Positions 1-64,000 of a stretch of DNA of 64,000 nucleotides are shown piece after piece (within the stretch, counting starts at the first letter, position 1; each line of letters opens with the position of its first letter). Both the position numbers and the translations under genes were made by a program. The notes beneath the pieces are model-generated. The model saw only the letters and a list, made by a program, of their open reading frames with translations. It had not been told where the DNA came from and did no database searches. The stretch comes from Cantharellus purpuraceus (taxonomy: Eukaryota; Basidiomycota; Agaricomycetes; Cantharellales; Hydnaceae): positions 310,001 through 374,000 of the forward strand of contig JALBUN010000022.1 of NCBI GenBank assembly GCA_025174535.1. Direction: 5' to 3'.

Positions 1-517
1 CTCACCTAGCATTTGTATATCTAAATATTCTATATGTTAAGTGGCTGGGGAACTAGAGGTTCAATGGAGTAACTGGAGTTCAGTTGCTAGTGAGGAAGGG
101 GAGGGGACTTTACTGTTCCAGTTCAACCAGAGACAGAATGGGGCAATAACTATTGAGTTGGATCAAGTGGACTTGGCTTCAACTTGTGTGTTGTGCCCCC
201 TCAGATTGTCAGTCCAATATTTTGGAGTTTGGAGTACAGAGTTGGATCAAGGATCTGGAGTTTGACTTGTCAAGAAAGTACTTGTCAAGAAGCTAGCAAC
301 CAAGAAGTAGATGGGGCAAATCTTAGTTGATATATGAACTACTGTAACAGACAGAGAGTAGCCCATATAAGTATGTGGAGAATTGAATGATAAAACTAAA
401 AGCAATAAGACAATAAATAAGATGGATATGGAGTACAACATGAAAAGGAGTTTGGAGTTTGGACCCAAGTCTGAACTAGTATTAAGCAATATAAAAGGAG
501 GAGGTTTGTTGTAACCC
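1..517. other. Degenerate retroelement-derived sequence
   Basis: No gene is visible. Around 165-210 the text resembles the LTR segment with the words 'gacttggcttcagcttatgtg' that recurs in every Ty3 LTR of this window, but it is strongly diverged. A TATAAAAGG-like word lies near 490, just before the LTR at 518. I read this as an old relic into which element E1 inserted or which it abuts. Short ORFs here look fortuitous. Confidence 0.4.
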
Positions 518-1056
518 TGTTATGCACTAGGTCTGAATCGGGGTCGGAGATTGGGTTGGAGGTTTGGTTGGAGGTTTGGTTGGGGTCAGAGAAGGAGTCG
601 GGTACATCGTGGGGATCAGAACAGACTTGGCTTCAGCTTATGTGCTGCACCCTCACTAATACCAGTGTCTGAGATTTCAGAGATGGAGTACAACTTAGAG
701 AGTTAGGATTGGACTTAGGAACTAGGCGTGATTCAATATTCAAACTGGGGAATGAAGTCCCCAGTTGGGCAACTTAAATACATATTTGAAATCTAATAAT
801 AATTACTCTGGTGATGGGTCTCTGAGGCCGACGGCCTTATATGAGTATGTCCAAGTCCGATGGGGATGGATGTCCAGGTTCCTATGGTGATGCTGATGCA
901 TCAATCAGAACCAGAGATGGATGGGTGGAATCGGCAGTGACAATCGGACAGGTAAATGGAGACATGATGGTTTCCAAATGGAGTATAGATTTCATATGCA
1001 TGGGGATCTGGGTGGATCGGATGGGGATCTGGGTGTTAATGAATATAGTCATAACA
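518..1056 (-). repeat. 3' LTR of Ty3/gypsy element E1
   Basis: On the plus strand the repeat starts TGTTATGCACTAGG and ends ATATAGTCATAACA. In element orientation (minus) it therefore runs TGTTATGAC...GCATAACA, with the TG/CA ends of an LTR. At 539 bp it matches, with scattered substitutions, the repeats at 5893-6503, 32473-33048, 41955-42479, 43337-43864, 54754-56719 and 61151-61664. It lies next to the antisense ORF at 1173, as do the other 3' LTRs of the family. The 5 bp outside it (aaccc) do not match the 5 bp outside the partner LTR (caaga), so no target duplication was found. Confidence 0.85.
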
Positions 1057-1158
1057 GTATCTCTCCATTTAAGGCCAAGCCCCTGAGGCCTCATGTCTGT
1101 GGATTGAATAGGTGAGACGGTTGGGCACAGTCGGAGTTATACTGGGGGTCTGGAGACA

Positions 1159-1166
1159 TATAAAAG
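1159..1166 (+). promoter_or_regulatory. TATA box of antisense ORF copy 1
   Basis: TATAAAAG lies 14 nt before the first ATG (1173) of the antisense ORF. The same word, in the context ACATATAAAAGGAGGG, occurs at the same place in the other three copies (42579, 43967 and, reversed, 63803-63810). With usual TATA-to-start spacing, transcripts would begin just after the first ATG, so the in-frame ATG near 1197 may be the true start. Promoter activity is inferred. Confidence 0.5.
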
Positions 1167-1172
1167 GAGGGC

Positions 1173-1894
1173 ATGATTGAGGTCTTATCCTCAATGATGT
1201 CAAATCCTTTGGCAAACATGAGCGTGGCTGAGCTTGAGCAGTTGCTCTTGGCCCGATGGAAGGAAGAGGAAGAGGAGCGGAGATGGAAAGAGGAGGAGGA
1301 GGCAGAACAGAGACAGGAGGAGGAGGAGGAACGGAGATGGAAGGAGGAGGAGGAAGCGGAACGGAGATGGAAGGAGGAGGAGGAAGCGGAACGGAGATGG
1401 AAGGAGGAGGAGGAAGTGGAACGGAGATGGAAGGAGGAGGAGGAAGCAGAACAGAGATGGAAGGAGGAGGAGGAGGAGCAGAGACAGAAGGAGGAGGAGG
1501 AGCGGAGACGGAGACGGAATGGAGAAGGAAGGAGGAGGAAGCAAAAGCTGAGAGAGCCCGCAGGGTCAAGGAACTTGCAGCCACGATGGAGGCTGCGAGA
1601 CTGAAGGAAGTGGAAGAGCAGGCACATGAGCTAGAAGCCGCCATGGAGGTAGAGGAGGTGACCAGGGCAGGGGTGACCAGTCACCCAGGGAGTCCAAGTG
1701 TGCCAATATGGGCAGGGACCCCCGAGGTCACTATCATCTTGATTATGCGGATGGAGACAACCCATCCAACAACTGTCCCTACGGTGGACTCACTGTTACG
1801 TCTGCAGTCACAGCCATTATTTGCAGTGGGTGCAGCTGAGGAAGATGACACGGCGGAGGTGGAGAGGGTGGAGGTGGAGGCGGATCCCAATGCC
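1173..1894 (+). pseudogene. Antisense charged-repeat ORF of E1, copy 1, truncated
   Basis: The 5' portion of the accessory ORF that this Ty3 family carries on the strand opposite gag-pol. It opens with MIEVLSSMMSNPLANMSVAE, followed by tandem repeats of a unit like ERRWKEEEEA encoded by a ~30-bp minisatellite. The frame is lost around 1500, and readable pieces continue in another frame to about 1890. At 1894/1895 it is joined directly to the integr­ase part of pol on the opposite strand. A deletion has therefore removed its C-terminal half, including the zinc-cluster segment, together with the chromodomain end of pol. It is best compared with copy 3 at 43982. Confidence 0.7.
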
Positions 1895-4731
1895 AGGCAA
1901 ACTCTGTGATCGGAAGTAGGTCAGCCCAGTTGTCTTGTTGATAGTTACAATAGACTCGGAGATATTGTTCCAGGGACTGATTCATTCATTCCATTTGTCC
2001 ATCTCTTTCGGGATGGTGAAATGAAGCTTCATGTCAAGAGCTTTTCCTAATGTGTGGAAGAAGGAGGAGACAAACTCTGAGCCCTGATCAGACATGACAT
2101 GCAATGGGACTCCGTGTTTAGAAAATACATGGAGAATGAATAACTTAGCTAGTGAGGCAGAGGTGATGGTGTCATGCATCAGGATGAATAGTGACTGTTT
2201 AGTGAACCTGTCGACAATCACAAGTATGGTGTCATATCCGAGTGACGGGGGGAGTTTCTCTATGAAATCCATGGAGATGGAGTTCCATGGTTGCTCCGGG
2301 ACTGGAAGTTGCTTAAGCATTCTGTAGGGTTTGTGCCTTTGCAATTTTGAGTGCATACACATGGTACAGGAGTTACAGTAGTGTTGAATGTATTCTTGCA
2401 TTTTTGGCCATATGTAGTCTTGTTGGATTAACCCTTGTGTGTGATTTTGCCCAAAATGGCCAGAGATCAGGTGATCATGATAATACTGCAAAACTCGGAG
2501 TCAGAGACCATGGGCATTGGGGACATATATCTGGTTGTTGTGTCGGAGGTGTCCTTTGGGGTCAAGTGACCATTTCGGATCGGAAGGGTTGTTCAAGTGT
2601 TTAACTGCAACAGGATCAGATCGGAGTGATGAGCGGATGTTGGAGCGGAGTTGGTCAATGTCCATAATGGTAACAGCTTGGAGGGTGGGAGTCATGAGGG
2701 TGGATGCTCGTAGGGACAATGCCAGCTGCTCATTAGTGAACACAGGACGAAGGTTGTGTGGGTTTACAGTGGCATAGTCGCTACTCCCCTCTTTAGGGTA
2801 GACATCCCAGCATCTAGTTAACGTGTTGGGCTTTGCTCTGAGTCGACCAGGACAGAAACAGATAACGAGATTGAACTGAGATAGGTATTCAGACCATCGG
2901 ACTTGTCTCTGGGTGAGCAGTTTCATTGTTGAGAAGTATTCCAAGTTCTTGTGGTCCATTATGATGTCCACCGGATTGGAGGGGCCTTTGAGGTAATGTC
3001 TCCATATCCAGAAGGCTTCATATATGGCAAGGAGCTCTTTGTCACGGACATCATAGTTCAGTTCGGGGGGCATAAATGTACGTGAGTGAAAAGCGATTGG
3101 ATGGACTTGTCCATCATCCAGAGAGATGATGGACAGGATCGCAGCAAGTGCATAGTTGGAGGCATCGGTCTCTAATAGGATAGGAACGTCTGGAACCCAA
3201 TGAGTCAGTATCAGAGCGGAAGTAAAGGCCTTTTTCAAGGTCTCAAAGCTCTGTCTACATTCATCAGTGAAATTCCATTGGGTACCCTTCCTAGTAAGTT
3301 GGGCGAGCGGAATGGTGATATCGGAGTAGCTGTAAATGAAGCGGCGGTTGAAGTTGGCGAACCCCAGGAAGGACTATATGTCTTTGACTTTCCGTGGTTC
3401 TGGCCATTCCTGTATGGCTTTGATTTTGTCATTGGACATTGTCAGTCCTGCCAGGGAGAGGATATAGCCTAGATATTCAACCGAGTCAGAGTGGAATTCG
3501 CATTTGTCAGCGCAGGCAAAGAGGCCATGTTTTCAGAGACATCAGAGTACCTCTCGGACATGTGTCCAATGCTCTTCTTTGTTATCCAAATATACCAAAA
3601 TGTCATCTAAGTAAATGAAGACGGTCACATCGAGGAGGTCAGCAAAGGTGTCATTCATGAACCTCTGGAACATGGCTGGAGCATTGGTTAGTCTGAAGGG
3701 CATGACACACCATTCAAAAGATCCATATCACATGCAGAAAGTCATTTTCCATTCGTCGCCTTCTTGGATGCAGACTAGATGGTAGGCATGTCGGAGATCT
3801 ATTTTGGAATAGATCTTAGCCTTTTGAGGACTCTTGAGTAGGTCCGTGGTGCAGGGTATTGGGTATCGGTCTTTCTTGGTGATCTTGTTAAGTCCACGGA
3901 AGTCGATGCATAGGCGGAGTGATCCATCCTTTTTGCGGACAAACAGGACCAGAGCTCCATTGGGAGATAGGGATGGGCGGATGAAGCCCATGGCCAAGTT
4001 CTCGTCTATGAATGTTTGGAGAGCCAGTAGCTCTTTTTGGGATAGTGAGTAGATAGGGCCAAGTGGAGGGGTGGAGTTGTCAGATCAGAGAGGTGAACCT
4101 GGAACGTGTGAGAGCCATCCAGTTCGCTTAGTCTGGCAAAGACCATAGCGTCCACCATTGATATAAACGGCGGGGTAGACGGAGTATCTGTCAGAGTGGA
4201 GTTAGCGGAGGCAGAAGATAGTTTTGCACCTAAAGTTGCTGGTGACGTCAGGGATGACACAGCCTGTACTGGGGAATGGAATGTGATATGGCCCAATGCC
4301 CAGTCAATGGATTGTAGCGGGTGAGCCAATTATGTCTGAGAACCACAGAACAGCTGGAGTCAAGTGGAGTAACATAAAATGTAAGGTTCTGGATTTCTCT
4401 GACAGAAAAACAGATAGACAGATCTATAGCTTGTGAAACAACAGCATTAGTAGTGCCATCAAATAATCAGAGTGATATTGGAGTTATGGTGTATGTATGG
4501 ACTTTATGTAGATTGGAAAAAGAGGAATTGAGAAAACAGTGAGTAGAACCAGAGTCAATTAATGCTTGGATAGTGATATCGGGAATGGTGTTGGAGTAGA
4601 TGAGGAGGGTAAGGGAGTCAGAGTGGGAAAGAGTGGATGTGTTCAGGTGGACCTCGTTTGTCGTATGGGGAGTACCAATGCAGCCCTCAGCCCATACGGA
4701 GGCTATAGGACTGCTTACTATTTTTTTTGGT
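1895..4731 (-). pseudogene. pol of Ty3/gypsy element E1 (PR-RT-RNase H-integrase), decayed
   Basis: Reading down the minus strand: a retropepsin with LIDSG near 4550, the RT block '[20 protein letters not shown]' with its [20 protein letters not shown] core (3997-3728), the catalytic YLDD near 3597, RNase H with an ETDAS motif (3238-2501), and the integrase zinc region and DDE core (2491-1982). The longest open pieces are 245 and 169 codons; stops and frameshifts separate them. Pol is in the -1 frame relative to gag. Two codons that are TGA in E2 are still CGA here (3554-3556 and 2843-2845). The 3' end, including the chromodomain, has been deleted at 1894/1895. Confidence 0.85.
4718..4730 (-). 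promoter_or_regulatory. Putative -1 frameshift site, gag-pol of E1
   Basis: A run of eight A on the minus strand (T8 at 4721-4728) ends gag as A AAA AAA TAG. Pol lies open in the -1 frame immediately after. The run is kept at eight bases in E2 (34189-34196) and E5 (60970-60977). Frameshifting itself is inferred. Confidence 0.55.
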
Positions 4732-5815
4732 CTGTTGCTTTAGCGTCAGACTTGTCCATCATGGCATTGGTGGCATGGCCCTTTGCCTTTGCTGCGGATG
4801 AGGTTGCCTTGTTGCAATCCTTGGCTTGGTGGCCAGGCTTTCCGCAGAACAGGCAGAAGTTGTTGTCCATGCAGCACTGGTGTTTCTGCTGGGTAAGTTT
4901 TCCATCTTTTCCCAGCTTGTTGGAGAGGTCCAGAGCGCTCTTGCGAGCTCTGGAGCTATTGCCGGTTCCGGAGTTGTTCTGACCAGAACCAGAAGCGGTG
5001 GCGTTACCAGTGTTTGACTTCTGGCCTGAGTTGGTGGTGGTCTTCTTATCGGACCCCTTGTTGGACTTTGGGGTCTTGTCCAATGATTTGTCCAATTTGT
5101 TGTTGGCTGAATTTTCATGGGAGACCTCAGATTGATGTTCCCAATAACGGGCGTCAATGGATTGGGCGAGCTTGCAAAGGTTTATCAAAGTATCCGGTTT
5201 CCTGACGCATGATATCTCATCCTTGATGCGGGATGGGAGACCAATGTAAAATTGGCGTCGGAGTGTGGTGTCGCCCCATTGGACTTTCAGAGCTAGCTGC
5301 TGGAAACTCACAATGTATTTTGCAATTTTGTGATTTTCCTTCATCTGAAGTTGATTGAGTTCATTCTTGACATCAGCCTCAGGATTGTAAGGGCCGAAAT
5401 TGGTCTGAAGTTTGGAGATGAAGTTGGAGTAGTCATCTGACCATATTGGGTCATCAGAGTTGTCCATGAGTGCTGGCTTGAAGTAGTCCAGTGTGGTGCC
5501 CTTGAGATAGGACATGGCCAAGGTGACCTTTGCCTGATTGGATGTGAACATGTTGGGGCGGTTGCGGAAGTTCAACCGGCATTGCACCAAGAATGGCTGG
5601 AGCTTGCGCAGATTGGAACCATTGAATGGGTTGGGTTCCCAGACCTTGGTCCAGGACTTAGCAACTTGTGGTGTACGGATGCTGCTGGCAAGCAGGGAGA
5701 TGGCTTGCACCAGATTTGGGGAGGGTGGGGTGTCGTCCTCTTCATTGATGGCCTCTATGTGGTCCATCGGTTCTTCAATGACCTTGGGGATGGTGTTGAT
5801 GCTGGGAGTGGGCAC
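4718..5815 (-). CDS. Gag of Ty3/gypsy element E1
   Basis: An open gag of 365 codons. It carries a retrotransposon gag domain in the middle (SYLKGTTLDYFKPALMD, then NFGPYNPEADVKNELNQLQM) and one zinc knuckle near the C-terminus, CLFCGKPGHQAKDC (C-X2-C-X4-H-X4-C). The related gag of E2 starts further upstream with MPRSTANS. Here that ATG (5858-5860) is followed two codons later by TGA at 5852-5854, where E2 and E6 have CGA, so translation would now have to start at 5815. The last codons are CAA AAA AAA TAG, a slip site for entry into pol. Gag forms the virus-like particle and binds RNA through the knuckle. Confidence 0.85.
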   Translation of the reverse strand: MPTPSINTIPKVIEEPMDHIEAINEEDDTPPSPNLVQAISLLASSIRTPQVAKSWTKVWEPNPFNGSNLRKLQPFLVQCRLNFRNRPNMFTSNQAKVTLAMSYLKGTTLDYFKPALMDNSDDPIWSDDYSNFISKLQTNFGPYNPEADVKNELNQLQMKENHKIAKYIVSFQQLALKVQWGDTTLRRQFYIGLPSRIKDEISCVRKPDTLINLCKLAQSIDARYWEHQSEVSHENSANNKLDKSLDKTPKSNKGSDKKTTTNSGQKSNTGNATASGSGQNNSGTGNSSRARKSALDLSNKLGKDGKLTQQKHQCCMDNNFCLFCGKPGHQAKDCNKATSSAAKAKGHATNAMMDKSDAKATDQKK

Positions 5816-5892
5816 TTTGACAGTTCGTGCGTGTTCAGAATTGGTGGTGGATCATGGCATTGGTAGGAGTGAGTATGGCAGTTCAAATATAC

Positions 5893-6503
5893 TGTTACAC
5901 ACTAGGTCTGAATCAGGGTTGGAGATTGGGTTGGAGGTTTGGTTGGAGGTTTGGTTGGAGGTTTGGTTGGAGGTTTGGTTGGAGGTTTGGTTGGAGGTTT
6001 GGTTGGAGGTTTGGTTGGAGGTTTGGTTGGGGTCGGAGAAGGAGTTGGGTATGTCATGGGGGTTGGAACAGACTTGGCTTCAGCTTATGTGCTGCACCCT
6101 CACTAATACCGGTGTCTGAGATTTCAGAGATGGAGTACAACTTAGAGAGTTAGGATTGGACTTAGGAACTAGGCGTGATTCAATATTCAAACTGGGGAAT
6201 GAAGTCCCCAGTTGGGCAACTTAAATACATATTTGAAATCTAATAATAATTACTCTGGTGATGGGTCTCTGAGGCTGACGGCCTTACATGAGTATGTCTG
6301 AGTCCGACGGGGACGGATGTCCGGGTTCCTATGGTGATGCTGATGCATCAATCGGAACCAGAGACGGATGGGCGGAATCGGCGGTGACAATCGGACAGGT
6401 AAATGGAGACATGATGGTTTCCAAATGGAGTATAGATTTCATATGCGTGGGGATCTGGGTGGATCAGACAGGGATCTGGGCATTAATGAATATAGTCATA
6501 ACA
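5893..6503 (-). repeat. 5' LTR of Ty3/gypsy element E1
   Basis: 611 bp, running in element orientation from TGTTATGACTATATTC (at 6503) to GTGTGTAACA (at 5893). It is longer than its partner at 518-1056 mainly because it holds eight tandem copies of a 12-bp unit, TTGGAGGTTTGG, at about 5931-6026. The sequence directly inside it (GTATATTTGAACTGCC-like) shows no obvious tRNA primer-binding site. It ends 126 bp from the stop codon of the neighbouring membrane-protein gene. Confidence 0.9.
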
Positions 6504-6629
6504 CAAGAACAGGTTCAAAGCGAGTATTCATATACTGTAATATACTGTACAGGCAACATACAGTCTTATACAAAGTGACTACCAATCACATTATCACATA
6601 ATGGCCTGCTAGCTATCTCTTCCCGGCCG

Positions 6630-8540
6630 CTATTTTGCATTTACTGATGAGTGAGGAAAGGTTGGAGGGAGAGGAAACTTCGCAATTGCCTTCCCAATAT
6701 CTAGTTCCGAACTCTCAGACGATGCCAACCAGGACTCCGTGTAAACTGGAAATGCCCCCGCCGTCCCCGTTGCACAGCAATGAGCAGATGTGTCCACGAA
6801 ACATGTTCGTTCGTACGCATCCCATGCCTCGTCCTCAACTTCATCCAAAGGGTCATAAATTACCTTTACGTAATTCCTAGCACCCTTTTTGGCGCCGCTG
6901 TTGCGTAGTTGATGCGTAACCTCTCTACCCACGGCGAGATGATTCATGAAGGAAAATTGAGTTGAGCCATGGCATTCCGGTATAAGAGAGCCATCCGTGG
7001 GTACGCTCACGATGATGCTAGGCGGGAGGACTTCATCGACAAGAGGCTTCTGACCTGTAGCGTAGAATGATGGCAGCTGGAGAGTAGTGATGGAAGTGGA
7101 TGAGGATATAAACGACGCAGAAGGAGAGAGTGTGCGTGCATGGAACTGACTATCGGAGAATACAAATGCTGTGGCTGCTTGTGGGGAGGGGATGCCTGAA
7201 TACAAGAGAATGCTTCTTGGAGATGCATGTTTGAACCCTTGTTGAGATTCATAGGCATACGAGTTTCCTGAAAATGCCTGCAGGGTATTTTGATCATGTG
7301 ACTCATCAGTCCCAGTGGCGCTGTCCTGCGAATACGTCGTCACCAGCTCGGAGATCCTTCGTGAATTGGTATCCGTGGCATCGCCTTCAAAGGCCCCTGA
7401 GCGCATCTTTTCCTTATCCAGGCCTAACCACGACCGTAGGTCCACCTCAGAATCGAGTTTGAGCTCAAGCAGTCTAGGCAGCACCTCGGCGCGCGTAGTG
7501 GGCTCCACATGAAGCGCAAAATGTGAGCGGCATGGCCGGAGCGACGAAATCGAGTAAGGACGCGATGGTATCGTAGTAAGCCTCGGAGTGTCAAAAGTGA
7601 CTAGGAACTCAGAATCAGAGGCGGATGGAGTAGGGGATGAGTGTAGAGTCGACGGAGTTTCACTGAAAGCGATAGATTCAAGAAAAGAGTCGTCGCAATC
7701 AAAAGGAGCTAGATTGTGCCAACTGTCCGGTAAGTAATCGCGCCCATAGGCAAAGCCCCTCCTACTGGAAAGTATTGAGAGTGAGGTAGGGAAGAAACCA
7801 TCGTGTGACTCTGTAGTTGGGCAACTCGCATTGCTCTGGAGACTGCTCAGCACCAGATTTCCCAAATCTTCTTCGTCGAGCTCGTCCGACCTAGATTCCT
7901 TGACAGATCCGTTAACAGCCAAATTTGAGTGTTTAGGGGCAGACATGAATAGAGCATAGTCCGAAGAGGTTCCCAGGGCAGGACAGAATGCCGACGACGT
8001 AGATGTAATCTTTGAATCGTCGGCGGCTACCGACATCCGACGGTTCTGACCCCTGGTCAACCCATTACTAGCAGCGTTAGGCACGAGGGCTTTTGCACTA
8101 GCTTCTATGTCGTCTTTGTCCTCAACCTTCCCAGGTATTGTTATTGTTCTGCATTTGGAGATGAATGCCGCCTGTCTCTTGCAGCACCTCCTTTTCCTGT
8201 AGCAGATGAATACAAGCATGCATACAACGCCCATGAGCACAGACACCGAGCCAGCTACCAGTACTGCATTGAGAGCGGAGGGGCCCGAAACCACTTTAAG
8301 AGATTTTGACACGAGCAGGTCAGTCCTGGGGTGGTCTATGCCAGTAGGTGCGGCTTTCACATGTTGGGGAAGAAAGGAAACAAACGAGGACGCAACAGTG
8401 GATGTGAGAGAAGTATGTGCGACAAATGAGGGTGGGGCCTGAGTGTAATCAGTCGCGACAACAGGGTCAACTCGACGATCCACCATGCCAGTCTGAAGGA
8501 GTGGATGACCGATTCCGATTGGCGACGAGGCGTCACGCAT
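6630..8540 (-). CDS. Single-pass membrane protein with long Ser-rich cytoplasmic tail
   Basis: A 636-codon open frame without introns. One clear transmembrane segment lies at about residues 91-113 (NAVLVAGSVSVLMGVVCMLV), flanked on its C-side by the basic, cysteine-bearing stretch YRKRRCCKRQ, so the short Ser/Thr/Pro-rich N-terminus should face out and the ~520-residue tail should be cytoplasmic. The tail is rich in Ser and acidic patches and has no recognisable enzyme motif. No signal peptide starts the frame; either the TM segment is a signal anchor or a 5' exon is missed. The general plan resembles fungal sensor-like or SKG6-type proteins, but I do not recognise the family. It is divergent from the ATRIP-like gene across 277 bp (8541-8817), which should hold both promoters. 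Confidence 0.6.
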   Translation of the reverse strand: MRDASSPIGIGHPLLQTGMVDRRVDPVVATDYTQAPPSFVAHTSLTSTVASSFVSFLPQHVKAAPTGIDHPRTDLLVSKSLKVVSGPSALNAVLVAGSVSVLMGVVCMLVFICYRKRRCCKRQAAFISKCRTITIPGKVEDKDDIEASAKALVPNAASNGLTRGQNRRMSVAADDSKITSTSSAFCPALGTSSDYALFMSAPKHSNLAVNGSVKESRSDELDEEDLGNLVLSSLQSNASCPTTESHDGFFPTSLSILSSRRGFAYGRDYLPDSWHNLAPFDCDDSFLESIAFSETPSTLHSSPTPSASDSEFLVTFDTPRLTTIPSRPYSISSLRPCRSHFALHVEPTTRAEVLPRLLELKLDSEVDLRSWLGLDKEKMRSGAFEGDATDTNSRRISELVTTYSQDSATGTDESHDQNTLQAFSGNSYAYESQQGFKHASPRSILLYSGIPSPQAATAFVFSDSQFHARTLSPSASFISSSTSITTLQLPSFYATGQKPLVDEVLPPSIIVSVPTDGSLIPECHGSTQFSFMNHLAVGREVTHQLRNSGAKKGARNYVKVIYDPLDEVEDEAWDAYERTCFVDTSAHCCATGTAGAFPVYTESWLASSESSELDIGKAIAKFPLPPTFPHSSVNAK

Positions 8541-8817
8541 TATACAAGGATAAGGTAGGGAGCAGACTAGGAGTCACACTGTCACGCAGCTGTCACGCTT
8601 ATTCGGTTTTTGCGGCAGGAGCTAGATGGACACCCTAAAGGGCAGTTGACCGTAAGCCTCATAGTACTAGCAGAGAGTACATTAGATCCGATGGTTTCGA
8701 GCTACGAGGCAATCTCAATAGGGATATTTCAGCGATTACTGTTTTGAACCTTCCCACGCGGAGTCATGTGACCTCTCAACGATCGTTAGTATTCACTACC
8801 TTGCAAGTCTTCATACG

Positions 8818-11800
8818 ATGGATGACTCGGATGAATACTTTGATGAGTCCTTTGTCCTCGATGAAGCTGCAATAGCATCAATTCAGGCTACCGAGGAACG
8901 TTTTGGAGCGACTCTGTCTCAAGCACGCCCCACTCCGCCAGCACCCCCACGGCTTCAAGCTTCGTCGAGTCCTCCACCATCAAAGAGGTTAAAGACATCC
9001 CGTGACTCGATTGAACCTTCTAGGGCATGTGGTGTTACCCGGGTTTCTCCACTACCTGTGCTTATTGGAATGGAGAGTTCAGACCTGAATCCGGAAATCC
9101 GTGTTGGTCCTGATGGAAACTACGTCGTTAGTTCCCATTACAACGCTCAGAAGCCTGCTGCTAGCAATGACGAAGGCCTTAAGGCGTTGCAGCAATCATT
9201 AAGAGAGGCCCACGATGCTTTGTTGGTGAAGGCGGGTGAAGTTAGCATTCTGCGGCAGACCATTGATAAAGTACGTTCCTACTCCTTCCCATGACGGTTA
9301 GGCACTCATCAGCAGGCATAGACAAAGAAAGAGTATGCCGAAGCGGTTGCCAAAGCTAAGGCGGAGATGATAGCTCATGAGAAGGTACAAGCCGAGTTAC
9401 AGGCCAAATATAAAGAAGAGACAGAGCGTATGGCAACGCGGCTTGTTTTCCAGGTAAATCGGGAAAATATTCTCGTGGTCTCTATGCAAATATGTACGAT
9501 ATGCTAAACTTCGCTGCTACGTCTCAGCAACACCAGATGGCAACGTCCACGCGGAAGCCTTCATTAGGTTCAGTGCGCTCGCGTAACATCGCCAAAACAC
9601 CTTCGATGACCGTCGCAGCAACGCCAACGCGTACACGTGGCGCATTTCCTCCACCATCTACTAGTTGTCCCGCACGAGGATCTTTCCTTGGGAAAGGCCG
9701 TAGAAATCAACTCGAAGGTTATAGTGGCCCCCTCTCTTCGCCGACGAGAGAATATATGACTACACGATACGGTGAGGTTGTCAAGCAGCCGCGGTTTAAA
9801 GGCTTTCATAATACTTTCGCGGAACCTGTCATTGTAAAGAGCCCAGCGAGTGATAAGGACGGAAGCCCTGAGACACAGCAAAGGAGTGATCCATTTTTGA
9901 CGCCACCTAAGGTAAAAGCAAATGTCGTCCATGATGGGTACGTTCGGGATTTAGGAAGTGGGAACGGGAAAGGTAGCGACGTTGATGGACAGTTTCAATT
10001 TGATAGGTGGGAGAAGGATACTCATTACGATTTAGGAGGAACTGAAGAAGGTTTGGTGGTTGTCGACCAACCTGATAGAGAATTATCTCTGCAACCATTT
10101 GAAAGGATGGACGAAGAAGATATGACAATCGAAGAGGATGTTGACTGCAGTGAAGAGGTTCGGTTATTTTACCGTTTTCTGATTGCCAATTCAGAGGAAT
10201 GGGCTAATACTCGTTATGTTCTAATTGACAGTTAAGACGAATCGTCTTCAATCACGTCGCCCCTCGAAGCAACGTATTGACTCTCCACATTCTCCTCTCA
10301 ACTACAATTCCTCCAGAAACCTCCGCCATGACGAGACAAGCATACATGGCATCATGTGACGTTATTCTCCAGACATGTGGAGCAAGACATGATCGCACAC
10401 AAGATTTCGATGATTCCGAGTGGGAAGCAACCGTGATCCACAAGGTTGCTAACGCTTTTGTCATCATCAGTGATATATTAGGACGTGCAGGATGTGTGCG
10501 TTGCCTCTTCTACGATTAGCCCTACGACACGTCATAAATTGAATATCGACAGATTGCTCCCCTTACGGCATTACTAGACCTCCTAATGCTGCTCGCTCTG
10601 TATATTCCAGCCTTTATGACGTCATTTCTGGGCGTACCAGCCGTCACTTCCTTCGCTGGCCACCAGGACGTCACCAAGTCAACTCAGCTTTTGCCTATGC
10701 TGTGTGACGTTGTACGACATCAATTAATCCCGAAAAAAACCAACCTAGGTGATGCGCGCAACACAGATGGGAGAGAAAATGTACGAACAAATCTAGCAAT
10801 GGCGGTCGTGCAGTTGATGGAATCACTGTGCTGGGGTGCTCGACATGATCTCGTTGACCAGTACGTACTTCAGTCTAGTGCCAGTTTGCTCTGTTAATAT
10901 GTCCAGACTGGGTGTGTTATCGCGCCAACCGCAGGTCTTCGAGATACTATTGGATCCTGTGCAGCCTCGGGAACTGATCGCTCGTGCGCTGCAATCACTG
11001 GTTCTTCTCGCCACTCGTACGATGATCAGCTCGTGCATGCCTGGATAACTGCTCATGGGCACATTGCAGAACGGGATACGGTCCAATATCTATTTGCATC
11101 ATACGAATCAGATAGCGTTGACAATAAACAGTCACCTCCTTCCTTGGGGCACCCCTCACATAGTCCGCTCGTCGAGCAGCTATGCTGCTATCTCGTGGAG
11201 CCTGCAGTTCAAGAAGTGAGAGTACCGTCTGGTTCTCCTGTGCTCTTGTTAACCATTTTCAGCCCTACCGCATTCAACACCTAGTCATTACTATAATTAG
11301 CATCCTTGCTGACTCCAATATCGAGGCGCGTACGGTTCTTCTCGATTCTGGCTCCCTTGCGCCTTCTCTTGTTATTTCCATCACAAATCTGTCCAGGCTC
11401 TTGTGGGAGGATGACATTGTTAACATGAACTCCCCAGAATTGGCGAAACTGCGAGTTCCCATTCTTTTTTCTCTTGTACTCTCATTAATTATTTCGCAAA
11501 TCACGTCGTTTACACACCAGGACTGTGGACTTGCTTTACTCAACCGTCAATCTTCTGCATCGCTTGGTTTTCGGTCTTGATTTGTCAGCTGTCCTCGGGC
11601 GGAAGCTTGTGGAGGCCACGCGTTTACCTGGACCTTTCAATGGCGTAACCCATATGTTTGTTGTCACGTTTGGGCGTCTCTCATGGGCAGAAGGTCCTGA
11701 TTGGTTAGATGAGGAGTGTAAAGACAAGTGTGAAACCATCGCTGGTATGCACAAAGTCTTTTCCTACTCGTCAGATATTCAATAGACTTGGATGATCAGA

Positions 11801-11927
11801 ACTTGCAATGGAGATCATCGAGACCGTAGTTGCAGGTCCGGAGTGTGACAGTCTGTGGGCTGTGTGGCATCAATCCCAGGTGACAGATGAAGAAGAGTTA
11901 GAAGCATGGACAATCCAAATAGAGTGA
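8818..11927 (+). CDS. ATRIP/Rad26/Lcd1-like DNA-damage checkpoint protein
   Basis: Ten exons: 8818-9270, 9322-9453, 9528-10157, 10232-10495, 10553-10860, 10907-11016, 11070-11215, 11263-11450, 11521-11744, 11800-11927. They sum to 2583 nt, giving 860 residues. The acidic start MDDSDEYFDESFVLDEA, the LVKAGEVSILRQTIDK segment leading into a coiled coil (residues ~125-195), and a long helical-repeat C-terminus (FNGVTHMFVVTFGRLSWAE) fit fungal ATRIP homologues. ATRIP is the partner that brings ATR/Mec1/Rad3 kinase to RPA-coated single-stranded DNA. Family assignment rests on pattern memory, not a search. Intron 8 (11451-11520) only keeps frame with a GC donor (GCGAGT); a GT donor at 11403 also keeps phase but removes 16 family-like residues. 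Intron 3 (GTTCGG donor) is the other weak boundary. Confidence 0.65.
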
Positions 11928-13684
11928 GCACTCAGGACATATGTATATGTAAAAAAACCTTTATTACTGTAAGCCGTGGTGGAAGAATGAAGAGTGTACG
12001 GATTCACAACTGAGCGTGAGACTTCGTTCACCTAACAACCAGAACCACTTGATGGTGGGAGTGGGTGAATGTGGTGGAAAAACGAGGAGTCTAAGGATTT
12101 GAGCATGAGACTTCAGTTCACTTAACAACAAGAACTAAGTAGTTGGAATGAAATCATTCCATATGCTCTAGGGTTACAAACAATCGTTTCATACAGCACG
12201 GGAGCATGTGCTGAGAAGTGTAATATTCCACTATATACTAGATTAGATTATACAAGCAAAATTAAAGTTCAGAACCGTTGATGTATGATTTAGCGTAATA
12301 CTTGAGGTTTACCTATGTACATTGGATTCTGAACAATTCAACTACTGGTGTCAAGGGGGAACCGCCAGAGACGTCTCAGATGGGTTCAAATGACCCTGCC
12401 TGTGCCAGAGTGTACTGGAATACGTGTCGTTCAACTGATGCAGTAGGGAATGCCAATAGAAACGATTCGTTGCCCGATCGAGAGGACCAATCGGCAGATG
12501 TAGCGAAGTCTGCGACAGAACTGACAGCATGACATGCGACACCGGAGTGCAAAACTACATGAAAATACAAACGGCTAATGGTGCCAGGCTGGCGTCTGAT
12601 GCAGAAGCAGAACACTGATTTGATGGCGTCCACTGATGAGGAAGGTATCTTCATACTTCAGAGTCTGTGGCCGCGTTGTGTATTTTATTTCATGTAACCG
12701 ACAACACAGATAAGGTACTGGTCGGGCTGACATCTGCATTAGCGCGTTTGGTCGGAGTTCTCGAAGAGGAAACTTGCTTTTGTGTTAGGGCCCCTAAGCG
12801 CCTGCTGACTGCCAGATGCCAGGACAACCAATCGTTTGATAGCAAAATTGAAAAAGATGTACACGCCTTGCTTTTGTATTGCACAAAGGGAACTAACTCT
12901 ACTGAGCCTATGGTACGTCTCCACAGTCCGGCGCCCAATTGTATTCTTGTATTGTTTTGATCAACCCCTTCGATCAGCCCTTCTTGGCCCTTCCCCTCAT
13001 CCGCGAGGGATACGTCAAACCATCATAGCAAGGAGGTCAGCATAACTTCTATTCCCTACCTTGGAATCTTGGATGTGCTTGCCATCGCTCGCCTATAAAT
13101 TTTTGCCGCTCACATGACGGATTAATGGGCTGTGGAGACATTCAGTTAAAGCGCCCTTCACGACTTCGCGAAAGACCAGCCGGTCGGTAATGGTAATAGT
13201 GCGCGTATTAGTGCCATCGTTTAAACAACAAACAAAACCTTGCTGCCCTCGTCGCCAGAAGGAAAGCATGTTTCTTTCTTTGTCCTTTTTCTGTTGATCC
13301 ATGCAGCAATGCGGCGACAAATCAGACATTTGGCACCATGCAATGCCTTGTTCTTCCTCGCTTCTTTCCGGCCAAGCTGCGGTTGTTCACCCCATTTAGG
13401 TTGATCCTATCAAGGATATCAGTGTAACCGATGTCACGGAAGCTGCCGGCTCTCGGCCCAAATATCGGAACGCAGTCTCCTGCTCGTCCACAAAGGCTGG
13501 CTTAAAACATGTGGGGCCTTAGTGTAAACGCGCCATGTCCATATAAACAAATGGCGGTGGCGAGGTTTTCTCGGGTTTGCAAAGTCCCACATCCATGCCC
13601 GCCCCCAGCTATGGTCCCTCTCACACTAAGCTGGTGAGCTTCCTTTTTGCTTTAGTTGTTCAGGACGATTCATACATCATATAG
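11928..13684. other. Intergenic stretch with an imperfect direct repeat
   Basis: No gene with family motifs or a convincing splice pattern was found on either strand; the small ORFs at 12302-12960 and 13093-13329 have no recognisable content. A diverged direct repeat is present: 'gtggtggaa...cgtgagacttc...aacaaccagaac' from about 11976 recurs from about 12070. The 3' end of the checkpoint gene probably lies near the A/T-rich block at 11950-11965. Confidence 0.4.
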
Positions 13685-15306
13685 ATGTTCAATGACTATG
13701 CCTTCCCTCGATTAAAAAGTGCAGTTTGGCCATCAGCAATATCGATTGATTCCGCTACCGAAAGCGTGCATCACCATTCTCCACACAGGAATCTGTCATT
13801 GACAGAGTCATGTTTGCCACATGACTTTTCAATCACACCTGGGTGTCGTCCGGTTTTCCCAAAACCATTGGCCCATTCAAGCAATGTACGTCACTCACAT
13901 CCGCCCTTCATCACAACGCTTTACATAGACCTCCCTAGGGTGTTTCCTATAGCACCAGCGTGACGACGGCGGCACATTCAACAATCAAGAATGAAGAGCC
14001 TCAAGACACAGTATCGTCCTATTCGCCTACGCAGAAAACAGATATCTACACTAAACACACGAAGACTATCCCGTCCCAACATTTTCAGAACAACGACAAA
14101 GGCTCTCCCGATAGAGAGGTCGAACGCTCGACAGACGAAGAAGAGGAATACTCGGACGAGGATGGTTCGGATACTTGCGACTCGAATGAAACTTGGAGTG
14201 AGGACTCTCAAGGTGATGATGATGTTGACCATGAGTGCGACACAGCGTCGAATGCCTCTGGGCCGGAAGCCTCCGAGTCGGGTGCCGTGACGGATGTAAC
14301 GACCGCGACGGATCTGCATTCTCCTATAGATGGACACATGTCGATGCCGCAAACCCCGCTGGATTCGAGACCTAGTGTCTTGCCACCGTCAACTTACTTC
14401 CCATCACGCATGTCTACGGATACGCAATTTCCTACGGAAAGATCCACACTAACCCCTCCTACTACTACTGAAAAACTCATGCTAATGCCTCGGACTGCCC
14501 TGGACTCTAGGCCCAATGTCTTGCCGCTGTCGACTGGCTTCTCATCTCGCTTGGCCTCGGGCACGCATTCTTCTAGGAATGCACCCACGCCGACACCTCA
14601 TACTACCCTAGATCCTGGGTCCAGCGGTGTGTTGCCACTGTCAACTGGATTCTCGCCATGCGTGACCTCGGATACGCATTCTCCTACGAACGGACTTGCA
14701 CCGACGCCTAGCACCACTTTGGATCCTGGGCCCAGTGTTTTCCCATCACCGACTAGCCTCTCACCATGCGTGACCTCGGATACGCCTTCTTCTTCGAACG
14801 GACCCACGCCGACGACGCAGACACCCTCTGATCCTGAGCCCTGTCCTTTTCGACCGCGAAAACGCGGCAGGCCGAGGACCAAGTTCGCTGTGAATTCTCT
14901 TGTGGGTGTGTTCCCTGCGCCGTCGCAGCCGCCCGCCTATCTGGAGAGAGTACGGTCTCCTAAAACGTATGCCGTTCAGCTGGGAGCGTTACAGTGGCGG
15001 TGCGAGTACCCCAGATGCGGGCAAGAGTTCAAAGGCTACGAGTTTTGCACACGGCATCTACGAGCTATTCATGCGCAGTCGGAAGCGGAGGCAGTCAAGC
15101 TTGGGGTGCTGAAGCTGGAGGACGCACATGCGCTTCTTGCGTTCCCGGAAGTGGGCAGCCAGTCGCATCAAGACGGCCTCACGTGTGCCAAATGCCACAG
15201 AAAGTTCAGTAGGCCAGACGCGAGGAAGCGGCATTTCAAGAGATGCAACAAAGACCAATACGGGCGTACGCTGCCGGAAGAGGTGTCCCAACTATTTGAA
15301 GACTAG
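13685..15306 (+). CDS. C2H2 zinc-finger protein with AT-hook and repeated Pro/Thr/Ser region
   Basis: Exons 13685-13885 and 13939-15306; the 53-nt intron (GTACGT...CCTAG) joins the frames and removes an upstream stop at 13936, giving 522 residues. The C-terminus has two fingers: residues ~422-440, C-X4-C-X12-H-X4-H (CEYPRC...HLRAIH), and ~483-503, C-X2-C-X12-H-X3-C, a variant ending in Cys. An AT-hook-like RKRGRPRTK sits at ~374. The middle is acidic (DEEEEYSDEDGSD) and then carries about five degenerate repeats of ~38 residues built on 'LDSRPSVLP..T.FS...SDTHSPT'. Probably a nuclear DNA-binding regulator; the target is unknown. The open end after the second finger (stop at 15304) gives no sign of truncation. 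Confidence 0.75.
14340..14835 (+). repeat. Coding tandem repeat inside the zinc-finger gene
   Basis: About five degenerate units of ~115 bp, each encoding a segment with the theme T-L-D-(S/P)-G/R-P-S-V-L-P followed by S-D-T-H/P-S. The units have diverged by substitutions and small in-frame indels. Confidence 0.6.
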
Positions 15307-16205
15307 GAAATATGCTTTCTAGACTAATGACCAATATGATTTTTTACTTAAAGACCCGCGGGGAGGCAACAGTTCAGATGCATGCCTATGCCTGCCGGTG
15401 TGCCGTAGCCATGACGCCACGGCTGGGACGTGCGTGATTAGTTGTGGAGCGCCCCTTTTCGAAGGCACTATCAAGCAGCGCTGTGGGAAATTCTGAATTC
15501 AGCTTCAGCGGGAGAGCGCTGTTACCCGTATGAAGCACTAAGTTGCGGGCCGAGAGGGCCCTTGGGGCGATAATCCCTGGGGGCCTGCCGAAAAGAACTG
15601 ATGTGCGGGATACAAGGAGCGCCGGAAGTACTAGTGCGATGCACACTCGGACACTCGGTGATTTATGGTTGCACGCATTCACTCGGTGATTTCTAGTTGT
15701 TCAGGAGTCAATGCGCTGACTAATCACAGGGCATCATCAAAAGAATTTTAGCGGGCCAAATAACTGACAGCGAAGATGAGTAGGATTCTCATAAACAAGA
15801 AAGGGGGGATTGGGTGAAATTCTGTGTGGACAGGGAACGACCATCAAGGGACTATGCTAGCGAATCCGAGTCGGCATAGGATCAACAGGGTGTGACCTGA
15901 TGGTCAAAGTTAAATTGTTGAGATACTTCAATTCAAGTAGAAAATCAGCCAGATACGTGTGTGGAAAGCCGACTCGGCTGGAACATTGAGCTCTCTGTTG
16001 GCTTCGGGTGGCTCAACGGGTAAGCGAGTCTAGTACTAGAAGCTCAAAATAGTAGTTGATTGCGATTAAGAAATAGTACATGAGTGTAAGTACAAACGCA
16101 ACGTGGTCTGCCCAAAAATAGACGAGTGCTGATGAAAGTATAAAGTAAGCGGGCTCATTAACATGGAAGCCTACCTGGCTTGACTCCCTCCCAAAACTAC
16201 CCACC
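15307..16205. other. Intergenic stretch, nothing recognised
   Basis: No coding, RNA or repeat signal that I can support. The minus-strand ORF at 15386-15682 has no motif and no splice context. The stretch should contain the terminator of the zinc-finger gene and the promoter of the transporter gene. Confidence 0.3.
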
Positions 16206-17825
16206 ATGTCCAGCATCGACCAGGTCGCAGTCTCACGCTACTTTATTGAGTCTGGCATCGCAAAGCATCGTACTCGCATCGATGTCTTGTTTCTCAAAGC
16301 GGTCAGCTCACATCCTACGCTCACCACACACATTCCCTCACGCGCATGACGCGCAGTTTGTCGCAGGCGTGTTCCTGTCCTTTGGAGGTCTGCTGAGCGA
16401 GGTCATCGCCGGTGGTTCCCCTGCTCTCAACTCCTCAAATCCGGGCCTGGTCAAAATTCTAGCAGGCTTTGTCTTCCCTGTGGGCCTCGTGATGTGCATA
16501 CCACACACTCGTTGCGATTTGGAGTAGGCTTACATAGTCTATAGGATCGTGCTACAGGGCCAAGAGCTGCTCACAAGTAACATGATGGTCATGCCCATGT
16601 GCGTTTGGAAGCGCGCCATTCCCATCTGGAGTCTTCCTCTCAACTGGATTGTTGGTATGTGCCAGCATGTTCGCTACGTACTCGTGCCTTGCTTATCACA
16701 CTGCAGTCTTTTTTGGCAACCTCGTTGGTAGTCTCTTCTTTGGAGCCATCCTCGTCAAGTGTAAGTCGCATCGTGAACGTTTCATAGCCCCCGAGCTTCA
16801 TAAGTGTGCATACTTTTCTCGGGCATCTAGACTCCGGTGTAGTCTCAGCAGAGCCTTACATTGCATATATTCGAGCAGCTGCTGTGTAAGCGGTTTCCTT
16901 GACTTCCATCACATCCATCACTGATTCACCAGTTGACCGACAGCACAAAGGCCGTCACACCGCAATGGCACCAAATCTTCTTGCGCGGTATTGGCTGCAA
17001 CTGGCTCGTCTCGATTGCTGTCTGGGTAGGTACTCCTGGCCATCTCATCTGCAATCATGCCCAACCTTGTCCGTGCAGCAAGCGGCTGCTTCCAAGGATG
17101 TCGTCTCCAAGGTCAGGTTCGACGTCTGTGCGTTCCAGGGGACATTTCTCACGCCACTCGCTAGATTTTTGCAATTTGGATTCCAATTTGGGTGTGTCCT
17201 ATGAACGATTCAGTCCCCACAGCGCCGACACTGACCGTGATGCGTGATGATGCAGATCTTCGTAGCATGCTCTTATGATCACGGTATGGCCCTCAATTGA
17301 CCTGACCTGACCATGCGCTTATGCATCTGTCTTCTAGTTGTCGGTATGTTGTGCTTATCCGACCTCTCTCAGGGACATCTGTCTGATAATCACATCAGCA
17401 AACATGTATTCTATTCCTGTCGCGATCATGCTCCACGCCCCCGTAAGTGGATTCGTCTTCAGACTCTCCCGTGGGGGCTCATCGTCGTTCGGGATACGCC
17501 CCAGATCACAACTGCAGAGTATATCCGAAAGTACGTCTTAATGGGGGAGGCTGTGCATATTTTCACTAATGTGTATGCCCTGTCCTAGGTCTCTCATCGC
17601 CGCTTTCCTCGGCAATATCGTCGGTGCCCTATTTGTCGCCCTTCCCTTTACGTACTTCTATCTGGGAGACTACCGTGCGGGAGGTCTCGAGGATGCGGAA
17701 GAAGGTCAGGGTCCGACTGTCCAATCATTAGTAACACATTACTCACATTTTTCATCCGTGTAGGGGCCCACAAGACCCACGAAAAAGGAAGTGCTGACAG
17801 CAGCTTGGTGGACAGGCAATCGTGA
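16206..17825 (+). CDS. Formate/nitrite transporter (FNT) family protein
   Basis: Fourteen exons: 16206-16301, 16357-16493, 16545-16654, 16707-16760, 16831-16883, 16933-17025, 17079-17111, 17165-17191, 17256-17283, 17338-17343, 17399-17442, 17505-17530, 17589-17704, 17764-17825. They total 885 nt, a 294-residue protein, the normal FNT size. Family segments in order: AGVFLSFGGLLSEVIAGGSP, GQELLTSNMMVMP, FFGNLVGSLFFGAIL, FLRGIGCNWLVSIAVW, DHVVANMYSIPVAIML and LGNIVGALFVALPFTYFYLG, i.e. six membrane helices with the conserved re-entrant loops. The family forms pentameric channels for formate, nitrite, hydrosulfide or lactate; the substrate here is unknown. Exon 10 is only 6 nt. The ATG is preceded by CCACC. 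Intron lengths are 49-64 nt. Confidence 0.88.
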
Positions 17826-17995
17826 GATGCATCAGTCGTGTGTGTGAGAGACCATTGAACCTGGCCATTATATATACCGTGGCTCTGTGTATGTACGAGT
17901 AAAGGGGTTGACGACATTCTCACGCCTTTAGGGATATAAGATTCTTCATTTGTAGTTCACGAAGAAAAGTACCAGTTTGGCCTCGCAAAACATTG

Positions 17996-18153
17996 GATAT
18001 GACTGGATACCGGAGAGTTGATTGCGTGGCCCTGCGATCGCGGCGGGATGCTATTAGTTAATGCCTCCCGCATCGATATGACTGGATACCGGAGAGTTGA
18101 TTACGTGGCCCTGCGGTCGCGGCGGCATGCTATTAGTTGATGTCTCCCGCGTC
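17996..18153. repeat. 79-bp tandem duplication upstream of ferrochelatase
   Basis: Two adjacent units, 17996-18074 and 18075-18153, begin GATATGACTGGATACCGGAG and differ at only a few positions. The second unit overlaps an in-frame ATG (18127) upstream of the start chosen for ferrochelatase. Apart from this repeat, 17826-18180 shows nothing else recognisable; it separates the transporter and ferrochelatase genes. Confidence 0.75.
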
Positions 18154-18180
18154 GCCAACGCTCGTCTACTCTCAACCGCC

Positions 18181-19637
18181 ATGTCGACGACAATGGCCCT
18201 GGCGCGCTCAGCTTGTGCAGTGCGCGCGTCTTCGCGGCGCATGGCAACCGTGAGCTTGCCTTTAGGTGCGGCGAGGAAAAGGTGGCTATCTTTCTTCTGA
18301 TAACGGTGACATGCAGACCTTGACTGTGCTTCTCAGTCCTACAGGTATAGCAACTTCTAGAACATTTCATTCACGTAGGGTCTGATATCCAACGCAGCCA
18401 TTGTTATGATGAACATGGGTGGTCCATCCACGGCAAGTCTCTGTAAGGTACACCTCGCACATGATTACTTAACAGCATACCCAGGTCCCAGAAGTCTACG
18501 ACTTTCTCCGTCGCCTCTTTTCAGACCGTGACCTGATCCCCTTGCCCTTCCAAGGCCTCCTAGCCCCGCTCATCGCCAAACGACGCACCCCGCAGATCGA
18601 GCAGCAGTATGCCGACATTGGCGGGGGGTCTCCCATCTTGCGATACACGCGTCTGCAGGGCGAGGGCATGTGCGCGTTACTGGACGAATTGAGCCCGGCG
18701 ACGGCCCCACATAAGAGCTATGTTGCGTTTCGATATGCCAAGCCCCTTACGGAGGAGACGGCGGCGGAAATGCGTGCAGACGGGGTGAAGCGCGCCGTCG
18801 CATTCACTCAGTACCCCCAGTATAGCTGCAGTACTACAGGAAGCAGTCTCAATGAGGTGTTCAGACGGGGAAGTAAGGGCGAGCTGGGCGATATCGAATG
18901 GAGTGTCATAGATCGGTGGGGGACACATCCTGGCTTTGTCGAGGTGAGGCTTCCGGCCATATCCTTCAAGTCATGCAGTCGATGACGTTCTTCTCCAATC
19001 AGGCAGTGGCTCAAAATATCGAAACAGCACTTGCAAAATTCCCACCAGACCGCCGCTCCTCGACCGTACTCCTCTTCTCTGCACACTCCCTCCCCATGTC
19101 CGTCGTCAACCGCGGTGATCCATATGTGCTCGAGGTGTCTGCCACCGTCTCTGCTGTAATGGCGCGGCTCGGGAACAGGAACCCATACCGCCTCGTATGG
19201 CAGAGTCAAGTGGGACCCTCGGCGTGGATGGGGATGCAGACCAACGAGGCGATAAAAGGCCTGGCACGGCTTGGGAAGAAGGAGCTTGTTCTGGTGCCAA
19301 TCGCGTTCACGAGCGACCACATTGAGACGCTGTATGAGCTTGATTTGGAGTATGTCAAGGAGGCGCATGAGGTGAGTTAAGTGCGATCTTACGTCTTGTC
19401 TTGATGCCTCACACACGCATTCGCTTGCAGCTGGGAATGGAAGTGCAGCGCTCAGAGTCGCTGAACGAGTCTCCCGTGTTCATCCGTGCTCTGGCCGATA
19501 TTGCTGCAGAGCACTTGGGACAAGTAGGGACTGGCACGCAAGGGCGTACGAGCACGCAGCTGGGGTTGCGGTGTCCGGGGTGCAGGAACGATACGTGTGG
19601 GCAGCAAAAGGCATGGTTTGCCAGAGGTGGTCGATAG
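18181..19637 (+). CDS. HEM15: Ferrochelatase, mitochondrial
   Basis: Five exons: 18181-18249, 18379-18432, 18485-18943, 19003-19371, 19431-19637, giving 385 residues. The enzyme inserts Fe2+ into protoporphyrin IX at the mitochondrial inner membrane, the last step of heme synthesis. Diagnostic blocks are [61 protein letters not shown] (catalytic His), [15 protein letters not shown] and [13 protein letters not shown]. The four cysteine ligands of the [2Fe-2S] form appear present: one in YSCST and three in C-X2-C-X4-C near the end. The Arg/Ser-rich start [20 protein letters not shown] fits a mitochondrial presequence; an in-frame ATG at 18127 is an alternative start. Intron 2 is best read as GC-AG (GCAAGT donor at 18433). 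Confidence 0.93.
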
Positions 19638-19885
19638 AGTCAGTTGATGTAGAATAAAAGAAGGGCTTATTTATTGGCGTTGGATATTTAAAGCTGCTGC
19701 TTTGTAGTGTTAGACTCATTATCGCCAGCAAGGTGCTTGGGTAGCTAATGCGTGGATTAGCAGGTGGTGGTAGCGGACAAAGACATAGTTGAGATTCTCG
19801 GCTGACGGACGCCGCCCGAACGCGTCGGAACGCGTCAAAGCGTAATTAATTCCTACGTCGTTGCTGCACCGCAAAACCTGCCACT

Positions 19886-22800
19886 ATGGAGCCCTATATA
19901 ATGCCTCTACCACCATTATTCCAGCCATCACCTCCCCACCTCTCAGACACGCTCCCCGAGTTGCATCCCGTCTTTGTCATCCCCAAGCTTGAGGATCGTC
20001 CTCAGAACCCTATTGTGGAGGCCCGCCTGGAGGGTCGTTTTCCGGACCTTGTGAAGCCTGAAGAGGATGAAGTAGTGTCAGTAAGAGATGATGCGGAGCC
20101 TCGACAGGAAGAGGCGGGTGTTGTAGAGGGCGAAACACAGGCTTGGGCAACAGAGGTTACTGGGATGCATGCGCCCAAGGTTCATCCCCATCACCGTATT
20201 ACACCATGGTGTCCCGCTGGAACTTATGAATTCCATCTAGAACCAAAACCTCAGTTGGGATGCTCTACGTACCACATTTCCAAAAAAACCCACACCATCG
20301 CCGTTCCTCTCTGAGCAGCCTAGCCGTGTCTTTGACGCTGTGAGGCATTTGTACGCGTCCCTCTTATTCTCGTTGTTCGCTAGTCTGATATGCCTTTCCC
20401 CAACTCAGTGTTCAGCCCCCTTCGAACGACCCGTCGTTGCAGTTTCGATACATCTTGCCCACGGAGCTTCTGGATTACTTGCTGATCAACTTGGTCGGCA
20501 ATTCTTCCCCGCTGTACATATGGGACTCGACTGTGGAACGGTTTGTCTCTTATGGGACGGGAGAAGACTCAAAGGTGCTAGTCGTTATACAGGGATTGGA
20601 TGATGTTGCAAGTGCCTCGTGAGCACACAGAGTACTGTTTGGATAGATATTAATGCTTGGTTATTTGATAGCATCATCCAGAGGTTTTTGAACATTGGCT
20701 CCTTGATCCGTCGATTAGAACTGCTGGTGATCTGGTTACAGCAGCGGTGAGTGTCAGTCTCTGATTGTTGGATCTTTACCAAGCTCTTCTCAGAAATGGC
20801 AGTTCCACCACTCATGCGTTTTCGCATGTCCTGTTCACTATTCTTGTTCACATACGCACTTCCTTATCATGCCCCCCACCGCACCCAGCTACCCATCTCA
20901 CAACTTTATGGCTACATTACGCCGACACTGAATCTGAATTGACAGCGCTCGCATCTTTATGCCATCGGGTGCGTTTGTCCCGCCCCCACAATACTTGCTG
21001 TCGCTAATACCAAGTGTTTTCCATAGGTCAAATCTCCTCCCTACGATCCACTACCCAAATCTCCAGCTGACTTGTTATCTCATGTTTATGAGTGTCTCGA
21101 TCAGCACATTGAACGCAGATCACCGCGGACTACCACCGCGTTATTAGCATACATTTTGACAATAACTTCCAAGGACTACTTCACCGGCCTCGAAGAGTCG
21201 CTGGGATTATTAGAGCCATCGCGCCCCCCTTGGCTACGCTCAGGCCCTCAGTTCAAGAGTCGCGAACCGCAACGTGCGGACAATGCCCTGCTATTGGACG
21301 AGGTGGGATTTGACGAGGCTAGCGTGTCTTCGAAAAGTGATGACCTAGGACAACACGAGATGCCCAGTTTTATCCCTCCATACCTCGCTGAAGCGCTCCC
21401 CGCCGCGCGCAGGTCACTCCGCATACTGCAGGCCGCAGACCCTGACCATTATCTGTGCTCTGATTCGCTTGTGGAGACGTGCCAATGGGTGTGGTCCTCT
21501 GAAGAAGTACAGAGGTTATGGGGCTGTCGGGGACAGTGCCGTGAGAAAGACGTAGTAAATAGTTCACCGGATCCCAACCATTCGACTGACGAGCTTGCTG
21601 ATCCGGTAAGACACTACGAACCTGAGCTCTCACAGTTTGAGCTGTTCGACCTAGAGCCGGGCGCACATCTGAATACAGCCACAGCACCGTCACATACCTC
21701 CCATGCTACCCCTTCTCTCCCAGATTTTCTCGCGTCATTTCCTGATTCACTTCCCTCGCTAACACCTAAGCTGCAACATCTCGCTACGATCGTTCTACAA
21801 CCTTTGTTTACACGCACAGCGGCCCTTTCGAACGCATTGCTCAAGCTATATCTGACGTCCCTACAATATGAGACTCATCTGACCCTCCTACGATCCTACA
21901 TGCTTTGCACGCTGCCATCATTCAGGTTGCGCCTGGTGGGGGCTCTGTTGTCGGAGGCGGATGAGTTTAGGCCCATGGGGCGCGGGATACGGGCACAGAC
22001 GCGTGCGAGGCTTGGTATACAGGACTCTCAGGATTTGGTAGACGCAACAGCAAGCCAAGCCACAGAACAAGGTATTGGCTTAGGACATGGGCTAGCAGAG
22101 CGGGGTACGTGGCCCCCTGGAGGTGCAGACCTCAGCTTCTTCCTGCGGAGTGTTATTGTCGATTCGTTAGAGGAAAGGAAGAGCGCCGTAAGCGATGATA
22201 ATGTTGAGAAGATTTGGAAGGAGGGAGAATATCGGTTAGGATTCGCTTTGCGGGATTTTTCTGTTGGGGATGGAATGGAGCGTTGGCTGAATCCAATGTG
22301 TATGTGCCGTCTCTTCGCCTAGATCCTAAATCACCTAATTTTCTGATCACAACACCTTGTAGCGATCGAGTAAGTCCGACGAAGCACTAGGATAAATTAT
22401 GACAACCTGAACCATCACAGAGCTCTTGACTTTCTCTATCTAGATTACAAACCCCCACATCCCCTGGACGTTGTCATCACACGTGACATTTTGTCCAAAT
22501 ATCAGCGGACGTTTACATTTCTACTTAGGCTTTTCCGAGGCACGTCACTTCCGCGCGAGATCTCGTTGCTGATCCTAACAGCCGAGTCACACAGCTGAAA
22601 CCGTCATGCGTATTGTCTATCGAAGCACATATAAGTCAACAAGCCCAGCCTTCTCGTACGCTCCTAAAGCTCAGGAAATGTTACTCTTGCTACGATTCCA
22701 GGTCCAGGCGTTCGTGACAGCATTTATGACATACGTCTTCGACTTTGTGATCGGTGGAAGTTTCGACTCGTACCTGCGGCGTATATCACAGCTTCGAGAC

Positions 22801-23335
22801 ACAGTTGCGGCTGATGATCTAGGAGAACGGTCTGAGCACGAGATTACGAATGTCTTTGCCTTGCGAGATTCGCACTCGGAGCTTCTTGACCGCATTCTGC
22901 GTGGATGTCTTCAGAGGACAGTTCAGCGAGCCGCAGGGGGGGCTCTACGGGAGCTGCTGGAACTCATCCTTCGCTTTGGCATCCTCATCACCAACCTTCG
23001 ACGGGGTGCTATTCAAGAGGCGGAGGCGGCTGAAGACCTTGCTGAGCTACACACAATGTTCCAGACCCAGATGCTATTGTTTGTGAGTTTCTTGGCATTG
23101 GTCACTACAACACACGCGTTAATTGTCTCGACAATAGGTCAAGACCATTCAGGGGATGCAAGCCAGGGAACAGACCCATCAAAGCACTCTGCCAGAATAT
23201 CCCGGCCATGTGCAAGGCGAAAAGTCGAGTCATCGATCAGAGCAACCCTCCTACGTGGAGGAGATTTTGGCTCGAATTGATCCGACGCGATGGTGGAGAC
23301 GCGAACTTGAGAAACGGTCCAAACGCGCGGTATGA
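19886..23335 (+). CDS. Gamma-tubulin complex component (Spc97/Spc98/GCP family)
   Basis: Exons: 19886-~20179 (donor uncertain; ~20155 also possible), 20241-20339, 20443-20618, 20672-20746, 20794-20968, 21027-22309, 22363-22369, 22421-22539, 22595-23082, 23138-23335. The N-terminal GRIP1-like part shows LSWDALRTTFPKKP, TELLDYLLINLVG and QRFLNIGSLIRRLELL; the C-terminal part shows NPMSIEALDFLYLDYKPPHP, SKYQRTFTFLLRLFRAE and a late AFVTAFMTYVFDF helix. These fit a protein of the gamma-tubulin ring complex that nucleates microtubules at the spindle pole body. The long middle region suggests a GCP5/GCP6-type subunit rather than GCP2/3; this is uncertain. Exon 7 is a 7-nt microexon and intron 8 appears to be GC-AG. 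The 103-nt gap 20340-20442 might hide another small exon. Confidence 0.75.
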
Positions 23336-23993
23336 CAGGGAAACCCTAGCACATGGCCAATGGCGCGGAGTATTCTGGCTACTCTATAATCGGCACCAAT
23401 CAGCAAATGCTTCTTATTACTAGGCCATGGAAACATTGACAGCCAGGGCTTTGGGTATAGCAAAGGAAAGATAGTGCACTGGAAAGTGCCAGCGATGCAC
23501 ATGCGTTTGGGTGTTTATGGGTGCTCTTATCATGACTCAGACAACCCTTGAGATGCAATGGGCCGACGATTATATGTCATTTGCGATATATACCTTTGAT
23601 GAATCAGAAGTATCATGGTCATATAATTTACTATAAGCATGTCGTATCAATCAATCACTCTCAAATTCAGCTTGCACTATTTTTCTCTTTTGGCGTGTTG
23701 GATTTGCTCTTGAAGCTCCAGGACGCGGTTTAGGTGCAGTCGGTTCTAGCGCACACGTATGTCAGGAAGCTCAGGGCTATTGCGCGAAAGATCACGCACT
23801 ACTTGGTAAAGCATCCAAATTTTCAACGACTGCCTGTTTGGCCAGGTTGACTTCGTTTTCTAGGCGGTTGATACGTGCCTAATGTAACGTTGACACAGGT
23901 GTACATGTGAATAGCTGATGTCATGGCAAACCTGTGCCTTTTGAAGTTTTTCATCGTCTGGAGTTAGTGCTGGGGCTTGTGACTGCGAGATTC
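23336..23993. other. Intergenic stretch, nothing recognised
   Basis: No supported gene, RNA or repeat. The stretch lies between two convergent genes and should hold both 3' ends. Confidence 0.3.
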
Positions 23994-24657
23994 CTAAGAA
24001 AATGTTTTTGGTAAGGTCTTTGTAGTAACATTGTCGACCCACTTGGCTTCAACGCTGTCACGCTGGGGGTGAAAGTCTCTGGCCCACCATTGATCCGACA
24101 CCCATGGGATTGTGCTTCCAGAGCAATCTGATGTATTCGTTTGGGTTAGTGTATGGATAACATATAATTTCAGTACCCCTTTGAGGATGGTGATTGCCCT
24201 GGCAGAACTGTCTTCAGTAGGCACTTCAATCAGGTCGATCGCGACCGGTGTTTTGTGTGTTGAATTAAGTTGCAACTGTGTGAATACCTTGATGTAGCAC
24301 TGGGAGTCGTGCTGGTTCAAACTTAACGTTACCTTAATATCTGGTCCCTGGTTAGGGTTCCAGTCGCCCACAGAGAGCTCGCCCGCAATAATGAAGTTCG
24401 CCAGCTTGGTAGAAAAACTTTCAAGCTCATCCTCAGAGGCATTAGCACCCTGGCATCAAACCAAGACAGACATTAGAGTCATGTATATTCTTCAAAGATT
24501 CATATACACACTGTCAGTTTGAACACGTCCCTGTCGGACCAAGACCCTCGCCACCACCGATTGCTACCACCTACCAAGCCCAATTCGACTACCCACGCCG
24601 CAGCTTCCACATTTGAAAAAAGAACAAAACAAGAAGTAGAGTGATATAAGACTTCAT
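23994..24657 (-). pseudogene. Small secreted protein, signal-peptide frame broken by one base
   Basis: Two parts on the minus strand: exon 1 24657-24512 and exon 2 24449-23994, with a 62-nt intron (GTGTGT...GCCAG) between. The ATG at 24657 opens a typical secretion signal, MKSYITLLLVLFF. The continuing coding text (SNVEAAAWVVELGL, then NRWWRGSWSDRDVFKLT) lies in a different frame. The switch falls in the run of six A on the plus strand at 24616-24621; one more base would join the frames and give a clean signal peptide ending in VEA. Exon 2 continues with GANASEDELESFSTKLANF and ends with QWWARDFHPQRDSVEAKW. I do not recognise the family. This could be a real lesion, a sequencing slip in a homopolymer, or a wrong start. 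The unbroken exon 2 favours a recent or technical cause. Confidence 0.4.
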
Positions 24658-24964
24658 GGTGATGATGTCAACTCATCAATTCAATATTGTAGCGTTTGAA
24701 TTGCGGCACCTTGTATCAGACCATCCAATGACACAAAGTTATCGAAAACACTCATGATGTGGTTCCAAATCAGATCCAAGCGATTCTTGGAGAGCTGAGA
24801 ATAGTGAAAGGGATTAAACTCTACGCCACTAGGCAACGCGACGCGTGACGTGTAGTCACAAGCACGTGGTGATTTACGAGTAAAGGTTGCGTACAAGTCC
24901 GCTCGGCCTTTCTTCGTGCTAGCTAGATCACGACTTTTACTGACAACCACCGTGCCATCTGGTG

Positions 24965-26836
24965 ATGCTTCATTCTCACGAACCACTGTTTAAGCCATCG
25001 GCACTACAGAATGTCAAACTATATCGTTACTCTGGTGGGACATCCGCCATCTCCTGTCTGATGCAACTGAACGCAGCTCAAACGCGAATAGCTGTGGATA
25101 AGTCTCCGCTTACTGTATATGGTGTGTGCATGCTAGGCAGTATATAACCTCTACTAGCTAACTCACCATTTCAACTAGTTCTGCGACATTGTACGAATTC
25201 TCCGTGATGTTCTAGCACATAACTCCTAGCTGACTTTCTACAAAGACTGGGACTTTGCCGTCACCCTCTTCCCCATGTCCATGGCTCCGAATCTAATAAC
25301 TTTAACCGGGCTTGGTTTTATTCTTGTCAAGTCAGTCCTCTGAACCTTACGATTTGAAATGGGCGGCCAATCTATGTACATCTAGCATCGCGACACTGAA
25401 GGCTTTTGTCCCCGATCTCGTAGGTCCAGCGCCAAGCTGGGTCTATTACTCTTTTGCAATAGGTTTATTTTTATATCAAACCTTTGACAGTAGGTCTCTC
25501 GCCAGATCCCCACAAGCTGAGGGTCAAACGACCAAATCCATTTTATGCAGATGTGGATGGACGTCAAGCCCGTAGAACGGGATCATCCTCAGCGTTGGGT
25601 ATCGCGTTTTTGAAATGCTCAGGCTTTTCAATATTTGACATTCTTTTCAAGGCCATATCTTTGATCATACGATTGACACTTTGAATACACCCTTGGGTGG
25701 ACTCATCCAAGCCGCCTGTCTCGGCCTCGGACATTCTCCACGAAGTGTATTTATGGTCCTAGTGGGCCTGTGGCCAATGTGGCTCGTAGGTTTACGCTTC
25801 GCATCGCTTGAATCCAATCTAACCATCATATTTGTTTCAGAGTACTTGGGAAGGTCTGTGAAATAAAATAACAACCCTCGTTCAAAGTTAAGTTCCTGTC
25901 CTTTGCTAGAATATTATACGGGCACACTTTATCTTGGCTACATCAATGGGCCCACCGAGGGTATCTTATTGGCATGTTGCGTCCAAATGATTTCTGGACT
26001 CTTTGGTCAGTGAGTTTATAATGCATGATTCATAGTCGAAACATCTGTCCAGGCCCCGCCGTCTGGAGACTTCCTCTAGGCACGTTTACTCATCTATATG
26101 GGATCCCAGTCGAGTTCCAAATGATCGATTTATTCCAATGCTTGTGAGTGGCTCCTTTCATATGAATATTGTTGTCCTCATCGATTCACACTGCCGTTCA
26201 GCGTTGTCTTTGCTGTTGTTATCATCCATTCTCCTGCATGGTCGGTTACCATCTGCGAGGCTTAGAAGGCACAGCACTCACTTCAGAAAATGGCAGCCTA
26301 TATAACGTCTATACAACTCGCAAATCAAAAAACTTCTCTTTCCGCACAGCTCTTGCCCAGAATATCCCCTTTGCTCTTTACAATATTATCGCCGCTTGTT
26401 GGATTCTGTCACCGCACAGCACTCTTATCCACAGCAATAACATTAAATCAGGATACGTCGTGGAATTTGCACTGCTGATCACTTTCACGTTCGGGAAGCT
26501 GGGTCCTCGAGTTATTCTTGCGCGCCTGACCAAATCACCCTTTCCATGGTTTAACTGCGGCGCGTTCTGTCCATTAATAGGTGGGGCAACTCTTGTAAAT
26601 CTTCCATTCTTTGGACTGTGCGTCAAATTTAATTGCTCCTGCTGGCTTAGCGCGACTAATTCATGATCTTCCATTTGACCAGCCATGTTTTCAATTCAGA
26701 ATCAGAGTTATGGTACTTGCGCCTTTCTCTAGTCTACGCACTGTTGGACTTCCTTGTGTGGTTCTCAATGCTGTGCCAAAATTTCATGGCCACTTTGGAC
26801 ATTGGATGCTTATCAATCAAGAAAAGATCAGATTAG
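24965..26836 (+). CDS. CDP-alcohol phosphotransferase (choline/ethanolamine type, CPT1/EPT1-like)
   Basis: Thirteen exons: 24965-25034, 25092-25121, 25179-25190, 25246-25330, 25386-25489, 25551-25598, 25652-25785, 25841-25853, 25910-26005, 26053-26143, 26202-26240, 26297-26617, 26683-26836, in total 398 residues. The catalytic signature is complete after splicing: DGRQARRTGSSSALG followed by HIFDHTIDTL, i.e. D-G-X2-A-R-X8-G-X3-D-X3-D, at about residues 105-130. Flanking family blocks are LYRYSAVDKSPLT, MAPNLITLTGLGF, STWEEYYTGTLYLGY and PLIGGATLVNLPFFGL, and about eight to ten membrane helices are evident. The enzyme transfers phosphocholine or phosphoethanolamine from the CDP form to diacylglycerol in the ER (Kennedy pathway). 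Which head group is used cannot be read from sequence alone. Exons 3 (12 nt) and 8 (13 nt) are microexons. The least certain boundary is exon 11/12. Confidence 0.88.
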
Positions 26837-28115
26837 GAATAACGCCATGATAGATCATTAGACAGGTCCGGGATCATAGTGTCCTCATTAAGCTGGACAT
26901 CAAAAAATAACATTATGATTTAACCGGTCAACATGTTGGTCATACGGTATTACTCCTAAGCGTCCAATATTGCAGATCCAACACCGAATACTGGGTGGGG
27001 AGCGCAGAAGTGTGGGATCACCGCGCGATTCCGTGTGGATGCGCAGCGAGATCGATGCAGGGCTGCGTCCCTGTGCACTGGTCTTCGTTGACTATCACAT
27101 AAATGATGAATGAGGTGCTGCAAGCGGAAGTCGGGTGCCATAGTTTCTGTGCTGGTGTTTCAGCTTTTACTGCCTCCTCGTTGCACTTTCGAGTATCATA
27201 TACAGGCAATCGAAGGTGCAACCTATGTTTGGCCCTTACGATATGCAGAATACCATATGATCATAGCAAGCAGAAGACCCACTCTCTATAGGATTTCTGT
27301 GCCGTCGGTTAACAAGGACAGAAGAAATACATTTGTAAACGTGCGAGGAATAATTCTACAGTTGATTGTCTATATGATACATCACAGTATGAAATACTGC
27401 TGTATGTAATGTTTGAGCGTCACGGCCGCAGCGACGGGGCATCTCGTGCCGCACACCATCCAATTGCTTTCCCTCTTAGACTTGCCGGGTTTTATACATA
27501 GTTATAGTAATCCGGGACTACGCCGTGTGGCGGAGTGCAAATAACCACACATTCACAATTATGTAAACGGTCAGGACTGCAATCATTCAGGTATAGCGTG
27601 ACCCATGCTTCTTCATTCGCAGCTCGAGTGCGACGTCAAGACGCGCTGGCCCGTATTTGAAGTGCAAGCATTGAAACTGAGTGCATCGCTGTTATTTTTG
27701 TACAGGTGTTTAGTGTTGAGATGCCACGTCCTCACAAGGTTGTCGACATGGCAAGTTGGCCACAGGATGGCTCTCGATTCCACATGCAGACGCTGTGATA
27801 AATTTCCGACGATTGAATTATCTCCTGTTTCATGTTTTACATCGAGCTTTATCAGGTTCTGTCTCATAGCTTATTTTCATTAGAGAAGCAAGAAGCTCGC
27901 TGTCTTGTTGTGGCCAGTAATATCAGCAACACCGCCTACGCGCGCGTTCATCATGATGGTACTGGTCTCCGATGTCGGAACGGCTCTCTTTCTATGCCTG
28001 GTCATTCTGTTGCTTTACATTATCAAAACAAACACCTTGGTGGCTCTCTGCCAACGGCTAGCTATAAGAATGATACAACTTCGACGACTCAAACTGTACT
28101 CGTGCCATTTCCAGC
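26837..28115. other. Intergenic stretch upstream of laccase
   Basis: No gene supported. Several short ORFs (27110-27409, 27605-27883, 27832-28210) overlap each other and run into the laccase start without motifs. The last few hundred bases should be the laccase promoter; I see no operator I would name. Confidence 0.3.
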
Positions 28116-31052
28116 ATGGCACTGCTTCGCTTTTTTATGCTTACCCTGGGCTTGTGCATCGTTGGGTCTACCTACGGTGCGACGGTGCTAACTCAACTAC
28201 CTGTCGTTAATGCGGCCATGAGTGCTGATGGATTTGAGAGAATGTACGTCTATCACCTTTCTCTGTTCCCGTGCAAAATAGACAATGATGGGTTTCATAC
28301 AAGTGGTGTCCTTGCAAATGGCACCTTTCCAGGTCCTGTGCTCAAATTTACCAAGGGTGACCATGTCCAGGTAAGTTCTATAGCAGTTGTACTGTATCGC
28401 ATACATTCTCATATCCGGATGGGCATTAGGTCCGTTTCTCCCCCAACACGGGATGCCGATTTATGCCAATAATCTATCTTAACTAGATTAATGTCACGGC
28501 TTCACTCACCAACCCGACGATGCGCCGGAGCACCTCAATTGTTCGTAACACATGAACAATTATATGCCTAGTACATCATTAACCTCGTGATAGCACTGGC
28601 ATGGTATCTTCCAAGCCAGGTCTGCAGGAAATGACGGACCGGCCATGGTCACTCAGGTGCTTTCGTTCTGTAATTCCGAGTCTCTGATTATTAATTTGTT
28701 GTGATTCAGTGTCCAATTTCTCCGAACCAAACCTTCCTTTATGACTTTCAACTCGCCGGGCAGACTGGTCAGTGTTCAAAAACGAATTCTCTACAGCACT
28801 CCGCCAGTTTACTTACAATGCGACGCAGGAACTTATTGGGTTCGTGAGAACTCTATTTGGCTTGAATCTGTAACAATTTCCCACTTTTTTAGTATCACAG
28901 CCATCTCTCCACTCAGTATTGCGACGGACTGCGTGGTGCTTTTATCATCTATGGTGTGTGTATGCCTCAGTCGAACATGGAACAACGCTAATGATTTGAT
29001 CAATTAGATCCCGATGATCCACAGGCATCTCTGTATGATGTTGATGATGGTATGGAAATTGTTCATGTCAGGAATGTTACTCAACGCTATATCAGAATCC
29101 ACCATGATCCAGCTCGCCGATTACTACCATAACCCAGCCCCAGCTCTCCAACAACAGTTTTTCAACGATGCCGTTGTTCCCATTCCAGATGCAGGAACTA
29201 TCAATGTAAGTGTATTATTGCTTTAATTTAACTGCCGAAACGATGTGGTTTTCATAGGGAAAAGGAAGATACGTAGGTGGTCCGGAGACTCCATTCGCCG
29301 TGGTCAACGTCGTAGCTGGGAAGCGCTACCGTCTCAGGGTCCTTTTATCCTGTATTTCCCATTTGTTGCCACTGACAGTAATCTTCACAGTTTATAAACA
29401 TCGCTTGCCGGCCATTCTTCACGGTTTCCATTGACAAACACAATCTCACGATCATGTAAGAACCCGTCTAGTTGTCTGACGACTCATCTTATCCATGTTA
29501 CAGCGAGGCTGACGGGAATGCGCACGTACCTCACACCGTTGGCTCCTTTGATATATTCGCTGGTAAGCATTTGATTTGGCATTATTTAAAAAATTGAAGG
29601 CTCATGCTACATTCAGGCCAGAGATATTCGGCTGTCGTGAGCTAGGCCTGTGGCAATTTGTGCTATCAGTTGTTAATATTACGATTGGTAGCTCACTGCG
29701 AATCAACCCGTGGCCAATTACTGTACGTCCCCCTAAACTTCCCCATGTTGTTCCAATCTCATTATACTACGTTGATTCCAGGGATTCGTGCTCCCCCAAC
29801 GGGTGGCACAGCAGGCTCTGCAGGAAATCCCAACCGTAAGTCTTGAAATAGAATGCATCACGTTACACAAGACTCATGGAAGGGGATCTGGGTAGTAAAT
29901 CCCAATCTTACACTGGCTATTCTCCGATACGCTGGGGCACCCGATGCGGAACCCGATGGCTCGACAAATTCGACCGCTACTGATCTTCTTCTCGAGCAGG
30001 ATCTAGCTGTATGTCGTTCTGATATCTATGTCAATCACTCTGCTGACATGCATGCAGGCTCTCATCGATCCAGGTTCCCCAGGTGGCGATGTACCTCCTG
30101 ATTTTTCTTTTGATATGGTTATTTCTGTGGTGAGAAATTGTTTGAAGATATTATAAACGTGTTTTCATACTATTGTTATAGCCAAACCCCCCATATTTTG
30201 AAATCAATGGTATCTCCTTTGAACCTCCTGCCGTTCCCGCTCTGCTACAGATTCTCAGCGGCGCATCATCTCCCAATGACTTTTTGCCACACGAGAACAT
30301 GGTATTGCTCCCACAAAATGCTATTGTCGAGGTTTCAATTCCTGGGGGTGGTGCTGTATGTCTTTCATCTTCCATTGCCGTGCAGTAAGCCCTTTTAAGA
30401 ATGTGCGCATCCAGCATCCGATTCACCTCCATGGGCATGCATTCGACGTAATCAGGTCCACTAACTCCAATGTCACTAATTTCAAAAACGTGAGGTCTCA
30501 TTTAGATTCGTTCTCTTCGTTCATCCCTGACATATGTATCATTAGCCACCGCGACGGTCTGTCAAGATGGTTTGAGACTGGTATAATAAACTGATCAACA
30601 TACATCCTCAGAGATGTCGTCGCTGTCAACGGAGGCAACACCACCTTCCGGTTCTTTACTAGTAACCCAGGTCCCTGGTGAGTCGTTTGGACATCTCATC
30701 TCAAGTGGCTAAGTTAAGGTACCATGAACAGGTTCTTGCATTGGTACGTAACGTGAGAATCCTAAACTAGACCATCGTTATGACCGCTGCATTATCTTAC
30801 AGCCACATTGACTGGCACTTAGAAGCGTGAGCGTATTGTATTGGATTTCTTGGATTTTTACGAAGGCCTCATCGCAGCGGCCTTGCTGTCATATTTGGTG
30901 AAGCGCCAGCCGCCCAGCGCTCGGGTAACCAATCCGTCGTCACCAGCGCGGCTTGGAGCCAGCTTTGGTCAGTCTTCTAGATCAGTCATGTCCACATACT
31001 GATGACAGCAAATAGTCCGATCTACAATACTCTGGATCCTTCTCTGCAGTAG
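28116..31052 (+). CDS. Laccase (secreted multicopper oxidase)
   Basis: Twenty-five exons: 28116-28243, 28304-28370, 28487-28540, 28594-28656, 28710-28767, 28829-28839, 28893-28953, 29008-29049, 29096-29205, 29258-29338, 29391-29455, 29504-29562, 29617-29636, 29692-29722, 29782-29835, 29896-30008, 30058-30129, 30182-30355, 30415-30489, 30546-30556, 30612-30677, 30732-30743, 30803-30826, 30878-30967, 31016-31052. Total 1578 nt, 525 residues. MALLRFFMLTLGLCIVGSTYG is a signal peptide. All copper signatures are present: HWHG (exon 4), YHSHLSTQYCDGLRG (exon 7), HPIHLHGHAFDV (exon 19), HCHIDWHLEAGL (exons 22-24), with Leu at the axial type-1 position, ten residues after the Cys. It oxidises phenols with reduction of O2 to water outside the cell. 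Three exons have 11-12 nt. The weakest calls are intron 1's acceptor (ACAAG) and the 116-nt intron 2. Retroelement sequence begins about 50 bp after the stop. Confidence 0.93.
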
Positions 31053-31106
31053 AGGCGCATTTCATGTTTTTTTTTGAAAGGACACTATTTGTTTTAACAT
31101 AAGTAA

Positions 31107-32472
31107 CTACAACGTTCCTTTTAGCAAGAAATTTACAAGAGGCTTTGGATCAAAGTGACTCCCTGTTCTCCGATTCCCCGTTCTCTGACACCTTCTCCAA
31201 TCCCTCATTCCCTGTCCCTTCCTGCTCCAAGTCATCATCCAAATGATGGATGTTCTCCAAAGGGTTCCAACTCCCTGAGGAGCTGGATTACATGATGCCC
31301 ACTGCTCCTCACTCTTTGAGTCAAGGATCTCTGAGATCTCATATTCATTTTCTCCTATGATGGTCAATCCCCAGGTGCCCAAAGCGACAGTGCCAGAGTT
31401 GTAGATCCAGTGACTTGGACGCAGCAATGTGTGCAGTGTGAGAGAGTGTTGCCATCCAGGTATGCCAGTCTCTCCTTGACCAAGTTCAATGGGAGCTCTA
31501 TGAGGTTTGAGTTCCTTAAACCAATGGCAATGTGGAATCATATGTAATGAAGCCCCTGAATCAGTGCACCAAAGGGAACTGGTATCAGAGACAAGGTGTG
31601 CATGATGAGGAGAGGGAATGCTTGTGGTGGTAAATGCTGATCCTGCAACTTCAACAACAGAGGAGGTAGATTCATCCGCCTGTTTTGCCTTCTGCTTCTG
31701 CTTCTTCTCCTGCTTAGCTGTCTGTCTGCACTCCAGATTTGCCTTCTTGGCATTGGCTAGAGCAAAGCAAACATTGGTGTTGTGAGTGGATGCTTGGCAG
31801 AAGTTGCACCATTTAGAGGATGTTGAAGCAGGTGGTTTGTTGGACAGCATGGCTGATTGAACAGAACGATGCAGATGGTTGTTCTCCTCCGTGATAAAGG
31901 CTTCAATAACTTTGGCTTTGTTAATGTCCTTTTGAAGCAGTAACGCAGATGTGAAGCTGTCAATCTCTGCTATGACTTTGGGGATCAAACTTGCCATTGA
32001 TCCTACACCCTCCTTGCCAACCCTGACAACGATCACAGGACCAAAGGCAGCAGGTTGGACCAGTGGGCCATACACACTTCATGCCTGCATCATGACACAA
32101 GTTGCATATTACACCCAGACTGCTGAATGGCTCTGTCAGAGCCAGAGCCTTGGGAGGTCCGCTCCTTTTTGATGCAGCCTCCAAGTGCTCCCTCTCCTCC
32201 TCCTTGTCCTGCTGCTCTGCTTCAGCTTTCTCCATCTCACACTTGCGAAGTTGAATTGCTGACCTAGCAACATGCAGCTCCTTCTTGCAAGTCACCACTA
32301 CACAATCCTCTGCTTTATGCCATATGACCCTCCAATCTGCCTCCCACTTCTCCGTATTAGTGCTCAGGTATGCCTTTAATGAGAAAACTGCAACCTTGAG
32401 GTTCTTCTTTGTAGTAGCAGCATATAGCTCTGCCTGTTTGTGAGCTTCAACTGCAGCTACCCAGGCCATCTC
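31107..32472 (-). pseudogene. Chimeric retroelement relic: antisense-ORF C-terminus, copia gag, chromodomain piece
   Basis: Read down the minus strand from 32472: GAGATGGCCTGGGTAGC continues the antisense ORF of the Ty3 family (MAWVAAVEAHKQAELYAATTK) through its six-cysteine block (CNLC...KC...SCDRC...GGC, C-X2-C-X6-C-X12-C-X2-C-X6-C) to about 31985. It then runs without a break into copia gag (DSFTSALLLQKDINKAK, zinc knuckle CNFCQASTHNTNVC, protease LWCTDSGASLHM), then a short copia pre-integrase piece, and near 31360 into the Ty3 chromodomain start (ENEYEISEILDSK). The rest to 31107 is unassigned. The 5 bases GAGAT at the right edge are the target duplication of the Ty3 insertion that starts at 32473. 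Confidence 0.7.
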
Positions 32473-33048
32473 TGTTATGACTATATTCATTAACACCCAG
32501 ATCCCCATCCGATCCCCTCAGATCCCTGTGCAGATGAAATCTATACTCCATTTGGAAACCACTACATCTCCATTTACCTGTCCGATTGTCACCGCTGATT
32601 CCGCCCATCCGTCTCCGGTTCTGATTGATGCATCAGCATCACCATAGGAACCCGGACATCCGTCCCCGTCGGACTCGGACATACTCACATAAGGCTGTCG
32701 GCCTCAGAGACCCATCACCGGAGTAATTATTATTAGATTTTGAATATGTATTTAAGTTGCCCGACTGGGGACTTCATTCCCCAGTTTGAATATCGAATCA
32801 CGCCTAGCTCCTAAGCCCGATCCTAACTCTCTAAGTTGTACTCCGTCTCCAAAATCTCGGACACCGGTATTAGTGAGGGTGCAGCACATAAGCTGAAGCC
32901 AAGTCCGTTCCGACCCCCACGACGTACTCCAACTCCAACCCAACCTCCAACCCAACCTCCAACCCAACCTCCAACCCAACCTCCAACCCAACCTCCAACC
33001 CAACCTCCGATCCAATCTCCAACCCCAAATCGGACCTAGTGCGTAACA
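32473..33048 (+). repeat. 5' LTR of Ty3/gypsy element E2
   Basis: 576 bp, TGTTATGACTATATTC...GTGCGTAACA, followed by gag on the same strand. It contains about six copies of the 12-bp unit CCAACCCAACCT at ~32935-33008, the reverse complement of the unit expanded in E1's 5' LTR. The 5 bp before it (ATCTC, = GAGAT on the minus strand) match the GAGAT at 43332-43336 beside the LTR at 43337, which I take as the other end of the same insertion. Confidence 0.9.
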
Positions 33049-33080
33049 GTATATTTGAACTGCCATACTCACTCCTACCA

Positions 33081-34199
33081 ATGCCACGATCCACTGCCAA
33101 TTCCAAACGCACACGAATCGTCGAGGTACCCACCCCCAGCATCGACACCATCCCCGAGGTTGTCAAGGAACTGACGGACCACATAGAGGCTGTCAATGAA
33201 GAAGACGACACCCTGCCCTCTCCAAATCTGGCACAAGCCATCTCCCTGCTCACTAGCAGCATCCGTAACCCACAAGCCCCTAAGTCCTGGACCAAGGTCC
33301 AAGAACCCGACCCATTCGATGGCTCCGATCCACGCAAACTCCAGCCGTTCTTGGTGCAATGCCGGTTGAATTTCTGCGACTGCTCTGATGCATTCACATC
33401 CGATCGGGTGAAGGTCACCTTTGCCATGTCCTATCTCAAGGGCACCACACTGGACTACTTCGAACCAGCGCTCATGGACGACTCCGATGACCTGATATGG
33501 TCAGAGGACTACTCCAACTTCATCTCCGAACTTCGGACCAATTTTGGTCCTTATAACCCCGAGGCTGATGCTGAGAACGAACTCGATTGACTTCAGATGA
33601 AGGAGAATCACAAAATCGCAAAATACATTGTGAGTTTCCAGCAGCTAGCTCCAAAAGTCCAATGGGGCGATGCCGCACTCCGACGCCAATTTTATGTTGG
33701 ACTCCCATCCCACATCAAGGACAAGATATCATGCGTTGGTAAGCCGGATACTTTGGCTACCCTCCGCAAGCTCACCCAATCCATTGACGCCCATTATTGG
33801 GAACGTCAATCCGAGGTCTCCCGCGAAAATTCAGCCAACAACAAATCGGACAAATCATTGGACAAGACCCCAAAGTCCAACAAGGGGTCCGATAAGCAGG
33901 CCACCGCCAACTCAGGCCAGAAGTCAAACACTGGTAACGCTGCCGCTTCCGGTTCTGGTCAGAACAACTCCGGCACCAGCAATAACTCCAGAGCTTGCAA
34001 GAGTACTCCAGACCTCTCCACCAAGCTGGGGAAGGATGGGAAACTTACCCAGCAGGAACGCCAGCGCTGCATGGACAACAACCTCTGTCTGTTCTGCGGA
34101 AAGCCTGGTCACCAAGCCAAGGATTGCAACAAGGCAACCTCGTCCACAGCAAAGGCAAAGGGCTGCGCCGCCAATGCCACAACGGACCAAAAAAAATAG
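33081..34199 (+). pseudogene. Gag of Ty3/gypsy element E2, one internal stop
   Basis: Starts MPRSTANSKRTRIVEV, 33 bp after the LTR, and follows E1 gag closely to QKK and TAG at 34197-34199. A single TGA at 33588-33590 interrupts it, where E1 reads CAA. The zinc knuckle CLFCGKPGHQAKDC is intact. Gag ends in the eight-A slip run. Codon 3 is CGA here (33087-33089), which is TGA in E1. Confidence 0.85.
34189..34199 (+). promoter_or_regulatory. Putative -1 frameshift site, gag-pol of E2
   Basis: A8 at 34189-34196 followed at once by TAG: gag frame reads CAA AAA AAA TAG, and pol continues in the -1 frame as AAA AAA ATA GTA AGC. The heptamer A AAA AAA is a standard slip sequence. Conserved in E1 and E5. 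Confidence 0.6.
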
Positions 34200-36308
34200 T
34201 AAGCAGTCCTATAGCCTCTGTACAGGCTGAGGGCTGCATTGGTACTCCCCGTACGACAGACGAGGTCCGCCTGAACACATCCGCTCTTTTCCACTCCGAC
34301 TCCCTTACCCTTCTCGTCCACTCCGACTCCATTCCCGATACCACTATTCAAGCATTAATTGACTCCGGTTCTACTCACTGTTTCCTCGATTCCTCTTTTT
34401 CTGATTTACATAAACTCCATACATACACCATAACTCCGATACCACTCCAATTATTTGATGGCACTACTAATGCTGTTATTTCACGAGCTATAGATCTGTC
34501 TATTCGTTTTTCTGTCGGAGAAATCCAGACCCTTACATTCTATGTTACTCCGCTTGACTCCAGCTGTTCTGTGGTTCTTGGACATAACTGGCTCACCAGC
34601 TACAATCCGTTGATTGACTGGGCATTGGGCCATATCACATTCCGTTCTCCAGCACAGGCTGTGTCATCCCTGACGTCACCAGCAACTTTAGGTGCAAAAC
34701 TATCTTCCGCCTCCACTAACTCCGCTCTGACAGATACTCCATCTACCCTGCCGTTTATATCAATGGTGGACACTATGGTCTTCGCCAGACTAAGCGAACT
34801 GGATAGCTCTCACACGTTCTAGGTTCACCTCTCTGATCCGATATTCCTCACCACCCATTCTGCCTGATCAACTCCACTGGACCTATCTAAGGTTCCTAAG
34901 GAGTATCATGAGTTCGCCAACGTGTTTAACAAGTCTAAAGCTGACTCCCTAGCAGAACACCGACCATACAATCTCAAGATTGAGTTGGATGACAACTCCA
35001 CCCCTCCACTTGGCCCTATCTACTCACTATCCCAAAAAGAGCTACTGGCTCTCCGAACATTCATAGACGAGAACTTGGCCACAGGCTTCATCCGCCCATC
35101 TCTATCTCCTCATGGAGCTCCGGTCCTATTTGTCCGCAAAAAGGATGGATCACTCCGCCTATGCATCGACTTCCATGGACTTAACAAGATCCACCAAGAA
35201 AGACCGATACCCAATACCCTGCACCGCGGACCTACTCAAGAGTCCTCGAAAGGCTAAGATCTATTCCAAAATAGATCTCTGACATGCCTACCATCTAGTC
35301 TGCATCTGAGAAGGCAATGAATGGAAAATGACCTTCCGCACACAATATGGATCTTTCGAGTGGTGCATCATGCCCTTTGGACTAACCAATGCGCTGGCCG
35401 CCTTCCAGAGGTTCATGAATGATACCTTTGCTGACCTCCTCGATGTGACTGTCCTTGTTTACTTAGACGACATTCTGGTATATTCGGACAACGAAGAAGA
35501 ACATCGGACACATGTCTGAGAGGTACTCCGACGTCTCTGAAAGCATGGCCTCTTCGCCCGTGCTGACAAATGCAAATTCCACTCCGACTCGGTCAAATAC
35601 CTAGGCTATATCCTCTCCCCAGCAGGATTGACAATGTCCAATGACAAAATCAAAGCCATACAGGAATGGCCAGAACCCCAGAAAGTCAAGGACGTACAGT
35701 CCTTCCTCGGGTTCGCCAACTTCTACCGCCGCTTTATTCACAGCTACTCCGATATCACTGTTCCGCTCACCCAACTCACTAGGAAGGGTATCCAATGGAA
35801 TTTCACTGACAAATGTAGACAGAGTTTTGAGACCTTGAAAAAGGCCTTTACTTCCGCTCCGATACTGACTCATTGGGTTCCAGACGTTCCCATCCTATTA
35901 GAGACCGATGCCTCCAACTATGCACTTGCCGCGATCCTGTCCATCATCTCTCCAGATGATGGACAAGTCCACCCGATTGCTTTTCACTTGCGTACATTTA
36001 CACCCCCCGAGCTGAACTATGACATCCATGACAAAGAGCTCCTTGCCATATATGAAGCCTTCCGGATATGGAGACACTACCTAGAAGGTCCCTCCGATCC
36101 AGTGGACGTCATAACTGACCACAAGAACTTGGAATACTTCTCCACAACGAAACTGCTCACCCAGAGACAAGTCCGATGGTCCGAATACCTATCTCAGTTC
36201 AATCTCATTATCCGTTTCCATCCAGGTTGACTCGGAGCAAAGCCTGACACGTTAACTAGACGCTGGGACGTCTACCCTAAAGAGGGGAGTAGCAACTATG
36301 CCACTGTA
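34200..36308 (+). pseudogene. pol of Ty3/gypsy element E2, 5' part (PR-RT-RNase H)
   Basis: Retropepsin with LIDSGSTHCFLDSSF, RT with [17 protein letters not shown] and [12 protein letters not shown] (intact catalytic YLDD, ~35460), connection and RNase H with LETDASNYALAAILS. It is broken by several stops; those at 35517-35519 and 36228-36230 are TGA where E1 keeps CGA. At 36308 the frame is interrupted by a copia LTR after CTGTA. The missing remainder (integrase, chromodomain, antisense ORF, 3' LTR) is found in inverted orientation at 43337-49628. Confidence 0.85.
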
Positions 36309-36462
36309 TGTTGGAATGCACTGAAGGTCCCTGGAAAGTTTGGTATGATATGGATTATTCTGTGAGAAGATATGAGTGTTTTATGTGTTACAATTTCGCT
36401 TTTTTGCTGAGTTTGTATTTTGGCTTATCTAATAACATACAACTTCGCTTTTGAGCTCTACA
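36309..36462 (+). repeat. 5' LTR of Ty1/copia element, copy 1
   Basis: 154 bp, TGTTGGAATGCACTGAAGG...GAGCTCTACA. By eye it is identical to the inverted LTR at 49629-49782, and similar to the solo LTR at 62163-62316. It is preceded by the target duplication CTGTA (36304-36308). Confidence 0.9.
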
Positions 36463-37206
36463 GGTTATGGGCCCCGGCCTCCAGCTCTAAACAGTTGTTC
36501 CAACATACTTATATCATCAAAATCCTCTCATTTCCATCCACCTTTTCCAACCCACTCATCCCCCATTAAACAACAACTTCAACCTCAATCACACTTCACT
36601 TTTTGGCCCACCACATCCTCCCTTTCCCCCTCAGTTTCTCCCAGCAGTCATCTCTTCAGCCTCCAAAGGGTTTCAGGTTCCAGTGGTGAGAAAGGATCCC
36701 TCCTCATTGCCTAGTGTTACAAAGCCACAACCCTGGCCTTAGTTCCCCGGTTGACTGAGGCCTCTTGTTAACCTTGGGTGCTGGAGTCTGTGGTCTGCAG
36801 ACTCATAACAGTTCACCTGATTTGCGGCAAGGTCGTGCCATCTCATTCTGAGTCCTGTTGTCCCTGAAGTTGCTGGGAGTTGATTGGTGCCATTTGGACC
36901 ATTTTCTCTATCCTCAGGACCCCTCTGGACAACTCAGGACCGTTTTTGGACACCCTAGGACTATTACCTCTCGGATTTGGTGCTCTGCACTTATTCTTAC
37001 TCCCCTGCACTTCCTGTGTGCGTACCACCTCCCACATCTTGCCCACGCAGTGCTTGCACCCGCTATAACCACCTTACAACACTGCGAACCTATCCTATCA
37101 CACGTTCACTTGCATTTGGACTTGAATACGCTTAGCCAAACTTTACTCATATCTCACCCAATTCGTCTACCTCATACCTATCCCTCGCTGCACATACCTA
37201 TAAACC
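36463..37206 (+). other. Copia leader with putative half-tRNA primer site
   Basis: The bases right after the LTR, GGTTATGGGCCC, complement the anticodon arm of an initiator tRNA-Met (GGGCUCAUAACC) with one mismatch, which suggests priming from an internal tRNA fragment as known for copia-type elements. The rest of this 744-bp leader shows no supported gene before the gag ATG at 37207. The copy-2 counterpart (53954-54327) lacks the LTR and the first ~375 bp. Confidence 0.5.
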
Positions 37207-38343
37207 ATGTCTACAACCACCTCCAACGACGATACTCCGTCACCTAAGTTCCCCATGCTCTCAAACTCAAATTATCATGACTGGGCATTCAACACGACTG
37301 CAAGGTTGCGTTCAAAGGGCTTGTGGATGCTTGTCAATGGCAAGAAGAAGCGCCCCACTGAACCTGCAGATGTGGAGAAATGGGAACTAGATCAGGAGGT
37401 AGCAGCTGGACTCATTGCGTCAACCTTGGAACAAGGGCAGCGAGTTCATGTTCAGGGATTAGAGGACAATCCGGTGAAAATGTGGGAGGCTCTGCACAAG
37501 GTTCATGTTCAGAAGCAGGCAGGCACTCGCTTCAATGCCTATGACGCACTCTTCAATATACAGAAGGCTCCTGATGAGACGCTTCAGTCACTGATTGGTC
37601 GTGTCAGCTCTGCCATGCAACTCTGCCAGAATCTTCGTCCATCTGATGGCTCATATACCCTAGCCAGACAGGACGAGGAGCTGGTGATCATGACACTCAT
37701 TAGAGCCCTTCCTGAGGAGTTTGACAGCTTCACGTCCGCGTTACTGCTTCAAAAGAACGTCAACAAGGCCAAAGTTATTGAAGCCTTTATCATGGAGGAG
37801 AACAACCGTCTGCACCGTTCTGTTCAATCAGCCATACTATCCAACAAACCACCCGCTTCAACACCTCCTAAATGGTGCAACTTCTGTGAAGCATCCACTC
37901 ATAACACGGATGTCTGCTTTTCTCTAGCCAATGCCAAGAAGGCAAATCTGGAGCGCAGACAGACAGCTAAGCAGGAGAAGAAGCAGAAGCAGAAGGCTAA
38001 GCAGGTGGATGGATCTACCTCCTCTGTTGTTGAAGTCGCAGGATTGGCATTCACCACTGCAAGCATTTCCTCTCTCCCTCATCACGCACTTGTCTCTGAT
38101 ACCAATTCCCTTTGGTGCACCGATTCAGGAGCCTCATTACATATGACTTCAAATCGCCATTGGTTTAAGGAGCTCAAACCTCATAGGGCTCCCATTGAAT
38201 TGGCGGACAATAGTGTTGTGTACTCTGAAGGGATTGGCATGGTGATGTTTTGCCCAAATGATCCAAACTTGAAACCTATACTGTTCAGAATGTACTCTAT
38301 GTTCCCAAACTTGCAAACAACCTCCTCTCACTCCTCTTCTTGA
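37207..38343 (+). CDS. Gag and protease region of Ty1/copia element, copy 1
   Basis: 378 codons beginning MSTTTSNDDTPSPKFPMLSN. The gag domain includes NYHDWAFNTTARLRSKGLW and LIRALPEEFDSFTSALLLQK; the zinc knuckle is CNFCEASTHNTDVC (C-X2-C-X4-H-X4-C). The protease active site is LWCTDSGASLHMT near residue 300. After FCPNDP the correct copia text (ETYTVQNVLYVPKLANNLL) lies in the -1 frame from 38262, so gag and pol are separated by a one-base shift. Copy 2 has the same shift. Confidence 0.9.
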   Translation: MSTTTSNDDTPSPKFPMLSNSNYHDWAFNTTARLRSKGLWMLVNGKKKRPTEPADVEKWELDQEVAAGLIASTLEQGQRVHVQGLEDNPVKMWEALHKVHVQKQAGTRFNAYDALFNIQKAPDETLQSLIGRVSSAMQLCQNLRPSDGSYTLARQDEELVIMTLIRALPEEFDSFTSALLLQKNVNKAKVIEAFIMEENNRLHRSVQSAILSNKPPASTPPKWCNFCEASTHNTDVCFSLANAKKANLERRQTAKQEKKQKQKAKQVDGSTSSVVEVAGLAFTTASISSLPHHALVSDTNSLWCTDSGASLHMTSNRHWFKELKPHRAPIELADNSVVYSEGIGMVMFCPNDPNLKPILFRMYSMFPNLQTTSSHSSS

Positions 38344-40879
38344 CCATGCACCGTCAGATTCGTGTGGAAATCATAGGAGCGGTTGTGAAATTCTACAAGT
38401 TGGGTAAACTGATATGTACTGCGACAGTCAAGGGGAGACTGGCATACCTGGATGGCAACATGCTCTCACACACTGCACACATTGCTGCGTCCAAGTCACT
38501 GGATCTACAACTATGGCACCGTCGCTTTGGGCATCTGGGGATTGATGCTGTCAAACAGCTAGTCACACAAAATATGGTGGAGGGGATGGACATCACATCA
38601 GACAATCCATTCCCCAAAATCTGCGAAGCATGCATTCATGGCAAACAACACCGTGATTCATTCCCCAAGAAAGCCTCCTTCAGGGCCTCTGACATTCTTG
38701 AACTCATTCATTCTGACGTTCATGGTCCATTGAAGGTGCCCACTGCGTGGGGATTTAGGTACTGGATCACATTCATTGACGACAAATCTTGTTTTGTGAG
38801 CCTGTACTTGATCAAGACCAAGGACCAGGCGTTAGACGCGTTCAAGCAGTTCAAAGCACTGGTGGAGAACCAGACTGGCAAACGGATCAAAACCCTGAGA
38901 GATGGAGAATACTCATCGCACCAGTTCTCTTTCCTGACCATGTCCTCTGGGATCTTCAGGCAAAAGACTGCACTGGGCACACCACAGCAGAATGGAGTTG
39001 CAGAGCGCTACAACAGGACTCTGGAAGAAGGTGTTATATCCATGCTACATGATACCAAACTAGGTCCTTCTTTCTGGGGAGAAGCAGCCTTAGCATTCAC
39101 TCTTCTCCACAACTGCTCTCCCACTTCTGCGCTTTCCCATGGGACTCCATATGAAGCCTGGCACGGTCACAAGCCATCTGTTGCACATTTCAGGGTATTT
39201 GGCTCCACTGCATTTGTCCATGTCCCCAAATCTAAAAGACGCCACCTTGAATCACACTCTACCAAGTGTGTCATGATTGGATATGAAACTGGGACTAAGG
39301 CATGGCGACTGTGGGACCCAGTCGGAAGGAGGGTATTGATAAGCAGGGATGTCATTTTTGATGAATCTGGTCACCCACATACATCCACCACGCACAATCC
39401 ACCACAGCAACTTGTGCAACTTCCTGATGATGTGGCCATTCACCAGACCTCTACTTCCCCTCCAGTTATTCCTCTAGCTACCCCCCCTTTACTACCATTG
39501 CCAGACGTTGCAACACCATCCCCTACATCCCCTCCACCATCCCCATCTCCACCTCTACCACCTGACCCACCTCTGAGACGTTCAACACGCATCCGCATCC
39601 CTCCCCAACCATGGTGGCTTGTCCCAAATGCTGCCCAGTACAGGAATCCTCCACTCGAGTCAGAGGGAAGAGATGATCCAACTGAGGGGGTGGACGATGC
39701 CCAGAATGAGGGGGTGGAACAGGCTGAATCTGCCATACCATCTGTCCAACATCCACTTCAGGAACTTGTCAACCTCAGCAACGCTCCTGACCTCCCTGAA
39801 CCATCCACTTATCAGGAAGCCATGTCTAGAGTTGATGCACCATGGTGGAGAGAGTCCTGCAATGATGAATATCAGTTGCTCATGGACAACAATGTTTGGA
39901 CGGTGGTGGACCTCCCTGCAGGGAAGAAGGCCGTGGGATCCAAATGGGTATTCAGACTTAAGAAGCACCCTGATGGATCCATTGAGCGCTTCAGATCTAG
40001 AGTGGTTGCAAAAGGATACACGCAGAAGGCAGGGATTGACTTCACGGAAACATTTGCCCCTGTTGTGAGATTCAACACGCTCAGAGTGCTCCTGGCCATC
40101 ACCGCCCTTGAGGATCTGGAATTGGACCAAGTCGACTTCAAATCTGCCTATTTGAATGGTGATATTGAAGAAGAGGTCTACATGGAACTTCCAGAAGGGT
40201 ACAAGCAGGGAGACAAGGTCGGGAGACTGAACAAGGCCATCTACGGAACCAGGCAAGGAGGAAACAGGTGGCATGCCAAACTGGATGACGCTTTCCATCA
40301 CATGGGATTCACCAGATCCAAAGTGGACAGCTGCCTTTACCTCTACATCCAAGGACCCATCAAAGTCTACATCCCCGTCTACATTGACGATCAGCTCATG
40401 GCATGCAACAGTCGCACCCATCTTGACAAAGTAAAGCTTGAGCTGTCGCAACACTTCAAAATGAAGGACATGGGACCTGCCAGGTACATTGTTGGTCTGG
40501 AAATCCACAGGGACAGGAGAAAGAGGACGTTGCACCTTAACCAGCACAAGTATGCACTGGATGTTTTGAAGTGGTTCAACATGGAGAATTGCAAGCCAGT
40601 GTCTACCCCTCTTGATCCAGGCTGTCATCTCTCCAAGGATCTCTGTCCACAGTCAAAGGAGGATGTTGAGGCCATGAGAGGTGTTCTGTACCTTGCCGCT
40701 GTTGGGAGCCTGAATTACCTTGCGATTGGAACCAGACCAGACATTGCACATGCAGTTGGTGAACTTTGCCAATTCAACTCAAATCCTGGTTTAGGTCATT
40801 GGAAGGCGGTGCAGCACATGCTCAAATATCTCAAGGGGACTACCGAACTGGGATTGACGTATGGACCTCCAGACCCTGG
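38262..40879 (+). CDS. pol of Ty1/copia element, copy 1 (integrase, RT, start of RNase H), 3'-truncated
   Basis: One long open frame. Pre-integrase zinc region (LWHRRFGHLGIDAVKQL...CEACIHGKQ), integrase core (LIHSDVHGP, YWITFIDDKS, GTPQQNGVAERYNRTLEE), a Pro-rich linker, then RT (VDFKSAYLNGDIEEEVYMELP, catalytic VYIDDQLMA) and LGLTYGPPDPG. At 40879 homology with copy 2 stops, in mid-codon, and unrelated AT-rich sequence begins. Copy 2 shows what is missing: YCDANYAGDEDRRRSTTGY, SSSDAEYMS and ADVLTKSL of RNase H, plus the 3' LTR. Confidence 0.9.
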
Positions 40880-41954
40880 TCCTTATTTCTAAGCCTCTTG
40901 CTATTTATATAAGCAAATATCCTTATTCTTATGTCAGAAACACAGGTACTATTCTTAGTTGTAAATCTGAGCTTATTACTAACTTCGTCATTAGAAAGAT
41001 ACCAAAGCACTTTGAACTTCTCAGTACTTTCTATTTCCTTAGTAAAGAATGTTTCCTTCTTAATACCCTCTTTCCTCATCTTAATGTTATTAACAATCTT
41101 GTCCCTGGTAAGATGTATTGCTGATAGCTTTTCTATTACCTTGGGAAACTTGTCGTTTCCATAAACTTCTTCAGAAAGTTCTCTAAATATGGGATTATCG
41201 ATGAGAACTTCAAGTATTTCGCAAGCATCCCTAAACTTGGATAATTCTTTTGACGACAGTCTAATCGAGCTCATAATAGCTCTAGCAAATACCAATTATT
41301 ACAAGGAAAATCAATCTCAGCTACTCCTTTAAACTCCGAGTTTTCAGCACTTAACACCTTCCCAACAAGTTTCTTATAATGTACGTTACTCGAACATAGG
41401 ATGAGCAGCATACTACTCAGTACAACAGTCACTGCTACATTGTTATAAGTAATGGAGCTCTCACTGCTACTGTTCTAGCCTTGATGGATGATTCTGTGTT
41501 ATTGATAACATGTCATCTCTCAGAAGGGAGATGATGGATGCTCAGGACAAGCATCCAATGGAAGTTGAACAAACTTCCACAGCAGACTATATTCATTAAC
41601 ATTTGCTTGTCAGGATCCACGAGATTAATCTTGTGGTTAACTTCCCTAAATGGGGGAAGTTCTAATGGTATGTATGCCCTAGCTTTTGTAGGAATGGGGT
41701 ACCGAGTATTACATTGTAATACTCAATGTTGGTGACATCGAAGTATTCTTCAATGTCTTGAGTACCATAATTTATGGTACTCCTGCTTCCAACACACACT
41801 AATTGCAGTGTGATGGGTTGCTCTAGTGCAAAGGTTTTCATGCCTGTCATGCATGTGAATTCAGGGGATATCATTATTCCCTCACTCCCACTGTCTAATA
41901 GACAGTGAGCAAGTGTTCCACCAATCTCCCAATAGTTTTATTATTTATGCACAT
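40880..41954 (-). pseudogene. Fragment of an unrecognised AT-rich element, left part
   Basis: A minus-strand reading frame opens upstream of 41295 and runs through SSIRLSSKELSKFRDACEIL and TRDKIVNNIKMRKEGIKKE to RLRNKD at 40880, where it is cut by the copia junction. The plus-strand sequence from 54328 continues it in frame with no base lost. Further up, at about 41930-41662, a second minus-strand piece has a retropepsin-like pattern (AHCLLDSGSEGIMISPEF ... VILGTPFLQKLG), which suggests a different retroelement lineage. Base composition is markedly more AT-rich than the Ty3 and copia elements. I do not recognise the first ORF. Confidence 0.5.
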
Positions 41955-42479
41955 GTTATGCACTAGGTCTGATTGGGGGTCAGAGTTTGGGTCAGAGTCT
42001 GGGTTGGAGTCAGAGCTGGGATCAGGGTGTGTCATTGGGGTTGGAATGGACTTGGCTTCAGCTTATATGCTGTGCCCTCACTAATACCTGTGTCTGAGAT
42101 TTTGGAGACAGAGTACAACTTTGACAGTTTGGATCAGACTTAGAGCTAGGTGTGATTCAATATTTGAACTGGGGAATGAAGTCCCCAGTTGGGCAACTTA
42201 AATACATATTTGAAATCTAATAATAATTACTCCAGTGATGGGTCTCCAAGGCTGATGGCCTTACATGAATATGTCCAAGTCTGACAGGGATGGATGTCTG
42301 GGTTCCTATGGTGATGCTCATGCATCAATCAGAACCAGAGGTGGATGAGTGAGATCGACAGTGACAATCAGACAGACTAAATGGAGATATGATGGTTCCC
42401 AAATGGAGTATAGATTTCATGTGCATGGGGATCTGAGTGGATCAGATGGATCTGGGCATTAATGAATATACTCATAACA
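41955..42479 (-). repeat. LTR of the outer, older Ty3 element
   Basis: 525 bp, plus-strand ends TGTTATGCACTAGG and TACTCATAACA. It is more diverged than the other family members and lies beside antisense-ORF copy 2. In the layout I infer, it is the 3' LTR of the Ty3 copy into which E2/E4 later inserted. Confidence 0.8.
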
Positions 42480-43336
42480 GTATCTCCATTAAGGCCAAGC
42501 CCTTGAGGCCTCATGTCCATGGATTGAATAGGTGAGACAGTTGGGTGCAGTCGGAGTTATACTGGGGGTCTGGAGACATATAAAAGGAGGGGCATGTTGA
42601 GGTCTTATCCTCAATGATGTCAAACCCTTTTGCAAGTATGAGTGTGGCTGAGCTCAAGCAGTTGCTCCTGGCCTGACAGAGGGAAGAAGAAGAGGAGCAG
42701 AGATAGAAGGAGGAGGAGGAGGAATGGAGATGGAGGGAGGAGGAGGAGGAATGGAGATGGAAGGAGGCACAGGAGACAGAATGGAGACAGGAGGAGGAGG
42801 AGGCAGAATGGAGATGGAAGGAGGAGGAGGAGGAGGAATGGAAACAGAAGGAGGCAAAGGAGGTAGAAAGGAAATGGAAGGAGGAAGAAGCAAAGGCAGA
42901 GCGAGTATGCAAGGTCAAGGAGCTTGTGGCCACAATGGAGGCTGCAAGGCTAAAGGAAGTGGAGGATCAGGCGCATGAGTAGAGGCTGCCATAGAGGTAG
43001 AGGAGGAGGTGACTGGGCAACTAGTCACCTGGGGAGTCCAAGCATGCCAATATGGGCATGGACCCCCAAGGTCGCCATTATCTCGGTCACACGGATGGAG
43101 TCAACCCATCTGACAACTGCCCCACTGGTAGACTTGCTGGTGCATTTGCAACCATGGCCATTATTTATGGCAGGTGCAGCTGAAGAGGATGATGACACAG
43201 CAGAGGCAGAGAGGGTGGAAGCAGAGGCAGATCCTGATGCAGACATGGAGCTCGATGCAAATGCAGAGCCTGAGGCAGGTGTGGATGTCAGGATGGAGGT
43301 GAAGCCTGATCCGACCTTGAACCGTTACAAGGAGAT
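42480..43336 (+). pseudogene. Antisense charged-repeat ORF, copy 2, interrupted at GAGAT
   Basis: Degenerate version of the antisense ORF: TATAAAAG at 42579-42586, then MSNPFASMSVAELKQLLLA, a stop (CCTGACAGA region), a G-rich charged repeat, and a C-terminal piece AEADPDADMELDANAEPEAG to the point where an LTR cuts it after GGAGAT (43331-43336). The sequence that should follow, GAGATGG(C/T)(C/T)TGGGTAGC, is at 32472 reading down the minus strand. The two halves thus flank one Ty3 insertion. Confidence 0.75.
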
Positions 43337-43864
43337 TGTTACGCACTAGGTCCGATTTGGGGTTGGAGATTGGATCAGAGGTTGGGTCGGAGGTTGGGTT
43401 GGAGTTGGAGTACGTCGTGGGGGTCGGAACGGACTTGGCTTCAGCTTATGTGCTGCACCCTCACTAATACCGGTGTCCGAGATTTTGGAGACGGAGTACA
43501 ACTTAGAGAGTTAGGATCGGGCTTAGGAGCTAGGCGTGATTCGATATTTGAACTGGGGAATGAAGTCCCCAGTTGGGCAACTTAAATACATATTCAAAAT
43601 CTAATAATAATTACTCCGGTGATGGGTCTCTGAGGCCAACGGCCTTATGTGAGTATGTCCGAGTCCGATGGGGATGGATGTCCAGGTTCCTATGGTGATG
43701 CTGATGCATCAATTGGAACCGGAGACAGATGGGCGGAATCAGCGGTGACAATCGGACAGGTAAATGGAGACATGATGGTTTCCAAATGGAGTATAGATTT
43801 CATATGTGCAGGGATCTGAGGGGATCGGATGGGGATCTGGGCGTTAATGAATATAGTCATAACA
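43337..43864 (-). repeat. 3' LTR of Ty3/gypsy element E2/E4
   Basis: 528 bp, plus-strand ends TGTTACGCACTAGG and ATATAGTCATAACA. Preceded by the target duplication GAGAT (43332-43336) and followed by the antisense ORF in the canonical 3' arrangement. Its 12-bp minisatellite is short compared with the 5' LTR at 32473. Confidence 0.9.
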
Positions 43865-43966
43865 GTATCTCTCCATTTAAGGCTGAGCCCCTGAGGCCTC
43901 ATGTCCGTGGATTGAATAGGTGAGACGATTGGGCGTGGTCGGAGTTATACTGGGGGTCTGGAGACA

Positions 43967-43974
43967 TATAAAAG
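43967..43974 (+). promoter_or_regulatory. TATA box of antisense ORF copy 3
   Basis: TATAAAAG, 15 nt before the ATG at 43982 and 39 nt before the in-frame ATG at 44006. Conserved at the same place in copies 1, 2 and 4. Confidence 0.55.
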
Positions 43975-43981
43975 GAGGGGC

Positions 43982-45905
43982 ATGATTGAGGTCTTATCCT
44001 CAACAATGTCAAACCCTTTGGCAAGCATGAGCGTGGCCGAGCTGGAGCAGCTGCTCCTGGCCCGATGGAAGGAAGAGGAAGAGGAGCGGAAACGGAAAGA
44101 GGAGGAGGAAGCAGAACGGAGACGGAAGGAGGAGGAGGAGGCGGAACGGAGGCGGAAGGAGGAGGAGGAGGCGGAATGGAGACGGAAGGAGGAGGAGGAG
44201 GCGGAACGGAGATGGAAGGAGGAGGAGGAGGTGGAACGGAGACGGAAGGAGGAGGAGGAGGCGGAACGGAGATGGAAGGAGGAGGAGGAGGTGGAATGGA
44301 GACGGAAGGAGGAGGAGGAGGCAGAACAGAGACGGAAGGAGGTGGAATGGAGACGGAAGGAGGAGGAGGAGGAGGCGGAACAGAGACGGAAGGAGGTGGA
44401 ATGGAGACGGAAGGAGGAGGAGGAGGCGGAACAGAGATGGAAGGAGGAGCAGGAGCAGCGGCAGAAAGAGGTGGCGAAAACAGAACGGAGAAGGAAAGAG
44501 GAGGAAGCAAAAGTCGAGAGGGCCTGCATGGTGAAGGAACTTGCAGCAGCGATGGAGGCTGTGAGACTGAAAGAAGTGGAGGAGCAGGCACACAAGTTAG
44601 AGGCCACCATGGAGGTAGAGGAGGAGGTGACCGGGGCAGGGGGAACCAGCCACCCAGGAAGTCCGAGTGTGCCAATACGGCCAGGGACTCTGGAAGTGGC
44701 CATCATCTCCGTTACACGGATGGAGATGACTCGTTCAAGGACTGTCACTGTGGAGGACTCGCCATTACATCCGCGGGCACAGCCCCTATTTGAGTTGGGG
44801 GCAGCTGAGGAAGATGATGCGGTGGAGACGGAGAGGGTGGAGGTGGAGGCGGATCCCAATGCCAATGTGGATCTCGGTGCGAATGTGGAGCCTGAGGCAG
44901 GCGTGGATGTTGGGACGGACGTGGAGCCAGATCCCACTTCAAATTCCTATGAGGAGATGGCTTGGGTAGCTGCAGTCGAGGCTCGCAAAAGAGCGGAGCT
45001 CTATGCTGCGACCACCAAGAAGAATCTCGATGTCGTGGTCTTTTCATTGAAGGCCTACCTGAGTGCTGATATGGAGAAGTGAGAGGCGGACCAGAGGGTC
45101 ATATGGTGCAAGGCGGAGAGTCGCATGTTGGCGACCCATAAGAAGGAGCTGCGTGTCGCGAGGTCGGCGATCCAGCTTTGCAAGCACGAGATGGAGAAGG
45201 CGGCGGCAGAACAGCAGGACAAGGAGGAGGAGAGGGAATGCTTGGAGGCCGCAGTGAGAAGGGGCAGGCCACCCAAGGCTCTGGCTCCAATGGAGCCATT
45301 TGGTGGACCCAGCGTAACTTGCGACTTATGTTGTGATGCGCGTGTGGAGTGCATGTGGCCTACCAGCCCAACTCGCCGACTTCGGTCCTGCGATTGTTGT
45401 CGGGGTCGGAAAGGAGGGTGTAGGATCGATGGGAAGTTCAATCCCCGGAGTCGGAGCGTCAAGCCCCGACTAGTGGTACAAGGAGGGGCAGAGAAGGAAT
45501 CGGAGGGTTGTCTGACCAAAAAGAGGCGGACGGAGACGGGTGCTGTGGCAGCTGGGGGTAGCGGTGTCAGATCAGAAGGGGCGACGACTGGTGCAGGTAC
45601 GGGGCGCGTTTCGGCACCCAATAGCACTGTGGGCCAGCTTATCTGGCTGGTTAACCTGCAGTCAGAGCACCTTCAGCAGACGGAGGGGTTGTTAGTAGAC
45701 TTGGTGAGGACAATGAACGGAAGGAGGTTCTGGAGGGTTGTCGGACAGCCAAGTTATATCAGTTGCGGAAATTCATGGCCCCGTTGGATGAGGATTTGGA
45801 CATGGGAGATGAGAAGGATTGGGTGTCGGATGTAGAGAGTGATGAGGAGTCAGAGACGGAGCCTGAGGTAGATAAGGGAAAGGGAAAAAGGAAACACGAT
45901 GTATA
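43982..45905 (+). pseudogene. Antisense accessory ORF of the Ty3 element, best-preserved copy (charged helix plus Zn2Cys6-like block)
   Basis: Encodes about 640 residues if two lesions are ignored: a TGA at 45080-45082 (TGG in the copy at 32400) and a one-base shift near 45720. Domain order: MSNPLASMSVAELEQLLLARW; about fifteen repeats of the type ERRRKEEEEA (residues ~20-165), expected to form a single charged helix or coiled coil; a second helical part; an acidic linker ([20 protein letters not shown]); KKELRVARSAIQL helix; then CDLCCDARVEC, 12 residues, CDCCRGRKGGC at about residues 445-480, i.e. C-X2-C-X6-C-X12-C-X2-C-X6-C; KKRRTET basic stretch; and a Lys/Asp-rich tail ending KGKGKRKHDV. 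It sits between pol and the 3' LTR on the strand opposite to gag-pol. Function unknown; DNA binding is inferred from the cysteine spacing. Confidence 0.75.
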
Positions 45906-46069
45906 AAATAAGAATGAAAATGATTATAAATTTTGAAACAGAGAAAAATGAGGCGGAGTGATTCCTTTGGAGCTTTTGGGCAGGCATGCAATTTCCCTTG
46001 ACTTGTAATAAAATGACGATGCAAAATAATAACATTAGCATTAGTAATTGAACTTCGTAAGGGGGCCAG

Positions 46070-47501
46070 TGTATGGGAACCACCTTTTCCCTATCAAATT
46101 CCATTTATGCAGCACCAATGTGCTATTCTTTGCTTTTCCATTCCTAAATATCCGCATATATTTGATGCTTGTACCTGGAATGGACTTATTCAAATATTCT
46201 CTATTTTTCCATATTTTTTCGGGAATATTCCATGCAGAACTCGGCTCAGAATCATTTATTTCTGCTGTGCTACAGTTGTGGACCCATAGGCGCCCACAAA
46301 CCTTCGCGCAGCCGGCTCTCCCCTTTTGGACCAGGCATTTGGCCTCAATTCAAGCTCAGATGTCTCTGATCAATAAATATTCTGTAACTTAACAACCACA
46401 GCCTCTCAGGGCACTATTTTCCGTGGAGATCATCACATGACATGTGGCTATCCATGGCTGTCCAAACCAGTGCAGAAAACAGGGTGGACACCCTTCTTTT
46501 TGCCTGATCAGTGCCTAGTTCAGGGATCAGATCAGCTGATGGGTGATCAAATCAGGTGATTGCCTTGGAATATTCTACCCCTTTCCATAACATTCTAGCT
46601 GTTTCCCTCTATTATTAGATAGAACTTTCCAGAACCATTATTCAGCTCCTGATCAGTGTTAGTGCTGTGATCAGATCCTGTGATTGGCTTGGAATATTCT
46701 ACCCCTTTCTTCCACCTTCCACAACCTTCCAGTAGTTTCCATCTATTAATAGGTAGAATATTCCAGAAGCATTAGTCAGCCCCTGTAAATACAATATATA
46801 AGGAGGCCATTCTGCCTCTGAAAGAATAACATATCATCATATTCTACCCATCTTCTGCACACCAGTGTGACTAGAGTGACATACAGTGTCATCCTCTATC
46901 TCAGTAACTGTTGATTACCAGTTCAAGGATCTTTTACAGTTGTGTAACTGTACTTGATTGCACTCGAAGTAGTGATATTCCTGCTTTGGGCGTGAGTGTA
47001 GTATCTGCCTCACGTGACTACGAATCTACAGGGTGAGATTGTCTGTCGATAGTCCTGCCATTAGTGCTCTTGTTTAAGTAACTAGTGTGTACTGCCTTTG
47101 CAGAGCATTAGAAGCTTGAACTCGTGTGAAGCAGTTGCTAGACTACTTCACACATTGCTGTTACCCGCTTCTGAGTGCCACTGGTTGGACGGTTGGATTC
47201 ATCCACCTACTTCCTTTAGCCTCTAAGTGCATTCCCCTCTTTTTGGAATATCTGGACCCCTAAGCGTCCGTGAACTCTAGACTCTGGAAGTCTTATTCAT
47301 TTCTTGCTGCTAAGAAACGTATTACCTTTCTGCGTATAGTCTGCATTGACCAATACAAAGGATTGTAACCAAAGTACAAACGTTAAATCGTTTCTGGAGT
47401 TGTGCTGCAGCAGGGTTTGATATTCTTCTCAGCTGTTCATTCACGGAATTGTGGTGATTTAGAGTTTGCCCTAACACCATAATTTTGCGGGTTCCAAAAC
47501 A
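46070..47501. repeat. 1432-bp solo LTR (large LTR family), copy 1
   Basis: Begins TGTATGGGAACCACC and ends GGTTCCAAAACA, flanked on both sides by GCCAG (46065-46069 and 47502-47506). Without it the Ty3 sequence reads GGGGGCCAGGTTTGTCTGG, as in the copy near 62860. A TATA-like ATATATAAGG at ~46797 fits an LTR promoter. No ORF of note is inside. The second copy, also exactly 1432 bp, is at 54784. Confidence 0.8.
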
Positions 47502-47506
47502 GCCAG

Positions 47507-49628
47507 GTTTGTCTGGATAAGCGGAGTGAAAATCGGAGACGGATTCAGATGTGTGATCGAGTTTGGACGCGGAGATCCATGAGGATTCTTCATCGGTGCC
47601 TTCGTATCCAGTCCATTTGACTAAGTACTGGAGCTTGCACTTGTATCGATGGTCGATCTTTGAGTCCAGGATCTCAGATATCTCATATTCATTGTCTCCT
47701 TCGATGATGATCGGGGGAGGGGGAGGTTGCGTGCGACCAGAGATCTCGTTCATAGTAGCAGGTTCGAGCATTGATATATGGAAGACCAGATGAACTGCTT
47801 GGAAGTGGTCCAGGAGGCGGAGGGTGAAAGACCTGCTGCCCGTGCGAGCAATGACCTCATAAGGACCTAAGTATTTCTCGGAGAGTTTCTTCAATGGATG
47901 GGTGGTCCAGAAGTGTTCAGCCTTAACGAATACTTTGTCTCCAATTTGCAGGTCCAGAGCCGGAATGCAGCGTCGGTCTGTGGAGACTTGATATTGTTTC
48001 TGAGCATCGGAGATTGTCTCTCAGAGATGTTGGTGTAGTTGATCAAGGTCGGTTATGAATTGGCGGGCTTTGGTGGAGGCAAGTTCTTTTTTGGGGTGGA
48101 CAGAGATGTTTGGATGGTAGCCTTTGACGCTTGTTCGGAATCATGTCAGTATACAATATTCTGATGTATAGGAGATATACATCAGGATTTCAATGATACA
48201 TAAAGCCAGGGAGTTACAATTTGGATATCTTAAAAGATTTCGGATGTGTGAAATTTTCATAAATATAAACATATATTCTATATTTTAATAAACTTTAAAA
48301 GATAAGATATTTGGTTGAGATGAACATAATTATTTACATGGATATAATAGGAATGTATATATGAATATAATTGGTATTATATAGGGTATTTAGATATACA
48401 AATACCAGGTGGGGATTAAAGATAGTTCAAATAATGTTACAAGTATTGTATAAGAAAGAATCAATGATATTTGGATGTTCCTTCAAGAGAGTTGCCACCA
48501 CTAAATGGGGAAAAAACAATTATTTTTGAGAATTATGCCAAAATATCACAATATGTTTTAATCTAGTATATTGTGTAAAATTTGAGAATCATGTTGAAAT
48601 ATGAAAATAAGTTTGAATTGAAGTGTATTGTATAAAATTTGAGGAAAATAGGTTGTACATACGTATTTGTTGTATTTCTGAATAAGCGTCTTTATTAGCA
48701 AAGAACGGAGAGATGCCGGTAGTCGCGTTCAGAGCATTGTTGTAGGCAAACTCTGCGATCGGAAGTAGATCAGCCCAGTTGTCTTGTTGATAGTTACAAT
48801 AAATTCAGAGATATTGTTCCAGGGGCTGATTCATTCGTTCCGTTTGTCCGTCTCCTTCAGGGTGGTATCCGGAGGTGAAATGAAGCTTCATGTTGAGAGC
48901 CTTTCCTAATGTGCGGAAGAAGGAGGATACGAACTCCGAGCCCCGATCGGATGTGACATGCAATGGGACTCCGTGTTTAGAGAATACGTGGAGAACGAAC
49001 AATTTAGCTAGTGAGGTGGAGGTGATGGTGTCATGCGTCAGAATGAATAGGGACTGTTTGGTGAACCTGTCGACAACCACGAGTATGGTGTCATATCCAA
49101 GCGATGGGGGGAGCTTCTCTATGAAATCCATGGAGATGAAGTTCCATGGTTGCTCCGGGATCGGAAGTTGCTTAAGTGTTCCATAGGGTTTGTGTTTTTG
49201 CGATTTTGAGCGCATACACATGGTACAGGAGTTACAGTAGTGTTGAATGTATTCCTGCATTTTTGGCCATACATAGTCTCGTCGGATTAATCCTTGTGTG
49301 CGATTTTGCCCGAAGTGGCCGGAGATCGGGTGATCATGATAATACTGCAAAATTCAGAGTCAGAGGCCATTGGCGTCGGGGACGTATATCTGGCCATTGT
49401 GTCAGAGGTGCCCTTCGGTGTCAAGTGACCATTTTGGATCGGAAGGGTTGTCCAAGTGTTTAACCACAACAGGATCAGATCAGAGTGATGAGCGGATGTC
49501 GGAGTGGAGTTGGTTGATGTCCATAATGGTGACAGCTTGGAGGGTGGGAGTCATGAGGGTGGATGCTTGTAGGGACAATGCCAGCTGCTCATTAGTAAAC
49601 ACAGGACGAAAGTTGTGTGGGTTTACAG
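47507..49628 (-). pseudogene. pol 3' part of Ty3 element E4 (integrase, GPY/F module, chromodomain)
   Basis: Minus strand from 49628: HNFRPVFTNEQLALSL linker, integrase zinc region (YHDHPISGHFGQNRTQGLIR ... CNSCTMC), DDE core (MDFIEKLPPSLGYDTILVVVD, SDRGSEFVSSFFRTL, YHPEGDGQTERMNQ), then a 565-bp MITE at 48126-48690, then KYLGPYEVIARTGSRSFTLRL (GPY/F module) and a chromodomain (YEISEILDSKIDHRYKCKLQ, YLVKWTGYEGTDEESSWI). This is the missing 3' half of E2: CTGTA at its upper edge (49624-49628 region, read on the minus strand as CTGTAAACCC) matches the CTGTA at 36304-36308. Confidence 0.85.
48126..48690. mobile_element. 565-bp MITE, copy 1
   Basis: AT-rich, non-coding, with terminal inverted repeats GACGCTTGTTC.GAA and TTC.GAATAAGCGTC. 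Flanked by TTT on each side; the uninterrupted site in E5 (near 57391) reads AGCCTTTATTAGC, so a 3-bp target duplication is shown directly. A second copy of the same length is at 58350. Confidence 0.85.
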
Positions 49629-49782
49629 TGTAGAGCTCAAAAGCGAAGTTGTATGTTATTAGATAAGCCAAAATACAAACTCAGCAAAAAAGCGAAATTG
49701 TAACACATAAAACACTCATATCTTCTCACAGAATAATCCATATCATACCAAACTTTCCAGGGACCTTCAGTGCATTCCAACA
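49629..49782 (-). repeat. 3' LTR of Ty1/copia element, copy 2
   Basis: 154 bp, reverse complement of 36309-36462 with no difference seen. In element orientation it is preceded by a purine tract (GAGGGGGTG) that can serve as the polypurine tract, and is followed by the target duplication CTGTA. Confidence 0.9.
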
Positions 49783-49789
49783 CACCCCC

Positions 49790-52700
49790 TCAATGAAGCG
49801 TCCCTTCAATGCTCCAAATACCCAATCCATCTCTGAACTTCACATGCTTAGCACGCACCAGACTCTTGGTTAGCACATCAGCTACCATCTCATGTGTCGG
49901 CACAAACTGAAGTTTCAGCAATCTCCTTTCCACCTTTTCCCTCAACCAGTGATACATGACATCAATGTGCTTCATCCTGGAGTGATGTTCAGGGTTCTTG
50001 GATACGGCAATGGCAGGTTGGCTGTTGCAATAAAGTGTAACTGGAGGAAGATGGTAGCCAAGTTCAGTCAGCAACTGTTTCAACCACATGGCTTCACGTC
50101 CCGCAAAGTTGGCTGACATGTATTCAGCATCAGATGAGGATGTTGCCACTGTTGGTTGTCGTTTGCTGCTCCAACTGACTGCTGCTCCACCAATGAAGAA
50201 GGCGTATCCAGTCGTTGACCGTCTCCTATCCTCATCCCCTGCATAGTTGGCATCACAGTAGGCCTGGAGCATTGCTTGGGAGCCAGGGTCTGGAGGTCCA
50301 TACGTCAATCCCAGTTCGGTAGTCCCCTTGAGATATTTGAGCATGTGCTGCACCGCCTTCCAATGACCTAAACCAGGATTTGAGTTGAATTGGCAAAGTT
50401 CACCAACTGCATGTGCAATGTCTGGTCTGGTTCCAATCGCAAGGTAATTCAGGCTCCCAACAGCGGCAAGGTACAGAACACCTCTCATGGCCTCAACATC
50501 CTCCTTTGACTGTGGACAGAGATCCTTGGAGAGATGACAGCCTGGATCAAGAGGGGTAGACACTGGCTTGCAATTCTCCATGTTGAACCACTTCAAAACA
50601 TCCAGTGCATACTTGTGCTGGTTAAGGTGCAACGTCCTCTTTCTCCTGTCCCTGTGGATTTCCAGACCAACAATGTACCTGGCAGGTCCCATGTCCTTCA
50701 TTTTGAAGTGTTGCGACAGCTCAAGCTTTACTTTGTCAAGATGGGTGCGACTGTTGCATGCCATGAGCTGATCGTCAATGTAGACGGGGATGTAGACTTT
50801 GATGGGTCCTTGGATGTAGAGGTAAAGGCAGCTGTCCACTTTGGATCTGGTGAATCCCATGTGATGGAAAGCGTCATCCAGTTTGGCATGCCACCTGTTT
50901 CCTCCTTGCCTGGTTCCGTAGATGGCCTTGTTCAGTCTCCCGACCTTGTCTCCCTGCTTGTACCCTTCTGGAAGTTCCATGTAGACCTCTTCTTCAATAT
51001 CACCATTCAAATAGGCAGATTTGAAGTCGACTTGGTCCAATTCCAGATCCTCAAGGGCGGTGATGGCCAGGAGCACTCTGAGCGTGTTGAATCTCACAAC
51101 AGGGGCAAATGTTTCCGTGAAGTCAATCCCTGCCTTCTGCGTGTATCCTTTGCAACCACTCTAGATCTGAAGCGCTCAATGGATCCATCAGGGTGCTTCT
51201 TAAGTCTGAATACCCATTTGGATCCCACGGCCTTCTTCCCTGCAGGGAGGTCCACCACCGTCCAAACATTGTTGTCCATGAGCAACTGATATTCATCATT
51301 GCAGGACTCTCTCCACCATGGTGCATCAACTCTAGACATGGCTTCCTGATAAGTGGATGGTTCAGGGAGGTCAGGAGCGTTGCTGAGGTTGACAAGTTCC
51401 TGAAGTGGATGTTGGACAGATGGTATGGCAGATTCAGCCTGTTCCACCCCCTCATTCTGGGCATCGTCCACCCCCTCAGTTGGATCATCTCTTCCCTCTG
51501 ACTCGAGTGGAGGATTCCTGTACTGGGCAGCATTTGGGACAAGCCACCATGGTTGGGGAGGGATGCGGATGCGTGTTGAACGTCTCAGAGGTGGGTCAGG
51601 TGGTAGAGGTGGAGATGGGGATGGTGGAGGGGATGTAGGGGATGGTGTTGCAACGTCTGGCAATGGTAGTAAAGGGGGGGTAGCTAGAGGAATAACTGGA
51701 GGGGAAGTAGAGGTCTGGTGAATGGCCACATCATCAGGAAGTTGCACAAGTTGCTGTGGTGGATTGTGCGTGGTGGATGTATGTGGGTGACCAGATTCAT
51801 CAAAAATGACATCCCTGCTTATCAATACCCTCCTTCCGACTGGGTCCCACAGTCGCCATGCCTTAGTCCCAGTTTCATATCCAATCATGACACACTTGGT
51901 AGAGTGTGATTCAAGGTGGCGTCTTTTAGATTTGGGGACATGGACAAATGCAGTGGAGCCAAATACCCTGAAATGTGCAACAGATGGCTTGTGACCGTGC
52001 CAGGCTTCATATGGAGTCCCATGGGAAAGCGCAGAAGTGGGAGAGCAGTTGTGGAGAAGAGTGAATGCTAAGGCTGCTTCTCCCCAGAAAGAAGGACCTA
52101 GTTTGGTATCATGTAGCATGGATATAACACCTTCTTCCAGAGTCCTGTTGTAGCGCTCTGCAACTCCATTCTGCTGTGGTGTGCCCAGTGCAGTCTTTTG
52201 CCTGAAGATCCCAGAGGACATGGTCAGGAAAGAGAACTGGTGCGATGAGTATTCTCCATCTCTCAGGGTTTTGATCCGTTTGCCAGTCTGGTTCTCCACC
52301 AGTGCTTTGAACTGCTTGAACGCGTCTAACGCCTGGTCCTTGGTCTTGATCAAGTACAGGCTCACAAAACAAGATTTGTCGTCAATGAATGTGATCCAGT
52401 ACCTAAATCCCCACGCAGTGGGCACCTTCAATGGACCATGAACGTCAGAATGAATGAGTTCAAGAATGTCAGAGGCCCTGAAGGAGGCTTTCTTGGGGAA
52501 TGAATCACGGTGTTGTTTGCCATGAATGCATGCTTCGCAGATTTTGGGGAATGGATTGTCTGATGTGATGTCCATCCCTCCACCATATTTTGTGTGACTA
52601 GCTGTTTGACAGCATCAATCCCCAGATGCCCAAAGCGACGGTGCCATAGTTGTAGATCCAGTGACTTGGACGCAGCAATGTGTGCAGTGTGTGAGAGCAT

Positions 52701-52893
52701 GTTGCCATCCAGGTATGCCAGTCTCCCCTTGACTGTCGCAGTACATATCAGTTTACCCAACTTGTAGAATTTCACAACCGCTCCTATGATTTCCACACGA
52801 ATCTGACGGTGCATGGTCAAGAAGAGGAGTGAGAGGAGGTTGTTTGCAAGTTTGGGAACATAGAGTACATTCTGAACAGTATAGGTTTCAAGT
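49790..52893 (-). pseudogene. pol of Ty1/copia element, copy 2, two one-base deletions
   Basis: Same protein as copy 1 but with the complete RNase H (AYCDANYAGDEDRRRSTTGY, KHIDVMYHWLREKV, ADVLTKSL) and the true stop at 49790. Two homopolymer runs are one base shorter than in copy 1: GGGG to GGG at ~52576-52578 and AAAA to AAA at ~51149-51151. They split pol into three open pieces. The gag-pol frame switch seen in copy 1 is present here too. Confidence 0.9.
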
Positions 52894-53953
52894 TTGGATC
52901 ATTTGGGCAAAACATCACCATGCCAATCCCTTCAGAGTACACAACACTATTGTCCGCCAATTCAATGGGAGCCCTATGAGGTTTGAGCTCCTTAAACCAA
53001 TGGCGATTTGAAGTCATATGTAATGAGGCTCCTGAATCGGTGCACCAAAGGGAATTGGTATCAGAGACAAGTGCGTGATGAGGGAGAGAGGAAATGCTTG
53101 CAGTGGTGAATGCCAATCCTGCGACTTCAACAACAGAGGAGGTAGATCCATCCACCTGCTTAGCCTTCTGCTTCTGCTTCTTCTCCTGCTTAGCTGTCTG
53201 TCTGCGCTCCAGATTTGCCTTCTTGGCATTGGCTAGAGAAAAGCAGACATCCGTGTTATGAGTGGATGCTTCACAGAAGTTGCACCATTTAGGAGGTGTT
53301 GAAGCGGGTGGTTTGTTGGATAGTATGGCTGATTGAACAGAACGGTGCAGACGGTTGTTCTCCTCCATGATAAAGGCTTCAATAACTTTGGCCTTGTTGA
53401 CGTTCTTTTGAAGCAGTAACGCGGACGTGAAGCTGTCAAACTCCTCAGGAAGGGCTCTAATGAGTGTCATGATCACCAGCTCCTCGTCCTGTCTGGCTAG
53501 GGTATATGAGCCATCAGATGGACGAAGATTCTGGCAGAGTTGCATGGCAGAGCTGACACGACCAATCAGTGACTGAAGCGTCTCATCAGGAGCCTTCTGT
53601 ATATTGAAGAGTGCGTCATAGGCATTGAAGCGAGTGCCTGCCTGCTTCTGAACATGAACCTTGTGCAGAGCCTCCCACATTTTCACCGGATTGTCCTCTA
53701 ATCCCTGAACATGAACTCGCTGCCCTTGTTCCAAGGTTGACGCAATGAGTCCAGCTGCTACCTCCTGATCTAGTTCCCATTTCTCCACATCTGCAGGTTC
53801 AGTGGGGCGCTTCTTCTTGCCATTGACAAGCATCCACAAGCCCTTTGAACGCAACCTTGCAGTCGTGTTGAATGCCCAGTCATGATAATTTGAGTTTGAG
53901 AGCATGGGGAACTTAGGTGACGGAGTATCGTCGTTGGAGGTGGTTGTAGACAT
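52817..53953 (-). CDS. Gag and protease region of Ty1/copia element, copy 2
   Basis: 378 codons that look identical to copy 1 at the protein level, with the zinc knuckle CNFCEASTHNTDVC and protease motif TDSGASLHM. Its leader continues to 54327, where homology with copy 1 ends without a 5' LTR. Confidence 0.9.
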   Translation of the reverse strand: MSTTTSNDDTPSPKFPMLSNSNYHDWAFNTTARLRSKGLWMLVNGKKKRPTEPADVEKWELDQEVAAGLIASTLEQGQRVHVQGLEDNPVKMWEALHKVHVQKQAGTRFNAYDALFNIQKAPDETLQSLIGRVSSAMQLCQNLRPSDGSYTLARQDEELVIMTLIRALPEEFDSFTSALLLQKNVNKAKVIEAFIMEENNRLHRSVQSAILSNKPPASTPPKWCNFCEASTHNTDVCFSLANAKKANLERRQTAKQEKKQKQKAKQVDGSTSSVVEVAGLAFTTASISSLPHHALVSDTNSLWCTDSGASLHMTSNRHWFKELKPHRAPIELADNSVVYSEGIGMVMFCPNDPNLKPILFRMYSMFPNLQTTSSHSSS

Positions 53954-54327
53954 GGTTTATAGGTATGTGCAGCGAGGGATAGGTATGAGGTAGACGAATT
54001 GGGTGAGATATGAGTAAAGTTTGGCTAAGCGTATTCAAGTCCAAATGCAAGTGAACGTGTGATAGGATAGGTTCGCAGTGTTGTAAGGTGGTTATAGCGG
54101 GTGCAAGCACTGCGTGGGCAAGATGTGGGAGGTGGTACGCACACAGGAAGTGCAGGGGAGTAAGAATAAGTGCAGAGCACCAAATCCGAGAGGTAATAGT
54201 CCTAGGGTGTCCAAAAGCGGTCCTGAGTTGTCCAGAGGGGTCCTGAGGATAGAGAAAATGGTCCAAATGGCACCAATCAACTCCCAGCAACTTCAGGGAC
54301 AACAGGACTCAGAATGAGATGGCACGA

Positions 54328-54710
54328 TGTAAAAGTGGATGAAAACATGAGAACAATGGCACCTGAAACCTTTGGAAAAATGAGCCACGTAGAAAAGGGT
54401 GATACCAAAACGATTGCTAGAGCAATTAACGAGATATCAAAAAATTAATAAAACAAGTATTTTAAAATTGTGGTTGTAGAACCTCGAAATTAGAATTGTT
54501 ACTACCTACTTTAGGTTTAACTCCTAATGACAGTTGGGAGTAGATAGATATTAGTTCATCATCACGAAAACCATGGGAGAGCTTTGACATATCGTTACTA
54601 GGTCTCTCAAACCCCATTGATGCTAATATTCCCTTATCAGAATGATCGGGGTTAAACTTGTTAAAAGGATACGCTCTTCCATGCCACGTCATATAATCGG
54701 CTATTATACA
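54328..54710 (+). pseudogene. Fragment of the unrecognised AT-rich element, right part
   Basis: On the plus strand VKVDENMRTMAPETFGKMSH continues to ISKN and a TAA near 54442. This is the in-frame continuation of the minus-strand ORF that stops at 40880; the shared codon GAT is split across the two sites. On the minus strand a convergent ORF (54722-54462) reads MDHLCIIADYMTWHGRAYPF ... VGSNNSNFEVLQPQF and ends close to the first ORF's stop. Neither protein is recognised. A 40-bp scrap of copia pol (RDDPTEGVDD) follows at ~54712-54752. Confidence 0.5.
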
Positions 54711-54753
54711 GAGATGATCCAACTGAGGGGGTGGATGATGTCCAGAATGAGGG

Positions 54754-56719
54754 TGTTACACACTAGGTCTGATTGGGGGTCAGTGCATGGGAATCACCTT
54801 TTCCCTATCAAATTCCATTTATGCAGCACCAATGTGCTATTCTTTGCTTTTCCATTCCTAAATATCAGCATATATTTGATGCTTGTACCTGGAATGGACT
54901 TATTCAAATATTCTCTATTTTTCCATATTTTTCTGGGAATATTCCATGCAGAACTCGGCCCAGAATCATTTATTTCTGCTGTGCTACAGTTGTGGACCCA
55001 TAGGCGCCCACAAACCTTCGCGCAGCCGGCTCTCCCCTTTTGGACCAGGCATTTGGCCTCAATTCAAGCTCAGATGTCTCTGATCAATAAATATTCTGTA
55101 ACTTAACAACCACAGCCTCTCAGGGCACTATTTTCCGTGGAGATCATCACATGACATGTGGCTATCCATGGCTGTCCAAACCAGTGCAGAAAACAGGGTG
55201 GACACCCTTCTTTTTGCCTGATCAGTGCCTAGCTCAGGGATCAGATCAGCTGATGGGTGATCAAATCAGGTGATTGCCTTGGAATATTCTACCCCTTTCC
55301 ATAACATTCTAGCTGTTTCCTTCTATTATTAGATAGAACTTTCCAGAACCATTATTCAGCTCCTGATCAGTGTTAGTGCTGTGATCAGATCCTGTGATTG
55401 GCTTGGAATATTCTACCCCTTTCTTCCACCTTCCACAACCTTCCAGTAGTTTCCATCTATTAATAGGTAGAATATTCCAGAAGCATTAGTCAGCCCCTGT
55501 AAATACAATATATAAGGAGGCCATTCTGCCTCTGAAAGAATAACATATCATCATATTCTACCCATCTTCTGCACACCAGTGTGACTAGAGTGACATACAG
55601 TGTCATCCTCTATCTCAGTAACTGTTGATTACCAGTTCAAGGATCTTTTACAGTTGTGTAACTGTACTTGATTGCACTCGAAGTAGTGATATTCCTGCTT
55701 TGGGCGTGAGTGTAGTATCTGCCTCACGTGACTACGAATCTACAGGGTGAGATTGTCTGTCGATAGTCCTGCCATTAGTGCTCTTGTTTAAGTAACTAGT
55801 GTGTACTGCCTTTGCAGAGCATTAGAAGCTTGAACTCGTGTGAAGCAGTTGCTAGACTACTTCACACATTGCTGTTACCCGCTTCTGAGTGCCACTGGTT
55901 GGACGGTTGGATTCATCCACCTACTTCCTTTAGCCTCTAAGTGCATTCCCCTCTTTTTGGAATATCTGGACCCCTAAGCGTCCGTGAACTCTAGACTCTG
56001 GAAGTCTTATTCATTTCTTGCTGCTAAGAAACGTATTACCTTTCTGCGTATAGTCTGCATTGACCAATACAAAGGATTGTAACCAAAGTACAAACGTTAA
56101 ATCGTTTCTGGAGTTGTGCTGCAGCAGGGTTTGATATTCTTCTCAGCTGTTCATTCACGGAATTGTGGTGATTTAGAGTTTGCCCTAACACCATAATTTT
56201 GCGGGTTCCAAAACAGTCAGAGATTTGGTCAGAGGTTGGGTCGGAGTCAGAGAGGGAGTCGGGGTATGTTGTGGGGGTCAGAATGGACTTGGTTTCAGCT
56301 TATGTGCTGCGCCCTCACTAATACCGGTGTCCAAGATTTTGGAGACAGAGTACAACTTAGAGAGTTAGGATCAGACTTAGGAACTAGGCATGATTTGATA
56401 TTCAAACTGGGGAATGAAGTCCCCAGTTGGGCAACTTAAATACATATTTGAAATCTAATAATAATTACTCTGGTGATGGGTCTCTGAGGCTGACAGCCTT
56501 ACATGAGTATGTCTGAGTCCGATGGGGACGGATGTCCGGGTTCCTATGGTGATGCTGATGCATCAATCGGAACCAGAGATGGATGGGCAAGATTCGGTGG
56601 TGACAATTGGACAGATAAATGGAGACGTGACGGTTTCCAAATGGAGTATAGATTTCATATGCATGGGAATCTGAGTGGATCGGATGGGGATCTGGGCATT
56701 AATGAATATAGTCATAACA
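54754..56719 (-). repeat. 3' LTR of Ty3/gypsy element E5, split by a solo LTR
   Basis: Plus-strand ends TGTTACACACTAGG and ATATAGTCATAACA. Removing the nested element and one GTCAG leaves 529 bp. Inside it lies the 1432-bp LTR at 54784-56215. After it, only ~20 bp of antisense-ORF leader (TATCTCTCCATTTAAGGC) remain before chromodomain sequence, so E5 has lost its antisense ORF. Confidence 0.85.
54784..56215. repeat. 1432-bp solo LTR (large LTR family), copy 2
   Basis: Begins TGCATGGGAATCACC, ends GGTTCCAAAACA, flanked by GTCAG at 54779-54783 and 56216-56220. Very close to copy 1, with only a handful of substitutions noticed. Confidence 0.85.
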
Positions 56720-56739
56720 GTATCTCTCCATTTAAGGCG

Positions 56740-59700
56740 GTAATGGAACTTAAAGATTCATAAGAGGGCCAGGTTTGTCGGGATAAGCAGAGTGAAAATC
56801 AGAGATGGATTCAGATGCATGATTGAGTTTGGACGTGGAGATCCATGAGGACTCTTCATTGGTGCCTTCATATCCAGTCCATTTGACTGGGTACTGGAGC
56901 TTGCACTTGTATCGACGATCAATCTTCAAGTCCAGGATCTCAGATATCTCATATTTGTTATCTCCTTCAATGATGATCGGAGGAGGTGGAGGTTGCGTGT
57001 GACCAGAGATCTCATTTGTAGTAGCAGGTTTGAGCATTGATATATGGAAGACTGGATGAACTGCTCAGAAGTGGTCAGGGAGGTGGAGGGTGAAGGACCT
57101 GCTGCCTGCATGAGCAATGACCTCATAAGGACCTAAGTATTTCTCAGAGAGTTTCTTCAATGGACAGGTGGTCTGGAAATGTTCAGCCTTAACGAATACT
57201 TTGTCTCCAATTTGCAAGTCTGGAGCCGGAATGGTGTTGGTCTGCAGAGACATGGTATGGTTTCTGAGCATCAGAGATGGTTTCTGGGAGATGTTGGTGT
57301 AGTTGATTGAGGTCAGTTACAAATTGGCGGGCTTTGGTGGAGGCAAGTTCCTTCTCAGGGTGGACAGAGATGTTCGGATGGTAGCCTTTATTAGCAAAGA
57401 ACGGAGAAATGCCAGTAGTTGCATTTGGAGCATTGTTGTAGACGAACTCTGCTATCAGAAGTAGATCAGCCCAGTTGTTTTGTTGATAGTTACAATAGAC
57501 TCAGAGATATTGTTCCAGGGACTGATTCATTTGTTCTGTTTGTCTGTCTCCTTCAGGATGGTATCCAGAGGTGAAATGAAGCTTCATGTTGAGAGCCTTT
57601 CCTAATGTGCAGAAGAAGGAGGAGACAAACTCTGAGCCCTGATCGGATGTGACATGCAATGGGACTCCATGTTTAGAAAATATGTGAAGAACAAACAACT
57701 TAGCTAGTGAGGCAGAGGTGATGGTGTCATGCGTTGGAATGAATAGTGACTGTTTAGTGAACCTGTCAACAATCACAAGTATGGTGTCATATCTGAGCGA
57801 TGGGGGAAGCTTCTCTATGAAATCATGGAGATGGAGTTCCATGGTTGCTCTGGGACTGGAAGTTGCTTAAGCATTCCGTAGGGTTTGTGCCTTTGCAATT
57901 TTGAGTGCATACACGTGGTGCAGGAGTTACAGTAGTGTTGAATGTATTCTTGCATTTTTGGCCATACATAGTCTCATCAGATTAACCCTTGTGTGCGATT
58001 TTGCCCAAAATGGCCGGAGATCAGATGATCATGGTAATACTGCAAAACTTGGAGTCAGAGACCGTTGGCGTCAGGGATGTATATCCGGTCATTTTGTCAG
58101 AGGTATCCTTTGGGGTCAAGTGACCACTTTGGATCGGAAGGGTTGTTCAAGTGTTTAACTGCAACAGGATCGGATTGGAGAGATGAGCAGATGTTGGAGC
58201 AGAGTTGGTCGATGTCCATAATGGTAACGGCTTGGAGGGTGGGAGTCATGAGGGTGGATGCCCATAGGGACGATGCCAGCTGCTCATTAGTGAACACAGA
58301 ACGAAAGTTGTGTGGGTTTACAGTGGCATAGTCGCTACTCCCCTCTTGAGACGCTTGTTCGGAATCATGTCAGTATACAATATTCTGATGTATAGGAGAT
58401 ATACATCAGGATTTCAATGATACATAAAGCCAGGGAGTTACAATTTGGATATCTTAAAAGATTTCGGATGTGTGAAATTTTCATAAATATAAACATATAT
58501 TCTATATTTTAATAAACTTTAAAAGATGAGATATTTGGTTGAGATGAACATAATCATTTACATGGATATAATAGGAATGTCTGTATTAATATAATTGGTA
58601 TTATATAGGGTATTTAGATATACAAATACCAGGTGGGGATTAAAGATAGTTCAAATTATGTTACAAGTATTGTATAAGAAAGAATCAATGATATTTGGAT
58701 GTTCCCTCAAGAGAGTTGCCACCACTAAATGGGGAAAAAACAATTATTTTTGAGAATTATGCCAAAATATCACAATATGTTTTAATCTAGTATATTGTGT
58801 AAAATTTGAGAATCATGTTGAAATATGAAAATAAGTTTGAATTGAAGTGTATTGTATAAAATTTGAGGAAAATAGGTTGTATATACGTATTTGTTGTATT
58901 TCTGAACAAGCGTCTGAGGGTAGACGTCCCAGCATCTAGTTAATGCATCGGGCTTTGCTCCAAGTTGACCTGGACAGAAACGGATGATGAGGTTTAACTG
59001 AGATAGGTATTCAGACCATCGGACTTGTCTCCAGGTGAGCAGTTTCATTGTGGAGAAGTATTCCAAGTTCTTGTGGTCCATTATGACGTCCACCGGATCG
59101 GAGGGGCCTTTGAGGTAGTGTCTCCATATCCGGAAGGCTTCATATATGGCAAGGAGCTCTTTGTCATGGACATCATAGTTCAGTTCAGGGGGCATAAATG
59201 TATCCGAGTGAAAAGTGATTGGATGGACAGGATTGCGGCAAGTGCATAGTCAGAGGCATCGGTCTCTAATAGGATAGGAACATCTGGAACCCAATGAGTC
59301 AGTATCGGAGCAGAAGTAAAGGCCTCTTTCAAGGTCTCAAAGCTCTGTCTACATTCGTCAGTGAAATTCCATTGGATACCCTTCCTAGTAAGTTGGGTGA
59401 GCAGGATGGTGATATTGGAGTAGCCGTAAATGAAGCGGTGGTAGAAGTTGGCGAACCCCAGGAAGGACTGTACGTCTTTGACTTTCTGGGGTTCTGGCCA
59501 TTCCTGTATGGCTTTGATTTTGTCATTGGACATTGTCAGTCCTGCCAGGGAGAGGATATAGCCTAGATACTTGACCAAGTTGGAGTGGAATTCGCATTTG
59601 TCAGTGTGGTTGAAGAGGCCATGTTTTTGGAGATGTCGGAGTACCTCTCAGACATGTGTCTGATGCTCTTCTTTGTGATCTGAATATACCAAAATGTTGT

Positions 59701-60969
59701 CTAAGTAAATGAGGACGGTCACATTGAGGAGGTCGGTGAAGGTATCATTCATGAACCTCTGGAACGTGGCTGGAGCATTGGTTAGTCCAAAGGGCATGAC
59801 ACACCATTTGAAAGATCCATATCACATGTGGAAAGTCATTTTCCATTCGTCACCTTCTCGGATGCAGACTAGATGGTAGGCATGTCAGAGATCTATTTTG
59901 GAATAGATCTTAGCTTTTCAAGGACTCTTGAGTAGGTCCGTGGTGCGGGGTATTGGGTATCAGTCTTTCTTGGTGATCTTGTTAAGTCCACAGAAGTTGA
60001 TGCATAGATGGAGTGATCCGTCCTTTTTGCAGACAAATAGGACCAGAGCTCCATGGGGAGATAGGGATGGGTGGATGAAGCCTGTGGCCAAATTCTTGTC
60101 TATGAATGTTCAGAGAGCCAGTAGCTCTTTTTGGGATAGCGAGTAGATAGGGCCAAGTGGAGGGGTGGAGTTGTCATCCAGTTCAATCTTGAGATCATAT
60201 GGTCGGTGTTCTGCTAGGGAGTCAGCTTTAGACTTGTTGAACATGTTGGCAAACTCATGATACTCCTTAGGAACCATAGATAGGTCTGGTGGAGTTGATC
60301 AGGTGGAACGGGCACCAAGGAATATCAGATCAGAGAGGTGAACCTGGAACGTGTGAGAGCCATCCAGTTTGCTTAGTCTGGCGAAGACCATAGCGTCCAC
60401 CATTGATATAGATGGAGGGGTAGACAGAGTATCTATTGGAGCAGAGTCAGCAGAGGTGGAAGATAGTTTCGCACCTAAAGTTGCTGGTGACATCAGGGAT
60501 GACACAGCCTGTACTGGGGAATGGAATGTGATATGACCCAATGCCCAGTCAATCAACGGATTGTAGCTGGTGAGCCAATTATGTCCAAGAACCACAGAAC
60601 AGCTGGAGTCAAGTGGAGTAACATAAAATGTAAGGTTCTGGATTTCTCTGACAGAAAAACGGATAGACAGATCTATAGCTCATGAAATAACAGCATTAGT
60701 AGTGCCATCAAATAATCGGAGTGATATTGGAGTTATGGTGTATGTATGGAGTTTATGTAAATTGGAAAAAGAGGAATCAAGGAAACAGTGAGTAGAACCA
60801 GAGTCAATTAATGCTTGGATGGTGGTGTCAGGAATGGAGTCGGAGTAGATGAGGAGGATAAGGGAGTCAGAGTGGGAAAGAGTGGATGCATTCAGGCGGA
60901 CCTCATTTGTCATACAGGGAGTACCAATGCCGCCCTCAGCCCATATGGAGGCTATAGGACTGCTTACTA
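56740..60969 (-). pseudogene. pol of Ty3/gypsy element E5, decayed
   Basis: From 60969 downward: retropepsin LIDSGSTHCFLDSSF, RT, RNase H (59578-59180, LETDASDYALAAILS), a MITE at 58350-58914, integrase (57842-57501 and above), GPY/F module and chromodomain (57037-56750, YEISEILDLKIDRRYKCKLQ). The catalytic box of RT reads YLDN instead of YLDD (~59700), so this copy could not reverse transcribe even if read through. A gag tail with the knuckle CLFCRKPGHQAKDC precedes it at 60978-61150 and is cut there by the E6 LTR. Confidence 0.8.
58350..58914. mobile_element. 565-bp MITE, copy 2
   Basis: Starts GACGCTTGTTCGGAATC, ends TCTGAACAAGCGTC, flanked by TGA on both sides (58347-58349 and 58915-58917). 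The uninterrupted site in E1 (near 2785) reads CCCCTCTTTAGGGTAG, agreeing with a 3-bp duplication at TTA/TGA. It differs from copy 1 at only a few positions. Confidence 0.85.
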
Positions 60970-60977
60970 TTTTTTTT

Positions 60978-61150
60978 GGTCTGTCGTGGCATTGGCGGTA
61001 TGGCCCTTTGCCTTTGCGGACAAGGTTGCCTTGTTGCAATCCTTGGCTTGGTGGCCAGGTTTTCTGCAGAACAGACAAAGGTTGTTGTCCATGCGGCGCT
61101 GGCATTCCTGCTGGGTAAGTTTTCCATCCTTTCCCAGCTTGGTGGAGAGG
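60978..61150 (-). pseudogene. Gag C-terminal fragment of E5
   Basis: Zinc-knuckle end of gag (NLCLFCRKPGHQAKDCNKA) leading into the eight-A slip run at 60970-60977. Cut at 61150/61151 by the LTR of E6. Confidence 0.75.
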
Positions 61151-61664
61151 TGTTATGACTATATTCATTAATGTCCAGATCCCCGTCTGATCCACTCAGA
61201 TCCCCATGCATATGAAATCTATACTCCATTTGGAAACTGCTGTCTCCATCTACCTGTCCAATTGTCACCACCAATTCCGCCCATCTGTCTCCGGTTCCAA
61301 TTGATGCATCAGCATCACCATAGGAACCTGGACATCCGTCCCCATCAGACTCAGACATACTCATGTAAGGCTGTCGGCCTTGGAGACCCATCACCAGAGT
61401 AATTATTATTAGATTTCAAATATGTATTTAAGTTGCCCAACTGGGGACTTCATTCCCCAGTTCGAATATTGAATCATGCCTAGTTCCTAAGTCTGATCCT
61501 AACTCTATAAGTTGTACTCTGTCTCTGAAATCTCAGACACCGGTATTAGTGAGGGCGCAGCACATAAGCTGAAGCCAAGTCCGTTCCGACCCCCACGACG
61601 TACTCCGACTCTGACCAAACCTCTGACCCAATCTCCGACTACCAATTGGACCTAGTGCGTAACA
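61151..61664 (+). repeat. 5' LTR of Ty3/gypsy element E6
   Basis: 514 bp, TGTTATGACTATATTC...GTGCGTAACA, followed by gag in the same orientation. It inserted into the gag of E5. The 12-bp minisatellite is almost absent here. Confidence 0.85.
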
Positions 61665-61696
61665 GTATATTCAAACTGCCATACTCACTCCTACCA

Positions 61697-62162
61697 ATGC
61701 CACGATCCACTGCCAATTCTGAACGTGCACGAACCGTCGAGGTGCCCGCTCCCAGCATTGACACCATCCCCAAGGTCGTCGAAGGACCACATAGAGGCTG
61801 TCAATGAAGAAGACGACACCCTGCCCTCTCCAAATCTGGCACAAGCCATCTCCCTGCTTGCCAGCAGCATCTGTAACCCACAAGCTCCTAAGTCCTGGAC
61901 CAAGGTCTGAGAACCTGACCCATTCGATGGCTCCGATCCACAAAAGCTCCAGCCATTCTTGGTGCAATGCCGGTTGAATTTCCATGACCACCCTGACGCA
62001 TTCACATCCAATCGGGCAAAGGTCACCTTCACCATGTCCTATCTCAAGGGCACCGCACTGGACTACTTTGAGCCAGCGCTCATGGACGACTCCGATGACC
62101 CGATATGGTCAGAGGACTACTCCAACTTCATCTCCAAACTTCAGACCAATTTCGGTCCTTAC
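61697..62162 (+). pseudogene. Gag N-terminal part of Ty3/gypsy element E6
   Basis: Starts MPRSTANSERARTVEVPAPS and keeps the gag core (SYLKGTALDYFEPALMDDSDD), with a small deletion near 61785 and a TGA near 61908 that break the frame. Cut after GGTCCTTAC by a copia LTR. Confidence 0.8.
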
Positions 62163-62316
62163 TGTAGAGCTCAAAAGCGAAGTTGGATGTTATTAGATAA
62201 GCTAAACTACAAACTCAGCAAAAAAGTGAAATTGTAGCACATAAAACACTCATATCTCCTCACACAATAACCCAATCCATACCAAACTTTCTAGGGACCT
62301 TCAGTGCATTCCAACA
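62163..62316 (-). repeat. Solo Ty1/copia LTR without target duplication
   Basis: 154 bp, reverse of the LTR at 36309 with more substitutions. The left flank is gag of E6 (CTTAC) and the right flank is the integrase C-terminal region (GATCA). The flanks do not match, and about 3.5-4 kb of Ty3 interior is missing between them. Confidence 0.85.
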
Positions 62317-62869
62317 GATCAACTACACCAACATCTCTCTGAGAAACCATCTCCGATGCCCAGAAACAATATCAAGTCTCAGCAGACCAATGCCACATTC
62401 CGGCTCTGGACCTGCAAATTGGAGACAAAGTATTCATTAAGGCTGAACACTTCCGGACCACCCACCCATCGAAGAAACTCTCCAAGAAATACTTAGGTCC
62501 TTATGAGGTCATTGCTCACGCAGGCAGCAGGACCTTCACCCTCTGCCTCCTGGACCACTTCCAAGCAGTTCATCTGGTCTTCCATATATCAATGCTCAAA
62601 CCTGCTACTATGAACGAGATCTCCGGTCGCATGCAACCTCCACCTCCCCTGATCATCATTGAAGGAGACAATGAATATGAGATATCTGAGATCCTGGACT
62701 CGAAGATCAACCGTCGATACAAGTGCAAGCTCCAGTACTTAGTCAAATGGACTGGATACCAAGGCACTGATGAAGAGTCTTCATGGATCTCCGTGTCTGA
62801 ACTCAATCATGCATCTGAATCCGTCTCTGACCCCCATTCTGCTTATCCAGACAAACCTGGCCCCTTATG
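62317..62869 (+). pseudogene. pol 3' end of E6 (GPY/F module, chromodomain)
   Basis: GDKVFIKAEHFRTTHPSKKL, KYLGPYEVIAHAGSRTFTL, then the best-preserved chromodomain of the window, 62592-62869: YEISEILDSKINRRYKCKLQ, YLVKWTGYQGTDEESSWI, ending in a TGA after DKPGPL. The chromodomain directs integration to marked chromatin in this lineage. Confidence 0.85.
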
Positions 62870-63035
62870 AATCTTTAAGTTCGATTACTAATGCTAATTC
62901 TATTATTTTGCATCATCATTTTATTACAAGTCACAAGGGAAATTACCAGCCTGCCCAAAAAACTCCAAAGGAATATCACTCCGACTCATTTTTCTCCTCC
63001 ACTCTGAAATTTATAATCATTTTCATTTTTTATTT

Positions 63036-63796
63036 TTATACATCGCATTTCCTTTTTCCCTTCCCCTTATCTACCTCAGGCTCCGTCTCTGACTCATCAT
63101 CACTCTCTACATCCAACACCCAATCTTTCTCATCCCCCATGTCCGAATCCTCGTCCAAAGGGGCTATGAACTTCCGCAACTGATGTAACTTGGCTGTCCG
63201 CCGACCCTCCAGAACCTCCTTCCGTTTCATCATCTTCACCAAGTCCACTAGCAACCCCTCCATCTGCCGGAGGTGCTCCAACTGAAGGTTAACCAGCTGG
63301 ATAAGCTGGCCCATGGTACTATGGGGTGCAGAGATGTGCCCCGTACCTGCACTGGTCATTGCCCCTTCCGATCTGACACCGCTACCCCCGGCTGCCACAG
63401 CACCTGTCTCTGTCTGCCATTTTTTGGTTGGATGACCTTCCGATTCTTTCTCTGCTCTTCCTCCTCCTTCCATCTCCGTTCTGCCTCCTCCTCCTCCTTC
63501 CATCTCCATTCCACCACCTCCTCCTCCTTCCGTCTCCATTCCTCCTCCTCCTCCTTCCGTCTCCATTCTGCCTCCTCCTCCTCCTCCTTCTGTCTCCATT
63601 CCTCCTCCTCCTCCTCCTTCTGTCTCCTTTCCTCCTCCTCCTCCTCCTCCTTCCGTCTCCGTTCTGCTTCCTCCTCCTCTTTCCATTTCTGCTCCTCTTC
63701 CTCTTCCTTCCATTGGGCCAAGAGCAACTGCTCAAGCTCAGCCACGCTCATGCTTGCCAAAGGGTTTGATATTGTTGAGGATAAGACCTCAATCAT
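63036..63796 (-). pseudogene. Antisense charged-repeat ORF, copy 4, internally deleted
   Basis: Opens MIEVLSSTISNPLASMSVAE on the minus strand, i.e. opposite to E6 gag-pol and convergent with the chromodomain, as in the other copies. After ten or so E/R/K repeats it jumps to the C-terminal part (EKESEGHPTKKWQTETGAV ... KEVLEGRRTAKLHQLRKF ... KGKGKRKCDV) in another frame. The whole zinc-cluster segment is missing. It shows that the antisense position is a family feature and not a rearrangement of one copy. Confidence 0.75.
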
Positions 63797-63802
63797 GCCC
63801 CT

Positions 63803-63810
63803 CTTTTATA
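63803..63810 (-). promoter_or_regulatory. TATA box of antisense ORF copy 4
   Basis: CTTTTATA on the plus strand, i.e. TATAAAAG reading toward the ORF that starts at 63796. Same context as the other three copies. Confidence 0.5.
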
Positions 63811-63828
63811 TGTCTCCAGACCCCCAGT

Positions 63829-64000
63829 GTCAAGAATTTATTCAAGTAATATTACAATCTATTGGTGCAAGAAGGGGGAGTTTTATGATAAGGAAAAGTT
63901 GTGAAAAGTTTGGGAATTTTTTGATTAAGGGATGAGGAGGAGGTGATTTTCGATTTTATTTTGTGAGCCATCCTTTTGTTCTACGGGGGTGGCTACTATT
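63829..64000. other. Sequence beyond the retroelement break, unassigned
   Basis: Homology to the Ty3 3' leader stops after CCCCCAGTG near 63829. The remaining 170 bp, AT-rich at first, match nothing else in the window, so E6 is truncated here and its 3' LTR is absent or lies further right. Confidence 0.4.

Follow-up and report, generated by a model that had tools for sequence, protein, structure and literature searches.

Genes on the strand opposite gag-pol have been described in LTR retrotransposons of both fungi and plants. The Boty element of Botrytis cinerea and Sclerotinia sclerotiorum has an antisense gene, brtn, between pol and the 3' LTR (PMC7264820), and brtn (Zhao 2011, as described by others) is also mentioned elsewhere (PMC8365987, PMC4227169, PMC5987419). 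The plant genes grouped as aORF-3R include gene23 of Grande and the antisense ORFs of RIRE2, Retand and PvRetro13 (PMC7264820, PMC11963269). An own promoter and a nuclear protein are reported for Grande gene23 (PMC7264820, PMC11963269). The Retand ORF encodes TRP28 (PF04195), for which DNA binding is predicted (PMC11963269), and tandem repeats occur in the corresponding region in about half of the elements studied (PMC7264820, PMC11963269); the PvRetro13 ORF encodes an SMC domain (PMC7264820, PMC11963269). The function of retrotransposon antisense genes is called unknown in these accounts (PMC7264820, PMC11963269).

A fungal chromovirus with an antisense ORF as numerous as pol

The window considered here is the whole 64,000-nucleotide stretch of Cantharellus purpuraceus DNA that was analysed, from a genome of 40.15 Mb in 50 contigs. 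It contains copies of a Ty3/gypsy chromovirus, about 7.9 kb long and flanked by 5-bp target duplications, in which an ORF of about 585 codons lies between pol and the 3' LTR on the strand opposite gag-pol; the genome has around four hundred copies of this element. We propose, with a probability of roughly 0.6, that the ORF represents a true accessory gene belonging to the element, probably with its own TATA promoter, and that its product would most likely be a nuclear accessory protein that binds nucleic acid.

The family is a chromovirus by the RNase H, integrase and C-terminal chromodomain of its pol. In a Pfam search, RT_RNaseH, Integrase_H2C2, SH3_Tf2-1 and Chromo (PF00385, E 3.9e-07) scored above the cut-off, while rve fell just below it in the pol of locus L011 and above it in that of L017. 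Three loci (L016, L017 and L024) are full elements: each has two LTRs in direct orientation, with starts about 7.4 kb apart, an ORF region just inside one LTR, and pol frames that read from the other strand. LTRs begin with TG and end with CA, and four of five loci that were read have 5-bp duplications (TCACC, ATCTG, CTAGA and TCCTT); L011, which adjoins another LTR piece, was left out of that judgement. Identity within six LTR pairs is 92-96%. Every difference within the L016 and L024 pairs is a transition, which, together with the CpG changes seen in the copies, suggests that decay after insertion is mostly of the CpG type. Across copies L003-L066, CpG transitions dominate the decay, a pattern that suggests methylation-linked mutation.

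We counted five short sites across the genome, allowing up to three mismatches. The LTR-side junction of the ORF was found 417 times, the TATA/start region 401 times and the first cysteine triplet 376 times; the corresponding counts for pol were 422 (SH3 region) and 415 (RNase H), and reversed control sites gave no match for any of the five. The copy at 56720 lacks the ORF; its junction, the one such junction tested, occurs once in the genome, in the window itself. These counts show that the ORF is about 1:1 in number with pol and is a constant feature of the family. Orientation is equally regular. We paired 36 exact-match cysteine sites on contigs C1-C9 with 100 pol sites among those listed (the totals being 376 and 422); for 26 of the 36 a pol site is listed within 4 kb downstream, always in convergent orientation, and the other 10 are without a listed partner. 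The convergence that had been noticed in the window, where the ORF starts at 43982 beside the LTR and runs toward pol on the opposite strand, is repeated at every paired site.

Broken copies in the window

The ORF copies in the window are broken (Table 1). The first-pass annotation, made from the letters of the window, had described four copies of one long ORF. Pieces of the ORF are indeed present at 1173-1906, 42596-43336, 43982 and 63796-63039, but the copy placed at 42480 and another described as a diverged copy belong together as the halves of a single older element, split by a younger one whose LTRs (43337-43864 and 32472 to about 33048) are both abutted by GAGAT. The copy at 1173 is the same ORF, cut at codon 242 and joined to pol. 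Nor is the focal copy at 43982-45905 one open frame: it is interrupted by a TGA (45080-45082) and shifts frame at about 45685-45715. The long frame is nevertheless real elsewhere. Of the 150 copies scored, 89 are free of stops over the matched part; for 46 of the 89, the open frame around it reaches at least 540 codons. The lack of a conserved open frame, named in the first-pass annotation as a refuting result, was not found. Stops recur at codons 28, 311, 410 and 440, mostly as CGA to TGA changes.

Table 1. Features of the antisense-ORF family in the window
Feature	Position	Strand	Remark
GAGAT target-site duplication, left side of younger element	43332..43336	.	Direct reading; second GAGAT abuts LTR end at 32472
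3' LTR (gag-pol sense) of younger element	43337..43864	-	TGTTACG...CATAACA on +
Other LTR of younger element	32472..33048 (right end approximate)	+	Inverted now; 95% identical over 506 aligned bases
TATAAAAG, putative antisense-gene promoter (TATA)	43967..43974	+	About 103 bp inside LTR edge
Antisense ORF, focal copy	43982..45906	+	585 codons in L016
30-bp tandem repeat coding the E/R/K-rich repeat	44070..44430	+	
Six-cysteine block	45320..45421	+	C-x2-C-x6-C-x12-C-x2-C-x6-C
pol, C-terminal part (SH3 and chromodomain side)	47502..48125	-	Convergent with focal ORF
pol, middle part, younger element	48673..49629	-	
pol, N-terminal part of aligned segment, beyond rearrangement	35775..36308	+	Presumably same element, from the common GAGAT
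Older element ORF, codons 2-270	42596..43336	+	Interrupted by younger insertion
Older ORF, continuation, codons 269-436	31969..32471	-	Six cysteines all present
Truncated ORF copy, codons 1-242	1173..1906	+	Fused to pol by deletion
ORF copy without middle, including cysteine block	63039..63796	-	Codons 1-127 and 445-585
ORF-less deletion derivative	56220..56760	+	pol directly after LTR

Two copia copies of 4047 bp, 99.93% identical, lie inverted to each other at 36833-40879 and 50283-54327, and what lies between them seems to be inverted with respect to the split Ty3 element. An inversion between the copia copies, or an assembly join, would explain why the two LTRs of the younger element face opposite ways. 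A 1.4-kb solo LTR of another element sits between the focal ORF and the C-terminal part of pol. This solo-LTR-like repeat, TGTATGGGAACC...GGTTCCAAAACA, is present in two copies that are 99.3% identical (about 46065-47502 and 54775-56216), flanked by GCCAG and GTCAG and each inserted in a member of the ORF-bearing Ty3 family. An inserted segment of 566 bp, 98% identical between copies, lies at different places within pol of two copies (48126-48691 and 58350-58915). The window also has a 79-bp unit present twice at 92% identity in its GC-richer part (17996-18154), and a 636-aa ORF on the minus strand (6630-8540) with no clear Pfam match (best E 0.13).

Purifying selection in the codon frame

The recurrent stops, mostly CGA to TGA changes, point to CpG decay, so we removed CpG sites before analysing selection. 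The first sample comprised 30 loci from the 150 scored copies (20 taken as 9-kb and 10 as 2.1-kb segments), together with L003, L006 and the window; of its 44 copy pieces, the 39 longer than 200 codons were used. In pairwise comparisons over codons 126-584, the N/S ratio for non-CpG transitions was 0.14 in frame, versus 1.88 and 3.12 in the shifted frames; for non-CpG transversions it was 0.53, versus 1.22 and 4.18. A dN/dS near 1, the first-pass annotation's other refuting result, was likewise not found. By region, the transition ratio was 0.13 in the coil, 0.13 in the block and 0.07 in codons 437-585, with a contrary signal in codons 126-260, where the non-CpG transversion ratio was 1.91.

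Pairs of copies are not independent, so we also counted every column once. Shared variants, defined by a minor state in three or more copies, numbered 23/358, 8/334 and 63/325 at codon positions 1, 2 and 3 of the ORF, and 5/555, 5/599 and 53/545 in pol. When all variant columns were counted, singletons included, the in-frame ratio was 0.42 for the ORF as a whole and 0.66 for the block alone, with 0.57 in one of the antisense frames; the weaker ratio fits neutral decay after insertion. Because the first sample had been ranked by protein similarity, we picked 16 further loci on contig C1 by exact matches to the junction site alone. These gave 17 pieces, five of them shorter than 160 codons; L054, L058, L061 and L065 are also among the 150 scored copies, and L063 and L064 overlap. 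With the minor state in at least two copies, variants at the three positions numbered 36/353, 23/336 and 78/330 (p 2.5e-10, by a Fisher test, which here and below assumes independent columns). Stratification by base gave an odds ratio of 0.23 (z -8.05), so base composition does not account for the pattern.

Constraint is unevenly spread along the ORF. In the block, shared non-CpG variants fall at 1/67 first and second positions versus 6/37 third positions (p 0.008, 56 pieces). It is strongest in codons 437-585 (4/223 versus 24/112, CpG columns removed). In both of these regions it approaches that of pol; it is weaker in codons 1-260. Indels are a multiple of three in 153/302 cases in codons 1-125, 17/24 in codons 126-385 and 7/24 in codons 386-585; the figures are 7/34 for pol and 5/37 for the LTR.

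The ORF is thus shown to be under purifying selection in its codon frame, and the antisense ORF family recognised in the first pass is borne out by pol domains, by copy number and by selection. The same data bear on two readings in which no protein matters. In one, a purine-rich repeat and biased decay have left a frame open by accident, with the cysteine codons escaping CpG change. Recurrent TGA at CGA codons is what such decay would produce, and stops are more frequent in pol (101 in 15037 codons) than in the ORF (20 in 15557), a difference that may be partly due to composition; but constraint remains after removal of CpG columns and outside the repeat, and is strongest in codons 437-585, leaving this explanation scarcely credible. 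In the other, antisense transcription itself would be functional, as a non-coding RNA acting in silencing or self-limitation, and the ORF would be a passenger. Such a transcript would overlap the element's 3' part, and for other elements the literature discusses non-coding roles of antisense transcription (PMC7264820). A passenger, however, would show neither frame-specific codon constraint nor the multiple-of-three indels of codons 126-385, and we consider this very improbable.

A putative promoter next to the 3' LTR

The motif TATAAAAG precedes the ORF start in all 31 copies that cover the place; a 32nd match stops short of the site. The first ATG of the focal ORF, at 43982, is only 15 nt past the start of this motif, whereas the ATG at 44006 (codon 9) is 39 nt downstream of it in the window copy, making codon 9 the likelier start. 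Shared variants are found at 0/40 positions between TATA and ATG, 3/86 between LTR and TATA, 11/340 in the LTR and 15/135 in the gap between ORF and pol. The LTR side is therefore conserved generally, and the TATA motif is not uniquely so. On these sequence features, the antisense gene is probably transcribed from a TATA promoter of its own that lies just internal to the 3' LTR.

A six-cysteine block that resembles a zinc cluster

The protein would consist of an E/R/K-rich repeat, a helical stretch, a six-cysteine metal block, a basic stretch and an acidic tail. In AlphaFold predictions for two window sequences, mean pLDDT was 49 and 48, too low to interpret the fold or to place the cysteines around metals. 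The helical stretch upstream of the block corresponds to residues 2-46 of the window piece 45125-45835, with pLDDT of 84-91 over the first 40. TKKR follows the block, and residues 541-585 contain 16 D/E versus 8 K/R.

The spacing of the cysteines is as the first-pass annotation gave it, and lies within the range permitted for Zn2Cys6 proteins. Cysteine is present in at least half of the copies at seven columns, each at 95% or more; six of the seven make up the block, which is complete in 41 of the 44 copies covering it. Retention of all six cysteines in a diverged copy despite changed neighbours had been taken as telling. The six are indeed kept at 31990-32470, but the neighbouring residues changed mainly by CpG decay (CGN to TGN or CAN), the main source of change, which the T and G of cysteine codons escape; cysteine retention alone is thus weak evidence.

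Membership of the Zn2Cys6 family, as originally worded, did not stand up. A Pfam profile search found no PF00172 match for the ORF or for five native ORF pieces, the latter to E<=10. Although hhalign placed the six cysteines in register with those of eight host and yeast zinc clusters, with a probability of 20.6%, scores as good as that of the real block came from 20 of 150 controls in which the non-cysteine columns had been shuffled. The canonical first half-site has the signature C-x2-C-[RKHSTACW]-x2-[RKHQ]-x2-C. This signature fitted 8/8 canonical first halves and 0/8 canonical second halves; in the element, it fitted the first half of the block, which is acidic, in 1/43 copies, and the second half in 30/43. 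By BLOSUM scores the second half of the block is like canonical first halves (1.64 versus -9.77 against second halves). The first half scored -2.46 against canonical first and -3.78 against canonical second halves, which is undecided, so a full swap of half-sites is only half supported.

One reading of these data is that the block is a true Zn2Cys6 member that the element took from a host gene, with the protein acting as a conventional sequence-specific activator. The spacing, the register of the cysteines and the acidic tail would all suit it. Given the missing profile match, the shuffles that score equally, the acidic first half and the failure of the canonical signature there in 42 of 43 copies, we think this unlikely. 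In the genome, scoring of all 44 candidates left 27 places that match PF00172, each of them more than 13 kb from every one of the 150 ORF copies listed. Alternatively, the block could be a metal-stabilised module for contact with RNA or protein, which might resemble a nucleocapsid or bind Gag or chromatin proteins of the host, rather than a reader of DNA. A metal-binding pattern that comes without family similarity and with an acidic first half is consistent with such a module; the basic half-site signature in the second half of 30/43 copies argues the other way. We regard this as possible, with the odds against it. Our preferred reading remains that of an accessory protein whose block resembles a zinc cluster and may work like one, possibly with reversed half-site order. 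The six cysteines would fold around zinc, the helical part would mediate self-association, and the protein would enter the nucleus and bind nucleic acid, most likely to assist or control the expression or integration of the element itself.

A more specific form of this idea can be framed around the LTRs, which carry 12-bp tandem arrays of variable copy number (for example, window 32929-33025 and 5917-6030). Zn2Cys6 proteins read the triplet CGG. In 27 LTRs, array units of the form GGGTnnnAG have CGG in 25 cases, TGG in 45 and CAG in 22, and TGG and CAG are likely decay products of CGG. The antisense gene might then encode a transcription factor whose zinc cluster has its half-sites in reversed order and which reads the 12-bp array GGTCGGAGGTTG, with one CGG per unit, at one end of the element's LTR, in a self-contained regulatory loop. 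We consider such a loop improbable. The G-rich strand of these arrays might also form a G-quadruplex.

Relation to known antisense genes and zinc clusters

Pfam contains no family that matches the ORF at cut-off, the sole match below it being Propeptide_C25 (E 0.039), and the native ORF pieces matched no Pfam family at all up to E 10. No homologue of the whole ORF or of residues 255-470 was found in the protein collection at E<=1e-3; the whole-ORF search scored the best 7987 word-sharing candidates, which were likely filled by the low-complexity repeat. As a positive control, pol gave 4667 relatives in the same collection, and the organisms named among the 120 listed are mushrooms (Trametes, Leucocoprinus and Coprinellus). 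Viral contigs gave no alignment for the ORF but none for pol either, and are therefore no test. Solved structures gave no match at E<=10. In the open-access literature searched (titles and abstract openings), no zinc-cluster ORF in an LTR element is described, and the terms "antisense" and "additional ORF" are absent from the main text of a fungal chromovirus paper (PMC2864245).

The first-pass annotation had supposed that no fungal counterpart was described. This holds for the zinc-cluster part alone, since brtn of Boty occupies the same place (PMC7264820). Like the element studied here, Boty is a fungal LTR element that has a chromodomain in gag-pol and, placed between pol and the 3' LTR, one additional gene on the antisense strand; its accounts mention no zinc-cluster-like block, and the comparison is by description rather than by sequence. 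The plant aORF-3R genes share the position and orientation of our ORF (PMC7264820, PMC11963269). They differ in having plant hosts, Retand belongs to a non-chromovirus lineage, and the fungal ORF has none of their Pfam families at cut-off. Among the features by which aORF-3R genes are recognised, position and orientation, presence in most copies and conservation like that of other element proteins (weaker in codons 1-260) are found in the fungal ORF; as for antisense transcription, the ORF shows the conserved TATA motif. By analogy only, HBZ of HTLV-1 and other retroviral antisense proteins are antisense-coded nuclear regulators (PMC11963269).

The likeness to PF00172 zinc clusters is of another kind. 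The six-cysteine spacing is the same and one half has basic residues, but there is no profile match, and the basic half of the element's block is the second while the first is acidic. The block may serve as a natural test of whether zinc clusters tolerate swapped half-sites, and is compact enough to be tested in yeast. The fungal case, with an antisense gene about as numerous as pol and selection at the protein level, bears on why retrotransposons repeatedly carry antisense genes. Given that antisense accessory ORFs have already been described in plants and, as brtn, in the fungal element Boty, we see the Cantharellus ORF as a variation on a known theme.
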